Positions 1 to 64,000 of a stretch of DNA of 64,000 nucleotides are shown here, piece after piece. Every line of letters begins with the position of its first letter. The first letter of the stretch is position 1. The DNA comes from Clostridiaceae bacterium (lineage in GTDB: Bacteria; Bacillota; Clostridia; Saccharofermentanales; DTU023): the NCBI GenBank assembly GCA_012838135.1, contig DUPV01000063.1:1-64000 (forward strand), in the 5' to 3' direction. The translations under genes were made by a program, and so were the position numbers. The notes beneath the pieces were generated by a model, which saw nothing but the letters and a program-made list of their open reading frames with translations, had not been told where the DNA came from and ran no database searches.

Positions 1-34
1 AATAAATCGCAAGAATAAATATGCTTCGCACACT

Positions 35-124
35 GTCTGAATTAATTTTGAACACTGGATGGATTAATTGTGATTCGGTGACTGAATTAATTTTGATTGA
101 CTGTTTGAATTACTCTTGATTTCT
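35..124. repeat. Cluster of about 22-bp degenerate tandem repeats
   Basis: Four imperfect copies follow each other, starting near 35, 58, 81 and 103. The shared core reads CTGAATTAATTTTGATT with substitutions in each copy. The block covers the end of the tnpB stub. Arrays of short repeats at an element end are known for IS21-family transposases, so this may be one end of a second element inserted into IS66. That identity is inferred, because no transposase of that family is visible in the window. Confidence 0.45.
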
Positions 125-217
125 CACGAGAGCACATAAGCCGTCTATTCCTTTGCGAAGATCTGTATAACCTAAGGCCAGATAAATTTTCCCTTTTGTC
201 CGGTAATTTTTTAACAT
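110..217 (-). pseudogene. tnpB: IS66-family TnpB, N-terminal stub
   Basis: A 35-codon reading frame starts at 217, overlapping the stop of the upstream tnpA. It carries the TnpB hallmark IYLALGYTDLRKGIDGL at residues 11-27. TnpB proteins are normally about 110-120 residues, so only the first third remains. The frame runs into the repeat cluster and stops, which fits interruption by another element. In intact IS66 elements TnpA, TnpB and the TnpC transposase are encoded in series. No TnpC is seen here, so this copy cannot move by itself. Confidence 0.8.
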
Positions 218-561
218 TTCAATGCCTCGATTACAGCTTGAATGTTCTCAGGACTAGCTCCGGGTGGTATCTCTACTTCCAGATTACCAAGCCGGATGCG
301 GATGCTTTCTTCCTTAGATTCATTAGCAGGAGCCGGAGACAGTAAAGCTTCGAACTGAACTGTTTTGCCTGCTTCAGCAGCGAGACAAGTTTCTAATGCT
401 TTCATCACTATTTTGTAACGATAGTAATAGGTGGAACGAGTCATTCCAGCTTCCTCACACCACTCGTCTACAGTTAAACCGCTCTGTTTTTGTGATTGGA
501 TATCCATATACCAGCTGTTTAATTTGGCATTGTTTTTCAGCTCTACTAGTTTACCACCCAT
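211..561 (-). CDS. tnpA: IS66-family accessory protein TnpA
   Basis: This 116-residue protein matches the IS66 accessory protein TnpA. The N-terminal half has a helix-turn-helix-like segment around residues 28-52 (VDEWCEEAGMTRSTYYYR). The C-terminal half carries the usual IRLGNLEVEIPPGAS stretch near residues 86-102. An AGAGG ribosome site precedes the ATG at 561, and the stop overlaps the tnpB start, as is normal for the family. The role of TnpA in IS66 movement is not well defined; DNA binding is likely. The element is truncated after this gene, so the ORF is intact but probably has no transposition function. Confidence 0.82.
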   Translation of the reverse strand: MGGKLVELKNNAKLNSWYMDIQSQKQSGLTVDEWCEEAGMTRSTYYYRYKIVMKALETCLAAEAGKTVQFEALLSPAPANESKEESIRIRLGNLEVEIPPGASPENIQAVIEALKC

Positions 562-715
562 TTTAAGATACCTCTTAACTATTCATTTTTATACGTCTTA
601 AGACATACAGTTTTGTATAGTCTAACTGGGTTGAGTGGAAACCAAACCACGCTTTCGGAAGGCCATTAGCTCGCTCTGAACTGAACCCAAAATCTTGGAC
701 AGTTCTGTCGTTATT
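562..715. other. Junction between IS66 and IS3 remnants
   Basis: No gene is visible. The part nearest 561 is the leader of the IS66 tnpA. The segment around 676-708 follows the IS3 orfB stop and reads, on the minus strand, GTCCAAGATTTTGGGTTCAG, which looks like the terminal inverted-repeat region of an IS3/IS150 element. The exact ends of either element cannot be placed from one copy. Confidence 0.4.
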
Positions 716-850
716 TTATCCGGCAAGAAGCCGGTATTCAATAGGTGTGACATATCCTAAGCAAGAGCGGATTCTTTCTTCATTATAATATTGAATATAT
801 TCATGCAGTTCTTCTACAAAATGTTCTACGGAGTTGAAAGTTTGGTTATA
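716..850 (-). pseudogene. IS3/IS150-family transposase OrfB, C-terminal stub
   Basis: The minus strand encodes about 40 residues ending at a TAA at 716-718. They include FNSVEHFVEELHEYIQYYN, then NEERIRSCLGYVTPIEYRL. This is the conserved C-terminus of the DDE integrase domain in the IS3 family, covering the region around and after the catalytic Glu. No start codon and no OrfA are present. The stub abuts the end of the next gene (stop at 862), which marks an insertion or deletion breakpoint at the downstream edge of the polysaccharide locus. Confidence 0.8.
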
Positions 851-861
851 TAGAATCAATT

Positions 862-2004
862 TTATTTCAATCTTTTCAATAAACCACTCAATATTCTCTT
901 GACAAGATTCTGTTTCATATAAGGCCTTAAAGCAGTACTAAATGATTTATTATCCAGTGAAATAAGAAAATCACGACTGCTAGAAGGAATGTGCACTGAT
1001 TGTGAAAAACATACGTTTCCAGCGAATATTTCACTAAAATCTCTCTGATGGTATACTAATGACTGTTTTATTTTATCAAACAAATTCATGCCTTTATCGG
1101 AATTAATCAAAATAAGCGAAGTCCCCTTATCATCATCTAATTGTTTCTCAATTCCCCAAAAATCTGCAATTGTCAAATCTCCTTGTCTTGGCACCCCTTT
1201 AAATTGACAATCTCCACAGCACGGCCTAATATACAAATTTGATGTGAGGTAACCATGCATAAATAGATTCTCCTCGCCTTCTTTTACAACTGAATGACCA
1301 TCATCAAAATCTATTCTTGTTCTTTTAGGAGAAGATTTCCATCCGCCAACCTTATACTTGAACCATACTCTTGTTGCACGTGCTTGTTCTTCGGATTCAA
1401 TTTCACTTAACCAAGACAAATATGCTTTTGGTGAATTAATTCCACGACAAATAAAATCTACTGTTATCAACTTTACAAATTCCGAGCCTAAAAAAGAATG
1501 CAACGCTGCTACTTGACACGGAGCACCGCAGAACAAAACCTCTCTGCCATCCATCAAAGCTCTCTTGACCCTATTATAGACTCCGTTTGAATCACTTTGA
1601 AGATACTTCGACTGCCGAAGCTTTTGCAGGCCATCCTCATCAGTAACAATGGCATGTTCAACAAGGTTTCGCTTATTATACTGAGCACCAGCAACAACAC
1701 CACCGTTTTGCAAAATAGGTTTGGCTAGTTCAGTAAATAATCCACCCGTAGTACTGCAAAATCGGATATCTGGATTTTTCGACCAAGCAGCATAGGTTTG
1801 GGGTATTTCTCTATGCCTTTGGGAGTATTCTCCCCTATTTAGACATACACGTTCACAAAGGCCGCATTCAACACACTTATTATCTATTACTGGATGTACG
1901 AAGCCACATTCATCGGCCTTCATCGTAATAGCATTTTTCGGACATATGTCAGCACAAGCTCCACATCCGGTGCACTTATCCGGTTCAAGCCATAGTTTTT
2001 TCAT
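862..2004 (-). CDS. Fe-S protein of the F420 hydrogenase/dehydrogenase beta-subunit family
   Basis: The 380-residue protein begins with two ferredoxin-type 4Fe-4S motifs, Cys 11-14-17-21 and Cys 44-47-50-54. A long domain typical of the FrhB/FdhB C-terminal family follows, with further Cys-rich stretches such as FICRG near 187 and PCCGDC near 262. Members outside methanogens occur in polysaccharide loci, often beside pyruvyl transferases, and one is found here at 5428. Their substrate is unknown; a flavin-dependent redox step on a sugar or its pyruvyl ketal is only a guess. A GGGAG site precedes the ATG. It is the last gene of the locus and ends at the IS3 stub. Confidence 0.8.
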   Translation of the reverse strand: MKKLWLEPDKCTGCGACADICPKNAITMKADECGFVHPVIDNKCVECGLCERVCLNRGEYSQRHREIPQTYAAWSKNPDIRFCSTTGGLFTELAKPILQNGGVVAGAQYNKRNLVEHAIVTDEDGLQKLRQSKYLQSDSNGVYNRVKRALMDGREVLFCGAPCQVAALHSFLGSEFVKLITVDFICRGINSPKAYLSWLSEIESEEQARATRVWFKYKVGGWKSSPKRTRIDFDDGHSVVKEGEENLFMHGYLTSNLYIRPCCGDCQFKGVPRQGDLTIADFWGIEKQLDDDKGTSLILINSDKGMNLFDKIKQSLVYHQRDFSEIFAGNVCFSQSVHIPSSSRDFLISLDNKSFSTALRPYMKQNLVKRILSGLLKRLK

Positions 2005-2005
2005 A

Positions 2006-2623
2006 CTATTTCTCCCAAGTAACTCCTTCCTTAATAACCTTTGCGGGTATGCCTCCTGCTAAGGCTTTAGATGGAACATCATGTGTCACGACAGCACCGG
2101 CCGCTATCACTGCTCCATCACCGATTTGAACACCATTAAGAATAGTCACTCTCGTCCCAATCCAAACATGATTCCCTATCTGAATCGGACCACAAGAAGT
2201 TTTGCCGTTAAGCTTATGAGCATCCGAATCCATAATCGTAAAATCATGTGAGATGGCGCAGTCGTCTCCGATTGTGATCTTATTGTGACATCTTATTTTA
2301 CAATCACTGTTTATAAAAGAATTGCATCCTAAATAGAGCTCTGCGCCTTCAAACAGTATTATATCCGCGCCATACATAAATTGAAAATCGCCATTGGTAA
2401 TTAATCTGCTATTGGAGTCCATTCGCAAAACACTACCTTTTCCATTCCCATAATAGGAGTTTGCATCTAATGTAAGATTCCCTGTAAGATCAAAACTTGC
2501 TGATGGAGCTATAATCACCCGATCAAATGTACTTGACTTAACAAATCCCTGTCCTTTATTATGCTTTTTTATTATTATTGTTTTCCATATGCTTGATAGT
2601 CCATATAATAATCGTTTCAGCAT
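2006..2623 (-). CDS. Hexapeptide-repeat acyltransferase
   Basis: This is a left-handed beta-helix acetyltransferase of the CatB/LacA/WbbJ type. The C-terminal half shows repeated [I/V]GxxxxI hexads and the acceptor-site stretch IMDSDAHKL followed by [20 protein letters not shown]. It ends in the usual GGIPAKVI motif. I place the start at 2623 (205 residues) because GAGGAG sits just upstream; the longer 215-residue frame has no ribosome site. Such enzymes O- or N-acetylate sugar precursors from acetyl-CoA in the cytoplasm. The target sugar is not identifiable. It lies 2 bases from the next gene, so the two are in one operon. Confidence 0.82.
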
Positions 2624-2666
2624 AATCTCTCCTCTACAAAGCATGTGCTCCACACATGGTAATTCT

Positions 2667-3800
2667 TCATTTCCTGTTTATGAGTAAATTTTTTACTTTT
2701 CTCATGGTTTTTAATAACAAACCAATAATGCGATAACGCCCTTTTAAATAAGACAAGCGATTAACAGTGCCTGTAATAGCAAATTTAACAACTTTAGAAT
2801 GTTTCTTTATGGCTATTCTATCCATGATTCCCATCCAATGGTAATCAATTATTTGATGCTCCGGGTGATTCTCATAAAATTTAACCGTCTCCTTCAATCC
2901 ATCTTCCAGAAGAACATCAAATGAAAGATCCGGTACAACTGATATTATTTTACTGTTATCATATCTAGTTTTATTCCCTTTATCTCCAATTAATACATCT
3001 TTATAATATGGATCTTCTTTATAGATATCCGACTGAGAAACAAAAAGTCTATTAATTTTAACTCCACATATTCTTTCCAAACTATCTAGAACCATTCCCC
3101 ATGTTACTTTCTCAGAAGAAGTAATGTGGAACGCTTCACCGTATCCTAGCTTATTGCCCATCAGGCCAATTACCCCTTTGGCAAAATCCTTCGAATTCGT
3201 AATTGTAACCTCAGTATCTCCGTAATCAAAAACTGGGATTGGCGCGTTAATTTTCACTCGATAGAGGAAAGAATACTCCTTTTGCGTATCAGCGGGAACA
3301 ATTGGATACGGAATCCGAGTATTACTATATGTAACTCCAGGACGAATAATTGTATAATTTTCTTTCTTCCCAAAGAACCATTTTTTAATCTCTACTTCAC
3401 ATAGATATTTATTATAGGCATACTGCCATTTATCATTCCCTATCGGTGTTCTGTCCTCAGAAATTAATTCATCATAATTTTCCCTTCTATACACTGTTGC
3501 AGTTGATATGAAAATATACTGTCTAAACTTCCCTCGCAAAATATCTAATGTGTTCCGTAATTGTTCAACATTAAAGGTTAGAAAGTCAACGACAACATCA
3601 AATGAATAATCCTGAAGAACACTTAACGCAAGCTCTTTGTTTCTTATATCCCCAGTCAACATATGGTATCTTTCATCAACAAAAGAAGCTCGTTGTGCAG
3701 TCCCCCGAGTTAAAAGATATACTTCATTTCCACGATCCGTAGCTAATGCCGCAACATCTTTGGACAAGCGGCCTGTTCCGCCAAGAAATAAAATCTTCAT
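2667..3800 (-). CDS. NAD-dependent sugar epimerase/dehydratase
   Basis: An extended SDR of 377 residues. The N-terminus has the nucleotide-binding GGTGRLS at residues 7-13, and a YxxxK catalytic pair appears in YAYNK near residue 128, followed by IIRPGVTYS. Length is in the usual 300-380 range, with a Lys/Arg-rich tail after residue 320. The role is most likely epimerisation, dehydration or reduction of a nucleotide sugar for the polysaccharide; the substrate cannot be read from the sequence. AGGAAATAG precedes the ATG. It sits between the flippase and an acetyltransferase. Confidence 0.75.
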
Positions 3801-3816
3801 CTTCTATTTCCTTGAA

Positions 3817-5343
3817 TTATCTTTGTTTGAGAATGTTTTTTACCATTTGCATGGTCTGATTAAACAACTCATTTTTTCTATACACCATGAATAATAACAT
3901 ATTACTGACAAGAACAGAAATGCAGAAATTAAGTACCAGACGAATTACACCTCCAAAAGAAATATAGGAGCAAATCTTATAACAAAACAATCCCGAAACC
4001 ATTGCGACGACAAACCCTTTTATAACGATGATAATATATTCTCTGGCACTCCTCTTAAAAACAAGTCTAAACAAATTGTGAATGACCCAAGGGACAGCAA
4101 TCAGCAGATAACTGATGATTGTTGATAAAAGTATTCCTGATAATCCCCAATGCTTAACAAGAAGGATGTTTAAGATTAAATTAAACACTCCTGCAATCAA
4201 AGGTCTAAATCTATCTTCATGCCAAATACCAGCCGCATCCTTATAAACACATGAAAGATCCTGCATCACTATTAAGAAGAAGTACAAACAGAACAACATA
4301 ACCATATAATCCGGAAGCAGATATTCATTTCCAGCCCAGATAGCCATAAAAGGTTGAAATAATGTCATAAAGCAAGTTATTGAAACTGTTGCCAACCATA
4401 AAACAATAAAGGCAAGTCTCTTAAAATCATTATAGTTCTTGTTCGGTGTCTCGACAATCAGACTATTTCCTATTCCGGCACGTATACTGTTAAAAATGAT
4501 TATGAAAAAACCGACCACTGCGGTCATGATATAGTAGTAATTTTGGTAAACTGCCAATGGTGTCAATCCAAGAAACGCGGAGATAACAATAGAGTCTACC
4601 GATGTGCCTAATACAGTCCCCAATTTAGCCGAAAAAAGATCCCGTATCCTCTTATTGATTGTTTTAACTTCTTCTTTTTCTAAAGTACCATTCGCATGAT
4701 AATTCGGAAAAATCTTATTAACATACAAAGCAGTAGCAATATTATTGCCTGCTTGTGCAATAAGCATAATTATAATATAACAATAATAGTTTCGGAATAT
4801 CCACAGAACCAAAAGCTGTAGTAAGTATTGTAATGAGCTTGTGATTAATGTAATCTTGCTGATAATATCCGTTCTCTGATGTGCCATTAACAAAGAATTT
4901 TTATATGCGAACAGCCAGTAAGACAAAACCGTTGCACTCAAGTTCAAAAGATATAAAACATAAATATTCAGATCATCCGGAACGCTTCCAGCAATCAGCT
5001 TTGGGATAAAAGGAGTAATTATTGCACCAGCAATAGCTATAATCAACCCAATTATATTGTAGTATGTTCGATATAGCTTCATAAGGGCACAAATTGTGAC
5101 CGAATCATCTTCAGCTATTGGCTTATACATACTATATACCATAGCGGATCCAACACCAAGTTCCGCCATATTAAGTACTTGAAGCACCGATACGAACAGG
5201 GAATTGAGCCCAACATACTCCATCCCCATTAAATAAATTAATGCCGTTCTCATTAAAAACGGTAAAAATATTTTATAGATTTGCAATATTAAGCCAAAGA
5301 AAACATTTCTGGAGGCATTTTTTGCTCGTTCGATTCTTGCCAT
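3817..5343 (-). CDS. wzx: Wzx-type oligosaccharide flippase
   Basis: A 508-residue integral membrane protein with about 12-14 hydrophobic segments spread over its whole length. It has the MVF/MATE layout of polysaccharide transporters, starting with a short basic N-terminus (MARIERAKNASRN) and the loop LMGMEYVGLNSLF. The role is to flip the undecaprenyl-diphosphate-linked repeat unit across the membrane before polymerisation. A GGGAG site precedes the ATG. Together with the Wzy-like protein at 12352 and CpsC at 29596 it points to Wzx/Wzy-dependent assembly. Sequence drift is high in this family, so the glycan cannot be inferred from it. Confidence 0.85.
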   Translation of the reverse strand: MARIERAKNASRNVFFGLILQIYKIFLPFLMRTALIYLMGMEYVGLNSLFVSVLQVLNMAELGVGSAMVYSMYKPIAEDDSVTICALMKLYRTYYNIIGLIIAIAGAIITPFIPKLIAGSVPDDLNIYVLYLLNLSATVLSYWLFAYKNSLLMAHQRTDIISKITLITSSLQYLLQLLVLWIFRNYYCYIIIMLIAQAGNNIATALYVNKIFPNYHANGTLEKEEVKTINKRIRDLFSAKLGTVLGTSVDSIVISAFLGLTPLAVYQNYYYIMTAVVGFFIIIFNSIRAGIGNSLIVETPNKNYNDFKRLAFIVLWLATVSITCFMTLFQPFMAIWAGNEYLLPDYMVMLFCLYFFLIVMQDLSCVYKDAAGIWHEDRFRPLIAGVFNLILNILLVKHWGLSGILLSTIISYLLIAVPWVIHNLFRLVFKRSAREYIIIVIKGFVVAMVSGLFCYKICSYISFGGVIRLVLNFCISVLVSNMLLFMVYRKNELFNQTMQMVKNILKQR

Positions 5344-5427
5344 ACTGACTCCCTACTTCTATATAAAACAATAGTTGAAACCAATAGCATTCTTAAATCT
5401 ATTGATTGGATATATAGGCGCTGATTA

Positions 5428-6531
5428 CTACTCAGCTAGGCTCTTACCTATGTATTCGACTGACTTTCTTCTTTGTTCTTCCAAATACGCCTTTTCGTCT
5501 GCACATAGTGTTGTAGATAGGCAGTCCTCACTATTACTAAATATTAGTTTTTCAAGGCCTAACGGCACAACCAGATTATTTATTCTACTAAACATGTGTT
5601 CAAATCCTTTTCCAATTCTTTTAAAGATACGCAATTTTTTCTCAAACAGAATAGAAAACACACACGCATGAAATGAATCCGTACAAACCGTATCTGCATG
5701 ATGAATAAGCCAAATAAACTCATTAGGAGATATGCCATATGCATCTATATCTCTTTTTTCATTAATATCAATGATCTGCAGATTGTATTTTTGGGAAATT
5801 TTGGAAATCTCTGATTGATATTCTGCAGAAACATCCCCGAGCATGTATAGAAGCAAATACTTTTCCTTAACATATAATGTGGGCTGCTTTTCAATCCTGA
5901 CCCATTCATCTTGTGGTAGAAGCAGTGTTGGGTCAAGCACTTTCTCAGCATATCTTCCAGTTATTTTATGGATTAAATCACATCCATCTTGTTCACGGCA
6001 AGAAAGATGTTTTATTCCCATAAGGCCTTTATAATGCATCTCCAGATCCTCTTTTGGAATAGTATCAAATCCGAAACTAGGAGCATAGGCTACCTTGTTA
6101 TCTTTAGGAAAAAAGTCGAGATAGTAATATGATAATTCGTTTTCGATTCGTTTCCAGTTATGCCATACTTGGTCGCTTCCAGTTACAGCACTGTCAAATC
6201 TGCTGAAGTCATAAGTTTTGAGCTCGCCTTGTGATAATACGATATAATTATGAATATAGTTCTTTGAAAAACAAATGCATTTATGCCTTCTTTTCCATAT
6301 TGCAAGACTACTTTTATATTCTTTTATGCCACATTTTACAGCAATCTTCTTGAGTACATTTTTGATTTTCTGAATATTCGTTATCTTCAGACTAGCTAAA
6401 GGCACGTCCGAAAAGGTCAGATTGTACACATTATTCCCCATATTCTCGATTATGGTTTGTAGTGCATAATTCTGTAGCCTATTTCCGAAATTGCTATTGT
6501 TTTGAATAGTTATCAAAAGAATGTTGCTCAT
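5428..6531 (-). CDS. Polysaccharide pyruvyl transferase family protein
   Basis: The protein (about 367 residues) starts with ILLITIQNNSNFGNRLQNYALQ, the opening of the pyruvyl transferase (PF04230) family. It contains the signatures DSAVTGSDQVWHN near residue 113, VAYAPSFG near 148, and a C-terminal ADTVCTDSFHACVFSILF. Members move pyruvate from phosphoenolpyruvate to a sugar as a ketal, giving the glycan negative charge. I use the ATG at 6531; a TTG three bases upstream is an equally possible start behind the AAGGA site. An F420-dehydrogenase-like Fe-S protein is encoded downstream in the same operon, a common partner. Confidence 0.83.
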   Translation of the reverse strand: MSNILLITIQNNSNFGNRLQNYALQTIIENMGNNVYNLTFSDVPLASLKITNIQKIKNVLKKIAVKCGIKEYKSSLAIWKRRHKCICFSKNYIHNYIVLSQGELKTYDFSRFDSAVTGSDQVWHNWKRIENELSYYYLDFFPKDNKVAYAPSFGFDTIPKEDLEMHYKGLMGIKHLSCREQDGCDLIHKITGRYAEKVLDPTLLLPQDEWVRIEKQPTLYVKEKYLLLYMLGDVSAEYQSEISKISQKYNLQIIDINEKRDIDAYGISPNEFIWLIHHADTVCTDSFHACVFSILFEKKLRIFKRIGKGFEHMFSRINNLVVPLGLEKLIFSNSEDCLSTTLCADEKAYLEEQRRKSVEYIGKSLAE

Positions 6532-6547
6532 CAAATTGCCATCCTTA

Positions 6548-7966
6548 TTAAGTATAATATTTGCTCACTATCTTCTCAAGCTTCGCAAATTTTACCTTGC
6601 CATAATCATTCCTCGGAATCTCATCGATGACAAACACCTTAAAAGCAGAGTTATGTAAGTTCGTTTTTCCACTAATGAATGGGACTATCTCGTCCTGTAT
6701 CCCCTCATCCGTTACAAAGATGTTCATCCTCTTGTCATCACCAGTGCAGCAGAAGTCCACATTAGGATACTGGGTCTTCAGAATCCGCTCAGTCTCGTCA
6801 AGACTGACTCTGAGACCGAACAGCTTCAAGAAACGCCCTTTCCTACCGATGATAAAGTAGAATCCGTCTGCATCCCTCTTCGCTATATCTCCGGTATGAT
6901 ATTCCCCACAGAACTCGTCGCCCTTCATCAAGTCGTCCCGATTCAACGCATAACCCATGGTAACATTGGGTCCGCGATAGCCGAGCTCTCCTGTTACCGT
7001 TCCATCCTCACCAGCAACCTCGTCCAACAGGAAAAGTTCACCGTTAGGAATTGCTTTGCCTATGCTACCTATCTTCTTCAGAGCCAGATCTGGATCAAGA
7101 AATGCCATGCGCGCGCTGGTCTCGCTGGTTCCAAAGGTCGCGCAGAACCGCTTTCCACTGTTCTTGGCATACGTGGCAATCCACCTGAACATCTTGTCGG
7201 TCAGCTTTCCGCCGCCTTCAGCCAGAGTGTAGAGCTTGGGCAGATCCATCTTGTCAAAACCAACCCGTTTCATAACCTCATAGCTAAAGGGAACACCACA
7301 GAAGCTCGTTCCTCCGTTGACTTTAATAAACTCCCAGAAGTCCGGATCCATAAGGTTAGCTTTTACCATGAGGACAGATGCCCCAACAATTAGATGGCTA
7401 TTGATAACATTCAAGCCCATTGTATAATTCATGGGCAGATCGCAGATACCAACTTCTTCATCTGGTCTCCACGAGAACACCTTAGCCACGTTCTCCGCAT
7501 TCGCCTCAAGGTTGCCGTACTTATGGCGTACAAGCTTCGGACTTCCCGTAGAGCCGGATGTTGTCAGAAGCATGGAAAGTTTATCATTTAACGAATATGG
7601 CTCATATTTTGTTTTCAGCAAAACATAACCGTAGGCAGAATATATCTTCTCACCCTTGATCTCCTCTTCTTTCTCCTCAGGAACCCAGTAGTAACCCGGT
7701 GTATACATGGATTCAAGATTGTTTCTCAAACCCTCATCCATCTCTACACTGAGAAGCAGCGGAACTTGCTTATTGTTTTCAAATGCCATATAGCCTATCA
7801 GAGAACCTGCACAATTCTGGCACAGGCAGAATATGACACTGCGAGGTAAATGAAGAGCATCAAATTCCTCTATTATCCTGCATACATCCGCATAAGTAAG
7901 GCTATAGCCACTGTCGTCCTTTATGGCGATTTTATTTTGGTCATGCTTATCGACATTTAAAAACAT
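6548..7966 (-). CDS. ANL-superfamily acyl/aryl adenylating ligase
   Basis: A 472-residue AMP-forming ligase. The P-loop TTSGSTGSPK spans residues 135-144. A later FCATFGTSETSA corresponds to the A5 motif, YHTGDIAKRDADG to A7, IGRKGRFLKLFG to A8, and the catalytic Lys of A10 is near 457 in NDYGKVKF. Such enzymes activate a carboxylic acid as acyl-AMP, then load it on CoA or a carrier protein. It is shorter than most acyl-CoA synthetases (500-650), closer to ligases that serve an ACP. With two ACPs and three KAS III enzymes in the same locus, it probably activates an acyl group for the module. The substrate is unknown. GGGAG precedes the ATG. Confidence 0.8.
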   Translation of the reverse strand: MFLNVDKHDQNKIAIKDDSGYSLTYADVCRIIEEFDALHLPRSVIFCLCQNCAGSLIGYMAFENNKQVPLLLSVEMDEGLRNNLESMYTPGYYWVPEEKEEEIKGEKIYSAYGYVLLKTKYEPYSLNDKLSMLLTTSGSTGSPKLVRHKYGNLEANAENVAKVFSWRPDEEVGICDLPMNYTMGLNVINSHLIVGASVLMVKANLMDPDFWEFIKVNGGTSFCGVPFSYEVMKRVGFDKMDLPKLYTLAEGGGKLTDKMFRWIATYAKNSGKRFCATFGTSETSARMAFLDPDLALKKIGSIGKAIPNGELFLLDEVAGEDGTVTGELGYRGPNVTMGYALNRDDLMKGDEFCGEYHTGDIAKRDADGFYFIIGRKGRFLKLFGLRVSLDETERILKTQYPNVDFCCTGDDKRMNIFVTDEGIQDEIVPFISGKTNLHNSAFKVFVIDEIPRNDYGKVKFAKLEKIVSKYYT

Positions 7967-8038
7967 AAAGTTAACTCCCTAGCGTGGGGTACCACGATTG
8001 TTTTACTCTACGACTCTCGAATACCGTAGAAAACCTTC

Positions 8039-8782
8039 TCACATTATTGTACATCCATCCACTGCCAGTACCTGGCCCGAGACATATGTAGAGAGATCTG
8101 AAACCATAAACAGGCAAGCCTTTGCGATATCTTCCGGCTCTGCCAGTCTCCCCATGCAGATATTGTTAATCCGATTCTGCAGTTTCTCTGGGTCAGCTTG
8201 CTTCATCATATCTGTGTTCGTCAGTCCCGGAGCAATCGCGTTTACTCTTATTTTCTTCTCCGCCAGTTCTTTTGCGGCAGACTTCGTAAGAGATATTACA
8301 GCGCCTTTGGTCGCTGAATACACCAGCTGACCTCTATTCCCTCTCAACGCCGTCATGGAAGTAATGTTCACAATGCTGCCACCATTTTCCTGACGGCCCA
8401 TGATGCGGCTGACGATCTGGAGCATGTTGATGGTACCGTAGACGTTGACGGAGAACATCTTCTTCATATTGTCATGGTTTATCATACCGATAAGTTCATT
8501 GAACTCCACGCCGGCATTGTTGACCAGCCCGTCAATGTGACCGCAGGCTCTCTTGATCTGCATAACACTGTCTCTCACAGCTTTTTCATCGGAGATATCA
8601 AAGTACAAAGGCCGGACTTCACCACTTACATCCTTGTTAAACTCCTCAGACCATTCCTCCACAGATCCTTCTCGGGTTGCAACCGCATATACGATTGCCC
8701 CATTATGAGCAAAAACCTGTGAGATAGCTTTCCCGATTCCTCGGCTTCCTCCGGTTACAATACAGACTTTTCCTGCAAGCAT
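8039..8782 (-). CDS. FabG-like 3-oxoacyl-ACP reductase (SDR)
   Basis: A classical SDR of 247 residues, the normal FabG length. It has the cofactor loop TGGSRGIG at 10-17, the structural NNAG at 88-91, a Ser in ITSMT near 142, and the catalytic pair Tyr155/Lys159 in YSATK. It ends with the FabG-like SGQVLAVDGC. Of the three SDRs in the locus it is the most FabG-like. The likely reaction is NADPH-dependent reduction of a beta-ketoacyl thioester. A very strong GGGGGAGGA site precedes the start. It lies between the ligase and the carboxyltransferase genes. Confidence 0.82.
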   Translation of the reverse strand: MLAGKVCIVTGGSRGIGKAISQVFAHNGAIVYAVATREGSVEEWSEEFNKDVSGEVRPLYFDISDEKAVRDSVMQIKRACGHIDGLVNNAGVEFNELIGMINHDNMKKMFSVNVYGTINMLQIVSRIMGRQENGGSIVNITSMTALRGNRGQLVYSATKGAVISLTKSAAKELAEKKIRVNAIAPGLTNTDMMKQADPEKLQNRINNICMGRLAEPEDIAKACLFMVSDLSTYVSGQVLAVDGCTIM

Positions 8783-8794
8783 ATTCCTCCCCCG

Positions 8795-10189
8795 TTAACG
8801 CACCCAGTCCACAGCAATCTCATGCACGATCAGGTCATCTCTTCTCTTAATAAAGTCCGGAGCCACCTGCGGAAACATGGCACAGCTAAGGACATCCTCT
8901 TTCGTTTTTGCAATGTCACTGTACTGTTCCTGGATCTTATCCATTTCATTATCCAGCAGATCCGCCGGACGGCAGGTGATGACCTCGTCCTCGCCGATTG
9001 CCATCTTCCGGATCTCTTCGTTTACCTCTCCGGGTAAAGCACCGTACTCACCTCGGAGCAATCCCTTCGACTCCTTGGTAAAGCTCTGATATCTGCCCAT
9101 AAGTACATTCAGAACCGCCTGTGTACCAACAATCTGGCTGGTAGGCGTCACCAGCGGAGGATAACCAAAATCCTTCCGGACGCACGGCACTTCCTGTAAC
9201 ACTTCGTCCAGACGTTCCTCCGCATTTGCCTGCTTTAGCTGGGAAAGGAGGTTGGACAGCATTCCACCAGGAACTTGATACAGCAGTGTGTTCGGATCGA
9301 CGCGGAGAACCTTGGAGTTGATAATTCTCTCTTTCTCCATTCTTGCTGCCACGGTTTTGAAGTGCACAGCCGCCTCATTGAGCTTTTTCAGATTCAAACC
9401 TGTATCTCGAATCGTGCCCCTCATCGTTGCCACAAGTGACTCTGTATCAGGCTGGGAAGTTCCGTTTGCAAATGGCGACAATGCGCAGTCCACAATATCC
9501 ACACCAGCCATAGCAGCCATTAGATAGACCATGGATCCAGTTCCGGTTGTGTTGTGCGTGTGTAGATGTATCGGGATAGAAACCTTCTCTTTCAGCTTCT
9601 TAACTAGACTGTAAGCGTCAGCAGGCAGCAGAAGATTCGCCATGTCTTTAATACAGATGATATCTGCCTCCATCTGTTCCAGAACAACAGCCTTCTCAAC
9701 GAAGTACTCTTCGCTGTGGACAGGACTAACCGTATAGCTCAAGGCTGCTTCAACGGTTCCACCATACTTCTTCACTGCTTTGATCGAAGCTTCCATGTTC
9801 CGAACATCGTTCAGGGCATCGAAGATACGAACAACGTCAATACCGTTCTCAATCGACTTCCGGCAGAACTCATCCACCATGTCGTCCGCATAGTGGCGAT
9901 AACCAAGAAGGTTTTGTCCGCGGAGGAGCATCTGGAGTTTTGTATTCGGTAGAGCTTTCCGCAACTGTCTTAGGCGCTCCCATGGGTCTTCATGCAGGAA
10001 CCGCATGCAGGAGTCATATGTTGCGCCTCCCCAGCATTCAATGGACCAATACCCAATGCTGTCCAGCACCTCACAGGCAGGCAACATATCCTCCAGTTTC
10101 ATCCTTGTGGCCGCCTGGCTCTGATGTGCGTCACGAAGTATGGTATCGGTGATCAGTAGAGGCTTTTTAGATTCAAATAGTTCGCTCAT
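8795..10189 (-). CDS. Pyruvate/oxaloacetate carboxyltransferase, transcarboxylase-5S type
   Basis: This 464-residue protein is the carboxyltransferase domain shared by pyruvate carboxylase, oxaloacetate decarboxylase alpha and the 5S subunit of transcarboxylase. It shows TDTILRDAHQS at 14-24, the carboxylated Lys181 in IKDMANLL, and the metal ligands in HLHTHN (His210, His212). It lacks the fused biotin domain found in most oxaloacetate decarboxylase alpha chains; the biotin carrier is the separate protein encoded next door. In Propionibacterium transcarboxylase the same split is seen. It would move a carboxyl between oxaloacetate and biotin. No membrane beta subunit of a sodium-pumping decarboxylase is present. 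Confidence 0.85.
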   Translation of the reverse strand: MSELFESKKPLLITDTILRDAHQSQAATRMKLEDMLPACEVLDSIGYWSIECWGGATYDSCMRFLHEDPWERLRQLRKALPNTKLQMLLRGQNLLGYRHYADDMVDEFCRKSIENGIDVVRIFDALNDVRNMEASIKAVKKYGGTVEAALSYTVSPVHSEEYFVEKAVVLEQMEADIICIKDMANLLLPADAYSLVKKLKEKVSIPIHLHTHNTTGTGSMVYLMAAMAGVDIVDCALSPFANGTSQPDTESLVATMRGTIRDTGLNLKKLNEAAVHFKTVAARMEKERIINSKVLRVDPNTLLYQVPGGMLSNLLSQLKQANAEERLDEVLQEVPCVRKDFGYPPLVTPTSQIVGTQAVLNVLMGRYQSFTKESKGLLRGEYGALPGEVNEEIRKMAIGEDEVITCRPADLLDNEMDKIQEQYSDIAKTKEDVLSCAMFPQVAPDFIKRRDDLIVHEIAVDWVR

Positions 10190-10198
10190 TGAAAGCCC

Positions 10199-10591
10199 TC
10201 ACTTTACTTCAAAAAGTACCTCTCCGACGGAAACCGTTCCACCGACCTCCCAGTTCATTTTTGCGATGGTTCCATCCGAGGGTGCTACAATCTCATTCTC
10301 CATCTTCATGGCTTCAAGGATCAGTACAAGGTCACCAGCTTTTACTTTCGCGCCTTCGGCTTTCTCAATCCGAATTACCGTTCCAGGCATCGGAGCCGTG
10401 ACCTCACCAAGAGTGCTCACTGTGGGTTTCTGCATGGAAGGATCAATCACATTGACGTTTGCATCTCTAGCGGCACCTTTAAACTCTTTATACTCTTTCT
10501 TTGCAACAGGCTGTAGAATCGTGTCTTCAACGACCAAATCGACCTCCATCTCGTAGGTCTTCCCCTCTAAGGTGATACGGTACTTGCTCAT
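10199..10591 (-). CDS. Biotin carboxyl carrier protein, transcarboxylase-1.3S type
   Basis: A 130-residue carrier. The biotin-accepting Lys96 sits in the canonical EAMKMENEI, inside a C-terminal lipoyl/biotin fold that starts near VTAPMPGTV at residue 64. The N-terminal 50 residues ([16 protein letters not shown] onward) are typical of the decarboxylase/transcarboxylase class, and a short linker joins the two parts. Its size is close to that of the 1.3S subunit of transcarboxylase. The ATG overlaps the stop of a 59-codon ORF by the ATGA arrangement, so translation of the two is probably coupled. It would shuttle carboxyl between the 5S-like and 12S-like subunits. Confidence 0.9.
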
Positions 10592-10767
10592 GCCTTTGAA
10601 TCCTCCAACTGATATTTATGATAGGAAATGTTGTTGTCTTCTATGTATTTTTCCAGACTGCTTTTCTGGACTTCCTTAAAGGAACGGACGGTCACGTGTT
10701 TTGATTTCGCTCCGTTCTCTTCCACAACAGCTGCGACTGCCATCGCCAGAGCCTTTTCTATTTCCAT
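10588..10767 (-). CDS. 59-residue small protein in the carboxyltransferase operon
   Basis: This ORF reads [19 protein letters not shown], then a basic middle ([17 protein letters not shown]) and an acidic end. A good AAGGAGAAC ribosome site lies 5-7 bases upstream of the ATG at 10767, and the TGA overlaps the biotin carrier start as ATGA. It fills the whole gap between the 12S-like and carrier genes. No transmembrane helix is apparent, so it does not look like OadG. Small extra subunits are known in methylmalonyl-CoA decarboxylase and acyl-CoA carboxylase complexes, which suggests an assembly or stabilising subunit. I recognise no family, so the function is inference from position. Confidence 0.7.
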
Positions 10768-10808
10768 CTTTGTTCTCCTTGTCCAATCTTCACCGCATGA
10801 GAGATTCC

Positions 10809-12359
10809 TTACAGCGGAATATTACCGTGCTTTTTCTTCGGCAAAGTCCGCTTTTTTGTCTTCAGCATTCTGAAGGCTGCTACAATCTTGGTTCTTGTCT
10901 CTTCCGGGAGAATAACCTCGTCCACATAACCATGTTCCGCAGCGATATACGGGTTCATGAACTTATGGTTATATGCATCAAACAGTTCTTCCTTCTTTGC
11001 ACTCGGATCCTCCGCTTTTTCGATTTCTTTCTTGCCAATGATGGATACTGCGCCTGCGGCTCCCATAACAGCAATCTCTGCAATCGGCCAGGCATACACG
11101 ACATCCGCGCCGGTTCCCTTGCTGTTCATAGCAATATAAGCGCCACCATAAGCTTTACGCATAATCAAACCAACCTTCGGAACTGTTGCCTCCGAATAGG
11201 CAAACAGCAATTTAGCACCATGGCGAATGATGCCTCCATGCTCCTGCTGGCTTCCCGGAAGAAACGCAGGAACATCCACGAGGGTAAGGATTGGGATGTT
11301 GAAGCAGTCGCAAAAACGGATAAAGCGAGCGCCTTTATCTGAAGCATTGATCTCTAGGGAACCTGCCATAAACTGGCTCTGGTTTGCCACAATACCTATC
11401 GTGTTACCGTTGAGGCGTGCGAATCCAACCACAATATTCCTGGCGAAGGCCAGCTGGACTTCAAAGAAACTTCCCTCATCCACAAAGGTGTTGATGACAT
11501 TCCTGACATCATACGGCTTCTTGGAATCGACGGGCACAATGTCGCTGAGAGCCACACTGTTGTCTCTTCTTTTTCCTTCCACCGTCATCGGCTTTTCCTC
11601 ATTGTTCTGCGGGAGATAGCCGAGAAGCTGGCGTACGCCATTCAGGCATGACAGGTCATCAGGGTAGACAAAATGAGCTACACCGGATGTGGCGCTGTGA
11701 ACAACGGCACCTCCAAGATCGGTAGCGGAAATAACCTCGCCGGTCACAGACTTCACAACTGCTGGGCCTGTGATATACATCTGGCTGTTTTTTTCCGTCA
11801 TGAAGATGTAGTCGGTGATGGCAGGGGAATAGCAAGCACCGCCCGCGCAAGGACCGAGGATTACTGAGATCTGTGGAATCACGCCGGATGCGATGGTATT
11901 CCGATAAAAGATATCCGCATACCCGGAAAGGCCATCAATGCCTTCTTCAATTCTTGCTCCACCGCTATCATTGATGGAAATAAAAGGGACTTTTATTTCA
12001 AGAGCCTTGTCCATCGCACGGCAAATCTTCATTGCCTGAGCTTCCCCCAAGGAGCCCCCGGCGATAGTAAAGTCTTGGGAGGATGCAAATGCTAGTCTTC
12101 CGTGAATATAACCATAGCCGGTAACAACACCATCTCCGGGACATTTTTTCTTATCCATCCCAAAGTCTGTAGCACGTGAAGTGATCATATCATTGATCTC
12201 AATAAACGTACCATCATCAAAGAGAGCTTCCATGCGCTCACGTGCAGTAAGCTTCCCGGAAAGATGCTGCTTCGCGATACGGTCTTGGCCACCCGCCCGT
12301 GAAATGGTTCTTCGTCTCAGATTGAGACGGTCAATACTGTTCTGCCACTTTTCATTCAT
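10809..12359 (-). CDS. Acyl-CoA carboxyltransferase, 12S/MmdA/PccB type
   Basis: The protein (516 residues from the chosen ATG) is the carboxyltransferase of the methylmalonyl-CoA decarboxylase, propionyl-CoA carboxylase and transcarboxylase-12S group. Evidence includes the N-terminal LTARERMEALFDDGTFIE, the crotonase-like oxyanion loops ISINDSGGARIEEG and LGPCAGGACYSPA, and the C-terminal GGAYIAMNSKG. It would move carboxyl between biotin and an acyl-CoA, here plausibly acetyl-CoA to give malonyl-CoA, or propionyl-CoA to give methylmalonyl-CoA. A GGAG site favours the start at 12359 over one five codons upstream. The start overlaps the end of the polymerase gene. Confidence 0.86.
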   Translation of the reverse strand: MNEKWQNSIDRLNLRRRTISRAGGQDRIAKQHLSGKLTARERMEALFDDGTFIEINDMITSRATDFGMDKKKCPGDGVVTGYGYIHGRLAFASSQDFTIAGGSLGEAQAMKICRAMDKALEIKVPFISINDSGGARIEEGIDGLSGYADIFYRNTIASGVIPQISVILGPCAGGACYSPAITDYIFMTEKNSQMYITGPAVVKSVTGEVISATDLGGAVVHSATSGVAHFVYPDDLSCLNGVRQLLGYLPQNNEEKPMTVEGKRRDNSVALSDIVPVDSKKPYDVRNVINTFVDEGSFFEVQLAFARNIVVGFARLNGNTIGIVANQSQFMAGSLEINASDKGARFIRFCDCFNIPILTLVDVPAFLPGSQQEHGGIIRHGAKLLFAYSEATVPKVGLIMRKAYGGAYIAMNSKGTGADVVYAWPIAEIAVMGAAGAVSIIGKKEIEKAEDPSAKKEELFDAYNHKFMNPYIAAEHGYVDEVILPEETRTKIVAAFRMLKTKKRTLPKKKHGNIPL

Positions 12360-13578
12360 TGTCAATATCTCCATGTACTTGATTGCCGATACTTCTTTCT
12401 TTTGAATTCTTCATATAATAACCTCGTATTATTCCCCAAAACATTGCAATTGGCATAATATAATTCGATTCTTCAAAGCAATATGATGCAAATGAAAAAG
12501 CCAAAATAACACAAAACGCAAATGCCGCCGGAAGGGCTATTTCATATTTGTCTCTAATTAGTCGTAACAAGAAAACTCCCATATTAATAACAACAGATAA
12601 TAATATAATCGCTCCAACTATTCCCAAGTCATAAAGGAATTCAATATAGCTATTATGTGCGAAAATGTATTTTCCAAAAGGCCTAATAAAATTTGGAACA
12701 GCATGGAACCCATGTCCAAAAATCTTAGCTCCTATAGGTGCCTGCTTAAATTGTGAAATAATGAGATACCAAATAATTAACCGACCAGATCCTTTGTCTT
12801 CCGAAATCGCACGAAAACGATTCAGAACATTCGCTAAATAGGAATCCATAAAATGACCAGCAATGAAATAAATCAAGCAGCCGACTAAAGCAATCTTTAA
12901 GATGCTTCGAAACTTGTCTTTAGAGCTATGTCCTTGGTTTATCATCAGGATTAAGTAAATACAAAAACCACTCACAAGAGCCAGCAGTCCTGTTCTTTTT
13001 GCACTTAATACAACAAGAATTGTAGCAAAAGAAGATAGCACTATCTTTTTTTTGTCTTTACATAACAGAAGAACTAGTGGCAAATAAGAGATTGAATAAT
13101 ATACAGGTCCTGTATTAATTGAAGCCGAGAATCTAGTTATTATCGTTTTGACAAGTGCAAGGCAAATGCAAATATAACAAAACACAAGAACCTTCTCAAA
13201 ACTACTAGGTATATCCCTTTTCCTAGAGTAAGAGTAGAATACTAGATAAGTTAATGGCCAAGGAAAGGCATTTGAGATAACTTGCATGAAACTAGGGCAA
13301 AACACAAGCATGGATATAACAATTATGTATAGCAGTATCAAGTACACTTTAATTGAAGGTACGTCCACTTGTTTTTTTGCGACTAATAAAAAAAATAAAT
13401 ATACAACATCAAAAAGCAATGTCATCAATCGTGATACTAATATCATTCTTTCCCAAAAAGGGGAGGTTCCTTCTTGAAAAAACAGGATATACGATATTGC
13501 AATCAACGTCATTGATATGAGAATCATATGTAGTAGTACTTGCTCAACATCAAGTCTAGCTTTCTGTTTTATAACCAT
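12352..13578 (-). CDS. Wzy-like polysaccharide polymerase (O-antigen ligase family)
   Basis: A polytopic membrane protein of about 408 residues with roughly 10-11 hydrophobic segments and a large loop after residue 270. The stretch RLIIWYLIISQFKQAPIGAKIFGHG followed by FAHNSYIEFLYDLGIVG is the signature of the Wzy_C/O-antigen ligase family. The role is to polymerise flipped repeat units on the outer face of the membrane. I prefer the ATG at 13578, which follows CGGAGAG; the longer frame to 13611 has no ribosome site. Base composition is clearly more AT-rich than the adjoining carboxyltransferase genes, which fits mosaic assembly of the locus. Confidence 0.8.
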   Translation of the reverse strand: MVIKQKARLDVEQVLLHMILISMTLIAISYILFFQEGTSPFWERMILVSRLMTLLFDVVYLFFLLVAKKQVDVPSIKVYLILLYIIVISMLVFCPSFMQVISNAFPWPLTYLVFYSYSRKRDIPSSFEKVLVFCYICICLALVKTIITRFSASINTGPVYYSISYLPLVLLLCKDKKKIVLSSFATILVVLSAKRTGLLALVSGFCIYLILMINQGHSSKDKFRSILKIALVGCLIYFIAGHFMDSYLANVLNRFRAISEDKGSGRLIIWYLIISQFKQAPIGAKIFGHGFHAVPNFIRPFGKYIFAHNSYIEFLYDLGIVGAIILLSVVINMGVFLLRLIRDKYEIALPAAFAFCVILAFSFASYCFEESNYIMPIAMFWGIIRGYYMKNSKERSIGNQVHGDIDNE

Positions 13579-13907
13579 CTTATCAACTCTCCGAACCGTA
13601 TTCATCATCATATCGACATGTTGTTATATGAATACTCTTTTGTTGCCATTAACATAACGTAGTGTAGTGTAGTTAATGCATCTTCTAATTGTGAAGTATA
13701 TCTGCACTATATCTCTGGTTATATTATGTTGCCAAAATCAAAGGCACTCGACCTTTAGCTTTGATACGCACGGCTCCAAACTACACAATCACGATAAATT
13801 AGGCACTCTCAGCTCTCAACCTTCCGTAGCTCAAACGCCACTGTTGTTCGTGTTTTACAGTTTTTAAAGTCTGACAAACCACAATATCCATTCGACTATG
13901 GAGTCAT
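13579..13907. other. Intergenic stretch without a recognised gene
   Basis: About 330 bases lie between the polymerase and the glycosyltransferase. The only longer frame (plus strand, 13676-13867) resembles no family I know and has no clear ribosome site. A short GTAGT triplet-like run is present near 13661-13675. I see no convincing hairpin followed by a T run and no strong promoter. It may be a recombination joint in the locus. Confidence 0.4.
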
Positions 13908-14951
13908 TTACTTCCTGATATACTGATTTATTTTTTTCAATATCATATAAGTTTTACCGTAGCCATTTTTGCACAAGTATCTATAAAGACTCTGCCTAAT
14001 ATTTCCCTTTGGTAAAAGATCCTTTTCAAGAGCTTCTTTATAAGGCTCTTTGCCAATAAATTGCATATACCTATTCCTATTATCTTTTTCACTACTCTGT
14101 AAGTGAAAGAATTCCAGAGCAAAGCAACGGCCTATCTCCATTTGCACCCTAACATTATAAGCCTTATTCAAATCTACTTCTAATCCAAAATGGATAAGCA
14201 ATTCTTTCATTCGCGCAAAAAAGATATCCATATCTATAGATAAGCCAGGGCGATATTTTCTTGTCACACTCTGTGAATTATCTACATAGTTGTAAAGATA
14301 TTTATCGTGATAACTAATACTTTTTGCGTGCCAATATACTTTAAGCATAAAAAGCACATCTTCAGCAAATCGTACATCTTCATCAAATTGCAATTCATTG
14401 TTTTCTATAAATGATTTTCTTAGCAATTTACAGTACGGTGCACCGTAGGAAAATTTCTGGATAAAACCTTCCGGAAGAATTCCGGCAGACAATGCAGACT
14501 CCATTATTCTAATTTTTTCTCTTGCATTCCCATAATCATGGTTTTCTTCAAGAAAAGAAGTATTGTATTCTTTCTCTCCGTTTCTATATGAACCGCCGTT
14601 AAACAGCTCAACATCCCCGGTTAAGTCATCAACATTCTCTGCAATGGCCTTGAATACTTCAGAATTAACAAAATCATCTGAATCTACAAAGGTTATCCAC
14701 TCTCCCCGTGCTTCCTTAATACCAACATTTCGTGCAACTGATACTCCAGCATGTGGTAAAGTTAGTAGTCTGACTCTTTTGTCCGTACACATTTGTTCAA
14801 GCACTTCGTGAAAAGAGCTCGGCGAACCATCATCAATTACAAGAATCTCAATATTAGGAACATCATCAACTAAAAGACTATCTAAGCATCTCTGAAACAG
14901 ATCTATTGGCGTACAATAGAATGGAACAATCACAGTAATAAAGTTATTCAT
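13908..14951 (-). CDS. Family 2 glycosyltransferase
   Basis: A 347-residue GT-A enzyme. The N-terminus ITVIVPFYCTPIDLFQRCLDSL leads to the nucleotide-binding LVIDDGSPS and then to the metal-binding FVDSDDFVN near residues 92-100. The C-terminal part carries FAEDVLFML, a conserved acid region in this group. It would add one sugar from a nucleotide donor to the lipid-linked repeat unit. The donor cannot be predicted. It is the only clear glycosyltransferase in the locus apart from the initiating phosphoglycosyl transferase, so the repeat unit may be short, or other transferases lie elsewhere. A GGAAAGG site precedes the ATG. Confidence 0.85.
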   Translation of the reverse strand: MNNFITVIVPFYCTPIDLFQRCLDSLLVDDVPNIEILVIDDGSPSSFHEVLEQMCTDKRVRLLTLPHAGVSVARNVGIKEARGEWITFVDSDDFVNSEVFKAIAENVDDLTGDVELFNGGSYRNGEKEYNTSFLEENHDYGNAREKIRIMESALSAGILPEGFIQKFSYGAPYCKLLRKSFIENNELQFDEDVRFAEDVLFMLKVYWHAKSISYHDKYLYNYVDNSQSVTRKYRPGLSIDMDIFFARMKELLIHFGLEVDLNKAYNVRVQMEIGRCFALEFFHLQSSEKDNRNRYMQFIGKEPYKEALEKDLLPKGNIRQSLYRYLCKNGYGKTYMILKKINQYIRK

Positions 14952-15014
14952 TCTTAGTTTTCCTTTCCGTCATTTTGTCCAGAATGTTTTGATTGTTAAA
15001 AACAATAATCTTAT

Positions 15015-15254
15015 TTATAACACAACATGATACTTCGCCAAAATCTTTTTTCCATTCTCATAGGATCCATAGTGAAGTATATCTTCTGACTCAAACATGA
15101 CATCAAAGGCATCCTCAAGCTCAGAAATCAAACTAAGATGTGCCACAGAGTCCCACTGAGGAACAGCATTAAATGTAAAACTATCGTTAAGAACTGTCTC
15201 ACTTACCCCAAGCACATCTACAAATATCTTATTGTACTTTTCCAAGTTTGTCAT
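15015..15254 (-). CDS. Acyl carrier protein (first of two)
   Basis: A 79-residue carrier with the phosphopantetheine-accepting Ser36 in WDSVAHLSL. The four-helix ACP pattern continues with LISELEDAFDVMFESEDIL, an acidic helix II-III region. Size and charge match discrete type II ACPs. It has no DSL motif of the primary fatty-acid ACP, which suggests a dedicated carrier. It probably holds malonyl or beta-hydroxyacyl groups for the KAS III and SDR enzymes encoded upstream. A phosphopantetheinyl transferase is not seen in the window. It lies at the end of the KAS/SDR/ACP block, 60 bases before the glycosyltransferase gene. Confidence 0.88.
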   Translation of the reverse strand: MTNLEKYNKIFVDVLGVSETVLNDSFTFNAVPQWDSVAHLSLISELEDAFDVMFESEDILHYGSYENGKKILAKYHVVL

Positions 15255-15359
15255 TGTTCTTCTCCCTTCTGAACCGACCTGTATCTGCTACGAAGATCGG
15301 AAGAAGCACTTAATCGCTTCTTTCGTCCACGCAGCACACTGAAAATTTCTCATTATTTA
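15255..15359. other. Spacer between the two ACP genes
   Basis: The 105 bases hold the ribosome site of the first ACP gene (GAAGGGAGAAG) and nothing else I can name. The GC content is higher than in the neighbouring genes. Confidence 0.3.
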
Positions 15360-15584
15360 TCAGGCTATTACCATCAGTTTCAGAATGTCAGAAACGGTCT
15401 TGAAGCCCTTGATAACATCGCCGGTAAGCTTTACGCCAAATTCATCATCCATCAGGACAATAAGGGACAGCTTCGCCATGGAATCATATTCATCAACGTC
15501 AGCAAGAACAGTATCAGTAGCTAGTGTGCCCTCGTCCAGTTCCCAAATTTCCTCCAACATTGCGATTTTTTCCTGATCAGTCAT
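15360..15584 (-). CDS. Acyl carrier protein (second of two)
   Basis: A 74-residue acidic carrier. The attachment Ser35 lies in YDSMAKLSLI, followed by the helix VLMDDEFGVKL and the helix IV start FKTVSDILKL. It is clearly divergent from the ACP at 15015, so the two are not a recent duplication and may serve different steps or loads. A strong AAGGAGGAATTAAAA site precedes the ATG. The gene directly follows a KAS III gene (30-base gap), which supports joint function. Confidence 0.88.
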   Translation of the reverse strand: MTDQEKIAMLEEIWELDEGTLATDTVLADVDEYDSMAKLSLIVLMDDEFGVKLTGDVIKGFKTVSDILKLMVIA

Positions 15585-15614
15585 TTTTAATTCCTCCTTA
15601 TTTATAGTTGATAA

Positions 15615-16688
15615 TTATTTCACCTGGTCATCCAGGTTGTAACCGTCTTTAAAATATTCATCCGTGTGTACCAACGGAAGAATACCTGATGTGGCGATTT
15701 CGAATGCCACCGTCGCCCAGGAAAGGCCTACTCCAAAACCACAGCACAAAGCGTTAATCTTGTTTGGATCCTCTGTATCTCCATACTTATCCACAAGAGA
15801 AATTGGAATTGACGCAGATGAAGTATTCCCAAAGAGATTCATTGAAACGAGCATCTTCTCTTCAGGAAATGCTGTCTTTTTAGCCACGCGCTTCATAATC
15901 ATCAAATTAGCCTGATGTAGCACAAGGCAGTCATAATTTTCTGGCGTAGTGCCTGTCATTCCCATATATTCATTGAGTTGATTGGGCGCTTCCTCTGTAG
16001 CAAAATTAAACACAGCTATGTCATCCATCACAGCATAGTGTGTACGTCCGTCCGGAGAATCAGGGTTACGCCAGCCGCCATAAGGAGAGATGATTGCCTT
16101 ATATCTCCTGCCATCAGTATTGGAAAGGAATCTGAGTGAATTTCCATCCTCCTTCTCCAGCAATGTTGCCGTACCAGAATCGCCAAAGAGCCATGTGCCT
16201 GAACGCCCCTCTTTTTGTTTTCTGAGATTGCTGTGTTCCCTTGCAGAAGTATCTCCTGCAAGTAGGAGGCCATACTTTGTTCCAGTATTAGCAAGCAGGC
16301 AGGAAACGATATTCAAGCCATAAACAAAACCGGAACATCCAAGATTGATATCAAAGCAGATGCATTCATTGCTCAAGTCCAGCCGATGCTGGAGCACACA
16401 CGCTGTCGCGGGAATCCTATAATCACTTGTCTGTGTAACAAAAATCAGGATTCCGATCTGATTCTTGTCAATACTCTTTTCTGCAATCAACTTTTCAGCA
16501 GCAGCATAGCAGAAATCAGCGGTTGTCTGTTTGGGCGATGCAGAGTATCTTCCGGAAACCCCAGTTTTCTTAATAAACCTCTTTATAGTTACTTCATCCT
16601 CATCTGCCATTTCCTTAATAGAGTCCCATTCCGGAGATACAGCGGCGGCCATCCCAATTACTTTTACATTTTTAATCTCTGTTAACAT
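15615..16688 (-). CDS. 3-oxoacyl-ACP synthase III (KAS III, copy 1)
   Basis: A 357-residue thiolase-fold condensing enzyme. The whole KAS III triad is visible: Cys118 in NLGCSGFVYG, the His in VLHQANLMI, and the Asn in FGNTSSASIP. The N-terminus shows the family's KTGVSGRY and ADFCYAAAEKL. KAS III enzymes condense an acyl-CoA (or in some cases acyl-ACP) with malonyl-ACP to a beta-ketoacyl-ACP. It is strikingly similar to the KAS III at 17479 (both begin with a shared IIGMAAAVS-type opening), so these arose by duplication. GGAGAGG precedes the start. It is not likely to be the housekeeping FabH, given its place among polysaccharide genes. Confidence 0.88.
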   Translation of the reverse strand: MLTEIKNVKVIGMAAAVSPEWDSIKEMADEDEVTIKRFIKKTGVSGRYSASPKQTTADFCYAAAEKLIAEKSIDKNQIGILIFVTQTSDYRIPATACVLQHRLDLSNECICFDINLGCSGFVYGLNIVSCLLANTGTKYGLLLAGDTSAREHSNLRKQKEGRSGTWLFGDSGTATLLEKEDGNSLRFLSNTDGRRYKAIISPYGGWRNPDSPDGRTHYAVMDDIAVFNFATEEAPNQLNEYMGMTGTTPENYDCLVLHQANLMIMKRVAKKTAFPEEKMLVSMNLFGNTSSASIPISLVDKYGDTEDPNKINALCCGFGVGLSWATVAFEIATSGILPLVHTDEYFKDGYNLDDQVK

Positions 16689-16697
16689 TTTCCTCTC

Positions 16698-17462
16698 CTA
16701 ACATGTCGTCAATCCGCCATCCACAGGCATTGTAATTCCTGTGATAAACCTTGCAGCCGGGCTAATTAAAAACGCAATAGCGTTTGCAATATCCTGCGGC
16801 TGAGCAATCCCTAGGTACTGGCGAGTTAATAATTCTTTATTGGTTTTACTATCTTTTCCATATTTCTCAATATAGTAGTTGTACAGTTCCGTAGCTGTCA
16901 TTGACGGAGCAACCGTATTTATGCATATCTCTTTTTCCGCCAGTTCTTTCGCCATGCAGCGAACTGCAGAATCCATTGCCGCCTTGGAGGAGGAATAAAT
17001 AGCCTTAGATTTATCCCCTCTCAATGATGCGCAGGAACTCACACCAACAATCCGCATTCCTGGGTTAAAGCGTCCTTTGCGGCTGATCTGGCGCACTACT
17101 TCAAAGAATCCAAAGAAGTTCACATTAAAAGTACTCTGAACCTTTTCCGGTTTTGACTGCATGAAAGGAATCGCCATACCAACACCCGCACTATATACCA
17201 GACCATCTAAAGGGCCATCCTTCTCAACAATCTCTTTAATCATGGATTCAATGACAGCGACATCACTGACATCTGCAACAAAATAATCATGCCCTTCTCC
17301 TTCGAGGTCATCCAATACCATCTTCAGTTTCTCCTCATTTCTTGCCACCAAGGTAAGTTTTGAGCCGACCTGACTAAGTGTAATTGCAGTCTGTTTTCCA
17401 ATACCGGAAGATGCCCCGATTATCAGTATACGTTTGTTAGACAAATCTATTATTGCATTCAT
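16698..17462 (-). CDS. SDR family ketoreductase (paired with KAS III)
   Basis: A 254-residue classical SDR. It has IIGASSGIG at 14-22, YSAG at 90-93 in place of NNAG, Ser142/143 in VSSCAS, and the catalytic Tyr156/Lys160 in YSSSK. It ends with MPVDGGLTTC. The gene sits between two KAS III genes with gaps of 9 and 16 bases. The likely reaction is reduction of the beta-keto group on the ACP-bound product of its neighbour. A sugar-oxidoreductase role is possible but less consistent with the context. GGGAGAG precedes the ATG. Confidence 0.8.
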   Translation of the reverse strand: MNAIIDLSNKRILIIGASSGIGKQTAITLSQVGSKLTLVARNEEKLKMVLDDLEGEGHDYFVADVSDVAVIESMIKEIVEKDGPLDGLVYSAGVGMAIPFMQSKPEKVQSTFNVNFFGFFEVVRQISRKGRFNPGMRIVGVSSCASLRGDKSKAIYSSSKAAMDSAVRCMAKELAEKEICINTVAPSMTATELYNYYIEKYGKDSKTNKELLTRQYLGIAQPQDIANAIAFLISPAARFITGITMPVDGGLTTC

Positions 17463-17478
17463 TCAAACTCTCCCTACA

Positions 17479-18531
17479 TCAGACATTATCAGGATAATCA
17501 TCGTCATAGCGATCTTTCCCAAAGGTTAATGGAAGTATATCATCTGTATTCATCTTAACTTCCATGACTCCCCATGAAAGACCAACACCAAATCCGCTGG
17601 TCAGCATTTTTACTTCCTTGCTATCATTAGAGGCACCATACTTATCCACAATTGTAAGTGGAACTGAAGCGCCACTGGTATTTCCAAACCTGTCAAGTGA
17701 GATCGGTATTTTCTCCATCGGCATTCCTACTCGTTTTGCTATATTTTTAATGATCATCATATTGGCTTGGTGCAGGACAAGATCATCATAGCTTTCCATC
17801 TCTACTCCAAGCTTTTCAATATACTCATGAACCAATGCGGGAACTTCGTTAATGGTAAAATTGAATACAGCAATATCATCACCCGGGATGCTTTCCGGAC
17901 CAACGGGGTGCTTCCATGCGTTATAAGGTGCGGAAAGTGCCTTATGCCCGGTTCCATCACTCATCATCGCGGATTTGATACTGCAGTTTTTTTCTTTATC
18001 GAGAAGGATCGCCGAGCTTGCATCTCCAAAGAGAAGTGTCGTATTGGAACTCCTCTGACCTATGCCATATCCTTTTCTAGTCCTTGCTAAAGTATCACCT
18101 ACCAATACCAATGCTTTTTTTTCATCAGAATTCTTCAATAATCCCGCTGCAATGGACACTCCATAAACAAAACCGGAACATCCGAGATTAACATCAAAAG
18201 CAATGCAACTTTTATTCAACCCCAGTCTATGTTGCAACACACACGCAGTAGCTGGAATACCATAGTCGCTGGTCTGGGCAACAAACACAAGAACTCCGAT
18301 CTCGCTGCGATCAATCCCCTTTTCGTTTAAGATTTTTTCGGCAGCCGAAAAATAAAAGTCCGACGTACACTGTCTGGGAGCAGCAGAATACCTGCCCTCT
18401 ACTCCTGTGGTTTTGATGAACTTATTGATAATCTGCTCACCCTCGTTAGAAAGTTCCCGTACGCTGTCCCATGTATTAGAAACGGCTGCTGCCATTCCAA
18501 TAATACGAATATCTTTCAGTGCTGAATACAT
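17479..18531 (-). CDS. 3-oxoacyl-ACP synthase III (KAS III, copy 2)
   Basis: A 350-residue KAS III with all catalytic residues: Cys118 in NLGCSGFVYG, His in VLHQANMMI, Asn in FGNTSGASVP. The sequence parallels copy 1 through most of its length, including IPATACVLQHRL ahead of the active-site Cys. Both differ from the third copy. The conserved KTTGVEGRYSAAP-type region near residue 40 corresponds to the acyl-CoA pocket entry in FabH. The GGAG site is about 12 bases from the ATG at 18531. Expected reaction: decarboxylative condensation of malonyl-ACP with a starter or a longer hydroxyacyl group. Confidence 0.87.
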   Translation of the reverse strand: MYSALKDIRIIGMAAAVSNTWDSVRELSNEGEQIINKFIKTTGVEGRYSAAPRQCTSDFYFSAAEKILNEKGIDRSEIGVLVFVAQTSDYGIPATACVLQHRLGLNKSCIAFDVNLGCSGFVYGVSIAAGLLKNSDEKKALVLVGDTLARTRKGYGIGQRSSNTTLLFGDASSAILLDKEKNCSIKSAMMSDGTGHKALSAPYNAWKHPVGPESIPGDDIAVFNFTINEVPALVHEYIEKLGVEMESYDDLVLHQANMMIIKNIAKRVGMPMEKIPISLDRFGNTSGASVPLTIVDKYGASNDSKEVKMLTSGFGVGLSWGVMEVKMNTDDILPLTFGKDRYDDDYPDNV

Positions 18532-18553
18532 ATATTGTAAATACTCCTCTCTG

Positions 18554-19315
18554 TTATCCTTGGCTTATACCACCATCAATTAAGATGGATGTACCGGTTA
18601 TTGTCTTAGCCGCATCACTTAGCAGGAAAGCAACAGTATTAGCAATTTCTATAGGTTCCGTAACGCCCATATACTGTTTTTCTTTTATCTCCTGAACCTC
18701 AAATGTATCCGGATAACGATCAATATATACTTTATACATTCTCGTGTTCACCCAACTAGGCATAATAGAATTAACGCGGATTTTTTTCTTTTTCAGGTCA
18801 CAAATCAAACACCGAATAGCTCCGTCCAAGCCGGCCTTTGATGCGCTATATGCTACTTTAGATTGTTTTCCTTGAATACTCGCTGTTGAAGAAATGGCTA
18901 CAATACTGCCCTCGTCAGCAAAATAGCCTTTTTTAGTGATGCATCTCACAATTTCTATAAATGAGAACAAATTTGCATTCATGACTTCAATCATATTCTC
19001 TCTTTTTGTCATCTTTAATGGCCGCATTGGGGCAATTCCTGCGCAGAAAGCAAATCCGTGAAACATGCCGTGTTCTGTAACCATTTTCTTGATGTTCTCC
19101 TCAATTGAGTCGACATCATTCAAGTCAAGCACATGTTTTGCATGCCCCTTGCCTTCAAGCATTTCAAAAACTTTCTGCAGCTTTTCCCCATTTCTCCCAC
19201 AAATAACGACATTAGCGCCAAGTTTGCTTAACTGGATAGATGCCTCTACTCCCATCCCACCAGTGGCTCCTGTGACAAGAATTCTTTTTCCCGTCAAATC
19301 CATCGGGTTGATCAT
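18554..19315 (-). CDS. SDR family ketoreductase (paired with KAS III)
   Basis: A 253-residue SDR with the cofactor loop TGATGGMG at 15-22, CAGI at 91-94, Ser in ISSTAS near 141-146, and the catalytic Tyr156/Lys160 in YSASK. The C-terminus is ILIDGGISQG. It aligns position by position with the SDR at 16698 (same spacing of the catalytic pair), which suggests the KAS-SDR pair was duplicated as a unit. AAGGAGAGAGG precedes the ATG. A beta-ketoacyl reductase role is inferred from context. Confidence 0.8.
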   Translation of the reverse strand: MINPMDLTGKRILVTGATGGMGVEASIQLSKLGANVVICGRNGEKLQKVFEMLEGKGHAKHVLDLNDVDSIEENIKKMVTEHGMFHGFAFCAGIAPMRPLKMTKRENMIEVMNANLFSFIEIVRCITKKGYFADEGSIVAISSTASIQGKQSKVAYSASKAGLDGAIRCLICDLKKKKIRVNSIMPSWVNTRMYKVYIDRYPDTFEVQEIKEKQYMGVTEPIEIANTVAFLLSDAAKTITGTSILIDGGISQG

Positions 19316-19330
19316 TGTCCTCTCTCCTTT

Positions 19331-20428
19331 TCAAAGCATTTCCGGGGTTATTTTCCCCCCTATATAGTAGTCAGATGTCTCAGTAATAGGGTATATGTTA
19401 CCTATATTCACGGGGATACTCGTTACACCCCATGAAAGGCCTATGCCGAATCCTGCCATCAAGACTTTCTTTATTTCGCTTGCATTTTCTCCATAGGCAT
19501 CACACATTGTCAACGGAATAGATATGCCACCTGTGTTTCCATACCGATCCAAGGATATCGGAACAGTGTCTTTTATTAACTTCAGTTTCCGGACAAGTTG
19601 CTTTATGATGAATTCATTAGCTTGATGGAAAATAAAGGAGTCGTAATCGTTTATCGAGGTTTCTGTGTATTCCAAGTAATCATTAAGTGCCTTGGGAACA
19701 TCAGTTATTGAAAATGAGAACACAGACGTCCCGTCCATATAGATATCGTACAGAGACCGTTCGATTCCATCTCTGCACATGAACTTTTCATACCTAGGGT
19801 TCATGTCTCTAAAACCTCCTGCAGGAAGGATGATTGCTTTGTAACGTGATCCATCGCTTCTCAAGAGCGTCGTAGAACTTATAGATTCACTTGTCTTTTC
19901 AAGTAGGATCGCAGCACCAGCATCTCCATACATCATTACAATTGACTTATCATGTGGATCGACCAATTTTGAAGCAGTTTCGCCCATCAGTAAAAGCCCG
20001 TATTGTTGATCTGACGATGTCGATGCCATAAGACTCATAGCAGTCTGAAGTCCGTAGATGAAACCAGAGCACCCTAGATTGATCTCCATGCAAGCACAAT
20101 CAATAGGAAGATCCAATCTCTTATGAATCACGTTGGCACTTGACGGCCTTCTATAGTCTGGTGACTGTGTTACCAGTAGCATCAAACCGATGTCATCACG
20201 GTTTATCTCAATTTTTTCAAACAAACTTTCTGCCGCTGCCGTTGCCAAATCGCTGGCTGTTTGTTCTGGAAGGGCTTTATACATGGCTTTGATTCCAGTC
20301 CCTGCAGAAAACTTCGCTGGTATTTCCTCTCCAAATATACTGGAGAAGCTTTCAACGGTAATTCTATTTTTCGGGACCACACAGGTCATACCAGCTATTT
20401 TAATTCCGTTGCTTTTATAAAATGACAT
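19331..20428 (-). CDS. 3-oxoacyl-ACP synthase III (KAS III, copy 3)
   Basis: A 365-residue KAS III, the first of the three to be translated. The triad is complete: Cys120 in NLGCSGFIYG, His in IFHQANEFI, Asn in YGNTGGISIP. It is more distant from copies 1 and 2, for instance in the N-terminal IAGMTCVVPKNRITVESF. It ends 15 bases before the next SDR gene and starts one base after the hydrolase stop, so the operon is tight. It may carry out the first condensation (for example acetyl-CoA plus malonyl-ACP), with copies 1 and 2 using longer substrates; this order is inference. Confidence 0.87.
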   Translation of the reverse strand: MSFYKSNGIKIAGMTCVVPKNRITVESFSSIFGEEIPAKFSAGTGIKAMYKALPEQTASDLATAAAESLFEKIEINRDDIGLMLLVTQSPDYRRPSSANVIHKRLDLPIDCACMEINLGCSGFIYGLQTAMSLMASTSSDQQYGLLLMGETASKLVDPHDKSIVMMYGDAGAAILLEKTSESISSTTLLRSDGSRYKAIILPAGGFRDMNPRYEKFMCRDGIERSLYDIYMDGTSVFSFSITDVPKALNDYLEYTETSINDYDSFIFHQANEFIIKQLVRKLKLIKDTVPISLDRYGNTGGISIPLTMCDAYGENASEIKKVLMAGFGIGLSWGVTSIPVNIGNIYPITETSDYYIGGKITPEML

Positions 20429-21073
20429 TTACCGTCTATCCTCCACTACTTGTTGTAAGCAAAACTCCTTAAAATGTCCAGGCCATATTCTGGTTCCTTC
20501 AGGGATAGTCTTAATTCTTTTACTGCCAATTTCCTTCCACTTTTTCCGGCTTCCACCCGGCATACGAAGGTCGATCTCGCTGTTTTCCAACAAGCTATCA
20601 CCTGAGAAAAATTCTTTTCCATCCAGCATGATTCCAATGCTCCCCAATGAATGCCCCGGGATCTCAAACAGCTTAAAAACATGTCCCCACCACTTGATAT
20701 CTATTTCGTTTTCAAATGTCTGATCCGCCGAGCAGGAGTACTCCGAATCTAGCGTGGGTATTTCATCGAGTTCCATCCAAGTCTGAAGCTCACAGAACTC
20801 TTTGAAGTAATAAGCAAGGTTCTTCTTAGGATTCTTTATGTTCTCTGCACACGCCTTGCTACACAGAACCGGTGCACCAGTCATTTCTTTCCAGATATTC
20901 ACTCCCGATATGTGATCGTAGTGTTCGTGAGTCAGGATGATGTAGTCAATTTTCAATCCTTGTGCCGGTACAGTATCCTCAAAAGGATCGATTACAATCG
21001 CATGTTTACCCTCAACAATCACATACATATTAGAAGATAGAAGCTCCGACTCATACCTTTTAATCTCAATCAA
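20429..21073 (-). CDS. Metallo-beta-lactamase-fold hydrolase
   Basis: From a TTG start at 21073 the protein has 214 residues. It has the zinc motif HxHxDH as THEHYDH (His49, His51, Asp53, His54), then GHSLGSIGI, FSGDSLL and a late His in WPGHF. This is the glyoxalase II-like class. I chose the TTG because GGAGGAG lies 8 bases upstream and the TTGA overlaps the fabD stop; a longer frame starting at 21187 would run far into fabD. In polyketide loci such folds act as thioesterases or cyclases, so release or editing of an ACP-bound acyl chain is plausible. The substrate is not known. Confidence 0.75.
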   Translation of the reverse strand: MIEIKRYESELLSSNMYVIVEGKHAIVIDPFEDTVPAQGLKIDYIILTHEHYDHISGVNIWKEMTGAPVLCSKACAENIKNPKKNLAYYFKEFCELQTWMELDEIPTLDSEYSCSADQTFENEIDIKWWGHVFKLFEIPGHSLGSIGIMLDGKEFFSGDSLLENSEIDLRMPGGSRKKWKEIGSKRIKTIPEGTRIWPGHFKEFCLQQVVEDRR

Positions 21074-21996
21074 AACTGTAACTCCTCCAAAGTATTCTGA
21101 AGGGTTTTCATATTCTCCACGCGGAGAACTTTCACACCTTTGAGGGTCTTCTTCACAAGTCCAGAAAGGGTCTTTCCTGCGCCGCACTCGATGAAAGTAT
21201 CAATCCCGTCAGCCTGCATGTTTTCAAGTGTCTGGACCCAGCACACTGGACTCATAACCTGCTTAATAAGAAGCTCAGGAACTATTACACTATCCATAAC
21301 CGGTTTGCCATCGACATTCATATAGACGGGGATGGACGGATTCTGGAAGGATATCTTTTTAAACTCCTCCTCAAGTCTTTTTGCTGCCGGCTCCATTAAT
21401 GCACAGTGAAAAGGAGCGCTGACTGCCAGCTTAATGCAACGAAGACCTGCCGCTTCCGCAAGCTCACAAGCCTCGTCCACACCTACAGCTGAACCAGACA
21501 CGACTGTTTGTACCGGGCTGTTGTAGTTCGCAGCCACAACATAGCCCATTGTGACCTTAGAGCAGATCTCTTCTACCTGTTCTGCAGTTGCTCCAACGAA
21601 GGCCGCCATCGCTCCATCTCCGGGAGCTACTGCCTCCTGCATGACATCGGCACGGATCTGAACCAAAGGGAACACAGCGTCCATCGAAACAGCCCCTGCA
21701 TAAGCAAGTGCAGCATACTCTCCAAGGGAGAACCCAGCAACTGCGGTTGCATTAATACCGTGTGACTTCAGAACCTGAGCTGCAGCAAGATCACCGGCAA
21801 GCATACACGGCTGCGTATTATGCGTCAGGTTTAGATCCTCCTCAGTTCCCTCAAAGCAAACCTTGGAGATTTTTCTTCCAAGAGTAACATCAGCTTTATC
21901 AAAAAGCTCTTTTGCTGCTGGCTCAGCATCATAAAGATCTTTCATCATTCCAGGGTATTGTGCTCCCTGGCCCGAAAACAGAATTCCGATTTTCAT
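21070..21996 (-). CDS. fabD: Malonyl-CoA:ACP transacylase
   Basis: A 308-residue malonyltransferase. It has GQGAQYPGM at 9-17, the nucleophile Ser90 in GFSLGEYAALAYAG, Arg115 in QIRADVM (binding the malonyl carboxylate) and His197 in APFHCAL. The presence of the Arg supports a dicarboxylic substrate. An AAGGA site favours the start at 21996 over a start six codons upstream. It would load malonyl-CoA onto the two ACPs of this locus. The genome probably has another fabD with its primary fatty-acid genes, but that is outside the window. Confidence 0.88.
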   Translation of the reverse strand: MKIGILFSGQGAQYPGMMKDLYDAEPAAKELFDKADVTLGRKISKVCFEGTEEDLNLTHNTQPCMLAGDLAAAQVLKSHGINATAVAGFSLGEYAALAYAGAVSMDAVFPLVQIRADVMQEAVAPGDGAMAAFVGATAEQVEEICSKVTMGYVVAANYNSPVQTVVSGSAVGVDEACELAEAAGLRCIKLAVSAPFHCALMEPAAKRLEEEFKKISFQNPSIPVYMNVDGKPVMDSVIVPELLIKQVMSPVCWVQTLENMQADGIDTFIECGAGKTLSGLVKKTLKGVKVLRVENMKTLQNTLEELQF

Positions 21997-22010
21997 GTTC
22001 AATATTTCCT

Positions 22011-22661
22011 TCATTCCAATTCTTGCATTCTCTTGGCCGGATTTCCTAAGACTGTTGTACCGGCCTTGACATTTGTAAATACTATGCTGCCGGCAGCAAT
22101 ACGTGCCCCATCTCCCACTTTTTTACCGGGTACAATAAATGCGGCTCCTCCAATATTAACTTCTTTTCCAATTGTACATTCGCCGCTTATACGTGTTCCC
22201 GGCATTATTGTTGTAAATTCACCAAGGACGACATCATGTCCCAATACCACTCCATCATTTAACAATACACCATCTCCGATTGTACAATTAACCGATATTC
22301 CTACATTCCAATATAGTACACAGCCATTCCCAATTTGAGCACAACCAGAAATACCTACCGATGGAGCAATAATTGTCTCGAACTGCACACCTTGCTGTGT
22401 GAGTGTTCTTTGTATTTCTGCTTTTATTGATGCTTCACCTACTGTACATGTACAGACAACGTCATCTTTATGATTAAGAATCCAATTTCTGTCTCCAAGC
22501 CAAGGATATCCATTGATAAAAGTTTTATGATTGAATTGTTTTCCATCATCTAAAAATCCAAGCAATTCATACTTTTTTTCTCTTTTATTGATGCTCTCAA
22601 TCATATGGGCAACTTCTCTCCCAAAACCACCGGCGCCGATAAGTACAATTTTCTTTACCAC
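22011..22661 (-). CDS. PglD/NeuD-family sugar acyltransferase
   Basis: A 216-residue protein with the two-part build of this family. A Rossmann-like N-terminus (IVLIGAGGFGREVAHMI, residues 4-20) leads to a left-handed beta-helix with many [V/I]GxGxxL hexads from residue 90. PglD N-acetylates the 4-amino group of UDP-4-amino sugars; NeuD O-acetylates sialic acid. The catalytic His is expected at the GHDVVLG stretch near 138. It starts with GTG at 22661 behind AAGGAG. Because fabD is next in the operon, this enzyme is a good candidate to transfer an unusual acyl group to an amino sugar. Confidence 0.82.
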   Translation of the reverse strand: MVKKIVLIGAGGFGREVAHMIESINKREKKYELLGFLDDGKQFNHKTFINGYPWLGDRNWILNHKDDVVCTCTVGEASIKAEIQRTLTQQGVQFETIIAPSVGISGCAQIGNGCVLYWNVGISVNCTIGDGVLLNDGVVLGHDVVLGEFTTIMPGTRISGECTIGKEVNIGGAAFIVPGKKVGDGARIAAGSIVFTNVKAGTTVLGNPAKRMQELE

Positions 22662-22664
22662 TGT

Positions 22665-23238
22665 TTACTCCTTTGCGTCATCAACAATCTTTTCTATGCT
22701 AATCAATCTCTCCCAACAAGCCTCTACTGTCACATCAGAAAATCCACCGTTCCCGCTTCTTTCAATTGTAATCTGCGGATACAGTTTTCTTTTCTCTATA
22801 AACTCAGCAAAAAAGCATACATATCTGGCAGGGACACCAGCGTATACCCCCCGAAATACTTTTATTTACTAAAGTGCCAGCGGCTACTATCGTATCCGGT
22901 CCAATGGTCACATTGGGCAGAATTGTTGAGTTTGATCCAATAAACACATTATCTTTAATATCAATACAGCCCATAAATTCCTGAAACTTATAACTTTTAT
23001 CACGATTATTCAGCATATAATGAATGACATCATGTGTGATAAAAGTCACTTGTGATGCTACCCACACATTATTACCAAAAGATATCAATTTAGGATATAA
23101 CGGAATCCTCCGAAACATCACCATTGATTTATCGCCCATGTGATGAAAGATGTTGTGCTTTTTGCAGTACTGAGCTCTTTTATATGGATTCAACGCAAGA
23201 TATAAGCCAATGGTATGGCAAATTCTAAACCAGTCCAT
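22665..23238 (-). pseudogene. Hexapeptide acetyltransferase, frameshifted at a G6 tract
   Basis: The N-terminal 130 residues are an intact serine-acetyltransferase-like beta-helix (FGNNVWVASQVTFITHD, then NVFIGSNSTILPNVTIGP). At a run of six G residues on the coding strand (22851-22856) the frame leaves the family pattern and stops soon after at 22804. The other frame continues with YAGVPARYVCFFAEFIEKRK and runs to a TAA at 22665-22667, just before the next gene's ribosome site. Removing one G restores one long protein. This could be a real inactivation, an on/off slippage site, or a sequencing error. The start ATG at 23238 lies close behind the sugar transferase gene. Confidence 0.75.
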
Positions 23239-23241
23239 TAG

Positions 23242-23874
23242 TTATTCAATATCACTTCCCATAAATTCATCCATTGTTGCTTCTCCGGTTGCGGATATTC
23301 CTTCCTTCTTCAAAACTGTTCTAACTGTCTCAAAAATAATCTTCCAGTCCCCAAGAAATGTGATGTGATCCACATATTTGATGTCCCATTCAAATTTATC
23401 TTCCCAACTGATTGCATTCCTTCCGCGAACTTGAGCAAGCCCCGTAAATCCCGGCCGAACTTCATGTCTGCGTGCCTGGTGCTCGTTATAACGAGGAAGA
23501 TAGCGAACAAGCAGCGGGCGCGGGCCGACAACACTCATATCACCCTTTAGCATATTGAAGAGTTCAGGAAGCTCATCAAGGGATGTAGAACGAAGTTTCC
23601 GTCCAAAAGATGTAAGGCGCACTTCATCCGGGAGCAGCTTTCCGTTCTCATCCTTCTCGTCCGTCATCGTGCGGAATTTATAAAGCTTGAATATCCTCCC
23701 GTCTTTTCCTGGTCTATCTTGCGGGAAAAGTACCGGACTTCCTAACTTAGTTCTCACAAGAATCGCAGTTACAATCATCACCGGAAAAAGAATGATGGTT
23801 GCAAGTAGCGCACAGATAAAATCCTGTGGTCGTTTTAGAAACCTCTCATATGGTCCATATGGTTTATGTGTCAT
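23242..23874 (-). CDS. PglC-type initiating phosphoglycosyl transferase
   Basis: A 210-residue monotopic sugar-phosphate transferase of the small PglC class. One hydrophobic segment at about 18-38 is followed by KLYKFRTMT, then RSTSLDELPELFN and the strongly conserved KGDMSVVGPRPL near 118-129. The Asp-Glu pair in LDELPE is the family's catalytic dyad. It moves a sugar 1-phosphate from a UDP-sugar to undecaprenyl phosphate and so starts each repeat unit. Small PglC-type enzymes often take UDP-bacillosamine derivatives or similar amino sugars, which agrees with the PglD-like and PglE-like neighbours. GGGAG precedes the ATG. Confidence 0.9.
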   Translation of the reverse strand: MTHKPYGPYERFLKRPQDFICALLATIILFPVMIVTAILVRTKLGSPVLFPQDRPGKDGRIFKLYKFRTMTDEKDENGKLLPDEVRLTSFGRKLRSTSLDELPELFNMLKGDMSVVGPRPLLVRYLPRYNEHQARRHEVRPGFTGLAQVRGRNAISWEDKFEWDIKYVDHITFLGDWKIIFETVRTVLKKEGISATGEATMDEFMGSDIE

Positions 23875-23949
23875 ATTCTATGTACTCCCAATAATTATTC
23901 TGCTTTCAAGGTACAAGAAACTATTTATAATAGTAAGCCCTCATAACAC

Positions 23950-24774
23950 CTAAGTTAAATCGACTTGTGGTTTACCTATGACTTTCCTTAGCAGCTCGCC
24001 GTATGGTGCTTTACTTGCCACATCCAGCAACTGTTCATTTGTTATCAATCCACGCTTATAAGCTATCTCCTCAAGGCTTCCGATCAACAATCCGGAATTC
24101 TTTTGATATGTTCTCACAAACACCGCTACATCAAGAACTTTATCATAGTTATCCATGTCTAAGCAAACCATCCCACGACCCAAAGTTCTAATTGCATACT
24201 TCTTAGACTTTACTTCGTTATGTGTAAAGTAGAACACAGGCACTTGATTCTCAGGAATAAGTGTCATATTTCTTCCAGATAGCATCGCACCTTGAAACTG
24301 TTGAGTGAGATCCGAGCCAAACAGAAACCATGGATGGGTAAGAGTCATTGCGTTTTGTTCTATTGCGGAATCGAAGGAGAACTGAAAACCAAGGGTTCTG
24401 AATAATTTCTGCTCTAAGAAATGCCGATTCACATCATTAGTCAGCACATGAATCTTTGTGATACCAAGCAACAAGTAATGTGAAAGCAGGTAGTAAACCA
24501 AAGGTTTATCATATACCAGTTGTGAGAAGTCACAACCGCTGATATCGATAAGTCCAACCCATTCTTCCTGCTCTATGCTCTTTGAAATTAGAATATCAAC
24601 ATCCGTATCCAATAGAAGAGACAGTTTGGGAAGAAGCGTTACATCAGGAAGGCAAATTCCTCTCTCCCATTTTGAAATTGCCTTATCCGTAATATGAAGA
24701 GCTTGAGCAAGCGTTTTCTGAGAGAATCCCGCCTTAAGCCTCAGGTCTCGGATTATCTTTCCTATCTTGTCCAA
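23950..24774 (-). CDS. XRE-type HTH regulator fused to an RmlA-like domain
   Basis: A 274-residue protein. Residues 1-65 form a Cro/CI-type HTH (LRLKAGFSQKTLAQALHITDKAISKWERG). The rest resembles a sugar nucleotidyltransferase: HYLLLGITKIHVLTND near 110, and a C-terminal block (GMVCLDMDNYDKVLDVAVF, then EEIAYKRGLITNEQLL and YGELLRKVI) that matches the end of RmlA. The N-terminal catalytic loop of RmlA (GGxGTRL) is absent, so it should not be an enzyme. I infer a sugar-nucleotide-sensing regulator of the locus. It starts with TTG behind GAGGAAAG and overlaps the preceding gene by 41 bases. Confidence 0.7.
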   Translation of the reverse strand: MDKIGKIIRDLRLKAGFSQKTLAQALHITDKAISKWERGICLPDVTLLPKLSLLLDTDVDILISKSIEQEEWVGLIDISGCDFSQLVYDKPLVYYLLSHYLLLGITKIHVLTNDVNRHFLEQKLFRTLGFQFSFDSAIEQNAMTLTHPWFLFGSDLTQQFQGAMLSGRNMTLIPENQVPVFYFTHNEVKSKKYAIRTLGRGMVCLDMDNYDKVLDVAVFVRTYQKNSGLLIGSLEEIAYKRGLITNEQLLDVASKAPYGELLRKVIGKPQVDLT

Positions 24775-24964
24775 TTGAACTTTCCTCGTTTCTCATAGCC
24801 AACCGTTTTCTAACTCGCCACCAAATCAGCTCGCCAACAGCAAGAACTCCAATTGCTGGCCCATTAAAACTAATCCAAGTATCATGCTTCTCCATAACTA
24901 ACTTCCCAACAATGCAGGCAATAATGAAGAGAACAATTGTTATGGTGATATCCAACGCCTGCAT
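24734..24964 (-). CDS. Small membrane protein
   Basis: A 76-residue protein with two hydrophobic segments, roughly 5-21 (DITITIVLFIIACIVGK) and 32-47 (FNGPAIGVLAVGELIWW), and a basic then acidic tail. The ATG at 24964 follows GGAGAGCAAG; a GTG ten codons upstream is an alternative. Its end overlaps the start of the HTH regulator by 41 bases in another frame, and both have ribosome sites. I do not recognise a family. Its place next to the regulator may mean a membrane partner, but there is no direct evidence. Confidence 0.5.
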   Translation of the reverse strand: MQALDITITIVLFIIACIVGKLVMEKHDTWISFNGPAIGVLAVGELIWWRVRKRLAMRNEESSIGQDRKDNPRPEA

Positions 24965-24990
24965 CTTGCTCTCCGTATCCAGCACAACTA

Positions 24991-25113
24991 TCACCTAAAA
25001 CACCCATGGATAATCTCAATAATCCTATCCTGTTGCTCAGCAGTCATCTTGTTGTCGCTGGGCAGGCTTAACCCTCTGCGTAATATATCAGCACCAACGT
25101 TTACGCCGCTCCC
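24991..25113 (-). pseudogene. DegT/DnrJ aminotransferase, C-terminal remnant
   Basis: The last 40 codons of a 76-codon frame read VNVGADILRRGLSLPSDNK followed by MTAEQQDRIIEIIHGCF. They match the C-terminus of DegT-family aminotransferases, including the intact one at 25351, whose end is KIFKKGLCLPSDTKMT and DRVVDIVCRMF. The lysine- and PLP-binding parts are missing. The sequences differ enough to show this is not a recent copy. The scar shows that an older aminotransferase gene stood here and was replaced or cut by recombination. Confidence 0.75.
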
Positions 25114-25350
25114 CGTGATATACGCAATTACTACGTCCTCTTTTGTTTCCTTCGACTGTGACAAAAGCATTCGTCGGTTATATCTGCCGCATATGCATGA
25201 GCTTCCAAAATGGTTCGTCACTGGGCGTTGTGGCTCATCAGGTGCTGGTATATTTCAGTTGGGCAGGATTTATAATGGATACCCGGTCTTTTATAGAACA
25301 GAGACTTCATAAGTTAATAATTCATAATTAATATAGTGTGTAAAAATTTT
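25114..25350. other. Recombination joint without an assigned gene
   Basis: Between the aminotransferase remnant and the intact aminotransferase gene lie about 240 bases. Open frames exist on the plus strand (for example up to 25312 and 25331), but I recognise no family and see no matching ribosome site. The composition is less AT-rich than the flanking 25330-25350 segment. It is probably foreign or decayed sequence left by the replacement event. Confidence 0.4.
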
Positions 25351-26466
25351 TTACTTAAACATCCTACACACAATATCCACAACCCTATCAATATTCTCAT
25401 CGGTCATTTTTGTATCAGACGGTAAGCATAATCCTTTTTTAAAGATTTTATCTGATACGCCATTGCCGATGAAATCACAATCCTTAAATACGGGTTGTAA
25501 ATGCATTGGTTTCCAAATTGGTCTTGCCTCAATCTTATGTTTTGCAAGTTCATTGATTATATCTATCGGTTTAATTGTATCTGATTTTAAACTGATAACA
25601 GAAAGCCAATGATTTGAATAGTCGCCCTGCTCAAGATTATCCGGCCCCATCTCAATATCCGAGATATTCTTAAAGCCTTCTTTATACTGTTCGAAAATAT
25701 AGCGTTTTTTCTCTACGCGAGCTTTTAATACCTTTAATTGGCCACGACCTATGCCGGCAACAATATTGGACATCCGATAATTGTAACCAATTTCTTCATG
25801 ATGATACCAAGGTGCTTTCTCTCTTGCCTGAGTTGCCCAAAACTTAGCTTTCGCGATGCCTTCCTTTTTTTCAGAAACTAACATACCACCGCCGGAAGTC
25901 GTAATGATCTTATTGCCATTAAAAGAAAATACACCGTAATCGCCGTATGTTCCTGTCCATTTGCCCTTATAAACAGTTCCTAAACTTTCTGCAGCATCTT
26001 CAATCAACGGAGTATTATGTCGCTTGCAAATTGCTTTAATCTTATCTATTTTAGCCGATATGCCATAGAGATGAACAGCAATCACAGCTTTCGGTGTGTA
26101 TTTTTGAAAAGCTTTTTCCAGCAGTTGCGGATCCATATTCCAGGTATCTTTTTCCGAATCAATAAATACAGGAATAGCTCCTTCATAAACAATCGGATTT
26201 GCACTTGCTGAAAAAGTTAAGCTTTGACAAAAGACAGTATCTCCTTGTTTTACGCCAACTGCTTTGAGAGCTAAATGGATTGCTGCTGTACCGGATGCCA
26301 AAGCAACCGCATACTTTGAACCTATTATCGCAGACAGTTCTTGTTCAAAACCGTCAACATTTGCCCCCAGCGGCGCAATCCAATTCGTGTCAAAGGCCTC
26401 TTTTATATAAGCTTGTTCATACCCTTCATCACTCATATGTGGTGAAGATAAATATATTTTTTTCAT
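25351..26466 (-). CDS. DegT/DnrJ/EryC1/StrS-family aminotransferase (PglE-like)
   Basis: The protein (371 residues from MKKIYLSSPHM) is a PLP-dependent sugar aminotransferase. It shows APLGANVDGFEQEL near 32, the cofactor Lys in FSFNGNKIITTSGGGM near 180, and LIEDAAESLGT near 153 with the Asp that contacts the PLP nitrogen. PglE-type members convert a UDP-4-keto-6-deoxy sugar to the 4-amino sugar. The GAGAG site supports the start at 26466 rather than six codons upstream. Together with PglC-like and PglD-like genes it suggests a bacillosamine-type precursor. The 4,6-dehydratase (PglF) is not in the window. Confidence 0.87.
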   Translation of the reverse strand: MKKIYLSSPHMSDEGYEQAYIKEAFDTNWIAPLGANVDGFEQELSAIIGSKYAVALASGTAAIHLALKAVGVKQGDTVFCQSLTFSASANPIVYEGAIPVFIDSEKDTWNMDPQLLEKAFQKYTPKAVIAVHLYGISAKIDKIKAICKRHNTPLIEDAAESLGTVYKGKWTGTYGDYGVFSFNGNKIITTSGGGMLVSEKKEGIAKAKFWATQAREKAPWYHHEEIGYNYRMSNIVAGIGRGQLKVLKARVEKKRYIFEQYKEGFKNISDIEMGPDNLEQGDYSNHWLSVISLKSDTIKPIDIINELAKHKIEARPIWKPMHLQPVFKDCDFIGNGVSDKIFKKGLCLPSDTKMTDENIDRVVDIVCRMFK

Positions 26467-26498
26467 GCAACATCTCTCATACATATAATATACATCAT

Positions 26499-28010
26499 TT
26501 ATTCCAAAACTGCTAAAAGTTGATTACGTGCTTCGACAACCGAATCTTCATTTAAAACAGCAAAGTATAGGCTATAACCCGGCATCATATATGATGGTAA
26601 ACCCATTTGTCCCTGGGCAGTTATTGATGTTGAATTAACAGTCCAAGAACCACCCGTGTTAAGTTGATTCTGTACAATGGAACGAATCGCTTGATCCGAT
26701 AAATCTGTTATAAATGAATCGCTTAATTGTTCTAATATCGTACTGAATTTAGTTATATTTTGGGGTTGGATCACTTCATTAATGAGCCCTTTAATTACTC
26801 GAGTTTGATTCATACCGCGATCGAAGTCACCGCCAGCCAATGATTTTCTTTCACGCGAAAAGGCCAATGCTTCCGCACCGTTCAAACGAATTTTTCCGGC
26901 TGAAAAATGATTTCCGAAAGCAGAAAATGCGATCGGATTATCCACAGTTACGCCGCCCAATGTATCTACCAATTCAACCAATGTCGTAAAATTGACTTTT
27001 ACATATGCATCTATCGGCATTCCCAGAGCATTCGCCACAGAGTTTTTTGTTGTTTCAACACCCAATACACCGGCATGGGTCAACTTATCTTTGAAACCTG
27101 TTCCGGCAATCGTGACATAAGCATCTCTTACTACCGGCACCATCAGGATCTCATGTTTTTGTGGATTGATCGCCAAAACAATATTTACGTCTGACCGGGA
27201 TTTCGTATTAATATGTCCATATGTATCTATACCGGATATTAACATGGTAAAGGGTTCGGCATTTTCCACTTTTTTCGATTCATATTCCGTATAATCGCCT
27301 TTTTCCGGTTTATCAGCTTTATCCTTTTTTATAATGTCATAATATTCCAACGGACTCCTGATTTTGGCATTTTTTAATTCTTCTATTATGTTCGGATTTG
27401 TTGATACTAAAACTCGTGTCTCAATATCAAAATTTGCATGTACACTATAAACAATTTCACGAAAAGCCTCGTCGAATAAGATGAATTGTTCTGTTCCTTC
27501 ATATAATGCTTCGACTAATTCGGGGTAGCTTGAATAGGCGTTTGTTTCATAATCCCGATTATTAGGCAGTAACTCCTGAATAAGAGCTTGTTGGCCAGAC
27601 TCAACCAGTGCTATATCTTCTTGTTCGACTTCGATTGCCATCTTATACGGATTATTATTCATGACGATTATAGAATATATATCCGTTTCTTCTGCAGAAG
27701 ATACTTTGGAGATGGCACGATTGACATCCCTTAAAGCAAAAGCTCCCAGAGCAAAAACAATTAAAGAAATAACCATTAATATAGCACTGAGAATTGTTTT
27801 CCATTTTTTCTTTTTGGTTAGCAGTAGAAAATATACAGCAAAATTCAAGAAAACTATTATTAAAATAAGGACAGCAGCATATCTGAGTGGCAAAAACCGT
27901 GACATCAACACGTAAACAGTAAATAAAACAGAAATTATGGAAAACACAATCAGGATTGCCATTTTCATCGTTTTTTCTTGTTTTCTTTTGTCTGTTTTAC
28001 TTTTGTTCAT
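26499..28010 (-). CDS. LytR-CpsA-Psr family cell-wall glycopolymer ligase
   Basis: A 503-residue protein with three N-terminal membrane segments at about 17-35, 42-62 and 73-94. An accessory extracellular part follows, and then the LCP domain from near 255 (FTMLISGIDTYG), with RSDVNIVLAINP, VVRDAYVTI and LVDTLGGVTVDNP. The Arg and Asp residues of RSD and RD bind the pyrophosphate in this family. It probably attaches the capsule from its lipid carrier to peptidoglycan. The three-segment N-terminus plus accessory domain is the CpsA layout of Gram-positive capsule loci. The ribosome site is weak. Confidence 0.88.
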   Translation of the reverse strand: MNKSKTDKRKQEKTMKMAILIVFSIISVLFTVYVLMSRFLPLRYAAVLILIIVFLNFAVYFLLLTKKKKWKTILSAILMVISLIVFALGAFALRDVNRAISKVSSAEETDIYSIIVMNNNPYKMAIEVEQEDIALVESGQQALIQELLPNNRDYETNAYSSYPELVEALYEGTEQFILFDEAFREIVYSVHANFDIETRVLVSTNPNIIEELKNAKIRSPLEYYDIIKKDKADKPEKGDYTEYESKKVENAEPFTMLISGIDTYGHINTKSRSDVNIVLAINPQKHEILMVPVVRDAYVTIAGTGFKDKLTHAGVLGVETTKNSVANALGMPIDAYVKVNFTTLVELVDTLGGVTVDNPIAFSAFGNHFSAGKIRLNGAEALAFSRERKSLAGGDFDRGMNQTRVIKGLINEVIQPQNITKFSTILEQLSDSFITDLSDQAIRSIVQNQLNTGGSWTVNSTSITAQGQMGLPSYMMPGYSLYFAVLNEDSVVEARNQLLAVLE

Positions 28011-28039
28011 ATTTTAAAATTCTCTAATTCCATTCTTTT

Positions 28040-28729
28040 TTAATGGATGCTTCGCAGCTCTTCCGCTGTCAATTTTGCTGCCAGCTGCAATCTGTATTTT
28101 TGTATTTTAGGGATTTGCTTGTCTGTTATACGATGACAATCTGTTCCTAAAAATTGTACATAGCCTTGTTTAATATATTTTAAATGTTTTTGTTTTGTGA
28201 AAAAACCTGCATCTAAAAAATCTAAATTGAGTTGCATATAAACATCTAATTTCACAAATTCTTTCAACGTTTTCTGGTTCAACATGAAAGGATAGCGATC
28301 AATATGAGCCAAAATTATTTCGACAGAATGTCTGGCATATATTTCGCGAATTAAATTTAGCTCGTGTTCCGGATCCGACTTAGGTGAAGACATTTCCAAT
28401 AGAATCAGGTTTGTTTCTTCAATGCATAAATCAGATAAATTAGCATAATTGAAAATAGCCGGAATGGCATATACTTCTGCACCCAAATGATATTTCATAT
28501 CATAATGATCCAGTATCGGTTTTAAATCCTGAAATGATTTATTCCTTCTTTTAAGAAATTTATCAATCGATTCTTTATGCGAATAATAATGAGGAGTCAA
28601 AAATATTTCTTCAATTCCCTGCTCCTTTAAAGAACAAATCATCTGTTCAGATTCTTCTACATTCTTTGCACCATCGTCCATAGCCGGAAGAATATGTGTA
28701 TGAGAATCAATAAATTGGAAATCTTTCAT
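28040..28729 (-). CDS. cpsB: CpsB/CapC-type tyrosine-protein phosphatase (PHP fold)
   Basis: A 229-residue PHP-fold phosphatase. It has the metal motif DSHTHILPAMDDGAKN at 8-23, IFLTPHYYSH near 41, EILAHIDRYPF near 155 and GTDCHR near 195. These match the manganese-dependent CpsB family, which removes phosphate from the tyrosine tail of the partner kinase (encoded just upstream in transcription). It is therefore a regulator of capsule chain length and amount. The gene follows cpsD by about 30 bases. Confidence 0.9.
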   Translation of the reverse strand: MKDFQFIDSHTHILPAMDDGAKNVEESEQMICSLKEQGIEEIFLTPHYYSHKESIDKFLKRRNKSFQDLKPILDHYDMKYHLGAEVYAIPAIFNYANLSDLCIEETNLILLEMSSPKSDPEHELNLIREIYARHSVEIILAHIDRYPFMLNQKTLKEFVKLDVYMQLNLDFLDAGFFTKQKHLKYIKQGYVQFLGTDCHRITDKQIPKIQKYRLQLAAKLTAEELRSIH

Positions 28730-28762
28730 CAGCTCATTGCCCTTTCAGAAACACCGGAATAT

Positions 28763-29509
28763 TTATTCATCCTCTCTTGTTCCATAGCCATAACTATAAC
28801 CATAACCGTAACCATAACCTTGCTTCGTAAAATCTACATCGTTTAAGATAACACCTAAGATTGTTGCCTGAGCTTTTGTCAAGGTATCAATTGTCAATTT
28901 TAAGTTCGGCTTTGTTGATTCAGCTGCTCTTGTCACAATGACGACCCCATCGGTATATGCGGCAAAGGAACAGGCGTCCGTTACTTGGAGCACGGGCGGC
29001 GTATCTATGATTATATAGTTAAATTGTTTCTCCAGTTTCTCAAGCAGATTCCTGAATGATTTGCCCGATAAAAACACTGATGAACTTGGCACTTTTGTAC
29101 CGCTTGTTATGACATAAAAATTTTCTTGCCGATTATAGCTGCAAACTTCCGTAAAGTTATTTTTATTGGATAAGAAGTCGGTTAAGCCCGGTTTACTCGG
29201 GATGTTTAAGTAGCGATGAAGTTTCGGAGCATGTAAATCACAATCTATTAACAAAACCTTATTTTCCGTGATACTTCCGTAAGACCTCGCTAAATTCAAA
29301 GAGCAAAATGACTTTCCTTCGGACTGTAAGCCACTTGTAATAATAAAGGATTTTCCGCTGCCATCTTCCTTAATAATAGAGTAATCAATATTAATCCTTG
29401 CATTATTGAAATATTCCCTGACCTGCTCTTTGTTTTTATTAACATGGTCTATTTTCTGATCGCTTTTCGGATCTACTCGTCTCGGTTGAAGTCTGTTTCT
29501 TTTTGCCAT
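28763..29509 (-). CDS. cpsD: CpsD/Wze-type capsule tyrosine autokinase
   Basis: A 248-residue BY-kinase. The Walker A motif GLQSEGKS lies at 60-67, the Walker A' at LLIDCDLHAPK near 94-104, and Walker B at IIIDTPPVLQ near 164. The C-terminus is a Tyr-rich tail of alternating YG (six or more Tyr before residue 245), the site of autophosphorylation. In Gram-positive bacteria the kinase is separate from its membrane activator, which is CpsC here. It acts on the cytoplasmic side of the membrane to control polymerisation. AAGGGG precedes the ATG. Confidence 0.92.
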   Translation of the reverse strand: MAKRNRLQPRRVDPKSDQKIDHVNKNKEQVREYFNNARINIDYSIIKEDGSGKSFIITSGLQSEGKSFCSLNLARSYGSITENKVLLIDCDLHAPKLHRYLNIPSKPGLTDFLSNKNNFTEVCSYNRQENFYVITSGTKVPSSSVFLSGKSFRNLLEKLEKQFNYIIIDTPPVLQVTDACSFAAYTDGVVIVTRAAESTKPNLKLTIDTLTKAQATILGVILNDVDFTKQGYGYGYGYSYGYGTREDE

Positions 29510-29595
29510 TATTTACCCCTTCATCAATCCCATATCTAAACTAAAAATAACTTGTTTGTACAACCAATTTATTCTTTGCCTCTTCTTTGATCTCG

Positions 29596-30288
29596 TTATT
29601 TCACTTTCGGCACGACACCTAAGATATTGATATCAAAATTTCTGGTTATATCTTCTTCCGTTTTGATTTTAATATTAAACCTGTCTATTGTAATTGCCAG
29701 CATAAATCCTATAAACAAACCGAGAAGAAAGCCTAAGGCTGTGTTACGCACAATATGCGGCGTTGATTGATTCTCGGCCAGTAATGGCTGATCAATAACT
29801 TTCAACATGGCATTTGATTTGATTTCATTCATTGCTTCCGGTGCAATTTGAGCAATTGTCTTGGCTATATCCAGTGATAATTCAGGACTGTCTGTTCGGA
29901 CATTTGCTTCTATAATTTCCGTTTCTTGTAAGCTTTTATAGCTGATACTGCGCCTTAACTCAGCAACAGACAAATTCGCATCAATTTCAGTCTGTAGTAA
30001 ATTAAAAAATGAATTGGTTTTCATCAACTCTATATACGTGTTGGAGATTCTTTGAGCCAAAGTAACAGCCTGGAGACCCGCACTTGGATTATCCTCATCT
30101 ATACGCGAAGCCTCAATATAAAATTTTACCGTAGAATCATAAGTTGGCGTAATAAAGTATTTATTGACTCCAAAGATACTACCGGTAGTAATTATTGTAA
30201 TTAAAATAATTAACACTATATGATTTTTCACACTTGATAATATATCAGCTAATGAAATCTCTATTACTTGACCTGATTCTTGCCCCAT
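29596..30288 (-). CDS. cpsC: CpsC/Wzz-type chain-length regulator
   Basis: A 230-residue Wzz-family protein with two membrane segments, at about 25-44 and 178-200. The extracellular part between them contains YDSTVKFYIEA and AQRISNTYIELMKTNSF. The second segment is preceded by the Pro-rich IDQPLLAENQSTPH, as is normal for the family. It activates CpsD and sets polymer length with Wzy. It is the first gene of the locus and has a TTGAGGAG ribosome site; the leader from the predicted promoter is about 70 bases. Confidence 0.9.
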   Translation of the reverse strand: MGQESGQVIEISLADILSSVKNHIVLIILITIITTGSIFGVNKYFITPTYDSTVKFYIEASRIDEDNPSAGLQAVTLAQRISNTYIELMKTNSFFNLLQTEIDANLSVAELRRSISYKSLQETEIIEANVRTDSPELSLDIAKTIAQIAPEAMNEIKSNAMLKVIDQPLLAENQSTPHIVRNTALGFLLGLFIGFMLAITIDRFNIKIKTEEDITRNFDINILGVVPKVK

Positions 30289-30363
30289 ATTTTCTCCTCA
30301 ATATTAACATCTTCATTTTTAATATAATTAAATAGTACTTTAACGTAATATTAAACAATAGAT

Positions 30364-30392
30364 ATAATGTACCCACTCAGCATTCTTGTCAA
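30364..30392 (-). promoter_or_regulatory. Predicted sigma-A promoter of the polysaccharide locus
   Basis: On the minus strand a perfect -35 TTGACA (30387-30392) is followed after 17 bases by CATTAT (30364-30369), four of six matches to the -10 consensus. Transcription would start near 30356 and give a 65-70 base leader before cpsC. I see no riboswitch-like fold in the leader. Confidence 0.6.
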
Positions 30393-30699
30393 ATTATCTC
30401 CGGCTGCTTCTTTAAATAATTAACGGCATCTGTTTAATTAGATCAATCGCTATAGAAATATACAAGGTCTGCTGTTTGTGTGGAATATTATTAAAATCAT
30501 TACCTTTTTTGCTACTCATTGTAGCAAATATCAAAAAATAAAACACTTGGTATTTATCATAATTCCACAACTGAGGAAATGCAATATTCAGTGAAAATGT
30601 AATGTTTAGTGAAACAATTTATGGCATTTTGTAATTTGTTATAAAAATAAAGCACATAGCAATGTGAAATATCATCTGGTAATTGGAATAAACTCGTTT
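30393..30699. other. AT-rich intergenic region upstream of the capsule promoter
   Basis: This stretch between the promoter and the end of the decarboxylase gene holds no credible gene. It contains several short similar words (AATATTCAGTGAAAATGTAATGTTTAGTGAAACAA near 30585-30620, two copies of an A-TGTTTAGTGAAA-like word). These could be regulator sites, but nothing proves it. The composition is typical of an operon-to-operon gap. Confidence 0.4.
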
Positions 30700-32004
30700 T
30701 TAATCTTGTCTTGACGTCATGTTGCCAAGTCTGTTTTTAAAGTCGAAATATGTTGCTTCGCGTTCAACTTCAAAGCCTTCTCCTGATTTCAAAGTAACTA
30801 AATTCGGCAAAGGCATCCCGTTAAAAGTATTGGTTTTAACATGTGCATATAAAGCCATATCGCAAAAAACCAAACGATCATTAAGTCGCAAAGGGCGCGG
30901 AAATTTATAATTACCGATAATATCTCCTGCCAAACAAGTCGGACCCCCAAGTCGATAGATATTATCCATTTTGATAATAGTCTGTTCTTTTAATAATTCA
31001 TCGTCAATAATCTCCGCTTCGATATAATAATCATCTTCACAATACTGCTCATCTAAAAGAAAAACCCTTGGTGTATAAGGCATTTCCAAAACATCCGGCA
31101 TATGGCAGGTTGCCGAGGTATCAACAATTGCAATCTTAATTTCATTCTGCACGATGTCAAGAATCTCACATACTAAATAACCTGCATCCAAAGATATAGC
31201 TTCGCCCGGTTCGAAATAAATTGTTTGTGCCGGATATTTCAATCTGAAATTTCGCAAAATATCAGCTAACAAATCAACCTGATAATTTGCTTCGGTAAAA
31301 TGATGTCCGCCGCCGAAATTAAGCCAAGACATTGGCTTAATGTATGCGGAAAATTTATTTTCAAAATTAGTCAACACTTTAGCCAGAGAATCGGCATTTT
31401 CTTGACATAGTGCATGAAAGTGTAAACCGTCAATGCCTTCCAAACCGTATTCCGCGACACCCTGTTCAAATGCCTGAGCAGTAATACCCAAACGGGAAAA
31501 TCTGCCCGCCGGATTATAAAGATCATGTTCAGTTGCGGAATATTCTGGATTAACTCTTAAGCCGACTTGAATTTTCCTGGCTTTTTTCGCCTGATTAATT
31601 AAATCAAGATATTTTTGCCACTGAGCAAATGAATTAAAATAGATAAAATCCACAAATTCCAACAATTGTCTAATTTCATCTGTCTTATACGCAGGCGAAT
31701 ATACATGGATTTCTCCGGGAAATTCTTCTTTGGCTAATAACGCTTCATATAAGCCGCTGGCTGTACTGCCGCTCAAATATTTGCTGATTAACGGATAAGT
31801 TGAATAATAAGAATATGATTTCTGAGCAAATATTATTTTAACATCCAAGGCTTTAGCCAATTGATCCAAATATTTTAAATTATCGGTTAATAATTCAAGA
31901 TCAAAAACATAAGCTGGCGTTTCAATTGTGTGAAACGCCGGCTTGATCCCGGAAGTTCTGGTTTGCTGTGACAGCAATTTTTTCGGATTTGGCAATTGCC
32001 GCAT
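30700..32004 (-). CDS. nspC: Carboxynorspermidine/carboxyspermidine decarboxylase
   Basis: A PLP enzyme of the alanine-racemase-fold (group IV) decarboxylases, 434 residues from the chosen ATG. The cofactor Lys is in FAQKSYS near residue 70. The Gly-rich PLP phosphate site is NFGGGHHF near 230, FEPGEAI near 263, and the C-terminal CDMALYAHVKTN with GMPLPNL is specific to NspC. It converts carboxy(nor)spermidine to (nor)spermidine. A GAGGTG site supports 32004; a longer frame to 32121 has none. The protein is somewhat longer than typical (about 380). It follows its partner dehydrogenase directly. Confidence 0.86.
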   Translation of the reverse strand: MRQLPNPKKLLSQQTRTSGIKPAFHTIETPAYVFDLELLTDNLKYLDQLAKALDVKIIFAQKSYSYYSTYPLISKYLSGSTASGLYEALLAKEEFPGEIHVYSPAYKTDEIRQLLEFVDFIYFNSFAQWQKYLDLINQAKKARKIQVGLRVNPEYSATEHDLYNPAGRFSRLGITAQAFEQGVAEYGLEGIDGLHFHALCQENADSLAKVLTNFENKFSAYIKPMSWLNFGGGHHFTEANYQVDLLADILRNFRLKYPAQTIYFEPGEAISLDAGYLVCEILDIVQNEIKIAIVDTSATCHMPDVLEMPYTPRVFLLDEQYCEDDYYIEAEIIDDELLKEQTIIKMDNIYRLGGPTCLAGDIIGNYKFPRPLRLNDRLVFCDMALYAHVKTNTFNGMPLPNLVTLKSGEGFEVEREATYFDFKNRLGNMTSRQD

Positions 32005-32128
32005 TAACACCTCAAAATATTCATAAAATATTCTAATAAAGTATTCTAAAGACTTATCTAAAATAATTCTGATAAAATCATTTCGATAAATGTCAATCAA
32101 AATCCTCTGATTAAAAATCAACTTAAGA

Positions 32129-33328
32129 TCAATCTACCAGTACCGGATCAAAATCTTCAATCCACGGCAGGCCGTTGCGGTTCAAATCTTCCATAAACGG
32201 ATCTGGATCCATTTGTTCAATATTGAATACACCCGGTTTTTTCCATTTACCTTCGAGAATCATCTTCGCACCGATCATTGCCGGAACACCTGTAGTATAT
32301 GATACGGCCTGTGCTCCGGTCTCTTTATAGGCTTCCTGATGATCACAAATATTATAAAGACGATATACTTTGTCTTTTCCGTCTTTTTTACCTTGGAAAA
32401 TGACGCCGATATTGGTTTTGCCGACCGTGCGTGGGCCTAAGCTTGCCGGATCGGGTAAAACCGCTTTTAAGAATTGTAAGGGAATGATTTCTTTGCCTTC
32501 AAAATTTATCGGTTCAATTGAAGTCATACCGACATTCTCCAGACATTTTAAATGGGTTAAATAGCTTTCACCGAAGGTCATGAAAAATCTGATGCGCTTA
32601 ATTCCGGGCATAAACTTTGCCAACGATTCCAATTCTTCATGATACAAAAGATACATATCTTTCAAACCGACTTCTTCAAAATCGTATTCTCGTTTTATTT
32701 CCATCGGTTCGGTTTCGATAAATTCGCCGTTCTCCCAATAGCGCCCCTTTGCCGAAACTTCACGGATATTAATCTCCGGATTAAAGTTGGTGGCAAAAGG
32801 ATAACCGTGATCACCGCCATTACAATCTAAAATATCAATATAATTTATCTCGTCAAAATGATGTTTTAAAGCATAGGCGGAAAACACACCGGTTACGCCC
32901 GGGTCAAAACCGCTGCCTAATACAGCAGTAATACCTGCTTCTTTAAAACGTTCATGATAAGCCCATTGCCATTTATATTCGAACTTAGCCGTTTCACGCG
33001 GTTCATAGTTTGCAGTATCAATATAATCCGTGCCGGTTGCTAAACAAGCATCCATTATTGCTAAATTCTGATAAGGTAAAGCCAAATGTAAAATGAGATC
33101 CGGTTTATAGTTATTGATCAACTCAATTAATTGCTCGACATCATCAGCATCAACTTGAGCAGTTGTGATTTCAGTACCCTTACCGTCTAATTCCGTTTTC
33201 AGTTCTTCACACTTTGCAAGTGTTCTGCTGGCAATACACATTTCCTGGAAAACATCCGAATTCTGTACGCATTTATAAGCAGCAACTCTGGCGACTCCTC
33301 CGGCACCAATCAATAATAATCTGGACAT
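32129..33328 (-). CDS. Carboxynorspermidine/carboxyspermidine dehydrogenase
   Basis: A 399-residue protein of the saccharopine dehydrogenase family. The Rossmann motif LLLIGAGGVARVAAYKC is at 4-20. YIDTANYEPRE near 127 and LGSGFDPGVTGVFSAYALKH near 158 are typical of the polyamine branch. It condenses aspartate semialdehyde with putrescine or diaminopropane and reduces the imine with NADPH. With nspC next to it, it forms the SAM-independent route to spermidine that is common in gut Firmicutes. AAGGAGG precedes the ATG. Confidence 0.87.
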   Translation of the reverse strand: MSRLLLIGAGGVARVAAYKCVQNSDVFQEMCIASRTLAKCEELKTELDGKGTEITTAQVDADDVEQLIELINNYKPDLILHLALPYQNLAIMDACLATGTDYIDTANYEPRETAKFEYKWQWAYHERFKEAGITAVLGSGFDPGVTGVFSAYALKHHFDEINYIDILDCNGGDHGYPFATNFNPEINIREVSAKGRYWENGEFIETEPMEIKREYDFEEVGLKDMYLLYHEELESLAKFMPGIKRIRFFMTFGESYLTHLKCLENVGMTSIEPINFEGKEIIPLQFLKAVLPDPASLGPRTVGKTNIGVIFQGKKDGKDKVYRLYNICDHQEAYKETGAQAVSYTTGVPAMIGAKMILEGKWKKPGVFNIEQMDPDPFMEDLNRNGLPWIEDFDPVLVD

Positions 33329-33507
33329 AATGCCTCCTTAAAATTTTCTTTAAACAAGCATATTCATGCTTAATCTGCAAAACAACATTAACCCTTATGT
33401 TAGCATATTTTCAAAAATAAATTCTGTATCAGATTGAATTTATATAAACTGAGAAAACTTAAACACCGCAATCTTAGAAAAATGAGATTTAAATTATCAT
33501 TTTATTG

Positions 33508-34845
33508 TCACATGGCAGATTTAATAATACCCGTTCTGACCGGTTCCAGCATTGTAAAGTTGGCTAAAAAATATCCGGGTAAGTTGCTTTGTTGCATTTC
33601 AGAGATTGTTTGAATAAGTTGCTCCTGCTCCGGAATCAGATGAATTTTATTGTCGGATATTCCGTTCCTTTTCAGCAATTCGTAAACAATATTTTGCAGA
33701 GAGCCCGCCAAATATATTGCTGCCAGATTTTCCGAGCGCAATAATTCAAAGTCAGCTTGCTCCAGCCAGCTTGAATCGAGTCCGTCCGCCAGCAGATTGT
33801 TAAATGCCAGCAACAGATTGATCTGCTGATTATCACCCGTCGCCATATTTAATTGCTGTTCAAGATAAACCAGAGATTGATTAATACCTGCCGGATTTTT
33901 GACTAAATTTAACCATGCTTGATGTTGATTAAAATCCAAAAATTCAAATCTACCAGCCGTTTGCTTTTGCTCGGACAATGTTTGAGCAATTAAATCAGCG
34001 GACAGATTGGCTTCTTGAGCATAAGTTATTACTGTCAGCATATTATATACCAGGTATAATTGCGGATATGCCATACGGTAAACCTGATTTTTAACCGTGA
34101 ATTCTTGTCTGAGCAAATCAATATTCTCTGCAATATAATCCAAGTTTGGGGATTTGAAACCACATTCACAGCTGAATTTGCCTAAACTGTCATAGTATCT
34201 TCGTTCATAACTCAGTTCAGAATTGCAATAAGGACATTTTTCAGGCAAAAATTTAATTTTAGCAGCGGCATCTGAATAATCAGCTGCCAAACCATAATAA
34301 AACGTTTTTTCCGGCTTAATTTGCTGTGCAAGCCAGACTAAAGCCGGATCATCACCGTTAATATAAAGTGTCAGTTCTCGTGGTAATTTTTCACTCAAAG
34401 TTTTCGCCAGTTGCCATTTATCACCGAAGCGATCAATTTGGTCGGTAAAAAGATTGGTTAAAATCAAATGTTGCGGCTTCAGTTCAGGAAACACATTGAG
34501 CATGGTCAGCTCATCAATTTCGATCACCAAAACATCGGATTTTATTCTCAAGTTACTGTCTGAATTTTGCAGCAATGATGAAACAATGCCCTGTTTGAGA
34601 TTTGCTCCGGCTGCATTATGGCATACTGATCGGCCTGCCTGACGAAAAACATTTGCCAAATTATTTGCCGTAGAAGTTTTACCATTTGTCCCGCTGATAA
34701 AAACACGTTGTGCCGGAATTTTAAACTCAGTCAAAATATCCGGTTTCAGGCGCAAAGCCAGCTTACCGGGAAAGCTGGTTCCGCCGCCCTTGATTTTTTG
34801 TAATTTGCTGATCAGTGAAGTTATATAATAAACAAGTTTTGCCAT
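33508..34845 (-). CDS. murT: MurT-type Mur ligase (lipid II isoglutaminyl synthase subunit)
   Basis: A 445-residue Mur-ligase homologue. The ATP loop GTNGKTS lies at 52-58, LILTNLFTDQIDRFGD near 130 is the MurT form of the central motif, and a four-Cys zinc ribbon (CPYC near 208, CECGF near 230) and a DUF1727 C-terminus are present. MurT works with the glutaminase GatD to amidate D-Glu of lipid II. GatD is usually the neighbouring gene, but I see none next to this gene or elsewhere in the window. GGAG precedes the ATG. The gene is divergent from the protein at 34965. Confidence 0.86.
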   Translation of the reverse strand: MAKLVYYITSLISKLQKIKGGGTSFPGKLALRLKPDILTEFKIPAQRVFISGTNGKTSTANNLANVFRQAGRSVCHNAAGANLKQGIVSSLLQNSDSNLRIKSDVLVIEIDELTMLNVFPELKPQHLILTNLFTDQIDRFGDKWQLAKTLSEKLPRELTLYINGDDPALVWLAQQIKPEKTFYYGLAADYSDAAAKIKFLPEKCPYCNSELSYERRYYDSLGKFSCECGFKSPNLDYIAENIDLLRQEFTVKNQVYRMAYPQLYLVYNMLTVITYAQEANLSADLIAQTLSEQKQTAGRFEFLDFNQHQAWLNLVKNPAGINQSLVYLEQQLNMATGDNQQINLLLAFNNLLADGLDSSWLEQADFELLRSENLAAIYLAGSLQNIVYELLKRNGISDNKIHLIPEQEQLIQTISEMQQSNLPGYFLANFTMLEPVRTGIIKSAM

Positions 34846-34964
34846 TAATTTCTCCGCTATTTTTTGTTAGACTGATTACTCTAACTAGTTTATACTATTT
34901 TTATTAATAGACAACGCAATTCAAATACAAATTTTTTATTCTAAACAGGAGTAATTTTTATACT

Positions 34965-36749
34965 ATGTCAAAAAAACAAAAAATAAAATATTATGTTATC
35001 TTATTTATTTTCACGCTAATCTATTGGTTCTTTGATCTGACACCGATAAATCTGCGTGACAAAGGATTCTTCATTCGTTTACTCATTTTAAGCATCTTAA
35101 TTATCATACCCTTTTTAATCAACCTGCCTCAAAAGAAAGCAAAAAGTGATGAAAGCAACGATCAGGAAAAAGATGCCAATAATCCTTTCGGGTTCAAAAA
35201 TTTTAAAAATGCCCAAATTAAAATTACCTCGCTGAAGGATATTTTTAAACACGGTTCCGGTTTGATCTGGATTCCTCTGATTTTGGCAATATTGTTTTTG
35301 ATTTTAAATCTTACATCCGCCAAGCTTTTTCAATCTAAAAAATATGCAAAATTGCTTACGGTAGAAGATGGTGATTTCCAAGGCAATATTGCCGAAATTG
35401 ATTTTACGGATATTCCGACTGTAGACAAACAGACCGCTTCCAGACTAGGCAGCAAAAAAATGGGTGAAATTGCCGAACTCGTTTCACAATTCGAAGTTGA
35501 ACCGGACTATGTCCAAATTAATTATCAAGGCAGACCGGTCAGGGTCACGCCTTTACGTTACGGAGACATCATCAAATGGTTCAACAATCGTTCTGAGGGT
35601 TTACCGCGCCTGATTCGCGTCGACATGATTGACAGCAGCGTTGAATTGCAAAATCTTCCGTCCGGTATGAAATATTCCAATGCAGAACCTTTACTTAGAA
35701 ATATCAGACGCCATTTACGTTTCAGATATCCTCTGGATATCATGGATGATCCGGTCATGGAAATTGACGAAGAAGGTATTCCTTACTGGGTTACACCGGT
35801 ACTTAAACCGAGCGTCGGCTGGTTTGGCGGTCTTGATGTAAAAGAAGTAATCTTATGTAATGCATTGACCGGTGAAACAGTAAAGCATAAAGTCGGTGAA
35901 ATTCCTGCCTGGATTGATCGGGTATATTCTGCAAATCTGATTCTGGAACATATAGACTATTACGGCAAATATCAAAGCGGATTCTTTAATTCTTTTATCG
36001 GGCAAAAAGGTGTCTTGCAAGCGACTGATTTATACAACTATCTGGCAATTGATGATGATGTTTATCTCTATACCGGCATCACATCGGTTTCAACTGAAGA
36101 TAATTCCAATCTGGGCTTTGTGCTGGTTAATTTGCGTACCAAACAAACCAATTTTTATGCAATACCATCTGCCGATGAATCCTCGGCAATGCGCAGTGCT
36201 GAAGGTGCCGTACAAGAAAAAGGCTATACCGCTACCGTACCGATTTTATTGAATATCAACGGCAGGCCGTCTTACTGTATGGCTTTGAAAGATCAAGCAC
36301 AACTGGTAAAAATGTATGCCTTGGTTGATGCTCAGAATTACCAAACAACAGGCGTCGGAGCCAGCATTAAAGAAGCCATGCAAAACTATGATATCAGCCA
36401 AAGCAGCCGTTTGATCAACGAACCGGATGCTGATGAAGATCAGCTTGTAGCCAGCTCTTTCCAAGGAAAAATCACTGATCTCAGCAGTGTTACAATTGAC
36501 GGTAATACCTTTTATTATTTCATGATGGACAATGGCAAAACTGAAGACAGTACAGCAGAAAGATACTATGAGAATCAAATATTTTCTGCACCCGTATATT
36601 TATCGGCCAAACTTGCTTTTTTGGAACCGGGAGACCAAGTCAAAATTGATTTTTTTGCACCACAGATTGTTGAAGATTCAGAACTAAATGACTCCGATCT
36701 CTCAGGTCGTAAAGCAATTGAAATTAATGCTATAGAAATTGTCAAATGA
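34965..36749 (+). CDS. Uncharacterised membrane-anchored protein
   Basis: A 594-residue protein. Hydrophobic segments at about 8-24, 34-54 and 100-117 are followed by a long soluble part, probably extracellular. The soluble part includes VGWFGGLDVKEVILCNALTGE near 283 and repeated short beta-rich stretches, and a domain near 500-590 that looks like an OB-type fold (GKITDLSSVTIDGNTFYYF). I recognise no catalytic motif and give no function. Similar large proteins of Clostridia are annotated as hypothetical. It is one of few plus-strand genes, with an AGGAG site, and ends at a strong inverted repeat. Confidence 0.8.
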   Translation: MSKKQKIKYYVILFIFTLIYWFFDLTPINLRDKGFFIRLLILSILIIIPFLINLPQKKAKSDESNDQEKDANNPFGFKNFKNAQIKITSLKDIFKHGSGLIWIPLILAILFLILNLTSAKLFQSKKYAKLLTVEDGDFQGNIAEIDFTDIPTVDKQTASRLGSKKMGEIAELVSQFEVEPDYVQINYQGRPVRVTPLRYGDIIKWFNNRSEGLPRLIRVDMIDSSVELQNLPSGMKYSNAEPLLRNIRRHLRFRYPLDIMDDPVMEIDEEGIPYWVTPVLKPSVGWFGGLDVKEVILCNALTGETVKHKVGEIPAWIDRVYSANLILEHIDYYGKYQSGFFNSFIGQKGVLQATDLYNYLAIDDDVYLYTGITSVSTEDNSNLGFVLVNLRTKQTNFYAIPSADESSAMRSAEGAVQEKGYTATVPILLNINGRPSYCMALKDQAQLVKMYALVDAQNYQTTGVGASIKEAMQNYDISQSSRLINEPDADEDQLVASSFQGKITDLSSVTIDGNTFYYFMMDNGKTEDSTAERYYENQIFSAPVYLSAKLAFLEPGDQVKIDFFAPQIVEDSELNDSDLSGRKAIEINAIEIVK

Positions 36750-36807
36750 TATTTTCGGATTATTCGGCAAGTTTTGATAATAAAAATCTGACATGCCTTA
36801 CACAAAA

Positions 36808-36846
36808 TTTAAGGTTATGTATACAAAAAGTATACATAACCTTAAA
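36808..36846. terminator. Inverted repeat between convergent genes
   Basis: A perfect 17-bp stem (36808-36824 with 36830-36846) surrounds a five-base AAAAA loop. It lies between the plus-strand gene ending at 36749 and the minus-strand trxB ending at 36904. The stem is AT-rich and there is no long T run after it on the plus strand, only a few T on the minus strand. A bidirectional terminator is likely from its place. Confidence 0.6.
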
Positions 36847-36903
36847 AAGTAGCAACACTAATTTAACAATTCGTTTTTTAGTCTGATTATTCTTCGACTA
36901 AAA

Positions 36904-37866
36904 TCATTCATACAGTGTTCCGTCTAACGCAGAGAGGTAACGCAAGACCGAATTGGCGGCGATTGCACCGTCAGCAGCGGCGGTAATTACTTGGCGGAAA
37001 GATTTATCTCTGATATCACCGGCTGCGAATACACCCGGAATATTGGTTTGCATCTCCACATCGGTAATAATATATCCGTTGTTTTTTGCTAATTCATCGC
37101 CGAAAAGATTTGAATTCGGCACGTTACCGACAAAAACAAATAACCCGAGCAATGCATCGTTTTCATTTTTCTTAATCACGGTTACCTGATCATTTTCTAC
37201 ATTACGCACGGTTATTTCTTCAATTGCATCTTCACCGGAAACCGATTCAACCACGGTATTGAGCATCAATTCCAAGCCCGGTGTATTTTTGGCTCTTGCC
37301 TGAACGGACTCAACCGCACGCAAACGGTCACGTCGATGAATAATCGTAACTTTACGTGCAAGTTTGGTTAAGTAAATCGCTTCTTCAACCGCAGCTTCAC
37401 CGCCTCCTATGACAAATACTTCCAAACCTTTAAAGAAATTGCCGTCACAGGTTGCACAATAAGAAACTCCGCGTCCGGTAAATTCAGCTTCACCGGCAAA
37501 ACCACCCTTGCGCGGACTGGAGCCGGTTGCAATGATCAGACTGCGTGCTTGATAGGTCTGCATCATACCTTTGATGGTTTTGACGGTTGAATTCAAATCC
37601 ACTTCTTGAACAATGTCCTGAGCTCTTTCACTGCCAAATAATTCAGCTTGTTTACTGAAACGCTCAATTAAGCTGGTACCGGATTCACCTTCCGGATTTT
37701 GTCCCGGATAATTTTCAATAATACTAGTATTGGCAATTTGGCCGCCGTCAAGAGCTTGTTCTATGATAATGCTGGACAGACCGGCTCTGCCCGCATAAAT
37801 TCCGGCAGCTAAGCCGGCAGGTCCCGCACCTATTATTGCTACATCATATATTATTTGTTCGTTCAT
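36904..37866 (-). CDS. trxB: Thioredoxin reductase
   Basis: A 320-residue flavoprotein, the normal TrxB length. The FAD loop GAGPAGLAAG is at 13-22, the redox disulfide CATC at 137-140, the NADPH loop GGGEAAVEEA near 155, and the C-terminal FAD motif AAGDIRDKSFRQV near 280. It reduces thioredoxin with NADPH. A GAGG site supports the start at 37866; the frame extends 14 codons upstream into the end of the isomerase gene. The close link suggests co-transcription with that gene. Confidence 0.92.
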   Translation of the reverse strand: MNEQIIYDVAIIGAGPAGLAAGIYAGRAGLSSIIIEQALDGGQIANTSIIENYPGQNPEGESGTSLIERFSKQAELFGSERAQDIVQEVDLNSTVKTIKGMMQTYQARSLIIATGSSPRKGGFAGEAEFTGRGVSYCATCDGNFFKGLEVFVIGGGEAAVEEAIYLTKLARKVTIIHRRDRLRAVESVQARAKNTPGLELMLNTVVESVSGEDAIEEITVRNVENDQVTVIKKNENDALLGLFVFVGNVPNSNLFGDELAKNNGYIITDVEMQTNIPGVFAAGDIRDKSFRQVITAAADGAIAANSVLRYLSALDGTLYE

Positions 37867-37892
37867 TTTATGTGCCTCAATGAAGGAATTCT

Positions 37893-38804
37893 CTAAAGTA
37901 AAGCCCATGCTCTCTTCATGATTCTCTTGGAATTTTCTATTAATAAATCAGGGTCCTCTCCCGGCATCGGCTGAACTTCAAATGACAAACGCATTTTATT
38001 TTTGCCTGTTTCATCATATAAGCCATATTTTTTAACTTGAACGAAAAAATCACATAATTCAGGTATGTGATTCACACTTTTCGGATAGCCAAATCGCGGG
38101 TGCAAATCACCGCGTCCCGGTGCTCCTTCTTCTAAAACTACATTGCCGACATGTAAATGGGTAATATGTTCACGTAAAAGTGAAAGAACAAATTCACTTG
38201 TTTCTCTCGTTTGCGGGAAATGAGAAAGATCTACCATTAAGCCGAAATTAGAAACTTGCTGTCTCACTTTATTAGAATATTCCAATGCACGTGGGGCAGG
38301 TCCTATCAATATACTTTTATCAAAATCAAAATCAAAAACTTCCAATTGGACATGTATCTTGAATTTTTCAGCATATTTACATACTTCAACTGTTGTTTTT
38401 ACTAATTGATCTACCTGTTCCTCAACTTGTTCTTTTTCCCATTTGCCGGAAACAAAAGTAAAAGTACCGGAACCCAGGTCATGTGCATTGTCTATGCCTT
38501 CTATCAATTTATTAACAGCTTTTTGACGCTCTTCCTCAATTAATGAATTAGGATTCAATTGATTTTTTAAAATTAAAGATTGACCGCCAAAACCAAGAAT
38601 CATACCACTTTCAGCAATTATTTTTTTTATGATTTCTTTCTTCTCTGCATCCTCTACGGGATTAATTTCTAATAAATTAAAGAAAGGATCAACGGCAATT
38701 CTTTTCAAAATCTCATAAAATTCTTGATTTGATAAATCAGGATCTCCAAGTTGCGGATAAGACATAAAACTAACAGTACCAACATCAAAATATTTTTCGA
38801 TCAT
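37893..38804 (-). CDS. TIM-barrel sugar isomerase/epimerase-like protein
   Basis: A 303-residue protein of the xylose-isomerase-like (AP endonuclease 2) superfamily. Metal-binding residues appear in LEVFDFD near 158, LMVDLSHFPQ near 193, THLHVGNV near 218 and LSFEVQPM near 280. Such proteins act on small sugars or inositols, and the substrate cannot be named. AAGGAG precedes the ATG. The gene is transcribed towards trxB and separated from the peptidase gene by about 130 bases. Confidence 0.75.
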   Translation of the reverse strand: MIEKYFDVGTVSFMSYPQLGDPDLSNQEFYEILKRIAVDPFFNLLEINPVEDAEKKEIIKKIIAESGMILGFGGQSLILKNQLNPNSLIEEERQKAVNKLIEGIDNAHDLGSGTFTFVSGKWEKEQVEEQVDQLVKTTVEVCKYAEKFKIHVQLEVFDFDFDKSILIGPAPRALEYSNKVRQQVSNFGLMVDLSHFPQTRETSEFVLSLLREHITHLHVGNVVLEEGAPGRGDLHPRFGYPKSVNHIPELCDFFVQVKKYGLYDETGKNKMRLSFEVQPMPGEDPDLLIENSKRIMKRAWALL

Positions 38805-38931
38805 TTCTTAATTCTCCTTCTTTATACAATCTAAACTCAGTTGTGCTCCATGGTATGCTTTAACGCCCGATTCATCAAGCATTTTCTTAACAATTGTTAT
38901 AATTGTTATAATTAATAATTTTATCAGTTAA

Positions 38932-40062
38932 CTATTTACAGAAACTCCAGGCAGCTTCTGCATCTTGCAATAATTCCGGTAAATTCCACATTTTGTTGGT
39001 ATTGCTGATACTATTACCATCTTGAAGTTTGACCATGTCCCCTTCAATATCATGTAACAGGATAAAATGTCCGACACTGGTAAATTGCGGATTATTAATT
39101 ATCAAAATTACCGGTTTACCGGCTTGGAGAGCGTGTGCAATCTGTCCCGGTTCACGACAATTTAAAACTTCAGACTTTATGCCGAAATCTTTAACCCCTA
39201 TAGTAAATAAATCCCATAGCGATCCTTTGCCGTTAATGTCTTCATAACCGTTTTTACGTGCAAATTCACGGGCTTTAGTCGGTGTCATGGTTTCATCCTG
39301 ATTCATACCGGCAACAAGCATCGCAAAATTTACCGGTCCGCAACCCGAATTTGCGATATCGCCCTTGCTGTAATCTAAATAGCCCCAAGTGCAGTCCCAA
39401 TTTGAATAAAACGGATACTTACTTTTTGATTTTGCTTTAGCAAAATCAACTCTGTTGGATTTTGCGTTCGGGTCATAGTTTTGCGGATTTTCTAAATAAT
39501 CAAAATACTTATAGACAAAATGTATCGATTGAGGTCTGTTCAAAAGTAAATCTTGCAAATAGGTCGGTAACTCATCATATCTATCCATGATTTTATTATA
39601 GCGCCATTGCTCTAAAGGATTATAATAATAGGTTCCACCTTCAAAATTCATATCCACTACATCCGGGTATTGTTTAAGCAATTCAATTTCTTCCGGATCT
39701 GTAGCCTTATACTTGCCACCGCTATCAAAATAAGGAACCGGCTCTATGATCGGGCCGGATTTAAACTCAACATCGCTTTTTTCCACAGGGCCGTCGGATT
39801 CAGACAGCTTGGAATCAGTACCAAGGTCAGTATTGATATCAGAATTAACATCAGCATTCACAACAAATTCAGCATCCGCTTCCCCGTCTGAATCGGCTGA
39901 GTTTGCTTTATCTTTTGCACCGGCAACAGATTCGACTATATTTTTCTCTGCAATCGAATGTGTATTATTCGCAGAGTGAACAGCCAATCCGATGAGAAGA
40001 GAAATTACAATGAGAATCAAACTGTATCTGATTATTTTTTGTTGTAAGAAATCATTCTTCAA
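38932..40062 (-). CDS. Membrane-anchored C39-like cysteine peptidase
   Basis: A 376-residue exported protein. One hydrophobic segment at about 12-28 serves as a signal anchor, then a low-complexity Asp/Ser/Glu-rich linker runs to about 110. The catalytic domain has Cys241 in NSGCGPVNFAMLV and a His in TSVGHFILLHD near 335, followed by VKLQDGNS, the peptidase C39-like order Cys, His, Asp/Asn. It may process or bind peptides at the cell surface. It starts with a TTG behind GGAG and overlaps the HPr-like gene by 11 bases. Confidence 0.8.
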   Translation of the reverse strand: MKNDFLQQKIIRYSLILIVISLLIGLAVHSANNTHSIAEKNIVESVAGAKDKANSADSDGEADAEFVVNADVNSDINTDLGTDSKLSESDGPVEKSDVEFKSGPIIEPVPYFDSGGKYKATDPEEIELLKQYPDVVDMNFEGGTYYYNPLEQWRYNKIMDRYDELPTYLQDLLLNRPQSIHFVYKYFDYLENPQNYDPNAKSNRVDFAKAKSKSKYPFYSNWDCTWGYLDYSKGDIANSGCGPVNFAMLVAGMNQDETMTPTKAREFARKNGYEDINGKGSLWDLFTIGVKDFGIKSEVLNCREPGQIAHALQAGKPVILIINNPQFTSVGHFILLHDIEGDMVKLQDGNSISNTNKMWNLPELLQDAEAAWSFCK

Positions 40063-40285
40063 CAGTTTCTCCTATGTTTTTGATTTTCTTATGAAAATCT
40101 TCATCTTCACTAACTACTAAAATCGGTTTGGCAAAATCAAGACCGAATAAGCCGATAAAACTTTTTGCATCAACAATGATCTTACCATCTTCTGAGTGAA
40201 AACCGACGTCCTCTTTGGAAAGAGTTGCATAATATTGGACTAATTGCAGTTCGTCAATTGAACGAAAAATCTTTCTTGTAATCAT
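40052..40285 (-). CDS. HPr-like protein without the phospho-histidine
   Basis: A 77-residue protein. The centre, EDGKIIVDAKSFIGLFGLDF, matches the HPr region around the regulatory Ser46 (DAKSIMGLMSLG in HPr). The N-terminal GLHARPA motif with the active His15 is missing, so it cannot carry phosphate in the PTS. GAAAGGAG precedes the ATG. Its stop lies within the start region of the C39-like peptidase gene, so the two are translationally coupled. The role is unknown; a regulatory or structural partner is a guess. Confidence 0.7.
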   Translation of the reverse strand: MITRKIFRSIDELQLVQYYATLSKEDVGFHSEDGKIIVDAKSFIGLFGLDFAKPILVVSEDEDFHKKIKNIGETVEE

Positions 40286-40579
40286 AAAATCTCCTTTCTT
40301 GATTTCTTTAAGTTCAACTCATTATTTTTTATTTTTACTTCATGCATTGCATCATTTATTAATACTTTTCTACTAATTTTCATAGTGATATTTTAACATA
40401 GTTAATTAAAGCAAACAGGATTAGATGTTAAAGCTCCACCTCTTTTTGTTTAATTAACACAGATAAATCTGATCAATATTGCTGATGATTATGAATGTTT
40501 CACTTTGATAATCTTATGACATTAATATCCGTTACACTAATGATAAGATCTGTCGGCATTTGAATACCGGCTTGGATTA
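40286..40579. other. Intergenic region upstream of the HPr-like gene
   Basis: About 295 bases of AT-rich sequence lie between the HPr-like gene and the LysR gene. It must contain the HPr-like/peptidase promoter, but I see no sequence that fits both -35 and -10 well. No gene is visible. Confidence 0.35.
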
Positions 40580-40599
40580 CTGTCAGCATATGCTGACAG
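40580..40599. repeat. Perfect 20-bp palindrome at the end of the LysR gene
   Basis: CTGTCAGCATATGCTGACAG is fully self-complementary. It spans the LysR stop codon at 40583-40585. It could be a dyad operator or form a short hairpin; no T run follows on the minus strand. Confidence 0.6.
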
Positions 40600-41545
40600 A
40601 ACTGTAAGCAAAAGGATTAAATATTCGCTGCCGGACCGGATTTATCCGTAATGTATTTTTTTTCAGTTCTTGAGCAAAAACTTCAGCAGCAGGTGATAAG
40701 GGTTTGTTGCTATGGTATGCCAAATACAAATTGCGATTTAAATATTTACTATCATTGCTTTCACCAAAAATCAAAATTCCGTCTTGTCCGGTGAGATATT
40801 GGGCCGGGACTAAGGAAATGCCAAGACCATTTTTCACAGCTTCAATAATCCCCCGAACATTTTGCATTGAAGCAATAATATTCAGGTCACGCCTGTCTAA
40901 TCCGATACTTGAAATGTAGCGCATTAAGTTTTGATATAAAACAGAACCGTCTTGCGAAAGAATAAAACGAGAATTTTTCAGAAGCTCGACTAACTCGGTT
41001 TCTTCGTTTTGCATTCTGATATAGCTACTGTTGTCCGGTGTGATAAATACATATTTAACATCTGCAATCAGTTCCAGGGTGATATTGCGTTTTTCGACAT
41101 TAGATTCCAAAATGCCGATTTCAACACCGTTCTCCAAAATAGCATCCAAGATACCATCGTTGGAATAATTGGTTATTTTAAATGTTAATTCTTCATGTTT
41201 TTCAGAAAACTTACTGATAAATTCCGGTAAAAAACATTCCGACGGAAATTCGGTAACTCCGATTTGCAAGGTTCCCGAGATGCTTGATGTCTCGTGTTTA
41301 AGCTCTATCAATGCTCTTTCTCTTAAATTCAGAATTTCCTTTGCATATTCATATAAAACTTTTCCTGCATGAGATGGGTAAATCTCTTTAGTTGATCTTA
41401 TTACCAGTTTTGTCCCGACTTCTCTTTCTAAGGTTCTGATGTGCGAACTGATGGTCGGTTGAGACAAATAAGTTGCCTCTGCAGCTTTACTAAAACTCCC
41501 GAAATCAATAACATTAACAAGTGCTTCTAATTGTTTGATTTGCAT
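40583..41545 (-). CDS. LysR-family transcriptional regulator
   Basis: A 320-residue LysR protein. The winged HTH is at 1-60 (QLEALVNVIDFGSFSKAAEATYLSQPTISSHI split over two helices). The periplasmic-binding-like effector domain runs from about 90 (SGTLQIGVTEFPSE) to 300, with the inter-domain helix between them. LysR proteins bind dyad sites near their own gene. No divergent target gene is present; Mfd ends upstream. The effector is not known. GGGGTAAG precedes the ATG. Confidence 0.88.
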   Translation of the reverse strand: MQIKQLEALVNVIDFGSFSKAAEATYLSQPTISSHIRTLEREVGTKLVIRSTKEIYPSHAGKVLYEYAKEILNLRERALIELKHETSSISGTLQIGVTEFPSECFLPEFISKFSEKHEELTFKITNYSNDGILDAILENGVEIGILESNVEKRNITLELIADVKYVFITPDNSSYIRMQNEETELVELLKNSRFILSQDGSVLYQNLMRYISSIGLDRRDLNIIASMQNVRGIIEAVKNGLGISLVPAQYLTGQDGILIFGESNDSKYLNRNLYLAYHSNKPLSPAAEVFAQELKKNTLRINPVRQRIFNPFAYSSVSIC

Positions 41546-41758
41546 ATACTTACCCCAATCTACAAATTACAAATGTTTTCATGTTCATGAAACAAATTTC
41601 TCATAAGTTTTCAGACATAAATTACTTTTCTCAATCAACTCTATATACTTAATTTCTTTTAATTTAATTATTAGACTTAGCCAAGGTTTTATCTAATAAT
41701 AAATATAAAAAATCTTAAATTAACAGAATGCCAAATTATTATAAACTATTTTGTTTAT

Positions 41759-44700
41759 TTATTGTACAAGCAAAATATTGAGAATCTGTTTAAGAAGTTG
41801 TTTGTGATTTGCAGCAGCTTTTCTCAGCATTAAATACGGTTTTGCTCCTGCATTTAATAATAATTTACCTTTTGTTCCGGGATTATCTAATAATTTTACC
41901 ATTTTTTGCGGATCAAATTTACCTTCGGCAAAATAAAACAGCAAATCTCCCCGCATCACAGTAATTCTCTCTATACCTAAACTGCCTCCGAGCGATCTGA
42001 TTAATGCCACATCACATAAATTAATCACTTCTTGCGGCAAATTTCCGTATCGATCCAGTAATTCGTCAATTATATCTTGATAATCTTTCAGTTGTTTTAT
42101 ATGGGATATTCTTAAATAAAAATCAAGCCTTTGACCTTCCGAAGCTATATAAGATTCGGGTATTCCGGCATCTACCGACAATTCTATCCGGGCAAATTCA
42201 ACTTGCTCGATTTCAGGCTCACCTCTTAGTTCACGTACATTTTCCGCCAGCATTTTACAGTAGAGTTCATAGCCGATCGCTTCCATATGACCATGTTGTT
42301 CGGCACCCAAAAGATTTCCCGCACCGCGCACTTCTAAATCCCGCAAAGCAATTTTGAATCCTGAACCTATCTCGGTGAAATCTCTGATGGCCATTAAGCG
42401 TTTAGTCGCATCTTCATTCAAAATACGGTTCGGATCATAAGTAATATATGCATACGCCTGACGTTCTGAACGTCCGACTCTGCCTCTGATCTGATAAAGC
42501 TGTGCCAAACCTAAACGATCAGCATCTTCCACAATAATCGTATTGACATTCGGCATGTCCAAACCTGATTCAATAATCGTCGTACAAACAAAAACGTCAA
42601 ATTTTTTCGCTAAAAAATTTTCAACCACTGCTTCCAGTTGACGTTCATTCATTTTGCCATGTCCGTAATCTACTTTCAAACCGGGTAAAGCTTCACGCAA
42701 TTTTTGAGATTTTTCACTGATTTTATTTGTATAATTATACAAATAAAATACCTGACCGCCACGGGAAATTTCACGTAAGATAGCCTCTTCGATCACACTT
42801 TGATCAAATTCCATCACATAAGTTTGAACCGATTTGCGATCGGACGGACCGTTTTCAAGGAACGAAATATCTCTGATGCCGGAAATTGACATATGGAGAG
42901 TACGCGGTATCGGAGTTGCAGTCATTGATAACACATCAACTTGAGGGAAACGTGCCTTTAGGCTTTCTTTGTGATTGACGCCGAAACGTTGCTCTTCATC
43001 AATTATCAAAAGACCCAAATCGGCAAATTTAACATCTTGCGACAAAATGCGATGCGTACCGATCACGATATCCACTTCTCCCTTTTCCAAACCACGTAAA
43101 ATTATATTGCGTTCTTTGGCCGAGACAAAACGGCTCAACATTTTTACATTGATCGGAAATTTATTAATTCGCTCGACAAAATTATCGTAATGCTGTTGAG
43201 CCAAAACCGTGGTCGGAACCAGCATAACTGCCTGTTTACTGTCAAGTGCCGCCTTAAACATTGCTCTGAAAGCGATTTCCGTCTTGCCGAAACCTACATC
43301 ACCGCACAAAAGACGATCCATCACAACAGCCGATTCCATATCTGCTTTGACTTCGTCAATGGCAATGATTTGATCTTCGGTTTCCGTATAGGGAAACCCT
43401 TCTTCAAATTGTGTCTGCCAAACCGTATCCGGTCCGAAATTATGACCTTTAATTTGCATTCTTTCGGTATGTAAAGCAATCAAATCTACTGCCAGTTTTT
43501 TTATCGAATCTCTTGCCCGGTTTTTAAGGTTATTCCAACTTTGTCCGTCAAGCTTGGATAATTTCGGTTTACCGCCGCCGGCCGAAACATATTTTTGAAT
43601 TTGATCCAGTTGATCAACCGAAATATACAGCTGATCCGTTCCTGCATAAGAAATGTGTAAATAATCACTGCGCGTCCCACCGGTTTCCAAAGTTTTCAAT
43701 CCGTTATAAATGCCAATTCCGTGATTTTCATGGACTACATATTCACCCGGTTTCAAATCGGACAAAAAATCGATTGCCAGGCCTTGTTTTCTTCGGCGTT
43801 GACGCCTCTTTTCCGCACCGAATACATCATGCGTACCAAGTACATTTAAGCCGATTCTCTGCCAAATAAAACCCTTGCCTAAGCTGTCTTGAATAATGCA
43901 GTATTCTAAGCCATGTTCTTCGGCCAATGAGTCCAGACGCTGTGCCCCGGTTTCACTTCCGGCAAAAATTATTATTGTAGCTTTAATTTCGTTCCAATAC
44001 TGCAAATCATCCAGAAGGGCCGTTTCTCTAAAGCGATAGCTGTCACTTGGTTGAGCCGGCAAAGAAATTTTTTCCGATCCGGAAATTCCATTGCCGGAAG
44101 AAGCAATTTGAGCAAAACTGATCACCCCGCAATCGGTAATTCCCTGCCAGGCTTCCGCCGAAGTCAATCTGATTCTTTCAGTACCTTTGACAACCTGAGC
44201 TTTCTCCAAATAGGAACTGAGTCGTTGATGCAAATCGGCTTGGCCGGCATCAAGTCTTTTTTGAATTTGACTGATTTCATCTAAAGCAATTAGCTTATGT
44301 TCAGATTTTGCCAATTTCAACAAAGAAGTTTTTGCCGTATCTAATAAAAAAAACCAACGATCTAATGCCGGAAAATATATACCTTGCTCTACACGTTCTG
44401 CATCACGTTTTCCCAGGCGAGCAAAGGCTTCAGCCAGATCACGGTCTGCTCCCTGACGAAAAGCTGTTTCCATTTGATGTTGGGATGTTTGTTTTATCTT
44501 CTCGGGTAAATTCGCTATTTGTTCGGGAGCTAAGAGCCATTCCCGGGCAGGCGGAATTTGTGCTTGGCTCAAACTTCTGATCGAACGTTGACTATCGGTA
44601 TCAAATTCTCGCAAATCTTCCAATTCATTATCAAAAAACGAAAGACGGATACATTGAACTTCCGTCGGATAACCGGGAATTGATATTCCTATATCCAGCA

Positions 44701-45253
44701 AATCTCCTCGTACGGCAAATTGTCCGGCTGATTCAACTTGTCCGACTTTTTCATAACCTATTTCTTCCAATTTGACTTGAACATCTTGGAAATCATAGAT
44801 TTCGCCATATGAAAAAATTAAGCTGTTCTCATGAAAATACTTAGCGGGCGGATACCAATCAGCCATAGCTGAAGCAACTGCAATTAATAAACAAGGTTCG
44901 CCGCATAACCATTGATACAAAATTGCACATCTCTGTAATTCAATTTCACGGCTTGAGGCCAATACATCGGTAAATACCAATTCTCTGGCAGGCAATATGT
45001 ATGCCGGCAAGTTGCTCAAAGCTTGCCAATTGTCCAGTAAAACATTTGCTCTTAACTGATCGGATACAATTAACAGTCCGGCCTGATTTTGACAAAGTAA
45101 GCCTAATAAAGATACTTGGGCAGACTCGTTAAGACCAACTATTTGAAAAGATTTTTGGTTTTGATTACGGAGAATCTTTTTAACATTTTCATCCTGTTCA
45201 AGTTTTCGGAAGATAATCTCCGATATTTCCGATTGTGTCATTATATGGGACAA
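41759..45253 (-). CDS. mfd: Transcription-repair coupling factor
   Basis: A 1164-residue Mfd, the expected length. The N-terminal UvrB-like part is followed by the RNA-polymerase interaction domain (LKPGEYVVHENHGIGIYNGL near 495). The RecG-like translocase has Walker A LLCGDVGFGKTE near 650, LIIDEEQRFGV near 745, SMTATPIPRT, and helicase motif VI QIRGRVGRSERQAYAY. It removes stalled RNA polymerase and recruits UvrA. The frame begins with a TTG that has GGAG eight bases upstream; an ATG four codons later is the other option. Pth-Mfd adjacency is typical of Firmicutes. Confidence 0.95.
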   Translation of the reverse strand: MSHIMTQSEISEIIFRKLEQDENVKKILRNQNQKSFQIVGLNESAQVSLLGLLCQNQAGLLIVSDQLRANVLLDNWQALSNLPAYILPARELVFTDVLASSREIELQRCAILYQWLCGEPCLLIAVASAMADWYPPAKYFHENSLIFSYGEIYDFQDVQVKLEEIGYEKVGQVESAGQFAVRGDLLDIGISIPGYPTEVQCIRLSFFDNELEDLREFDTDSQRSIRSLSQAQIPPAREWLLAPEQIANLPEKIKQTSQHQMETAFRQGADRDLAEAFARLGKRDAERVEQGIYFPALDRWFFLLDTAKTSLLKLAKSEHKLIALDEISQIQKRLDAGQADLHQRLSSYLEKAQVVKGTERIRLTSAEAWQGITDCGVISFAQIASSGNGISGSEKISLPAQPSDSYRFRETALLDDLQYWNEIKATIIIFAGSETGAQRLDSLAEEHGLEYCIIQDSLGKGFIWQRIGLNVLGTHDVFGAEKRRQRRRKQGLAIDFLSDLKPGEYVVHENHGIGIYNGLKTLETGGTRSDYLHISYAGTDQLYISVDQLDQIQKYVSAGGGKPKLSKLDGQSWNNLKNRARDSIKKLAVDLIALHTERMQIKGHNFGPDTVWQTQFEEGFPYTETEDQIIAIDEVKADMESAVVMDRLLCGDVGFGKTEIAFRAMFKAALDSKQAVMLVPTTVLAQQHYDNFVERINKFPINVKMLSRFVSAKERNIILRGLEKGEVDIVIGTHRILSQDVKFADLGLLIIDEEQRFGVNHKESLKARFPQVDVLSMTATPIPRTLHMSISGIRDISFLENGPSDRKSVQTYVMEFDQSVIEEAILREISRGGQVFYLYNYTNKISEKSQKLREALPGLKVDYGHGKMNERQLEAVVENFLAKKFDVFVCTTIIESGLDMPNVNTIIVEDADRLGLAQLYQIRGRVGRSERQAYAYITYDPNRILNEDATKRLMAIRDFTEIGSGFKIALRDLEVRGAGNLLGAEQHGHMEAIGYELYCKMLAENVRELRGEPEIEQVEFARIELSVDAGIPESYIASEGQRLDFYLRISHIKQLKDYQDIIDELLDRYGNLPQEVINLCDVALIRSLGGSLGIERITVMRGDLLFYFAEGKFDPQKMVKLLDNPGTKGKLLLNAGAKPYLMLRKAAANHKQLLKQILNILLVQ

Positions 45254-45301
45254 TCAGCAAACTCCAATCTGTTGTTCTCTGCGTTCTTAAAAGTTTAAAA
45301 A

Positions 45302-45874
45302 TCAAATTCCATTTAAACGATTCATTGCCAGATCAAGATCGTCTTTTAGTATTATTTCCACAGCATCTGCCGCTTTATGCAAGGCATCAAATAAAATCTT
45401 CTGCTGATCGGTCGGCACATTGCTCATTACATGTTGAATAATATCGATATTTTCCGGCTGCGGACCGATTCCTACTCTGATTCGCGGAAATTGATCTGAA
45501 TTCAAATGCTCAATTATCGAACGCATTCCGTTATGCGAACCGGCACTGCCCCAAGGTCGGATTCTGATTTTACCGATTTCAATATCAACATCATCATATA
45601 TTATTAAAAGATTCGCTAAAGGAATTTTATAAAAATCGACTACCGCACGGATACTCTCGCCGCTTCGATTCATATAAGTAGATGGCTGAATAAATAAAAC
45701 CTTCTTTCCGGCAAAATTTATTTCCGCGGTTAAAGCTTTGAATTTAATTTTTTTCAGAGAAAAATTATGGCGTTGAGCTAAGATCTCCAATACCATAAAG
45801 CCGCAATTGTGATATGTTCTTGAATATTTAAGTCCGGGATTGCCCAAACCGGCAACAATTATCCGTTGATCCAT
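45302..45874 (-). CDS. pth: Peptidyl-tRNA hydrolase
   Basis: A 190-residue Pth. It has the start VAGLGNPGLKYSRTYHNCGFMV with the catalytic His of YHN near 22, PSTYMNRSGESI near 60, IYDDVDIEIGKIRIR near 92, and GSAGSHNGMRSI near 108. It recycles peptidyl-tRNA that dropped off the ribosome. The ATG follows the previous gene's stop by a single base, so the genes are in one operon with mfd downstream. Confidence 0.95.
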   Translation of the reverse strand: MDQRIIVAGLGNPGLKYSRTYHNCGFMVLEILAQRHNFSLKKIKFKALTAEINFAGKKVLFIQPSTYMNRSGESIRAVVDFYKIPLANLLIIYDDVDIEIGKIRIRPWGSAGSHNGMRSIIEHLNSDQFPRIRVGIGPQPENIDIIQHVMSNVPTDQQKILFDALHKAADAVEIILKDDLDLAMNRLNGI

Positions 45875-46666
45875 TTATATCTGCATCCAGTCTGAATTTG
45901 AGTAACGTCTGGCAACTTGCAGAACATAATCTTTGTCTTTTACCGCACCGGTAACCTCCAAGCTCTGAACTGCAGTCAATTCGGCAATTGAAGGATGATT
46001 ATTTTCTTTACTTAAATGAGCCAGAACAATTTGTTCGGTTCCGGTTTTCACCAAATGACAGAGTGTATCTCCACATTCATCATTCGATAAATGACCGTGT
46101 CCGCTACTTATTCTATCTTTCAAAATCCGGGGATATGGTCCGTTCTTTAATAATTCTGAATCATAATTCGATTCTAAAATAATTAAACGAGAGTTCGTAA
46201 GCTGATTCAAGATCGATTGACTGACTGAACCGATGTCGGTACATACGGTGATATCGCCTCGAGACGTTTCAAAACGATAGGCTAAAGTTTCAGCCGCATC
46301 ATGCGGCACTTGAAAAGATGTTACCGGCTGATCCTTGATCAAAAACTTATCTTCCGGTCGGATAATATTAATTAAATTATAATCAAATTTACCTATACTA
46401 TCTAAAATGATTTCCAAAGTTTTTTGTGTGATGTAAAACGGAATTTTGTATTTTCGCAAGATCACGCCCAAGCCTGATACATGATCGCTGTGTTCATGAG
46501 TTATCAGGATACCGTCAATATCCAAAGGCGATTCACCGGCAAGAGCTAAAGCATTGGTGAATGTTTTTCCGTTCACACCGCAATCTACAATTAATCTGGT
46601 TTCCCCGTTGCGGATCAGAGTGCAATTTCCGGAACTCCCCGATCTTAATGCTACCGAACCTATCAT
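45875..46666 (-). CDS. YycJ/WalJ-like metallo-beta-lactamase-fold hydrolase
   Basis: A 263-residue protein. SLRSGSSGNCT-like opening (RSGSSGNCTLI at 8-18) and the zinc motif THEHSDHVSG near 55-64 mark the YycJ family, followed by FQVPHDAAETLAYR and SGHGHLSNDECG. In many Firmicutes this gene belongs to the wal operon and is thought to act as a 5'-3' exonuclease in DNA repair. Here it lies after murA, four genes from the response regulator, with all genes on the same strand. Confidence 0.85.
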   Translation of the reverse strand: MIGSVALRSGSSGNCTLIRNGETRLIVDCGVNGKTFTNALALAGESPLDIDGILITHEHSDHVSGLGVILRKYKIPFYITQKTLEIILDSIGKFDYNLINIIRPEDKFLIKDQPVTSFQVPHDAAETLAYRFETSRGDITVCTDIGSVSQSILNQLTNSRLIILESNYDSELLKNGPYPRILKDRISSGHGHLSNDECGDTLCHLVKTGTEQIVLAHLSKENNHPSIAELTAVQSLEVTGAVKDKDYVLQVARRYSNSDWMQI

Positions 46667-46686
46667 TTTTCTGATTTACCCAAAAC

Positions 46687-47949
46687 TCATTCTTCTCTGA
46701 TGTCCGCACCGACTGCCAATAGTTTTTCTACAAAATCTTCATAACCACGCTCAATCGCATAGACATTGGTTACTATTGTTTCGCCTTCTGCACCTAAACC
46801 TGCTGTAACCATTGCCGCACCTGCTCGCAAATCTCTGGCAAAAACAGTTGTTCCCTGAAGTTCCGCACCTTGAACTACAGCCAATCTGCCGCTAGTCACA
46901 ATGTTGGCGCCCATTGCTTGCAGCTCTTTTATATATTGAAAGCGATTTTCCCACACACTTTCAATCATTCGACCGGTGCCATTAGCAACAGTCAATAATG
47001 CCGTGGTTTGCGGTTGTAAATCTGTCGGGAAACCGGGATAAGGCATCGTCTTAAAGCTTGCAGCCTTCAATTTCTCACCCGGCATGAGCATAACTCGAAT
47101 AGAATCCGCCCCCTCCTCAACAATGGCGCCCATCTCAATTAATTTTGCCGTTAAAGGTTCCATATGTTTGGGAATCAAGTTTTTACAAGTCAAATCGCCA
47201 TTGGTCATCGCAGCCATGATCATATACGTACCTGCTTCAATCTGATCCGGAATAATAGTATATGAACGATTTGCTGCTAAATAAGGTTTACCGGTAATTT
47301 TGATCACATCAGTGCCGGCTCCGCGAATATTCGCGCCCATCGTATTGAGAAAGTTGGCTACATCAACAATATGCGGTTCCTTCGCTGCGTTATTGATTAC
47401 GGTAATGCCTTCCGCTTTAACTGCAGCCAACATAATATTAATCGTTGCACCGACACTCACCGTATCTAAAAAGACACCTGCACCTCTCAGTCGCCCGGCT
47501 TTAATTGAAATCACTCCGTCTTCGTCTTTCAGTTCGTCACCGCCTAAAGCTTGAAAACCCTTGATATGTAAATCAATCGGTCTTGCACCGAAATCACAAC
47601 CACCCGGCATCAACAAGCTGACTTTGTGATATTTCCCTAAAAAAGCCCCGAGCAAATAATAGGAACCACGAATTTTCGAAACCTTTTTGCTGATTGCTTG
47701 ATATGTATTAACAGTCGTCGGATCAAAACGAATCGAATTTTCACTGAGCCATTCAATTTTGGCACCCAGCTCTTGGCATATTTCCAATAATATTTTAATA
47801 TCTTTAATTTTCGGCAAATTTTCAATCACACTGGGTCCGTCAACAACCATTGCCGCAGCAATAATTCCTAATGCGGCATTCTTTGAACCACTGATTTGCA
47901 CTTCTCCCTGCAGAGGATTTTTGCCTTTTATAATATAAGTGTTAGCCAA
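46687..47949 (-). CDS. murA: UDP-N-acetylglucosamine 1-carboxyvinyltransferase
   Basis: A 420-residue MurA. The substrate Lys23-Asn24 pair is in SGSKNAALG, and the fosfomycin-target Cys118 is in MPGGCDFGARPIDLH. The second-domain motif MPYPGFPTDLQPQ is near 306. It makes the first committed step of peptidoglycan synthesis from PEP and UDP-GlcNAc. The Cys form predicts fosfomycin sensitivity at the enzyme level. It begins with a TTG behind GAGGAAATAAA. Many Firmicutes have two MurA copies; which one this is cannot be judged. Confidence 0.93.
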   Translation of the reverse strand: MANTYIIKGKNPLQGEVQISGSKNAALGIIAAAMVVDGPSVIENLPKIKDIKILLEICQELGAKIEWLSENSIRFDPTTVNTYQAISKKVSKIRGSYYLLGAFLGKYHKVSLLMPGGCDFGARPIDLHIKGFQALGGDELKDEDGVISIKAGRLRGAGVFLDTVSVGATINIMLAAVKAEGITVINNAAKEPHIVDVANFLNTMGANIRGAGTDVIKITGKPYLAANRSYTIIPDQIEAGTYMIMAAMTNGDLTCKNLIPKHMEPLTAKLIEMGAIVEEGADSIRVMLMPGEKLKAASFKTMPYPGFPTDLQPQTTALLTVANGTGRMIESVWENRFQYIKELQAMGANIVTSGRLAVVQGAELQGTTVFARDLRAGAAMVTAGLGAEGETIVTNVYAIERGYEDFVEKLLAVGADIREE

Positions 47950-48081
47950 TTTATTTCCTCATTTTCTCTAGCTAAAAACCAACTTCAATTTCTTTATTTA
48001 AACTATCCTGTTTTTTCTTTATTTTAAACTATCCAAAAGCATAAGATAGTTGTGATTAATAAACATATGTCTTATAGAGTA

Positions 48082-49452
48082 TCAGAAAATCGGTTCCGAT
48101 ACATCTATCGCTTTAAACAAAGCATCTACTTCTCTTTGTTGTAAACTTTTCCATTTTGCCATAATTCCCAACTTTTCTGCAAGCAGATTTAAGTCTGCTT
48201 CAGCGGCTTTGGTTACATTATGACTGCATGAACCGTTTTCCGTTAATTCATATAATGCGGTTCGCATAGTTTTTTTTACACCGGGCAGAGTCACCGTAAA
48301 ATCGCTGCCTTTACCGATTTCGCTTTTCAAATCAATTTGTCCTAAATGCAAATCAACCAATTCTTTTACAATCGCCAGACCCAGACCCGTTCCGCCGTGG
48401 GCTCTCGAGCCGGTTGCATCGACACGATAAAAACGTTTAAAAATATTCTCCTGTACCTCTGACGGTATACCGATTCCGTTATCTTTTACTCTAAAATAAA
48501 CGTCATCAACCAGCATACCGACATAAACTTTTATTTCACCATATTCTTGAGTATATTTAATGGAGTTATTCACCAAATTAAGAATAATACGTTCCAAGGC
48601 AGAGCGATCAGCATAAGCAATCGACCTGTCCGAAACCGTATACGATGAGAATTCAATATGTTTTTTATCCGCTTCCGGATAGAGTCTTTCAATACAGGAA
48701 CGGACTATCGGTAATAATTCAATCTTTTCTATTCTGGTATAAATTGCATTACCGTCAATTCGCGAAAGTAAAAGTAAATCATCAATCAAAGTCTCCATCC
48801 GTAAAGATCCGTCATAAAGCTTGTTAATATCCTTTTTGACCGATTCACGAGATTTTTCATCTACACCCCAGTCTAAAAGTGATTCACTGTAGGTTTTAAT
48901 TGTAGTTAAGGGCGTCTTTAATTCATGCGAAACATTGGCAACAAATTCTTTGCGCTGTTGTTCTTCTTTTACCTGTCTTGTTATATCCTGAATAACAATA
49001 ATATGACCGGAATTTTTATCGCGTGCCAATTCTCTTTTTTGTACAGATAAGCGATACGACCTGTCACGATAGATATAATTGATTTCCACTTGTCTTTTTT
49101 CCAAAAGAAAACCGGAACGAATTTTTTGATCGACATCATATTTATTTAAAAAATCAGCAAAATAATGAGGAATCTCTTCGATCATTTGACCTGAAGCTTC
49201 ATTATTCAACAATAGAATTCCGTCACTGCTATATGCAATAACACCTAAATTCAAAGAAGCTAATACCGTTTGGGACTCATTTTGTTTGTGGGCAACATGC
49301 TCCAACATGTCATGTACTGCTCGATCTTCCGCTATTTTACGCCGTAAAAAATAAGACCGTGCAAAAAGAGCACAGCCTCCACTCGTAATTATAAACGTTA
49401 ATAATACAGCAATAAAAATTTCCACAAAAATAACCGAAATAAAAATTATCAA
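48082..49452 (-). CDS. walK: WalK/VicK-like sensor histidine kinase
   Basis: A 456-residue kinase. One membrane segment (3-29) is followed directly by a cytoplasmic PAS-like domain at about 60-160, then the HisKA domain with phospho-acceptor His176 in NVSHELKTPL. The ATPase has the N box NNSIKYTQ, the G1 box VKDNGIGIP and GGTGLGLAIVKEL. There is no extracellular sensing loop, as in the streptococcal VicK. The tail after about 395 is an additional region of unknown role. The start codon (TTG) lacks a clear ribosome site, so the exact N-terminus is uncertain. Confidence 0.85.
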   Translation of the reverse strand: MIIFISVIFVEIFIAVLLTFIITSGGCALFARSYFLRRKIAEDRAVHDMLEHVAHKQNESQTVLASLNLGVIAYSSDGILLLNNEASGQMIEEIPHYFADFLNKYDVDQKIRSGFLLEKRQVEINYIYRDRSYRLSVQKRELARDKNSGHIIVIQDITRQVKEEQQRKEFVANVSHELKTPLTTIKTYSESLLDWGVDEKSRESVKKDINKLYDGSLRMETLIDDLLLLSRIDGNAIYTRIEKIELLPIVRSCIERLYPEADKKHIEFSSYTVSDRSIAYADRSALERIILNLVNNSIKYTQEYGEIKVYVGMLVDDVYFRVKDNGIGIPSEVQENIFKRFYRVDATGSRAHGGTGLGLAIVKELVDLHLGQIDLKSEIGKGSDFTVTLPGVKKTMRTALYELTENGSCSHNVTKAAEADLNLLAEKLGIMAKWKSLQQREVDALFKAIDVSEPIF

Positions 49453-49523
49453 AAATTAATGTTTTTCAGCATCATTGATTAAAATGTTGAAAAGAAAAGC
49501 CGGAAAAGACATCTGTTTGAAAA

Positions 49524-50231
49524 CTATTGTTTTTCAGCATCACGGTTAAAATAGTAACCTACTCCGCGTTTAGTCAGGATATATTTATAATTTTCCTGGT
49601 CCGGTTCCAGTTTTTCACGAGTTCTTCTGATCGTAACATCAACAGTTCTCACATCACCAAAATATTCATAACCCCATACTTTTTCCAATAACGTTTCGCG
49701 TGAAAATACCTGTCCTGCATTGCGAGCTAAGAATAAGACCAATTCATATTCACGCAAAGTAAGATTGATCGGCTCATCATTCATCAAAATCTCATATGCT
49801 TTTTGATTGATTTTTAAGTCACCGTATTCAATAATATCGGAAGTTTCCCGCGGCGTGACTTCGGCAATATGGCTTCTGCGTAAAAGTGCTTTTACTCTTG
49901 CCATAACTTCGCGCATGCTGAATGGTTTAACAATATAATCATCAGCACCTAATTCCAAACCGAGCACTTTATCAATTTCTTCCGATTTTGCGGTAAGCAT
50001 AATAATCGGAACCAGAGTTTCCTGCCTGAGTTTGCGGCAAACATCAAATCCATCCATTTCAGGCAACATACAATCTAATAAAATCAGATCCGGATCATCT
50101 GACAAAGCAAGTTTCAAAGCAGTTTTACCATCGTATGCTGCAATCGTTTCATATCCTTCACGTTCCAAGTTTTCTCGCAAAATATCCACGATATTTTCTT
50201 CATCGTCGACGACTAAAATTTTAGCAGACAT
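49524..50231 (-). CDS. walR: WalR-like OmpR-family response regulator
   Basis: A 235-residue regulator. The receiver domain has the acid pair DD at 9-10, the phospho-acceptor Asp53 in LLDCMLPEMDG and Lys near 102 in YIVKPF. The winged-helix C-terminus ends with VDVTIRRTREKLE and ILTKRGVGYYF. It matches WalR/VicR in its pairing with the single-segment kinase downstream and with murA, YycJ and Pth. WalR controls cell-wall hydrolases. The stop is 72 bases before the kinase start. Confidence 0.87.
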   Translation of the reverse strand: MSAKILVVDDEENIVDILRENLEREGYETIAAYDGKTALKLALSDDPDLILLDCMLPEMDGFDVCRKLRQETLVPIIMLTAKSEEIDKVLGLELGADDYIVKPFSMREVMARVKALLRRSHIAEVTPRETSDIIEYGDLKINQKAYEILMNDEPINLTLREYELVLFLARNAGQVFSRETLLEKVWGYEYFGDVRTVDVTIRRTREKLEPDQENYKYILTKRGVGYYFNRDAEKQ

Positions 50232-50263
50232 ATTATTGGCTCACTTCCTTTTTTATTTTATAC

Positions 50264-50272
50264 ATTATAGCA
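50264..50272 (-). promoter_or_regulatory. Extended -10 promoter of the walR operon
   Basis: On the minus strand TGCTATAAT forms a perfect -10 (50264-50269) with the extended TG. The -35 region 17 bases upstream is weak, as is common with extended -10 promoters. Transcription would start near 50257, leaving a leader of about 25 bases. Confidence 0.6.
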
Positions 50273-50398
50273 TAACTGAAATTTCGCCGTTACTAAAATG
50301 TAATAATTATTTCATCAATTAAATTTTTTGCCGTTTTCGGCATTTTTATTCAACAGAGAACTCTTGAAATTGTCTTCGTTAATTAGAAAACATTTGTT

Positions 50399-50851
50399 TT
50401 ATTCAGTCATTGGAGTACCGGTTTGTTTGGCAATGATCAAATCTAAAGTGCGCCACGCTAAAACTGCACAACGAACTCTTTGCGGCATGGTTGAAATATT
50501 TTTGAAAGCAATTGCATCTTCCAACTCTTCTTCCAGAATTTCATCATCTGTAATTTCACCTTTGATCATGCCCAAAAACGTTTCGATTAAATGTTTTGCT
50601 TGTTTAATCGTTTTGCCTTTAATCAAACCGCAGAGCAAGGAAGTTGATGCTTGAGAAATTGCACAGCCTGTACCTATAAAAGTAGCATCGACAATCAAAT
50701 CATCTTCTATTTTGACCGAAAGATGAATATCATCACCGCAGCTCGGATTATAACCGCGTTCAGTCGCTGTTGCATCCGGCATTTCATGACGATATTTGTT
50801 CGAGCGTGAATTATCCATAATAATTTGTGAATATATTTGCCGTAAATCCAT
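50399..50851 (-). CDS. sufU: SufU iron-sulfur scaffold/sulfur-transfer protein
   Basis: A 150-residue SufU. The three Cys ligands are in NPSCGD near 35, GTGCAISQAS near 60 and RVRCAVLAW near 127, with an Asp after the first, all as in SufU. The 18-20 residue insertion between the second and third Cys, compared to IscU, fits SufU. It takes sulfur from SufS and passes it to SufB. It is the last gene of a five-gene suf operon. Confidence 0.92.
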   Translation of the reverse strand: MDLRQIYSQIIMDNSRSNKYRHEMPDATATERGYNPSCGDDIHLSVKIEDDLIVDATFIGTGCAISQASTSLLCGLIKGKTIKQAKHLIETFLGMIKGEITDDEILEEELEDAIAFKNISTMPQRVRCAVLAWRTLDLIIAKQTGTPMTE

Positions 50852-51012
50852 ATTTTTAACCTATATTAAATCCCGTTTTGACTCAAATTTTGAGCTGTGC
50901 AAATTTCCTGTATAAATTTAATAATTGTGCAATCACAATTGCCGGGCTTCAAAAAGTGAGCAGATTTTCCGATTCAAAACCCAAAATTTCGTGATAACTC
51001 CTGCACCGTTTT

Positions 51013-52266
51013 CTAAATATCGATTTGCATTACATTTTTTACATCTTCTAATGCTTCAATAAATAAATCAATCTCTTTTTTTGTATTATAAAAGGCAAAA
51101 CTTGCCCGATTCGTCGAGTTTTGACCCAAATATCTATGCAAGGGTTGTGTGCAATGATGTCCGGCTCTGATCGCCACTCCGTGATAATCCAAGATCGTTG
51201 CTACATCATGCGGATGAGCATTTTTGACATTGAAAGCAATGGCAGGACCTTTTGCACCTTGTTTCGGATGATATATTTCAATATATGGCAATTCTTCAAG
51301 TTTTGCTACACAATAGTCTGCCAAAGCGGTTTCATAAGCAGCAATTTTCTCTAAACCGATATCTTCAAGATATTCGATTGCAGCAGCCAAACCGACCATA
51401 CCGCCTACGTCCTGTGTGCCTGCTTCGAATTTATACGGCAATTGAGCAAACGTTGATGTATGATCTTCAACATATTCGATCATTTCCCCGCCATAGAGGA
51501 AAGGTGGCATCGCTTGCAATATTTCAGATTTACCGTACAGCACACCGATACCCAAAGGTCCTAACATTTTGTGTCCGGAAAAAGCCAAAAAATCGCAATC
51601 CATTTTTTGGACATTAACTTGGACATGAGGTGCCAACTGGGCTGCATCAACCACGGTCAGAGCATTGTGCTCTTTAGCTATGCGGATGATTGCCGCGGCA
51701 TCCGGTATTGTGCCCAAAACATTTGATGCTGCTGAAAATGCAACAATTTTGGTGCGTTCGGATATTTTATTGCGATAATCTTGCATATCTAATTGATAAT
51801 CGTCGGTCAATTCAATAAATGCCAATTCAGCACCGGTTTTTTGAGCAACAAATTGCCAATTTACAAAATTTGAATGATGTTCCATTCGCGTAATCAGAAT
51901 CTGATCGCCGGACTTAAGATTATTCAAACCCCAAGCATAAGCAACAATATTCAAAGCTTCACTGGCATTACGGGTGAAAATAATCTCTTTTTCCGATTTG
52001 CTGCCGATGAATTGGGCAACTTTGCTGCGACTCTTAACCATTGCTTCAGTTGCAGCCGTACCCAAACGATGTGCTCCACGCAAAGGATTCCCATTCTCAA
52101 AACGATAAAAATTATCCATCCGCTCAATCACCTGATTCGGTCTTTGAGTGGTTGCTGCATTATCTAAATAAATAATCGGTCCGTCCAATTCTAAATAAGC
52201 AAAATCGGATCTCACCCGTTCCAAATCAAAACCGGGATTTGCCAACATTTTTAAAATCGCCTTCAT
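51013..52266 (-). CDS. sufS: SufS cysteine desulfurase
   Basis: A 417-residue class II cysteine desulfurase. It shows YLDNAATTQRPNQVI near 34, the PLP Lys in AFSGHKMLGP near 235 and the persulfide-forming Cys in RAGHHCTQPLH near 372. It removes sulfur from cysteine for delivery to SufU. The AGGATGAG site precedes the ATG. There are about 150 bases to sufD upstream in the operon and 160 to sufU. Confidence 0.94.
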   Translation of the reverse strand: MKAILKMLANPGFDLERVRSDFAYLELDGPIIYLDNAATTQRPNQVIERMDNFYRFENGNPLRGAHRLGTAATEAMVKSRSKVAQFIGSKSEKEIIFTRNASEALNIVAYAWGLNNLKSGDQILITRMEHHSNFVNWQFVAQKTGAELAFIELTDDYQLDMQDYRNKISERTKIVAFSAASNVLGTIPDAAAIIRIAKEHNALTVVDAAQLAPHVQVNVQKMDCDFLAFSGHKMLGPLGIGVLYGKSEILQAMPPFLYGGEMIEYVEDHTSTFAQLPYKFEAGTQDVGGMVGLAAAIEYLEDIGLEKIAAYETALADYCVAKLEELPYIEIYHPKQGAKGPAIAFNVKNAHPHDVATILDYHGVAIRAGHHCTQPLHRYLGQNSTNRASFAFYNTKKEIDLFIEALEDVKNVMQIDI

Positions 52267-52414
52267 CTTCTCATCCTTTGCAGATTCTTTTGTCCAGACA
52301 AACGTAGAGGATCTTATCCTGTTATCTTTGCTAATGCAGACTTACTGTCTATTGTCATATTTAATAGTGTTTGTATGGTTTTAGCAACACAACGACTATC
52401 TTGTTTTAATGATT

Positions 52415-53485
52415 TTAACGACGTAAAATTCTGGCATGAACTTCTTTGCGCAAATCAAGCCGCAATTCTTCATTCGGGATTTGATCAAAAGTAGGTGTCA
52501 TGCGTGATTCAACTATTAAGCCTTCTGATTCTTTGCGACTCAAACCGCGACTCATCAAATAAAACAATTGTTCATCGTCAATTTGACCGGCACTTGCGGC
52601 ATGATTGCCGACAATATCATCTTCATGAGCCAATAATAAAGGAACTGCAATTGAACGTACCGTATCATCCAATAAGATCGTATATTCTTCTTCATTGCCG
52701 TCTGAACCGCTGCAGCCCTCAACAAAATCAATTGTACCGCGGAACTTTTTTACTGCATGATCCATCAATGCACCGTTCACCTGAATATCCGAAATACATT
52801 CTTCGCCGATATGACGCACATGATAGAACAGATCCAAATGATTATTGCCACTGCCTAAATATGCGGTTTTCACATGACTTTCCGCACCGAAGCCTTCCAT
52901 ATCAACCATATAGTGAAAAACCGTATTGCCGGCTCCCAGTTCAACCGTGGCCAAATTTAATCTGGCACCGTCGCCCACTCTGGCAACTATCGATACATTC
53001 GACACCGATTTTTCATTTAAGCGTTGAATTAAAACAACATTAACTGCAGCATCGTTTTTCACATCTACCAGAATCGTTGAATTACGTTCAACTCTGGAAT
53101 CATCCTCACTGTAGTTGTATAAGACTATCGTTCCTTTTTGTAACGGCGGAACTACGATTTGGTTTTGGTCAACAAGCAATGGGTTTCCTGCGGATTGCGG
53201 TAATCTGACTTCAATCGGTTCACTATCGGATATTCTCCAATGATTTGCCAAATTACATTGTTCGTCATTCATAAGCATGACTTCTTCCGAAATTCCATGA
53301 TCTAAATCATAAAAAGTTTGCTTTAACTCCTGATCAATTTTTCCCACACCTTGCATCGCTGTATAGGGAATTTTTTGCTTGTTTTGCAAATCGATTTTTA
53401 CATCGTTAACATTCATCCAATTCCAAGTCAAAGCAGGCAATGTATTTCCGCGAAGTTCTTTCACTTTTATATTTACATTAGTCAT
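52415..53485 (-). CDS. sufD: SufD, Fe-S assembly complex subunit
   Basis: A 356-residue SufD, a SufBD-core beta-helix protein. The conserved C-terminal block reads VGNHAASAGQIDDEQLFYLMSRG then LSRKESEGLI, which contains the His ligand site. It forms the SufBC2D complex with SufB and SufC. The ATG overlaps the sufB stop by TAATGA, so the two are coupled. Confidence 0.92.
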   Translation of the reverse strand: MTNVNIKVKELRGNTLPALTWNWMNVNDVKIDLQNKQKIPYTAMQGVGKIDQELKQTFYDLDHGISEEVMLMNDEQCNLANHWRISDSEPIEVRLPQSAGNPLLVDQNQIVVPPLQKGTIVLYNYSEDDSRVERNSTILVDVKNDAAVNVVLIQRLNEKSVSNVSIVARVGDGARLNLATVELGAGNTVFHYMVDMEGFGAESHVKTAYLGSGNNHLDLFYHVRHIGEECISDIQVNGALMDHAVKKFRGTIDFVEGCSGSDGNEEEYTILLDDTVRSIAVPLLLAHEDDIVGNHAASAGQIDDEQLFYLMSRGLSRKESEGLIVESRMTPTFDQIPNEELRLDLRKEVHARILRR

Positions 53486-55020
53486 TAGCCGATCGCTCCC
53501 TTCAATTCGAGATTGATCAATTCATTCATCTCTACTGCATATTCCAGAGGAAGTTCTTTAGCAACCGGTTCAGCAAAACCACGTACAATCATTGCCTTAG
53601 CATCTTCTTCCGAAAGTCCGCGACTCATCAGATAGAAAATCGCCTGATCATCGATCCGGCCGATTTTAGCTTCATGGCCGAAGTCAACATCATCATTTTT
53701 CAGGATTATCGTCGGGATTGTATCACCGCGACTTTGTGCATCAAGCATCAAAGATTGGCAATCCGTATTCGATTTGCAACCGTAAGCTCCTTCATCAACC
53801 TGAACTAAGCTGCGATAAATTGCCTTGCCGCCACCTTTGGAAATTGATTTTGTTTCGACTGTAGAATAAGTATGAGGTGCTTTGTGTACAACCTGTGCTC
53901 CCGTGTCGAGAGTTTGACCGGCACCGGCAAACGTAATTCCGGTAAATTCACTGCGTGCACCTTCACCGATCAGAATGCTTGCCGGATAGAGCATGGACAC
54001 TCTTGAGCCGAATGAACCGGAAATCCATTCAATTACACCATCTTTTTCAACAATCGCCCGTTTGGAATTTAAGTTATACATATTGCGCGACCAATTTTCA
54101 ATTGTCGAATAGCGTAATTTTGCTCCTTCTTTAACAAATAATTCTACTCCGCCGGCATGTAAATTAATTGTATTATATCGCGGTGCAGAACAGCCTTCAA
54201 TAAAATGCAGACTTCCACCCTTTTCAACAATGATCAAAGTATGTTCAAACTGACCTGCACCCGGTGCATTCATTCTGAAATAGCTCTGCAGAGGAATATC
54301 GACATGGACTCCTTCCGGCACATAAACGTATGAACCTCCCGACCAGACCGCATAATGTAAAGCTGAATAGCGATGCAAATTGGGTTTGAGACAAGTGCCG
54401 AAATATTCCTGAATAATCTCCGGATATTGTTCGACCGCAGATTCAAAATCTGTATAAACCACGCCTTGCAGAGCTAAATAATCTTTCATATTATGGTAAA
54501 CAACTTCCGAATCATATTGCGCACCGACACCGGACAGATAATCGAGTTCAGCTTCCGGAATTCCCAACAGTTCAAAAGTCCTGCGGATTTCGTCCGGAAC
54601 TTCCTGCCAATTGCTTTCCATTTGGGCTTTCGGACGAATATAAGTTGCAATCTCATCCATATTCAATTCAGATAAGTCAGGACCCCAATTCGGATTTTTC
54701 AATTTGTGATAGATCTTAAGGGCAGCCAGACGTTTTTCCAACATCCAGTCAGGCTCATTTTTAATTGAAGAAATTTCACGTACGATTTCTTCATTCAAGC
54801 CTTTCTTCAACATGATTTCATATGTATTCGGATTTTTTATATCATAAACACCGCGATCAAATTCTTCGACATAAGTTCTCTCTTTGAGTTTTTCAGCACG
54901 CTCTTTACGTCTGTTCTCTTTCAAGACCTCACGTTCGGCAGCTTTTTTCGCTAAGATGCGCTTGGTATCTTGTTGCTTAACATTTTGATCGGACGTTAAA
55001 TTGGATATTAAATTTGACAT
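53485..55020 (-). CDS. sufB: SufB, Fe-S assembly scaffold
   Basis: A 511-residue SufB, slightly longer than the usual 465-480 because of a charged N-terminal extension (about 45 residues rich in Lys and Glu). The SufB core shows YVPEGVHVDIPLQSYFR near 255 and IEGCSAPRYNTINLHAG near 295, the region with the catalytic Cys, and ends with GHEAKIGRIDDQAIFYLMSRG. It carries the nascent cluster. GAGGAGG precedes the ATG. Confidence 0.94.
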   Translation of the reverse strand: MSNLISNLTSDQNVKQQDTKRILAKKAAEREVLKENRRKERAEKLKERTYVEEFDRGVYDIKNPNTYEIMLKKGLNEEIVREISSIKNEPDWMLEKRLAALKIYHKLKNPNWGPDLSELNMDEIATYIRPKAQMESNWQEVPDEIRRTFELLGIPEAELDYLSGVGAQYDSEVVYHNMKDYLALQGVVYTDFESAVEQYPEIIQEYFGTCLKPNLHRYSALHYAVWSGGSYVYVPEGVHVDIPLQSYFRMNAPGAGQFEHTLIIVEKGGSLHFIEGCSAPRYNTINLHAGGVELFVKEGAKLRYSTIENWSRNMYNLNSKRAIVEKDGVIEWISGSFGSRVSMLYPASILIGEGARSEFTGITFAGAGQTLDTGAQVVHKAPHTYSTVETKSISKGGGKAIYRSLVQVDEGAYGCKSNTDCQSLMLDAQSRGDTIPTIILKNDDVDFGHEAKIGRIDDQAIFYLMSRGLSEEDAKAMIVRGFAEPVAKELPLEYAVEMNELINLELKGAIG

Positions 55021-55040
55021 TGATTTAATTCCTCCTCTGA

Positions 55041-55820
55041 TTAATCGAGGACTTCATCATGAACTTTTTCCAAGCCAAGTTCTTCGCGAATCCAATTGTA
55101 GCCTTCATTATTTACTCGCTCGATTAATTCCGGACCACCGCGTTTTACTATTTTGCCGTCAATTAAAATATGAGCAAAATCCGGTTTAACACTTTCCAAA
55201 ATAACACTATGATGGGTAATGATCAGACAACTTTTCTTTTTGTCCGATAAGAAATCGGCAACAGTTTGGGAAACAATTCTCACCGCATCGACATCAAGAC
55301 CGGAATCCGGTTCATCCAGCATGACCAAATCAGGATTGAGGACACTCATTTGCAAGATTTCGCCTTTTTTCTTCTCACCGCCGGAGAAACCTACATTGAG
55401 ATATCTTTCAGCATAGATCTGATTTAAATCAAGATCCTGCATATGACCTTGCAACTCTCGTTTGAATTTGATAATCGAAATATCCTCGCCGGTCAATTCC
55501 ATTTTGGTTGTACGCAAAAAATCTTCAACCGAGATGCCTGCAACCTCCAAAGGATTTTGAAAAGTCAGAAAAATCCCGAGTTTAGCTCTTTCATCTGTTG
55601 AAAAATCATTTATATTCTCACCCTCAAAATAGATATCCCCTTCCACTTGTTCAAATTGAGGATCAGCCATAATGGTTCTGGCTAAAGTTGATTTGCCGGC
55701 ACCGTTCGGCCCCATCAAAACGTGAACTTCACCACGTCTGATTTCTAAATCAACTCCTTGCAGAATCTCCACGTCATCTACTGCTACTTTTAAATCACTT
55801 ACTTCCAACATCACGGACAT
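55041..55820 (-). CDS. sufC: SufC, Fe-S assembly ATPase
   Basis: A 259-residue ABC-type ATPase. Walker A GPNGAGKST is at 37-45, the signature FSGGEKKKGEIL near 145-156, and Walker B MLDEPDSGLDVDA near 166. It drives conformational change in SufBD. It is the first gene of the suf operon, with an AAGGAG site. Confidence 0.95.
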   Translation of the reverse strand: MSVMLEVSDLKVAVDDVEILQGVDLEIRRGEVHVLMGPNGAGKSTLARTIMADPQFEQVEGDIYFEGENINDFSTDERAKLGIFLTFQNPLEVAGISVEDFLRTTKMELTGEDISIIKFKRELQGHMQDLDLNQIYAERYLNVGFSGGEKKKGEILQMSVLNPDLVMLDEPDSGLDVDAVRIVSQTVADFLSDKKKSCLIITHHSVILESVKPDFAHILIDGKIVKRGGPELIERVNNEGYNWIREELGLEKVHDEVLD

Positions 55821-56013
55821 CGAAAATACTCCTTTATATAAAATTAATTGCTTACTCTATCTTAATTATTAAATCAGTATTTTGCCATTTATTAAATGTT
55901 CGGTTTTGTTATTTGTCCAATACCCAATAATCAATTTATAAATTGTTCATCCATAAGTCTATACCATAATTAAAAATAATTATGTGACTTGAGTTACACT
56001 ATGCTAATTCCCG

Positions 56014-57555
56014 CTATTCTTTTTCTTGATTTTCTAACGGCAAACGTCCTGATAAATATGTCATGCGATGAAGATCGGTTGCAATTTCCGAATTAATTTG
56101 ATCCGGTAACAAGCGCCATTCCCAGTTCCCTTCCGAACTGCCGGGCAGATTCATTCTGGCATTTTCATCTAAATCCAGCAAATCCTGCATCGCAATAATA
56201 CATGTTTTGGAAACGGTATTCATTACTCCGCGAATAAATCCTTTGGTATATCCTTCTTCTTCAGTTAAACCGAAATAATCGACTGCCAGATTTTTGGTTT
56301 GCTCATCCAGCAGATTAAACCAACCATTGGTCGTTGAGTTGTCATGGGTTCCGGCATAAACAACATTATTACGTTTCAAATTATGGGGTAAATAGGTGCT
56401 GTTCATTTTCGGATCAAAAGCAAACTGCATAACACTCATTCCCGGAAATCCGAGCCTTTTCCTCAAAGCGATTACTTCATCCGTCATAAATCCCAAATCT
56501 TCGGCAACAACCCTAATTTCACCTAATGCTTCGGCCATTGCTTTGAAAAGATTATCGCCCGGGCCCTCGATCCATTTACCGAAACGAGCTGTCGGATCAC
56601 CGTAAGGAACCGACCAATAAGATTCAAAACCGCGGAAATGATCAATTCTGACATAGTCATAAAGTTGCATCGACCACTTCATGCGTTTAATCCACCAAGA
56701 GAAATCATCTTGTTCCATCTCCTGCCAATCGTAAAGCGGATTACCCCAGAGCTGTCCGTCAGGTGTAAACAAATCCGGCGGACATCCTGCAATATGCGTT
56801 AATTCCAAATCGGAATTCAATTGGAATAATTCAGGATTCGCCCAGACGTCGACACTGTCCGGAGCAACATAAATCGGTAAGTCACCGATAATTTTGATAT
56901 TATGTTGTTCCGCATATTGTCTGACATGATTCCATTGACGATGAAAGATAAATTGCTCGAAATAGTAATAATCAAGTTCAGCCTCATGTTCTTCAATAAA
57001 ATCTTCCATCGTTTGCGGATCGCGCAAACGATATTGATCCGGCCAGGTTTGCCAGCTTTCACCCGAAAATTTTTCTTTCAAGGCCATAAACGCCGCATAA
57101 TTTTGCAACCACGATTTTTGTTCTTCAACGAATTCATTTTTCATTGCCATCAATTGATGCGGCTTATAATAAAGCATACCCTCATAAGCCCAATATAAGA
57201 CTTTTTTCTTGTTTTCGTAAATTAAACCATAATCAACCTTGGCAGGATCCGAACCCCAATCCAAACCGGCAGCTGCATCAGGTTGCAATAAGCCATCCTC
57301 AACCAATAAATCTAAATCAATAAAATAAGGATTGCCGGCATAAATTGAAAAATTCTGATAAGGAGAATTGGCAAAACCCGTTGTACCTAATGGCAAAATT
57401 TGCCAATATGACTGACCCGCTTCGTGCAAAAAACGAATGAAACGATAAGCTTCCTTGCCCATTGTGCCTATTCCGTAAGGGGAAGGCAAAGAACTGATAT
57501 GCAGTAAGACTCCGCTCAAACGCGGCATTGTTTTGATAATCTTTTTTTTGACCAT
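56014..57555 (-). CDS. malQ: 4-alpha-glucanotransferase
   Basis: A 513-residue amylomaltase of family GH77. It has RLSGVLLHISSLPSPYGIG at the start, the nucleophile Asp in YVRIDHFRGFESYW near 297, the acid Glu in VVAEDLGFMT near 345, and GTHDNSTTNGW near 395. It moves maltodextrin segments in starch or glycogen use. No other maltose genes are near. It is divergent from proS. Confidence 0.94.
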   Translation of the reverse strand: MVKKKIIKTMPRLSGVLLHISSLPSPYGIGTMGKEAYRFIRFLHEAGQSYWQILPLGTTGFANSPYQNFSIYAGNPYFIDLDLLVEDGLLQPDAAAGLDWGSDPAKVDYGLIYENKKKVLYWAYEGMLYYKPHQLMAMKNEFVEEQKSWLQNYAAFMALKEKFSGESWQTWPDQYRLRDPQTMEDFIEEHEAELDYYYFEQFIFHRQWNHVRQYAEQHNIKIIGDLPIYVAPDSVDVWANPELFQLNSDLELTHIAGCPPDLFTPDGQLWGNPLYDWQEMEQDDFSWWIKRMKWSMQLYDYVRIDHFRGFESYWSVPYGDPTARFGKWIEGPGDNLFKAMAEALGEIRVVAEDLGFMTDEVIALRKRLGFPGMSVMQFAFDPKMNSTYLPHNLKRNNVVYAGTHDNSTTNGWFNLLDEQTKNLAVDYFGLTEEEGYTKGFIRGVMNTVSKTCIIAMQDLLDLDENARMNLPGSSEGNWEWRLLPDQINSEIATDLHRMTYLSGRLPLENQEKE

Positions 57556-57808
57556 TGTTTAACCTGTTTCTAAGCTTTTATTTTATTCTGTTTTCATTTC
57601 GGCATATCCGCTGATCCTTGAACATAGCGTGACTCCACGAATCATGATACAATAATTCAGCATTTAAGGAAATTATATTTTTAGACTCTGTTAACAAAGA
57701 GAAAAAAATAATTGTTTATTCAACCTGACAGTGCATATTTTAAACATTGGGAAATATAAAAACCAGCAAACAGCTTAAATCTGTTTGACTGTTTAGAGGA
57801 GAGCATAA

Positions 57809-59506
57809 ATGAGATTAAGCAGAGATTATTTTTTTACTTTAAGAGATGATGTTAAAAATGAAGATTCAACCAGCGGTAACTTACTTGTGCGTTCCGGCAT
57901 GATCAAGAAAACCTCCTCCGGAATCTATATGATGTTGCCTCTAGGTTTACGAGTCATGAACAAAATTGAAAATATTGTGCGAGAAGAAATGAATGCAATT
58001 CATTCTATGGAATTGAGCATGCCGGCAATGATAGCGGAAGAAGTCTATATTGAATCGGGTCGCCGGGAAACTTTCGGTAATAGCATGTTTGCTTTGAAAG
58101 ATCGTTTTAATAAGCCGTTTGTTTTAGGTCCGACACATGAAGAATTGTTTGCAGCAGCTGCCAAAATGCATGTCCATTCTTATAAAGATTTACCGACAAG
58201 TCTATATCAATTTCAAACCAAATTCCGTGATGAACCGAGACCGCGTTTCGGCTTAATCCGTGTACGTGAATTTGTCATGAAAGATGCCTATACTTTTGAT
58301 CGTGATCTGGCAGGACTTGATCTGGCTTACGACAAAATGTTTCAGGCTTATAAAAAAATCTTTAATCGTTTAGAAATCGATTATGTCATTGTGCGTGCCG
58401 ATACCGGTGTAATGGGCGGTTTGCTTTCAGAAGAATTCCAGGCGGTTTGCGATATAGGCGAAGATATTTTGGTTATAGAAGAATCATCCGGCTATGCCAG
58501 CAATCTGGAAATTGCCAAATGTGTCATTGAAGATGAGATTTCCGATGAACCGGAACTTGCTTATGAAATCAAAGATACACCGCAGGCCAAAACTATTGAA
58601 GAAGTCGTTGCTTTCCTCAATGAAGATATTAAAAAATTTGTCAAAACCTTAATTTATAAGATCGACGGCAAGATTTATGCGCTGTGTGTCAGGGGTGATC
58701 ATGAGGTTAATGAAACTAAAGTCTTGAAACTGCTAGGTGCCAACGAAATCGAAATGGCGAGTGAAGAAGAAGTTGTTGCCGCAACCAACGCTCCGGTCGG
58801 TTTTGCCGGTCCGATCGGTCTGGAAATCCCGATTATTCTGGATCAGGAAATAACCGTGATGAAGAATTTTATTGTTGGCGCCAATCAAGTTGATCAGCAT
58901 TTTATTAATGTGAATTTAACCAATTTCAAGCCAACTCAAGTTGCAGATATTCGTAAAATCAAAGAGGGTGACATGTGCGAAAACGGTGCCGGTCCGGTCA
59001 AATTCATGCGCGGCATCGAAGTTGGCAATACGTTCAAATTGGGCGACGGTTATGCCAAGGCAATGGATCTCTATTATACTGATCAAAATAATAAATTGAT
59101 TCCGGTTCAAATGGGTTCTTACGGTATTGGAATCGCTCGCTGCATGGCGGCAATTGTCGAACAAAATCATGATGAACACGGAATCCTCTGGCCGAAACAT
59201 TTGGCTCCGATTCAAGTTGCTATCGTGATCATCAATACGAAAAATGCAGAGCAGGTTGCAGTCGCTGAAAAATTGTATGCGGAGTTAAATGCAGATACCA
59301 AGCTCGATATTTTAATTGACGATCGCGATGAAAGAGCCGGTGTAAAATTCAACGATATGGAATTAATCGGTGCCTACGCCCGAATCACAGTTGGTCGCGG
59401 CATTATCGACGGCAAAGTTGAATTGAAAATTGCCGGTGCCGACACATCCGAAGATGTTGCCATCGAAGACATCACAACCAAAATCAAAGGAATTTTCGCT
59501 GATTGA
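57809..59506 (+). CDS. proS: Prolyl-tRNA synthetase
   Basis: A 565-residue bacterial-type ProRS. Class II motif 2 (TKFRDEPRPRFGLIRVREF) is near 135-155 and motif 3 (GSYGIGIARCMAAI) near 440. The editing insertion is present between about 225 and 405 (including VKTLIYKIDGK). The anticodon-binding domain ends the protein. It begins with AGAGGAG and lies in the opposite direction to its neighbours. I saw no T-box antiterminator upstream. Confidence 0.95.
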   Translation: MRLSRDYFFTLRDDVKNEDSTSGNLLVRSGMIKKTSSGIYMMLPLGLRVMNKIENIVREEMNAIHSMELSMPAMIAEEVYIESGRRETFGNSMFALKDRFNKPFVLGPTHEELFAAAAKMHVHSYKDLPTSLYQFQTKFRDEPRPRFGLIRVREFVMKDAYTFDRDLAGLDLAYDKMFQAYKKIFNRLEIDYVIVRADTGVMGGLLSEEFQAVCDIGEDILVIEESSGYASNLEIAKCVIEDEISDEPELAYEIKDTPQAKTIEEVVAFLNEDIKKFVKTLIYKIDGKIYALCVRGDHEVNETKVLKLLGANEIEMASEEEVVAATNAPVGFAGPIGLEIPIILDQEITVMKNFIVGANQVDQHFINVNLTNFKPTQVADIRKIKEGDMCENGAGPVKFMRGIEVGNTFKLGDGYAKAMDLYYTDQNNKLIPVQMGSYGIGIARCMAAIVEQNHDEHGILWPKHLAPIQVAIVIINTKNAEQVAVAEKLYAELNADTKLDILIDDRDERAGVKFNDMELIGAYARITVGRGIIDGKVELKIAGADTSEDVAIEDITTKIKGIFAD

Positions 59507-59600
59507 TTTGCTAATGGATTTAGTTTATTGAATTAAAACTTAAACCTAAATTAACATTTTTACTCTATGGACTTTAGATTAAATAAGATTCCGGTAAACA

Positions 59601-60809
59601 TTAATTTGAAATATATGTAATCGGTCTATTTTTAATCCTTTTAATATAATTATTTTCTTCCATGGCTCCTAAGATTTTTTTAGCTCTGCTGACATTGGCA
59701 CGATTCTCTCTGACAAAATTCAGAATTTCACTTTGTTCAATCCCCATATTATTAGCAAAGAATTTATGCTGAGCTATGATGTAGGCAATATTGACAGCTT
59801 CCTCAGAATTGAAAAAGTCATCATTCTTTATTTGTTGCCTAGCTTCATTTAATAATTCTTCGCTTTGTTTAACTTGATCCAAGATGTCTTTTTGCCCGGT
59901 TAATAAAATATCAATAAAAGTATCGACAAAATAATTTAATTCTCCTTGGTTTTTGTCACTATTCGTTTGATAGAAAGAATCATAATAATCTTTGAACAAT
60001 ATTTTAGCTCCTCTTGATAAAGATAAAGCAGACATTGAACCAAATTGTTTTAACAGATATTGGCTGCTTAAGTATCTTCCTAGACGTCCGTTACCATCAT
60101 AAAACGGATGGATGTATTCAAAATAATAATGAAAAATAGCAGTTTTAATTAAACCGGGAATTAGCTCGTTTGACATAAAGCCTAATAGGCATTCGACATG
60201 TTTTTTAATGTTTTCTTCACCAAGTATTCCTTCATTAATAATCTCACCGGTTGCTGTATTTTGCTTTTGTACATAAACCGGCTCTTTACGAAACAATATG
60301 CCATCGGGTTGATCTTTAGCCTTGATTTCTCCCTCTAATAAATAGTCATAACTTTTCCTGATACTTTCTGCTGTATACGGTATATGTAATTCCTCATTCC
60401 ACAAAGAATAATAAGACCTCACCATACTGGCCATTCTTGCTGATTGAATCTCTCTGTTTTCTGCTATTTCTTTTGCTGTAACCAAAAGTTCTTTTCTATT
60501 ACTGGAAATACCCTCTAAATCATTCGTACTTTCTAATTCACTAATAATCAAATCTAACATTAAACTTTCTAAAGCAACAGGAGGAAGATTATTAACGATG
60601 CTTGATAATTCTCTATCTAAAAAATATAAAGATTCTGCCTTTGTATTTGTCTCAGCATTGTATACATAATAAAGTTCCACATTTTCTTTATTTCTTGCCG
60701 TCAGAATATTTAAATTAGTTTTTAATGTAGTTTCGAAACGATATCTGGTTTCTTTTGATTCATGATACATATTAATATCTTTGTAATATAATTTATATAA
60801 ATATTCCAT
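59601..60809 (-). CDS. Fic-family protein (class II)
   Basis: A 402-residue Fic protein. The catalytic motif HPFYDGNGR is at 234-242, followed by LGRYL. An inhibitory-helix motif of the form (S/T)xxxE(G/N) is visible as TNDLEG at 95-100, upstream of the Fic core, which defines class II. A winged-helix-like C-terminus (EQSEILNFVRENRANVSRAKKIL) completes the common Fic/DUF4172-like layout. It would AMPylate or otherwise modify a protein Tyr, Ser or Thr, held inactive by the inhibitory Glu. No antitoxin gene is adjacent. Confidence 0.88.
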   Translation of the reverse strand: MEYLYKLYYKDINMYHESKETRYRFETTLKTNLNILTARNKENVELYYVYNAETNTKAESLYFLDRELSSIVNNLPPVALESLMLDLIISELESTNDLEGISSNRKELLVTAKEIAENREIQSARMASMVRSYYSLWNEELHIPYTAESIRKSYDYLLEGEIKAKDQPDGILFRKEPVYVQKQNTATGEIINEGILGEENIKKHVECLLGFMSNELIPGLIKTAIFHYYFEYIHPFYDGNGRLGRYLSSQYLLKQFGSMSALSLSRGAKILFKDYYDSFYQTNSDKNQGELNYFVDTFIDILLTGQKDILDQVKQSEELLNEARQQIKNDDFFNSEEAVNIAYIIAQHKFFANNMGIEQSEILNFVRENRANVSRAKKILGAMEENNYIKRIKNRPITYISN

Positions 60810-60850
60810 TTATGTGTTTTCTCTCTTGCTTTATTATTGTTAATTTTATT

Positions 60851-60859
60851 ATTGTAGCA
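60851..60859 (-). promoter_or_regulatory. Extended -10 promoter of the Fic gene
   Basis: The minus strand reads TGCTACAAT, a near-consensus -10 with extended TG, 40-50 bases before the ATG. It closely resembles the walR element (TGCTATAAT). No good -35 is present. Confidence 0.45.
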
Positions 60860-60930
60860 TAAATCTCACATTATAAATTAAAAATATTTGATATTTTTAA
60901 TTTATGTTCTGTTTTTTTCTTTGCAAAATT

Positions 60931-60968
60931 AAAAAATCTCTCATTTTTTAAAAATAAAGAGATTTTTT
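60931..60968 (-). terminator. Rho-independent terminator after ridA
   Basis: A stem of 11 bp (60931-60941 with 60958-60968, AAAAAATCTCT with its complement) closes a 16-base loop and ends in a T run when read on the minus strand. It lies 35 bases downstream of the ridA stop. Confidence 0.65.
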
Positions 60969-61002
60969 ATTGTAATTTTTAATTTTAGCTGTTTTTTAAG
61001 TT

Positions 61003-61386
61003 TTATTTACTGATCAATGCAATTGCCTCGATTTCAACTTTGGCACCTTTGGGAATAGCTGCTACTTCGACAGCTGATCTGCATGGTGGATCACCTTTGA
61101 AAAAAGATGCATAGACTTCGTTCATAGCAGCAAAGTCATTAATATCTTGTAAAAAAACTGTCAATTTAATTGCCTGTTCCAAGCTGCTTCCTGCACCTTC
61201 TAAAATTGCAGATACATTTTGCAAAGACCGTGCTGTTTGTTCCTCGATAGTTTCAGGCATCTCACCTGTTTCCGGATCAATTGGCAATTGACCGGATGTA
61301 AAGACAAGATCTCCTGCTTTTATGCCTTGGGAATAGGCGCCGACTGCTGCCGGTGCATTTTTTGTGCTAATAATTTCTTTTTTCAT
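61003..61386 (-). CDS. ridA: RidA-family enamine/imine deaminase
   Basis: A 127-residue RidA. It shows APAAVGAYSQGIKAGDLVFTSGQLP near 12-36 with the substrate Tyr and Gly residues. The conserved catalytic Arg is at position 105 or so in CRSAVEVAAIPKGAKVEIEAIA. It hydrolyses reactive enamines from PLP enzymes. It stands alone between two terminators. Confidence 0.93.
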   Translation of the reverse strand: MKKEIISTKNAPAAVGAYSQGIKAGDLVFTSGQLPIDPETGEMPETIEEQTARSLQNVSAILEGAGSSLEQAIKLTVFLQDINDFAAMNEVYASFFKGDPPCRSAVEVAAIPKGAKVEIEAIALISK

Positions 61387-61497
61387 CTTGATTACCTATC
61401 ACTTTACTTTAAGTTTTTATATTGTATCATAATTTCTGTAACCTAAATTCAAAACTAATTTTAAAAATTTATATTATATTTTCTATTTTCAAGCATT

Positions 61498-61530
61498 AAA
61501 AATCTCATGTTTTTTAATCCGGAGATTTTT
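61498..61530 (-). terminator. Rho-independent terminator after the aminopeptidase gene
   Basis: A 9-bp stem (61498-61506 with 61522-61530, AAAAATCTC with its complement) has a 15-base loop and ends in T residues on the minus strand. It lies about 30 bases after the aminopeptidase stop and shares its stem sequence with the ridA terminator. Confidence 0.6.
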
Positions 61531-61561
61531 GCAGAATCTAAACTTTTGCGGTTTAGCAATT

Positions 61562-63337
61562 TTACATGGCGGCTGTTTCTTCTTTCAGCCAGGCTTTTTC
61601 TTGTTGATTTAAGAATGGTGAGACTTTTTGATATACTTCTTGTTGATAGCAATTTAACCAATCCAGTTCATATTTTTCCAGCAAAGAAATGTCAATGGCA
61701 TCTCTATCAAATGGTACAAAAGACAGGCAATCTAATTTCATGAATTGGTCAGCATCAACCTTTTTATCTTTTGCTATGACATAATCATTTTCAAGACGGA
61801 TACCATATTTACCTTCTTTATAGACACCCGGTTCATTAGTGATGACCATGCCTTCTTGCAAAGGAACATCTGCATAATGCATGTTAAATCGTTGCGGACC
61901 TTCATGAACACCCAGTAAATAGCCAACTCCATGTCCGGTGCCGGATTTATAATCCATATGATATTGCCATAAAGGCTGGCGGGCTAAGACGTCTAAATAA
62001 TAACCGGTAGCACCTGATAAAAAGATGGCTCTGGCTAAATTAATATGAGCTTTAAGCGTTAATGTATAATCTGTTTTGTGCTCTTCTGTCAATATTCCGC
62101 AGGAAATAGTCCTTGTAATATCCGTCGTACCGTCTAAATAATGACCGCCCGAATCAATTAACAGAAATCCTTCCGGCTCTATTTTGCTATAATTCTCCGG
62201 TGTCGCTCTATAATGCATCATTGCACCATTGGCCCCATAAGCCGCAATAGTTGGAAAACTTTCATCCAGGAAAAGATCTTGTTCTTTTCTCAAGTCATGC
62301 AATGTTTGTGCAACATTTAATTCATTTAATTTTCCGCTATCAAGATTTTGCTTGATATAGTAAATGAATCTTGTTAAAGCAACACTATCCTTGATGTAAC
62401 TGTTTCTTTGATTTTTTAATTCAACATCATTAAGACAAGCTTTGATCAAATAAGGATAATCTTGCTTATTGATGATTCTGATGGATTCAGGAATTTTATT
62501 AAATAAATTGTGATTGATCTTTTCTTGATTTAAAACCAATGTTGATACATGTAAATTTTCAACATCGGAGAACACCAGATCATATTCTTTGATCGTAATA
62601 TTATTTTCCGACAAATGTTCATCTGTTTGTTTGACCACCTTGTTTTTATCAACATATAAAATAGCCTGGTCCATGGTTATAAGCGCATAGGAGATAACAA
62701 CCGGATTATTCGCAATATCACCGCCACGAATATTAAATAGCCAGCAAATATCATCTAAACCCGCATAAAGAGCTGCTTCCGCTTGATCTTGCATCATCTT
62801 TTTACGGATCAAGTTTACTTTTTCCGCAGCTGTTTTTCCGGTATATTGCAATTCATGCGTAAATAAAAACGCATCGGGTTTTGCCGGTCTGTTTTGCCAG
62901 ATCTCTTCCACTAATTGATAGTCTGTTTTGATTAAAATTCCATAAGGTTTTAATGTTTTTTCTAATTTCAAGTAAAAACTTTCCGATATTAACTCGCCAT
63001 TCATAGCAAGAACATCATTTCTGCTCAAATATCGGGTAAGCCATTGTTCAATTGTCGGATAAGCAGAGTTTCCGATTTTCAGCATTTTAAATTCTGTTCC
63101 GGAAATTTCTTTTTCTGCTTGAATAAAGTATCGGCCATCAACCCATAAAAGTGCTTCTTCTTGTGTTACTAAAGCATAGCCTGCTGAACCGGTAAAACCG
63201 GTCAGCCAGCTCCGAATTTGATAATGCTCAGCTATGTATTCACTTTGATGCGGATCCGCCGTGTTTACATAATAGGCTGTCAAATTTTTCTCTTTCATCA
63301 GCCGGCGCAATTTCGCCAGTTTTTCATCGGTTGTCAT
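61562..63337 (-). CDS. Xaa-Pro aminopeptidase (M24B)
   Basis: A 591-residue protein. It has two creatinase N-like domains, then the pita-bread metallopeptidase domain. Metal and substrate residues are visible in FLLIDSGGHYLDGTTDITRTI (two Asp), GTGHGVGYLLGVHEGPQ (His) and VITNEPGVYKEGKYGIRLEN (two Glu). It cleaves the N-terminal residue before proline. A GGAG site supports 63337; an upstream frame extends 24 codons without a ribosome site. The length fits the eukaryote-like aminopeptidase P form. Confidence 0.92.
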   Translation of the reverse strand: MTTDEKLAKLRRLMKEKNLTAYYVNTADPHQSEYIAEHYQIRSWLTGFTGSAGYALVTQEEALLWVDGRYFIQAEKEISGTEFKMLKIGNSAYPTIEQWLTRYLSRNDVLAMNGELISESFYLKLEKTLKPYGILIKTDYQLVEEIWQNRPAKPDAFLFTHELQYTGKTAAEKVNLIRKKMMQDQAEAALYAGLDDICWLFNIRGGDIANNPVVISYALITMDQAILYVDKNKVVKQTDEHLSENNITIKEYDLVFSDVENLHVSTLVLNQEKINHNLFNKIPESIRIINKQDYPYLIKACLNDVELKNQRNSYIKDSVALTRFIYYIKQNLDSGKLNELNVAQTLHDLRKEQDLFLDESFPTIAAYGANGAMMHYRATPENYSKIEPEGFLLIDSGGHYLDGTTDITRTISCGILTEEHKTDYTLTLKAHINLARAIFLSGATGYYLDVLARQPLWQYHMDYKSGTGHGVGYLLGVHEGPQRFNMHYADVPLQEGMVITNEPGVYKEGKYGIRLENDYVIAKDKKVDADQFMKLDCLSFVPFDRDAIDISLLEKYELDWLNCYQQEVYQKVSPFLNQQEKAWLKEETAAM

Positions 63338-63437
63338 CAAAAATCTCCTATCTTTATTAAGCAATCCGGCAAAATAACCGTCTGAAATTAAAAAGAACAG
63401 TGAATCCAAAAAACAATAATATTAATCAATACTCGCT

Positions 63438-64000
63438 TTACAATAAATCATAGAACACAGGTTGTCTTTGTTTAAAGAAGGTTCCTTGTTTGAAACCGAT
63501 GTTTTTTAATGTGCGAACTGTTTTAGAAATCAGACAATGTAGTTCTCCTGTTGAGTGAGCATCTGTAGCAAAAGATAGCATTCTGCCCCCGAGATCATAA
63601 TATCTCTGGAATATTTCCGGATCAGTCATACCCCAATCTACACCATCAGAGATTATCTGACGGTATCTTGTTCTGGTATTTACCTCAAGGCTAATTTCTT
63701 TTTCAATCAGCAGTTTAAACAGATAATCAAAAAGCTCGTTATGGTCTCTATAATACATTCTCGGATTTTCAAAACCACTATATCTGATGACATAATCAAA
63801 ATGACCCAAAATATCAAAATCAAGCCCGGACTCAATCATTTCAATCAATGCTTTGAGATATTCATCATAAGCTTTCTGTTTGCCTTGATTGTATAAGGAA
63901 TCACCATATACAGCAAAATCGTTTCGGTACATCGTATGAATCGACCCTATAATCAAATCAAAAGGATATTGAGGAAGCACTTCCATATAATCCTTTGCCA
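63438..64000 (-). CDS. PHP-family histidinol phosphatase (partial, cut by right edge)
   Basis: The C-terminal part of a PHP-fold phosphatase. It shows FDLIIGSIHTMYRNDF, ILGHFDYVIRY, SLEVNTRTRYRQI and FATDAHSTGELH, the metal-binding motifs in the usual order for HisK-type histidinol phosphatases. The frame is open through the edge of the window (residues AKDYMEV continue before the first ATG at 63986), so the true start lies outside. It would dephosphorylate histidinol phosphate. The window shows no other his gene. Confidence 0.85.
   Translation of the reverse strand, partial: AKDYMEVLPQYPFDLIIGSIHTMYRNDFAVYGDSLYNQGKQKAYDEYLKALIEMIESGLDFDILGHFDYVIRYSGFENPRMYYRDHNELFDYLFKLLIEKEISLEVNTRTRYRQIISDGVDWGMTDPEIFQRYYDLGGRMLSFATDAHSTGELHCLISKTVRTLKNIGFKQGTFFKQRQPVFYDLL

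Follow-up and report, generated by a model that had tools for sequence, protein, structure and literature searches.

A dedicated acyl carrier protein pathway with three KAS III-like enzymes probably supplies a short beta-hydroxy chain to a capsule sugar in a Clostridiaceae bacterium

A capsule gene cluster of a Clostridiaceae bacterium probably (about 0.7) encodes a dedicated acyl-acyl carrier protein (ACP) pathway that makes a short beta-hydroxy chain and uses it to N-acylate an amino sugar of the capsule. The cluster lies in the window, the 64,000-nucleotide stretch of contig DUPV01000063.1 analysed here. This reading rests on gene content, active sites, enzyme lineages, gene company, the absence of FabF, FabZ and FabK and the loss of CoA-holding residues, from which we infer the substrates, the reaction order, the chain length and the acceptor sugar.

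The core of the module is a tight operon in which all genes lie on the minus strand, with intergenic gaps of 9–30 bp from KASA to ACP1 (Table 1). The order KAS–SDR–KAS–SDR–KAS–ACP–ACP described in an earlier note on this DNA (KASA, SDRA, KASB, SDRB, KASC, ACP1 and ACP2 in the direction of transcription) is borne out by the coordinates, by Pfam, which confirmed three ACP_syn_III/ACP_syn_III_C proteins, two SDRs and ACP1, and by intact catalytic residues. Cys-His-Asn is kept in 128 of 128 sequences, including all three KAS proteins of the window, and Asn-Ser-Tyr-Lys in all three of its SDRs. The Pfam search gave no match for ACP2, which is alignable to ACP1 over the DSx serine. Both carrier proteins fall just beyond the range named in the note (15615–20428). 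The FabG-like SDR said to lie elsewhere in the window is indeed there; this protein, FabG3, groups in the tree with the genome's own FabG and not with SDRA or SDRB. The module thus has two reductases (SDRA and SDRB), or three with FabG3.

Table 1. Genes of the acyl module and its neighbours, in window coordinates.
Feature	Coordinates	Strand	Assignment and evidence
DegT	25351..26484	-	DegT/LegC-family sugar aminotransferase (PglE-like); PF01041, E 1.6e-95
PglC	23242..23874	-	PglC-like polyprenyl-phosphate sugar-phosphate transferase (initiating); PF02397, E 5.5e-60
PglD	22011..22661	-	PglD/NeuD-family sugar N-acyltransferase; TIGR03570; PF17836 and hexapeptide repeats
FabD	21070..22014	-	second FabD (malonyl-CoA:ACP transferase); TIGR00128, 275.8 bits, above cut-off 260.9
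MBL	20429..21187	-	metallo-beta-lactamase-fold hydrolase; PF00753, E 3e-15
KASA	19331..20428	-	KAS III-like condensing enzyme; PF08541/PF08545; Cys-His-Asn; tree; model
SDRA	18554..19315	-	3-ketoacyl reductase-like; PF13561; N-S-Y-K; trees
KASB	17479..18531	-	KAS III-like condensing enzyme, B lineage; Pfam; trees
SDRB	16698..17462	-	3-ketoacyl reductase-like, the family's common SDR lineage; Pfam; trees
KASC	15615..16688	-	KAS III-like condensing enzyme, C lineage; Pfam; trees
ACP1	15360..15584	-	dedicated acyl carrier protein; DSM serine; PF00550
ACP2	15015..15254	-	second carrier protein; WDSVAH serine
12S	10809..12374	-	carboxyltransferase, 12S/PCCB type; PF01039, E 5e-185
BCCP	10199..10591	-	biotin carboxyl carrier protein, AMKM site; PF00364
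5S	8795..10189	-	5S/oxaloacetate-decarboxylase-type carboxyltransferase; PF02436 and PF00682
FabG3	8039..8782	-	third SDR, FabG-like by domain/family models; tree
AMP ligase	6548..7966	-	AMP-forming acyl ligase; PF00501, E 1e-31

The earlier note overlooked the PglD, FabD, MBL, transcarboxylase, aminotransferase and phosphoglycosyl transferase genes, which assign the module to the N-acylation of a capsule sugar; it also overlooked the complete FAS on another contig. PglD scores 176.2 bits with TIGR03570, above the cut-off of 160.8, and its solved relatives are PglD and VioB; the cluster's FabD is distinct from the housekeeping FabD of the genome. The adjoining 12S-, 5S- and biotin-carrier-type genes make up a transcarboxylase (12S/5S/1.3S) gene set, which recurs in three related loci (L023, L123 and L124), and the nearest solved relatives of the 12S protein are propionyl-CoA carboxylase beta (1vrg) and transcarboxylase 12S (1on3). 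The MBL hydrolase, whose true start is probably nearer 21070, is a possible thioesterase, and the AMP ligase, which many related loci have beside FabG3 and ACP2, possibly loads a starter onto ACP2.

The company of the KAS genes was counted within 8 kb in 79 loci fetched via a relative of a window KAS. ACP and SDR genes were each found in 72 loci, which indicates a KAS–ACP–SDR association beyond chance, and PglD was found in 52, DegT in 40, PglC in 26 and MBL in 17; the same constellation recurs across Firmicutes, Bacteroidota and Proteobacteria. Three loci with ACP–KAS–SDR and neither PglD nor DegT detected nearby (L042, L045 and L047) might suggest that the product is a small-molecule metabolite or a storage polyhydroxyalkanoate and that the location in a capsule cluster is accidental. 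We consider this improbable, given the PglD and DegT counts and the single operon in which the KAS module is flanked by PglD/FabD on one side and glycosyltransferase/Wzy on the other.

The window holds no FabF, dehydratase or enoyl reductase, as the earlier note correctly stated: whole-genome searches with PF00109 and PF07977 matched only contig C40, plus a thiolase on contig C1, and nothing in the window, where a search for FabK also found no match. Contig C40 carries a complete housekeeping FAS operon (ACP-AccB-AccC-AccDA-FabH-FabK-FabD-FabG-FabF-FabZ), and the capsule cluster repeats its FabD, KAS, ketoreductase and ACP but not FabF, FabZ or FabK. A complete type II FAS, with FabF, FabZ and an enoyl reductase in the set, is found on C40 and not in the window. 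Among the related loci searched, FabF and FabK occur in none and FabZ in one only (L054). These loci, and the analogy with the wfp genes of Flavobacterium psychrophilum (PMC6519341), support the prediction that the chain stops at the beta-hydroxy stage. Against the pathway proposed below, the housekeeping FabZ and FabK could act on intermediates of the module if the carriers are not insulated.

The window KAS proteins share the fold and the Cys-His-Asn triad of canonical FabH; the predicted structure of KASA has the FabH fold (pLDDT 92.4), and the best solved relatives are 4efi, 3gwa and FabH entries. They differ from canonical FabH in scoring 177, 174 and 169 bits with TIGR00747 (fabH), under its cut-off of 292, in lacking Trp32, Arg36 and Arg249, and in being ~30–50 residues longer. 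Acyl-pocket residues were compared by alignment, with numbering from what we take to be the E. coli FabH sequence, checked for its length (317) and for C112, H244, N274 and F87. In FabH, Trp32 and Arg151 stack the CoA adenine (PMC4606726). Trp32 is absent from KASA, KASB and KASC, in which position 151 is K, S and R, respectively; Trp32 and Arg249 are gone in 127 of 127 relatives, and both are present in the genome's own FabH. Because of this uniform loss, which bears on the donor indirectly, ACP-bound starters and a private ACP seem likelier than acetyl-CoA for these enzymes. The statement that the window has no elongating KAS is misleading, since proteins that score below the fabH cut-off and have lost the CoA-holding residues may well elongate acyl-ACP. 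At positions 86–87 the KASA lineage carries Arg-Arg or Arg-Lys, and it mostly has Tyr157 and Gly276; B and C differ from it in these residues.

In the proposed pathway, the transcarboxylase would perhaps supply malonyl-CoA, and FabD would load malonyl onto the cluster's own ACP. KASA would condense first, using a starter bound to ACP, either acetyl-ACP or an acid put on ACP2 by the AMP ligase, and an SDR would reduce the keto group. In a set that lacks both a dehydratase and an enoyl reductase, KASB and KASC would each add one extension to the hydroxyacyl chain, the keto group being reduced between the two, giving a series from 3-hydroxy through 3,5-dihydroxy to 3,5,7-trihydroxyoctanoyl-type chains. 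DegT would make a UDP-4-amino-4,6-dideoxy sugar, with the 4,6-dehydratase encoded elsewhere in the genome; a PF02719 (CapD/PglF-type) protein is encoded on contig C8. PglD would take the chain over from ACP and attach it to the sugar's 4-amino group, PglC would start the repeat unit on the acylated sugar, and Wzx/Wzy would complete the polymer. We count against the pathway a locus with a C-type KAS and no KASA across its 21 kb (L030), two three-KAS loci arranged otherwise than the window (L035 and L088), an Arg in KASA at the Phe87 position of the acyl-pocket region, a residue not readily reconciled with an acetyl starter, and the DegT score with TIGR04181 (NCBIfam, LegC family) of 381.7 bits, under the cut-off of 420.

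One-, two- and three-KAS loci all exist. The one-KAS loci of Clostridium symbiosum ATCC 14940 (L038), C. transplantifaecale (L046) and Eubacteriales S27M (L043) share the backbone of the window (DegT-PglC-PglD-(FabD)-MBL-KASA-SDRB-ACP1-ACP2-FabG3-AMP ligase, with PCCB downstream), but from MBL to ACP1 they have only KASA and one SDR, without KASB, KASC and SDRA. Several two-KAS loci combine KASA with B or C, whereas the window has A, B and C: an uncultured Ruminococcus has KASA-SDRB-KASB (L025) and Clostridia RGIG1839 has KASA-SDRA-SDRB-KASC (L023), with enzymes close to those of the window (KASA 72%, SDRB 70%, KASC 64%). This range of loci, and a 3,5-dihydroxyhexanoyl-linked two-KAS relative, support as possible the suggestion of one extension per KAS. 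A C8 product is a tentative prediction, well short of even odds, as the length is projected from a single two-KAS case in which the gene roles are themselves predicted; otherwise the product would be C6 or a mixture. A literature search for a trihydroxyoctanoyl glycan found none.

The same pathway might instead run without one extension per KAS and yield C4–C6 chains or a mixture, to which we give somewhat less than an even chance. One KAS, most likely KASA, would then form the starter or use an acid loaded through the AMP ligase and ACP2, or alternatively the other two KAS proteins would be alternatives with different starters. The KASA residues at 86–87, 157 and 276 are consistent with this, as are the co-occurrence near KASA of ACP2 with the adjoining FabG3 and AMP ligase (L028, L036, L038, L043 and L046) and the loss of Trp32 in all KAS proteins, which means that an ACP-bound starter needs a source. 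However, KASA retains its catalytic triad, and in several loci it is the sole KAS, with one adjoining SDR, and must condense there.

The KAS–SDR pairs had also been taken for a duplicated unit, and trees of both families were proposed as the check; these trees reject paired duplication, with AU tests against KASB and KASC as sisters (p = 0.00019) and against SDRA and SDRB as sisters (p = 1.6e-59). It is thus very improbable that KASB-SDR and KASC-SDR arose from a single unit by tandem duplication and are functionally redundant, as their interleaving with SDRs and the KASB–KASC identity of 49%, against 35% to KASA, might suggest. Each enzyme has nearer relatives in other genomes, and SDRA is a rare lineage, common to L023 and L027, whose members accompany KASC and not KASB. 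Duplication within this lineage is refuted; an old one predating the spread of the family is possible. In multi-KAS loci, each KAS is nearer to a KAS of another locus than to its partner (47 of 47), which points to fixed, position-specific roles. KASA, KASB and KASC belong to separate old lineages, the first of which also occurs alone, and the window unites B and C, which other loci carry singly.

Among close relatives of the bacterium, the family search gave matches at E 1e-50 in 1 of 38 genomes, the window's own. As to a viral or plasmid source, viral contigs held no relative, and plasmid matches were all below 60% identity, most often from Streptomyces and Azospirillum. A locus with many KAS genes next to FAS genes in the same genus (G004 L017) is alike at first sight but is not the same cluster, being set apart by a 3-hydroxyacyl-CoA dehydrogenase-like gene, other KAS types and another gene order.

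More speculatively, and on present grounds doubtfully, chain length might be set by the count of KAS lineages in a one-use assembly line (C4, C6, C8) that is ACP-primed and insulated from FAS, of which the window would be a recombined three-step version making a 3,5,7-trihydroxyoctanoyl decoration. If so, the acyl decoration could be predicted from sequence alone, according to which KAS a capsule or O-antigen cluster has and how many, and a set of small stand-alone enzymes building polyol chains of defined length would be at hand. Because loci with one, two and three KAS occur naturally, this counting rule can be put directly to the test.

In F. psychrophilum, wfpC–wfpG encode two KAS, one 3-ketoacyl-ACP reductase, an ACP and a PglD homologue in a Wzy-dependent O-polysaccharide cluster with pglE/pglF; 3,5-dihydroxyhexanoyl on Qui2NAc4N was established by NMR, the wfp gene roles are predicted, and the acyl decoration contributes to antigenicity (PMC6519341). 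Likened by gene composition as described, the two systems have 3-ketoacyl-ACP synthases, ACP, reductase and PglD in common. The window contains the elements of a wfp-type module (at least two KAS, a ketoreductase, an ACP, PglD and a Wzy-type cluster), and two Flavobacterium loci (L052 and L084) have the same composition. The window differs from wfp in its three KAS, its two reductases plus FabG3, its two ACPs, its Gram-positive capsule-type cluster, and its own FabD, transcarboxylase and AMP ligase. Whereas the two-KAS 3,5-dihydroxyhexanoyl module is known, the three-KAS version uniting the B and C lineages is new.

The window module, ordinary in kind and unusual in extent, has three KAS III-like condensing enzymes (KAS) and belongs to a capsule and O-antigen acylation family whose loci mostly encode one or two. 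The gene order KAS-SDR-KAS-SDR-KAS-ACP-ACP, described in the earlier note, is present on the minus strand, where the condensing enzymes KASA, KASB and KASC are interleaved with the reductases SDRA and SDRB and followed by the carrier proteins ACP1 and ACP2, with intergenic gaps of 9-30 bp from KASA through ACP1. Cys-His-Asn is found in all three KAS, and Asn-Ser-Tyr-Lys in all three SDRs of the window, the third being FabG3. Upstream of the module lie genes for FabD, an MBL-fold hydrolase, the sugar N-acyltransferase PglD, a PglC-like initiating transferase and a DegT/LegC-like sugar aminotransferase, and downstream those for GT2, Wzy, a 12S-type carboxyltransferase, a biotin carrier, a 5S-type carboxyltransferase, FabG3 and an AMP ligase.

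Positions of the module and of accompanying features in the window and in related loci
Sequence	Position	Strand	Feature
Window	20428 to 15015	-	KAS-SDR-KAS-SDR-KAS-ACP-ACP module
Window	24991-25221	-	Short ORF; end resembles the C-terminus of the adjoining DegT aminotransferase (GLSLPSDNKMT..)
Window	23950-24774	-	HTH_3 protein flanked by the aminotransferase and PglC genes; its long C-terminal region is uncharacterised
Window	211-561	-	Small ORF bordering the capsule cluster; reads like an accessory transposition protein of IS66 type
L017	3182-10954		Gene group immediately following the housekeeping FabH: an SDR, several KAS III-like genes and one resembling 3-hydroxyacyl-CoA dehydrogenase
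L043	19934		Gene reading, by eye, like holo-ACP synthase

The short ORF listed in the table is probably what gene exchange has left of a second aminotransferase gene. The HTH_3 protein is a candidate regulator; proteins weakly similar to it occur upstream of the same genes in two related loci (L038 and L046).

A KAS-alignment scan of GTDB genomes yielded 79 related loci (L numbers), spread over Firmicutes, Bacteroidota, Proteobacteria and others. Within 8 kb of a KAS, these loci encode an ACP (72/79), an SDR (72/79), PglD (52/79), DegT (40/79) and PglC (26/79). No FabF, FabZ or FabK was found in the window, as the earlier note had stated for FabF, FabZ and an enoyl reductase. Contig C40 of the same genome carries a complete FAS operon (ACP, AccB, AccC, AccDA, FabH, FabK, FabD, FabG, FabF and FabZ), and the window cluster thus duplicates the carrier and the enzymes for loading, condensation and ketoreduction, and omits FabF and the enzymes for dehydration and enoyl reduction. 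Because FabF and FabK are each found in none of the 79 related loci and FabZ in just one, this omission is a family trait. A KAS III-like group in a same-genus genome (L017) has a gene order unrelated to that of the window module.

The predicted model of KASA (pLDDT 92.4) adopts the FabH fold, and the window KAS score 169-177 bits against a fabH cut-off of 292. Arg249 of FabH, an ACP-docking residue, and Trp32 are absent from all 127 relatives, and both are kept in the genome's own FabH. Trp32 stacks on the adenine of CoA in FabH (PMC4606726). The relatives also share an Asp at FabH position 84 (127/127) and, in 117 of 127, a Tyr at position 85. We infer that the window KAS start from ACP-bound substrates and rely on a private ACP; this would account for their being insulated from FabZ and FabK. 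Where FabH has Phe87, KASA has Arg and both KASB and KASC have Ile, which suggests that the acyl pockets differ among the KAS, without naming their substrates.

To the earlier note, KAS copies 1 and 2 and the two interleaved SDRs looked like a duplicated unit. Phylogenetic analysis contradicts this: KASA, KASB and KASC each belong to a clade of their own, their nearest clade members all being in other genomes (72%, 58% and 64% identity, respectively), and the union of KASB and KASC is rejected (AU p 0.00019). Similarly, SDRA groups with L027 and L023 (76%) and SDRB with L025 (70%), and their union is rejected (p 1.6e-59). Furthermore, in all 47 loci with at least two KAS, each KAS is closer to a KAS elsewhere than to its partner in the same locus. 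The separate clades and this pattern therefore rule out redundant duplicates. The KAS lineages instead look like distinct roles long maintained, of which the B and C lineages are joined in the window. The locus was found in no other genome of the source's family, as expected if the capsule cluster is exchangeable.

FabD of the window cluster exceeds the curated cut-off. Together, the 12S and 5S proteins and the biotin carrier look like a transcarboxylase, which could yield malonyl-CoA from oxaloacetate and acetyl-CoA; the trio is also present in L023, L123 and L124. ACP2, FabG3 and the AMP-forming ligase occur together in many loci and constitute a conserved trio adjoining KASA (L028, L036, L038, L043, L046 and L050); this trio, the least understood part, may load a starter.

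The related loci form a series. KASA-SDR-ACP-ACP, with one KAS, occurs in C. symbiosum, C. transplantifaecale and Eubacteriales S27M; KASA-SDR-KASB in L022 and L025, with the same set in another order in L024; KASA-SDR-KASC-type in L028, L029 and L036; KASA-SDRA-SDRB-KASC in L023; and A-SDRA-B-SDRB-C in the window. One KAS was counted in 28 of the 79 loci, two in 49 and three in 2, some counts being lower bounds owing to contig ends, and both three-KAS loci are arranged otherwise than the window. A trihydroxy product of C8 length is a reasoned extrapolation, to which we assign about one chance in three.

In the O-polysaccharide of Flavobacterium psychrophilum, NMR showed a 3,5-dihydroxyhexanoyl group on Qui2NAc4N (PMC6519341), a precedent that supports the polyhydroxyacyl chain proposed in the earlier note. 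By analogy, it also supports an amino sugar of the capsule as the destination of the window module's acyl chain; a CapD/PglF-type protein is encoded on contig C8 of the same genome. The F. psychrophilum cluster, in which the authors predicted wfpC and wfpE to encode KAS, wfpD an ACP, wfpF a reductase and wfpG a PglD (PMC6519341), contains the same kinds of parts as the window cluster: KAS, ACP, reductase and PglD.
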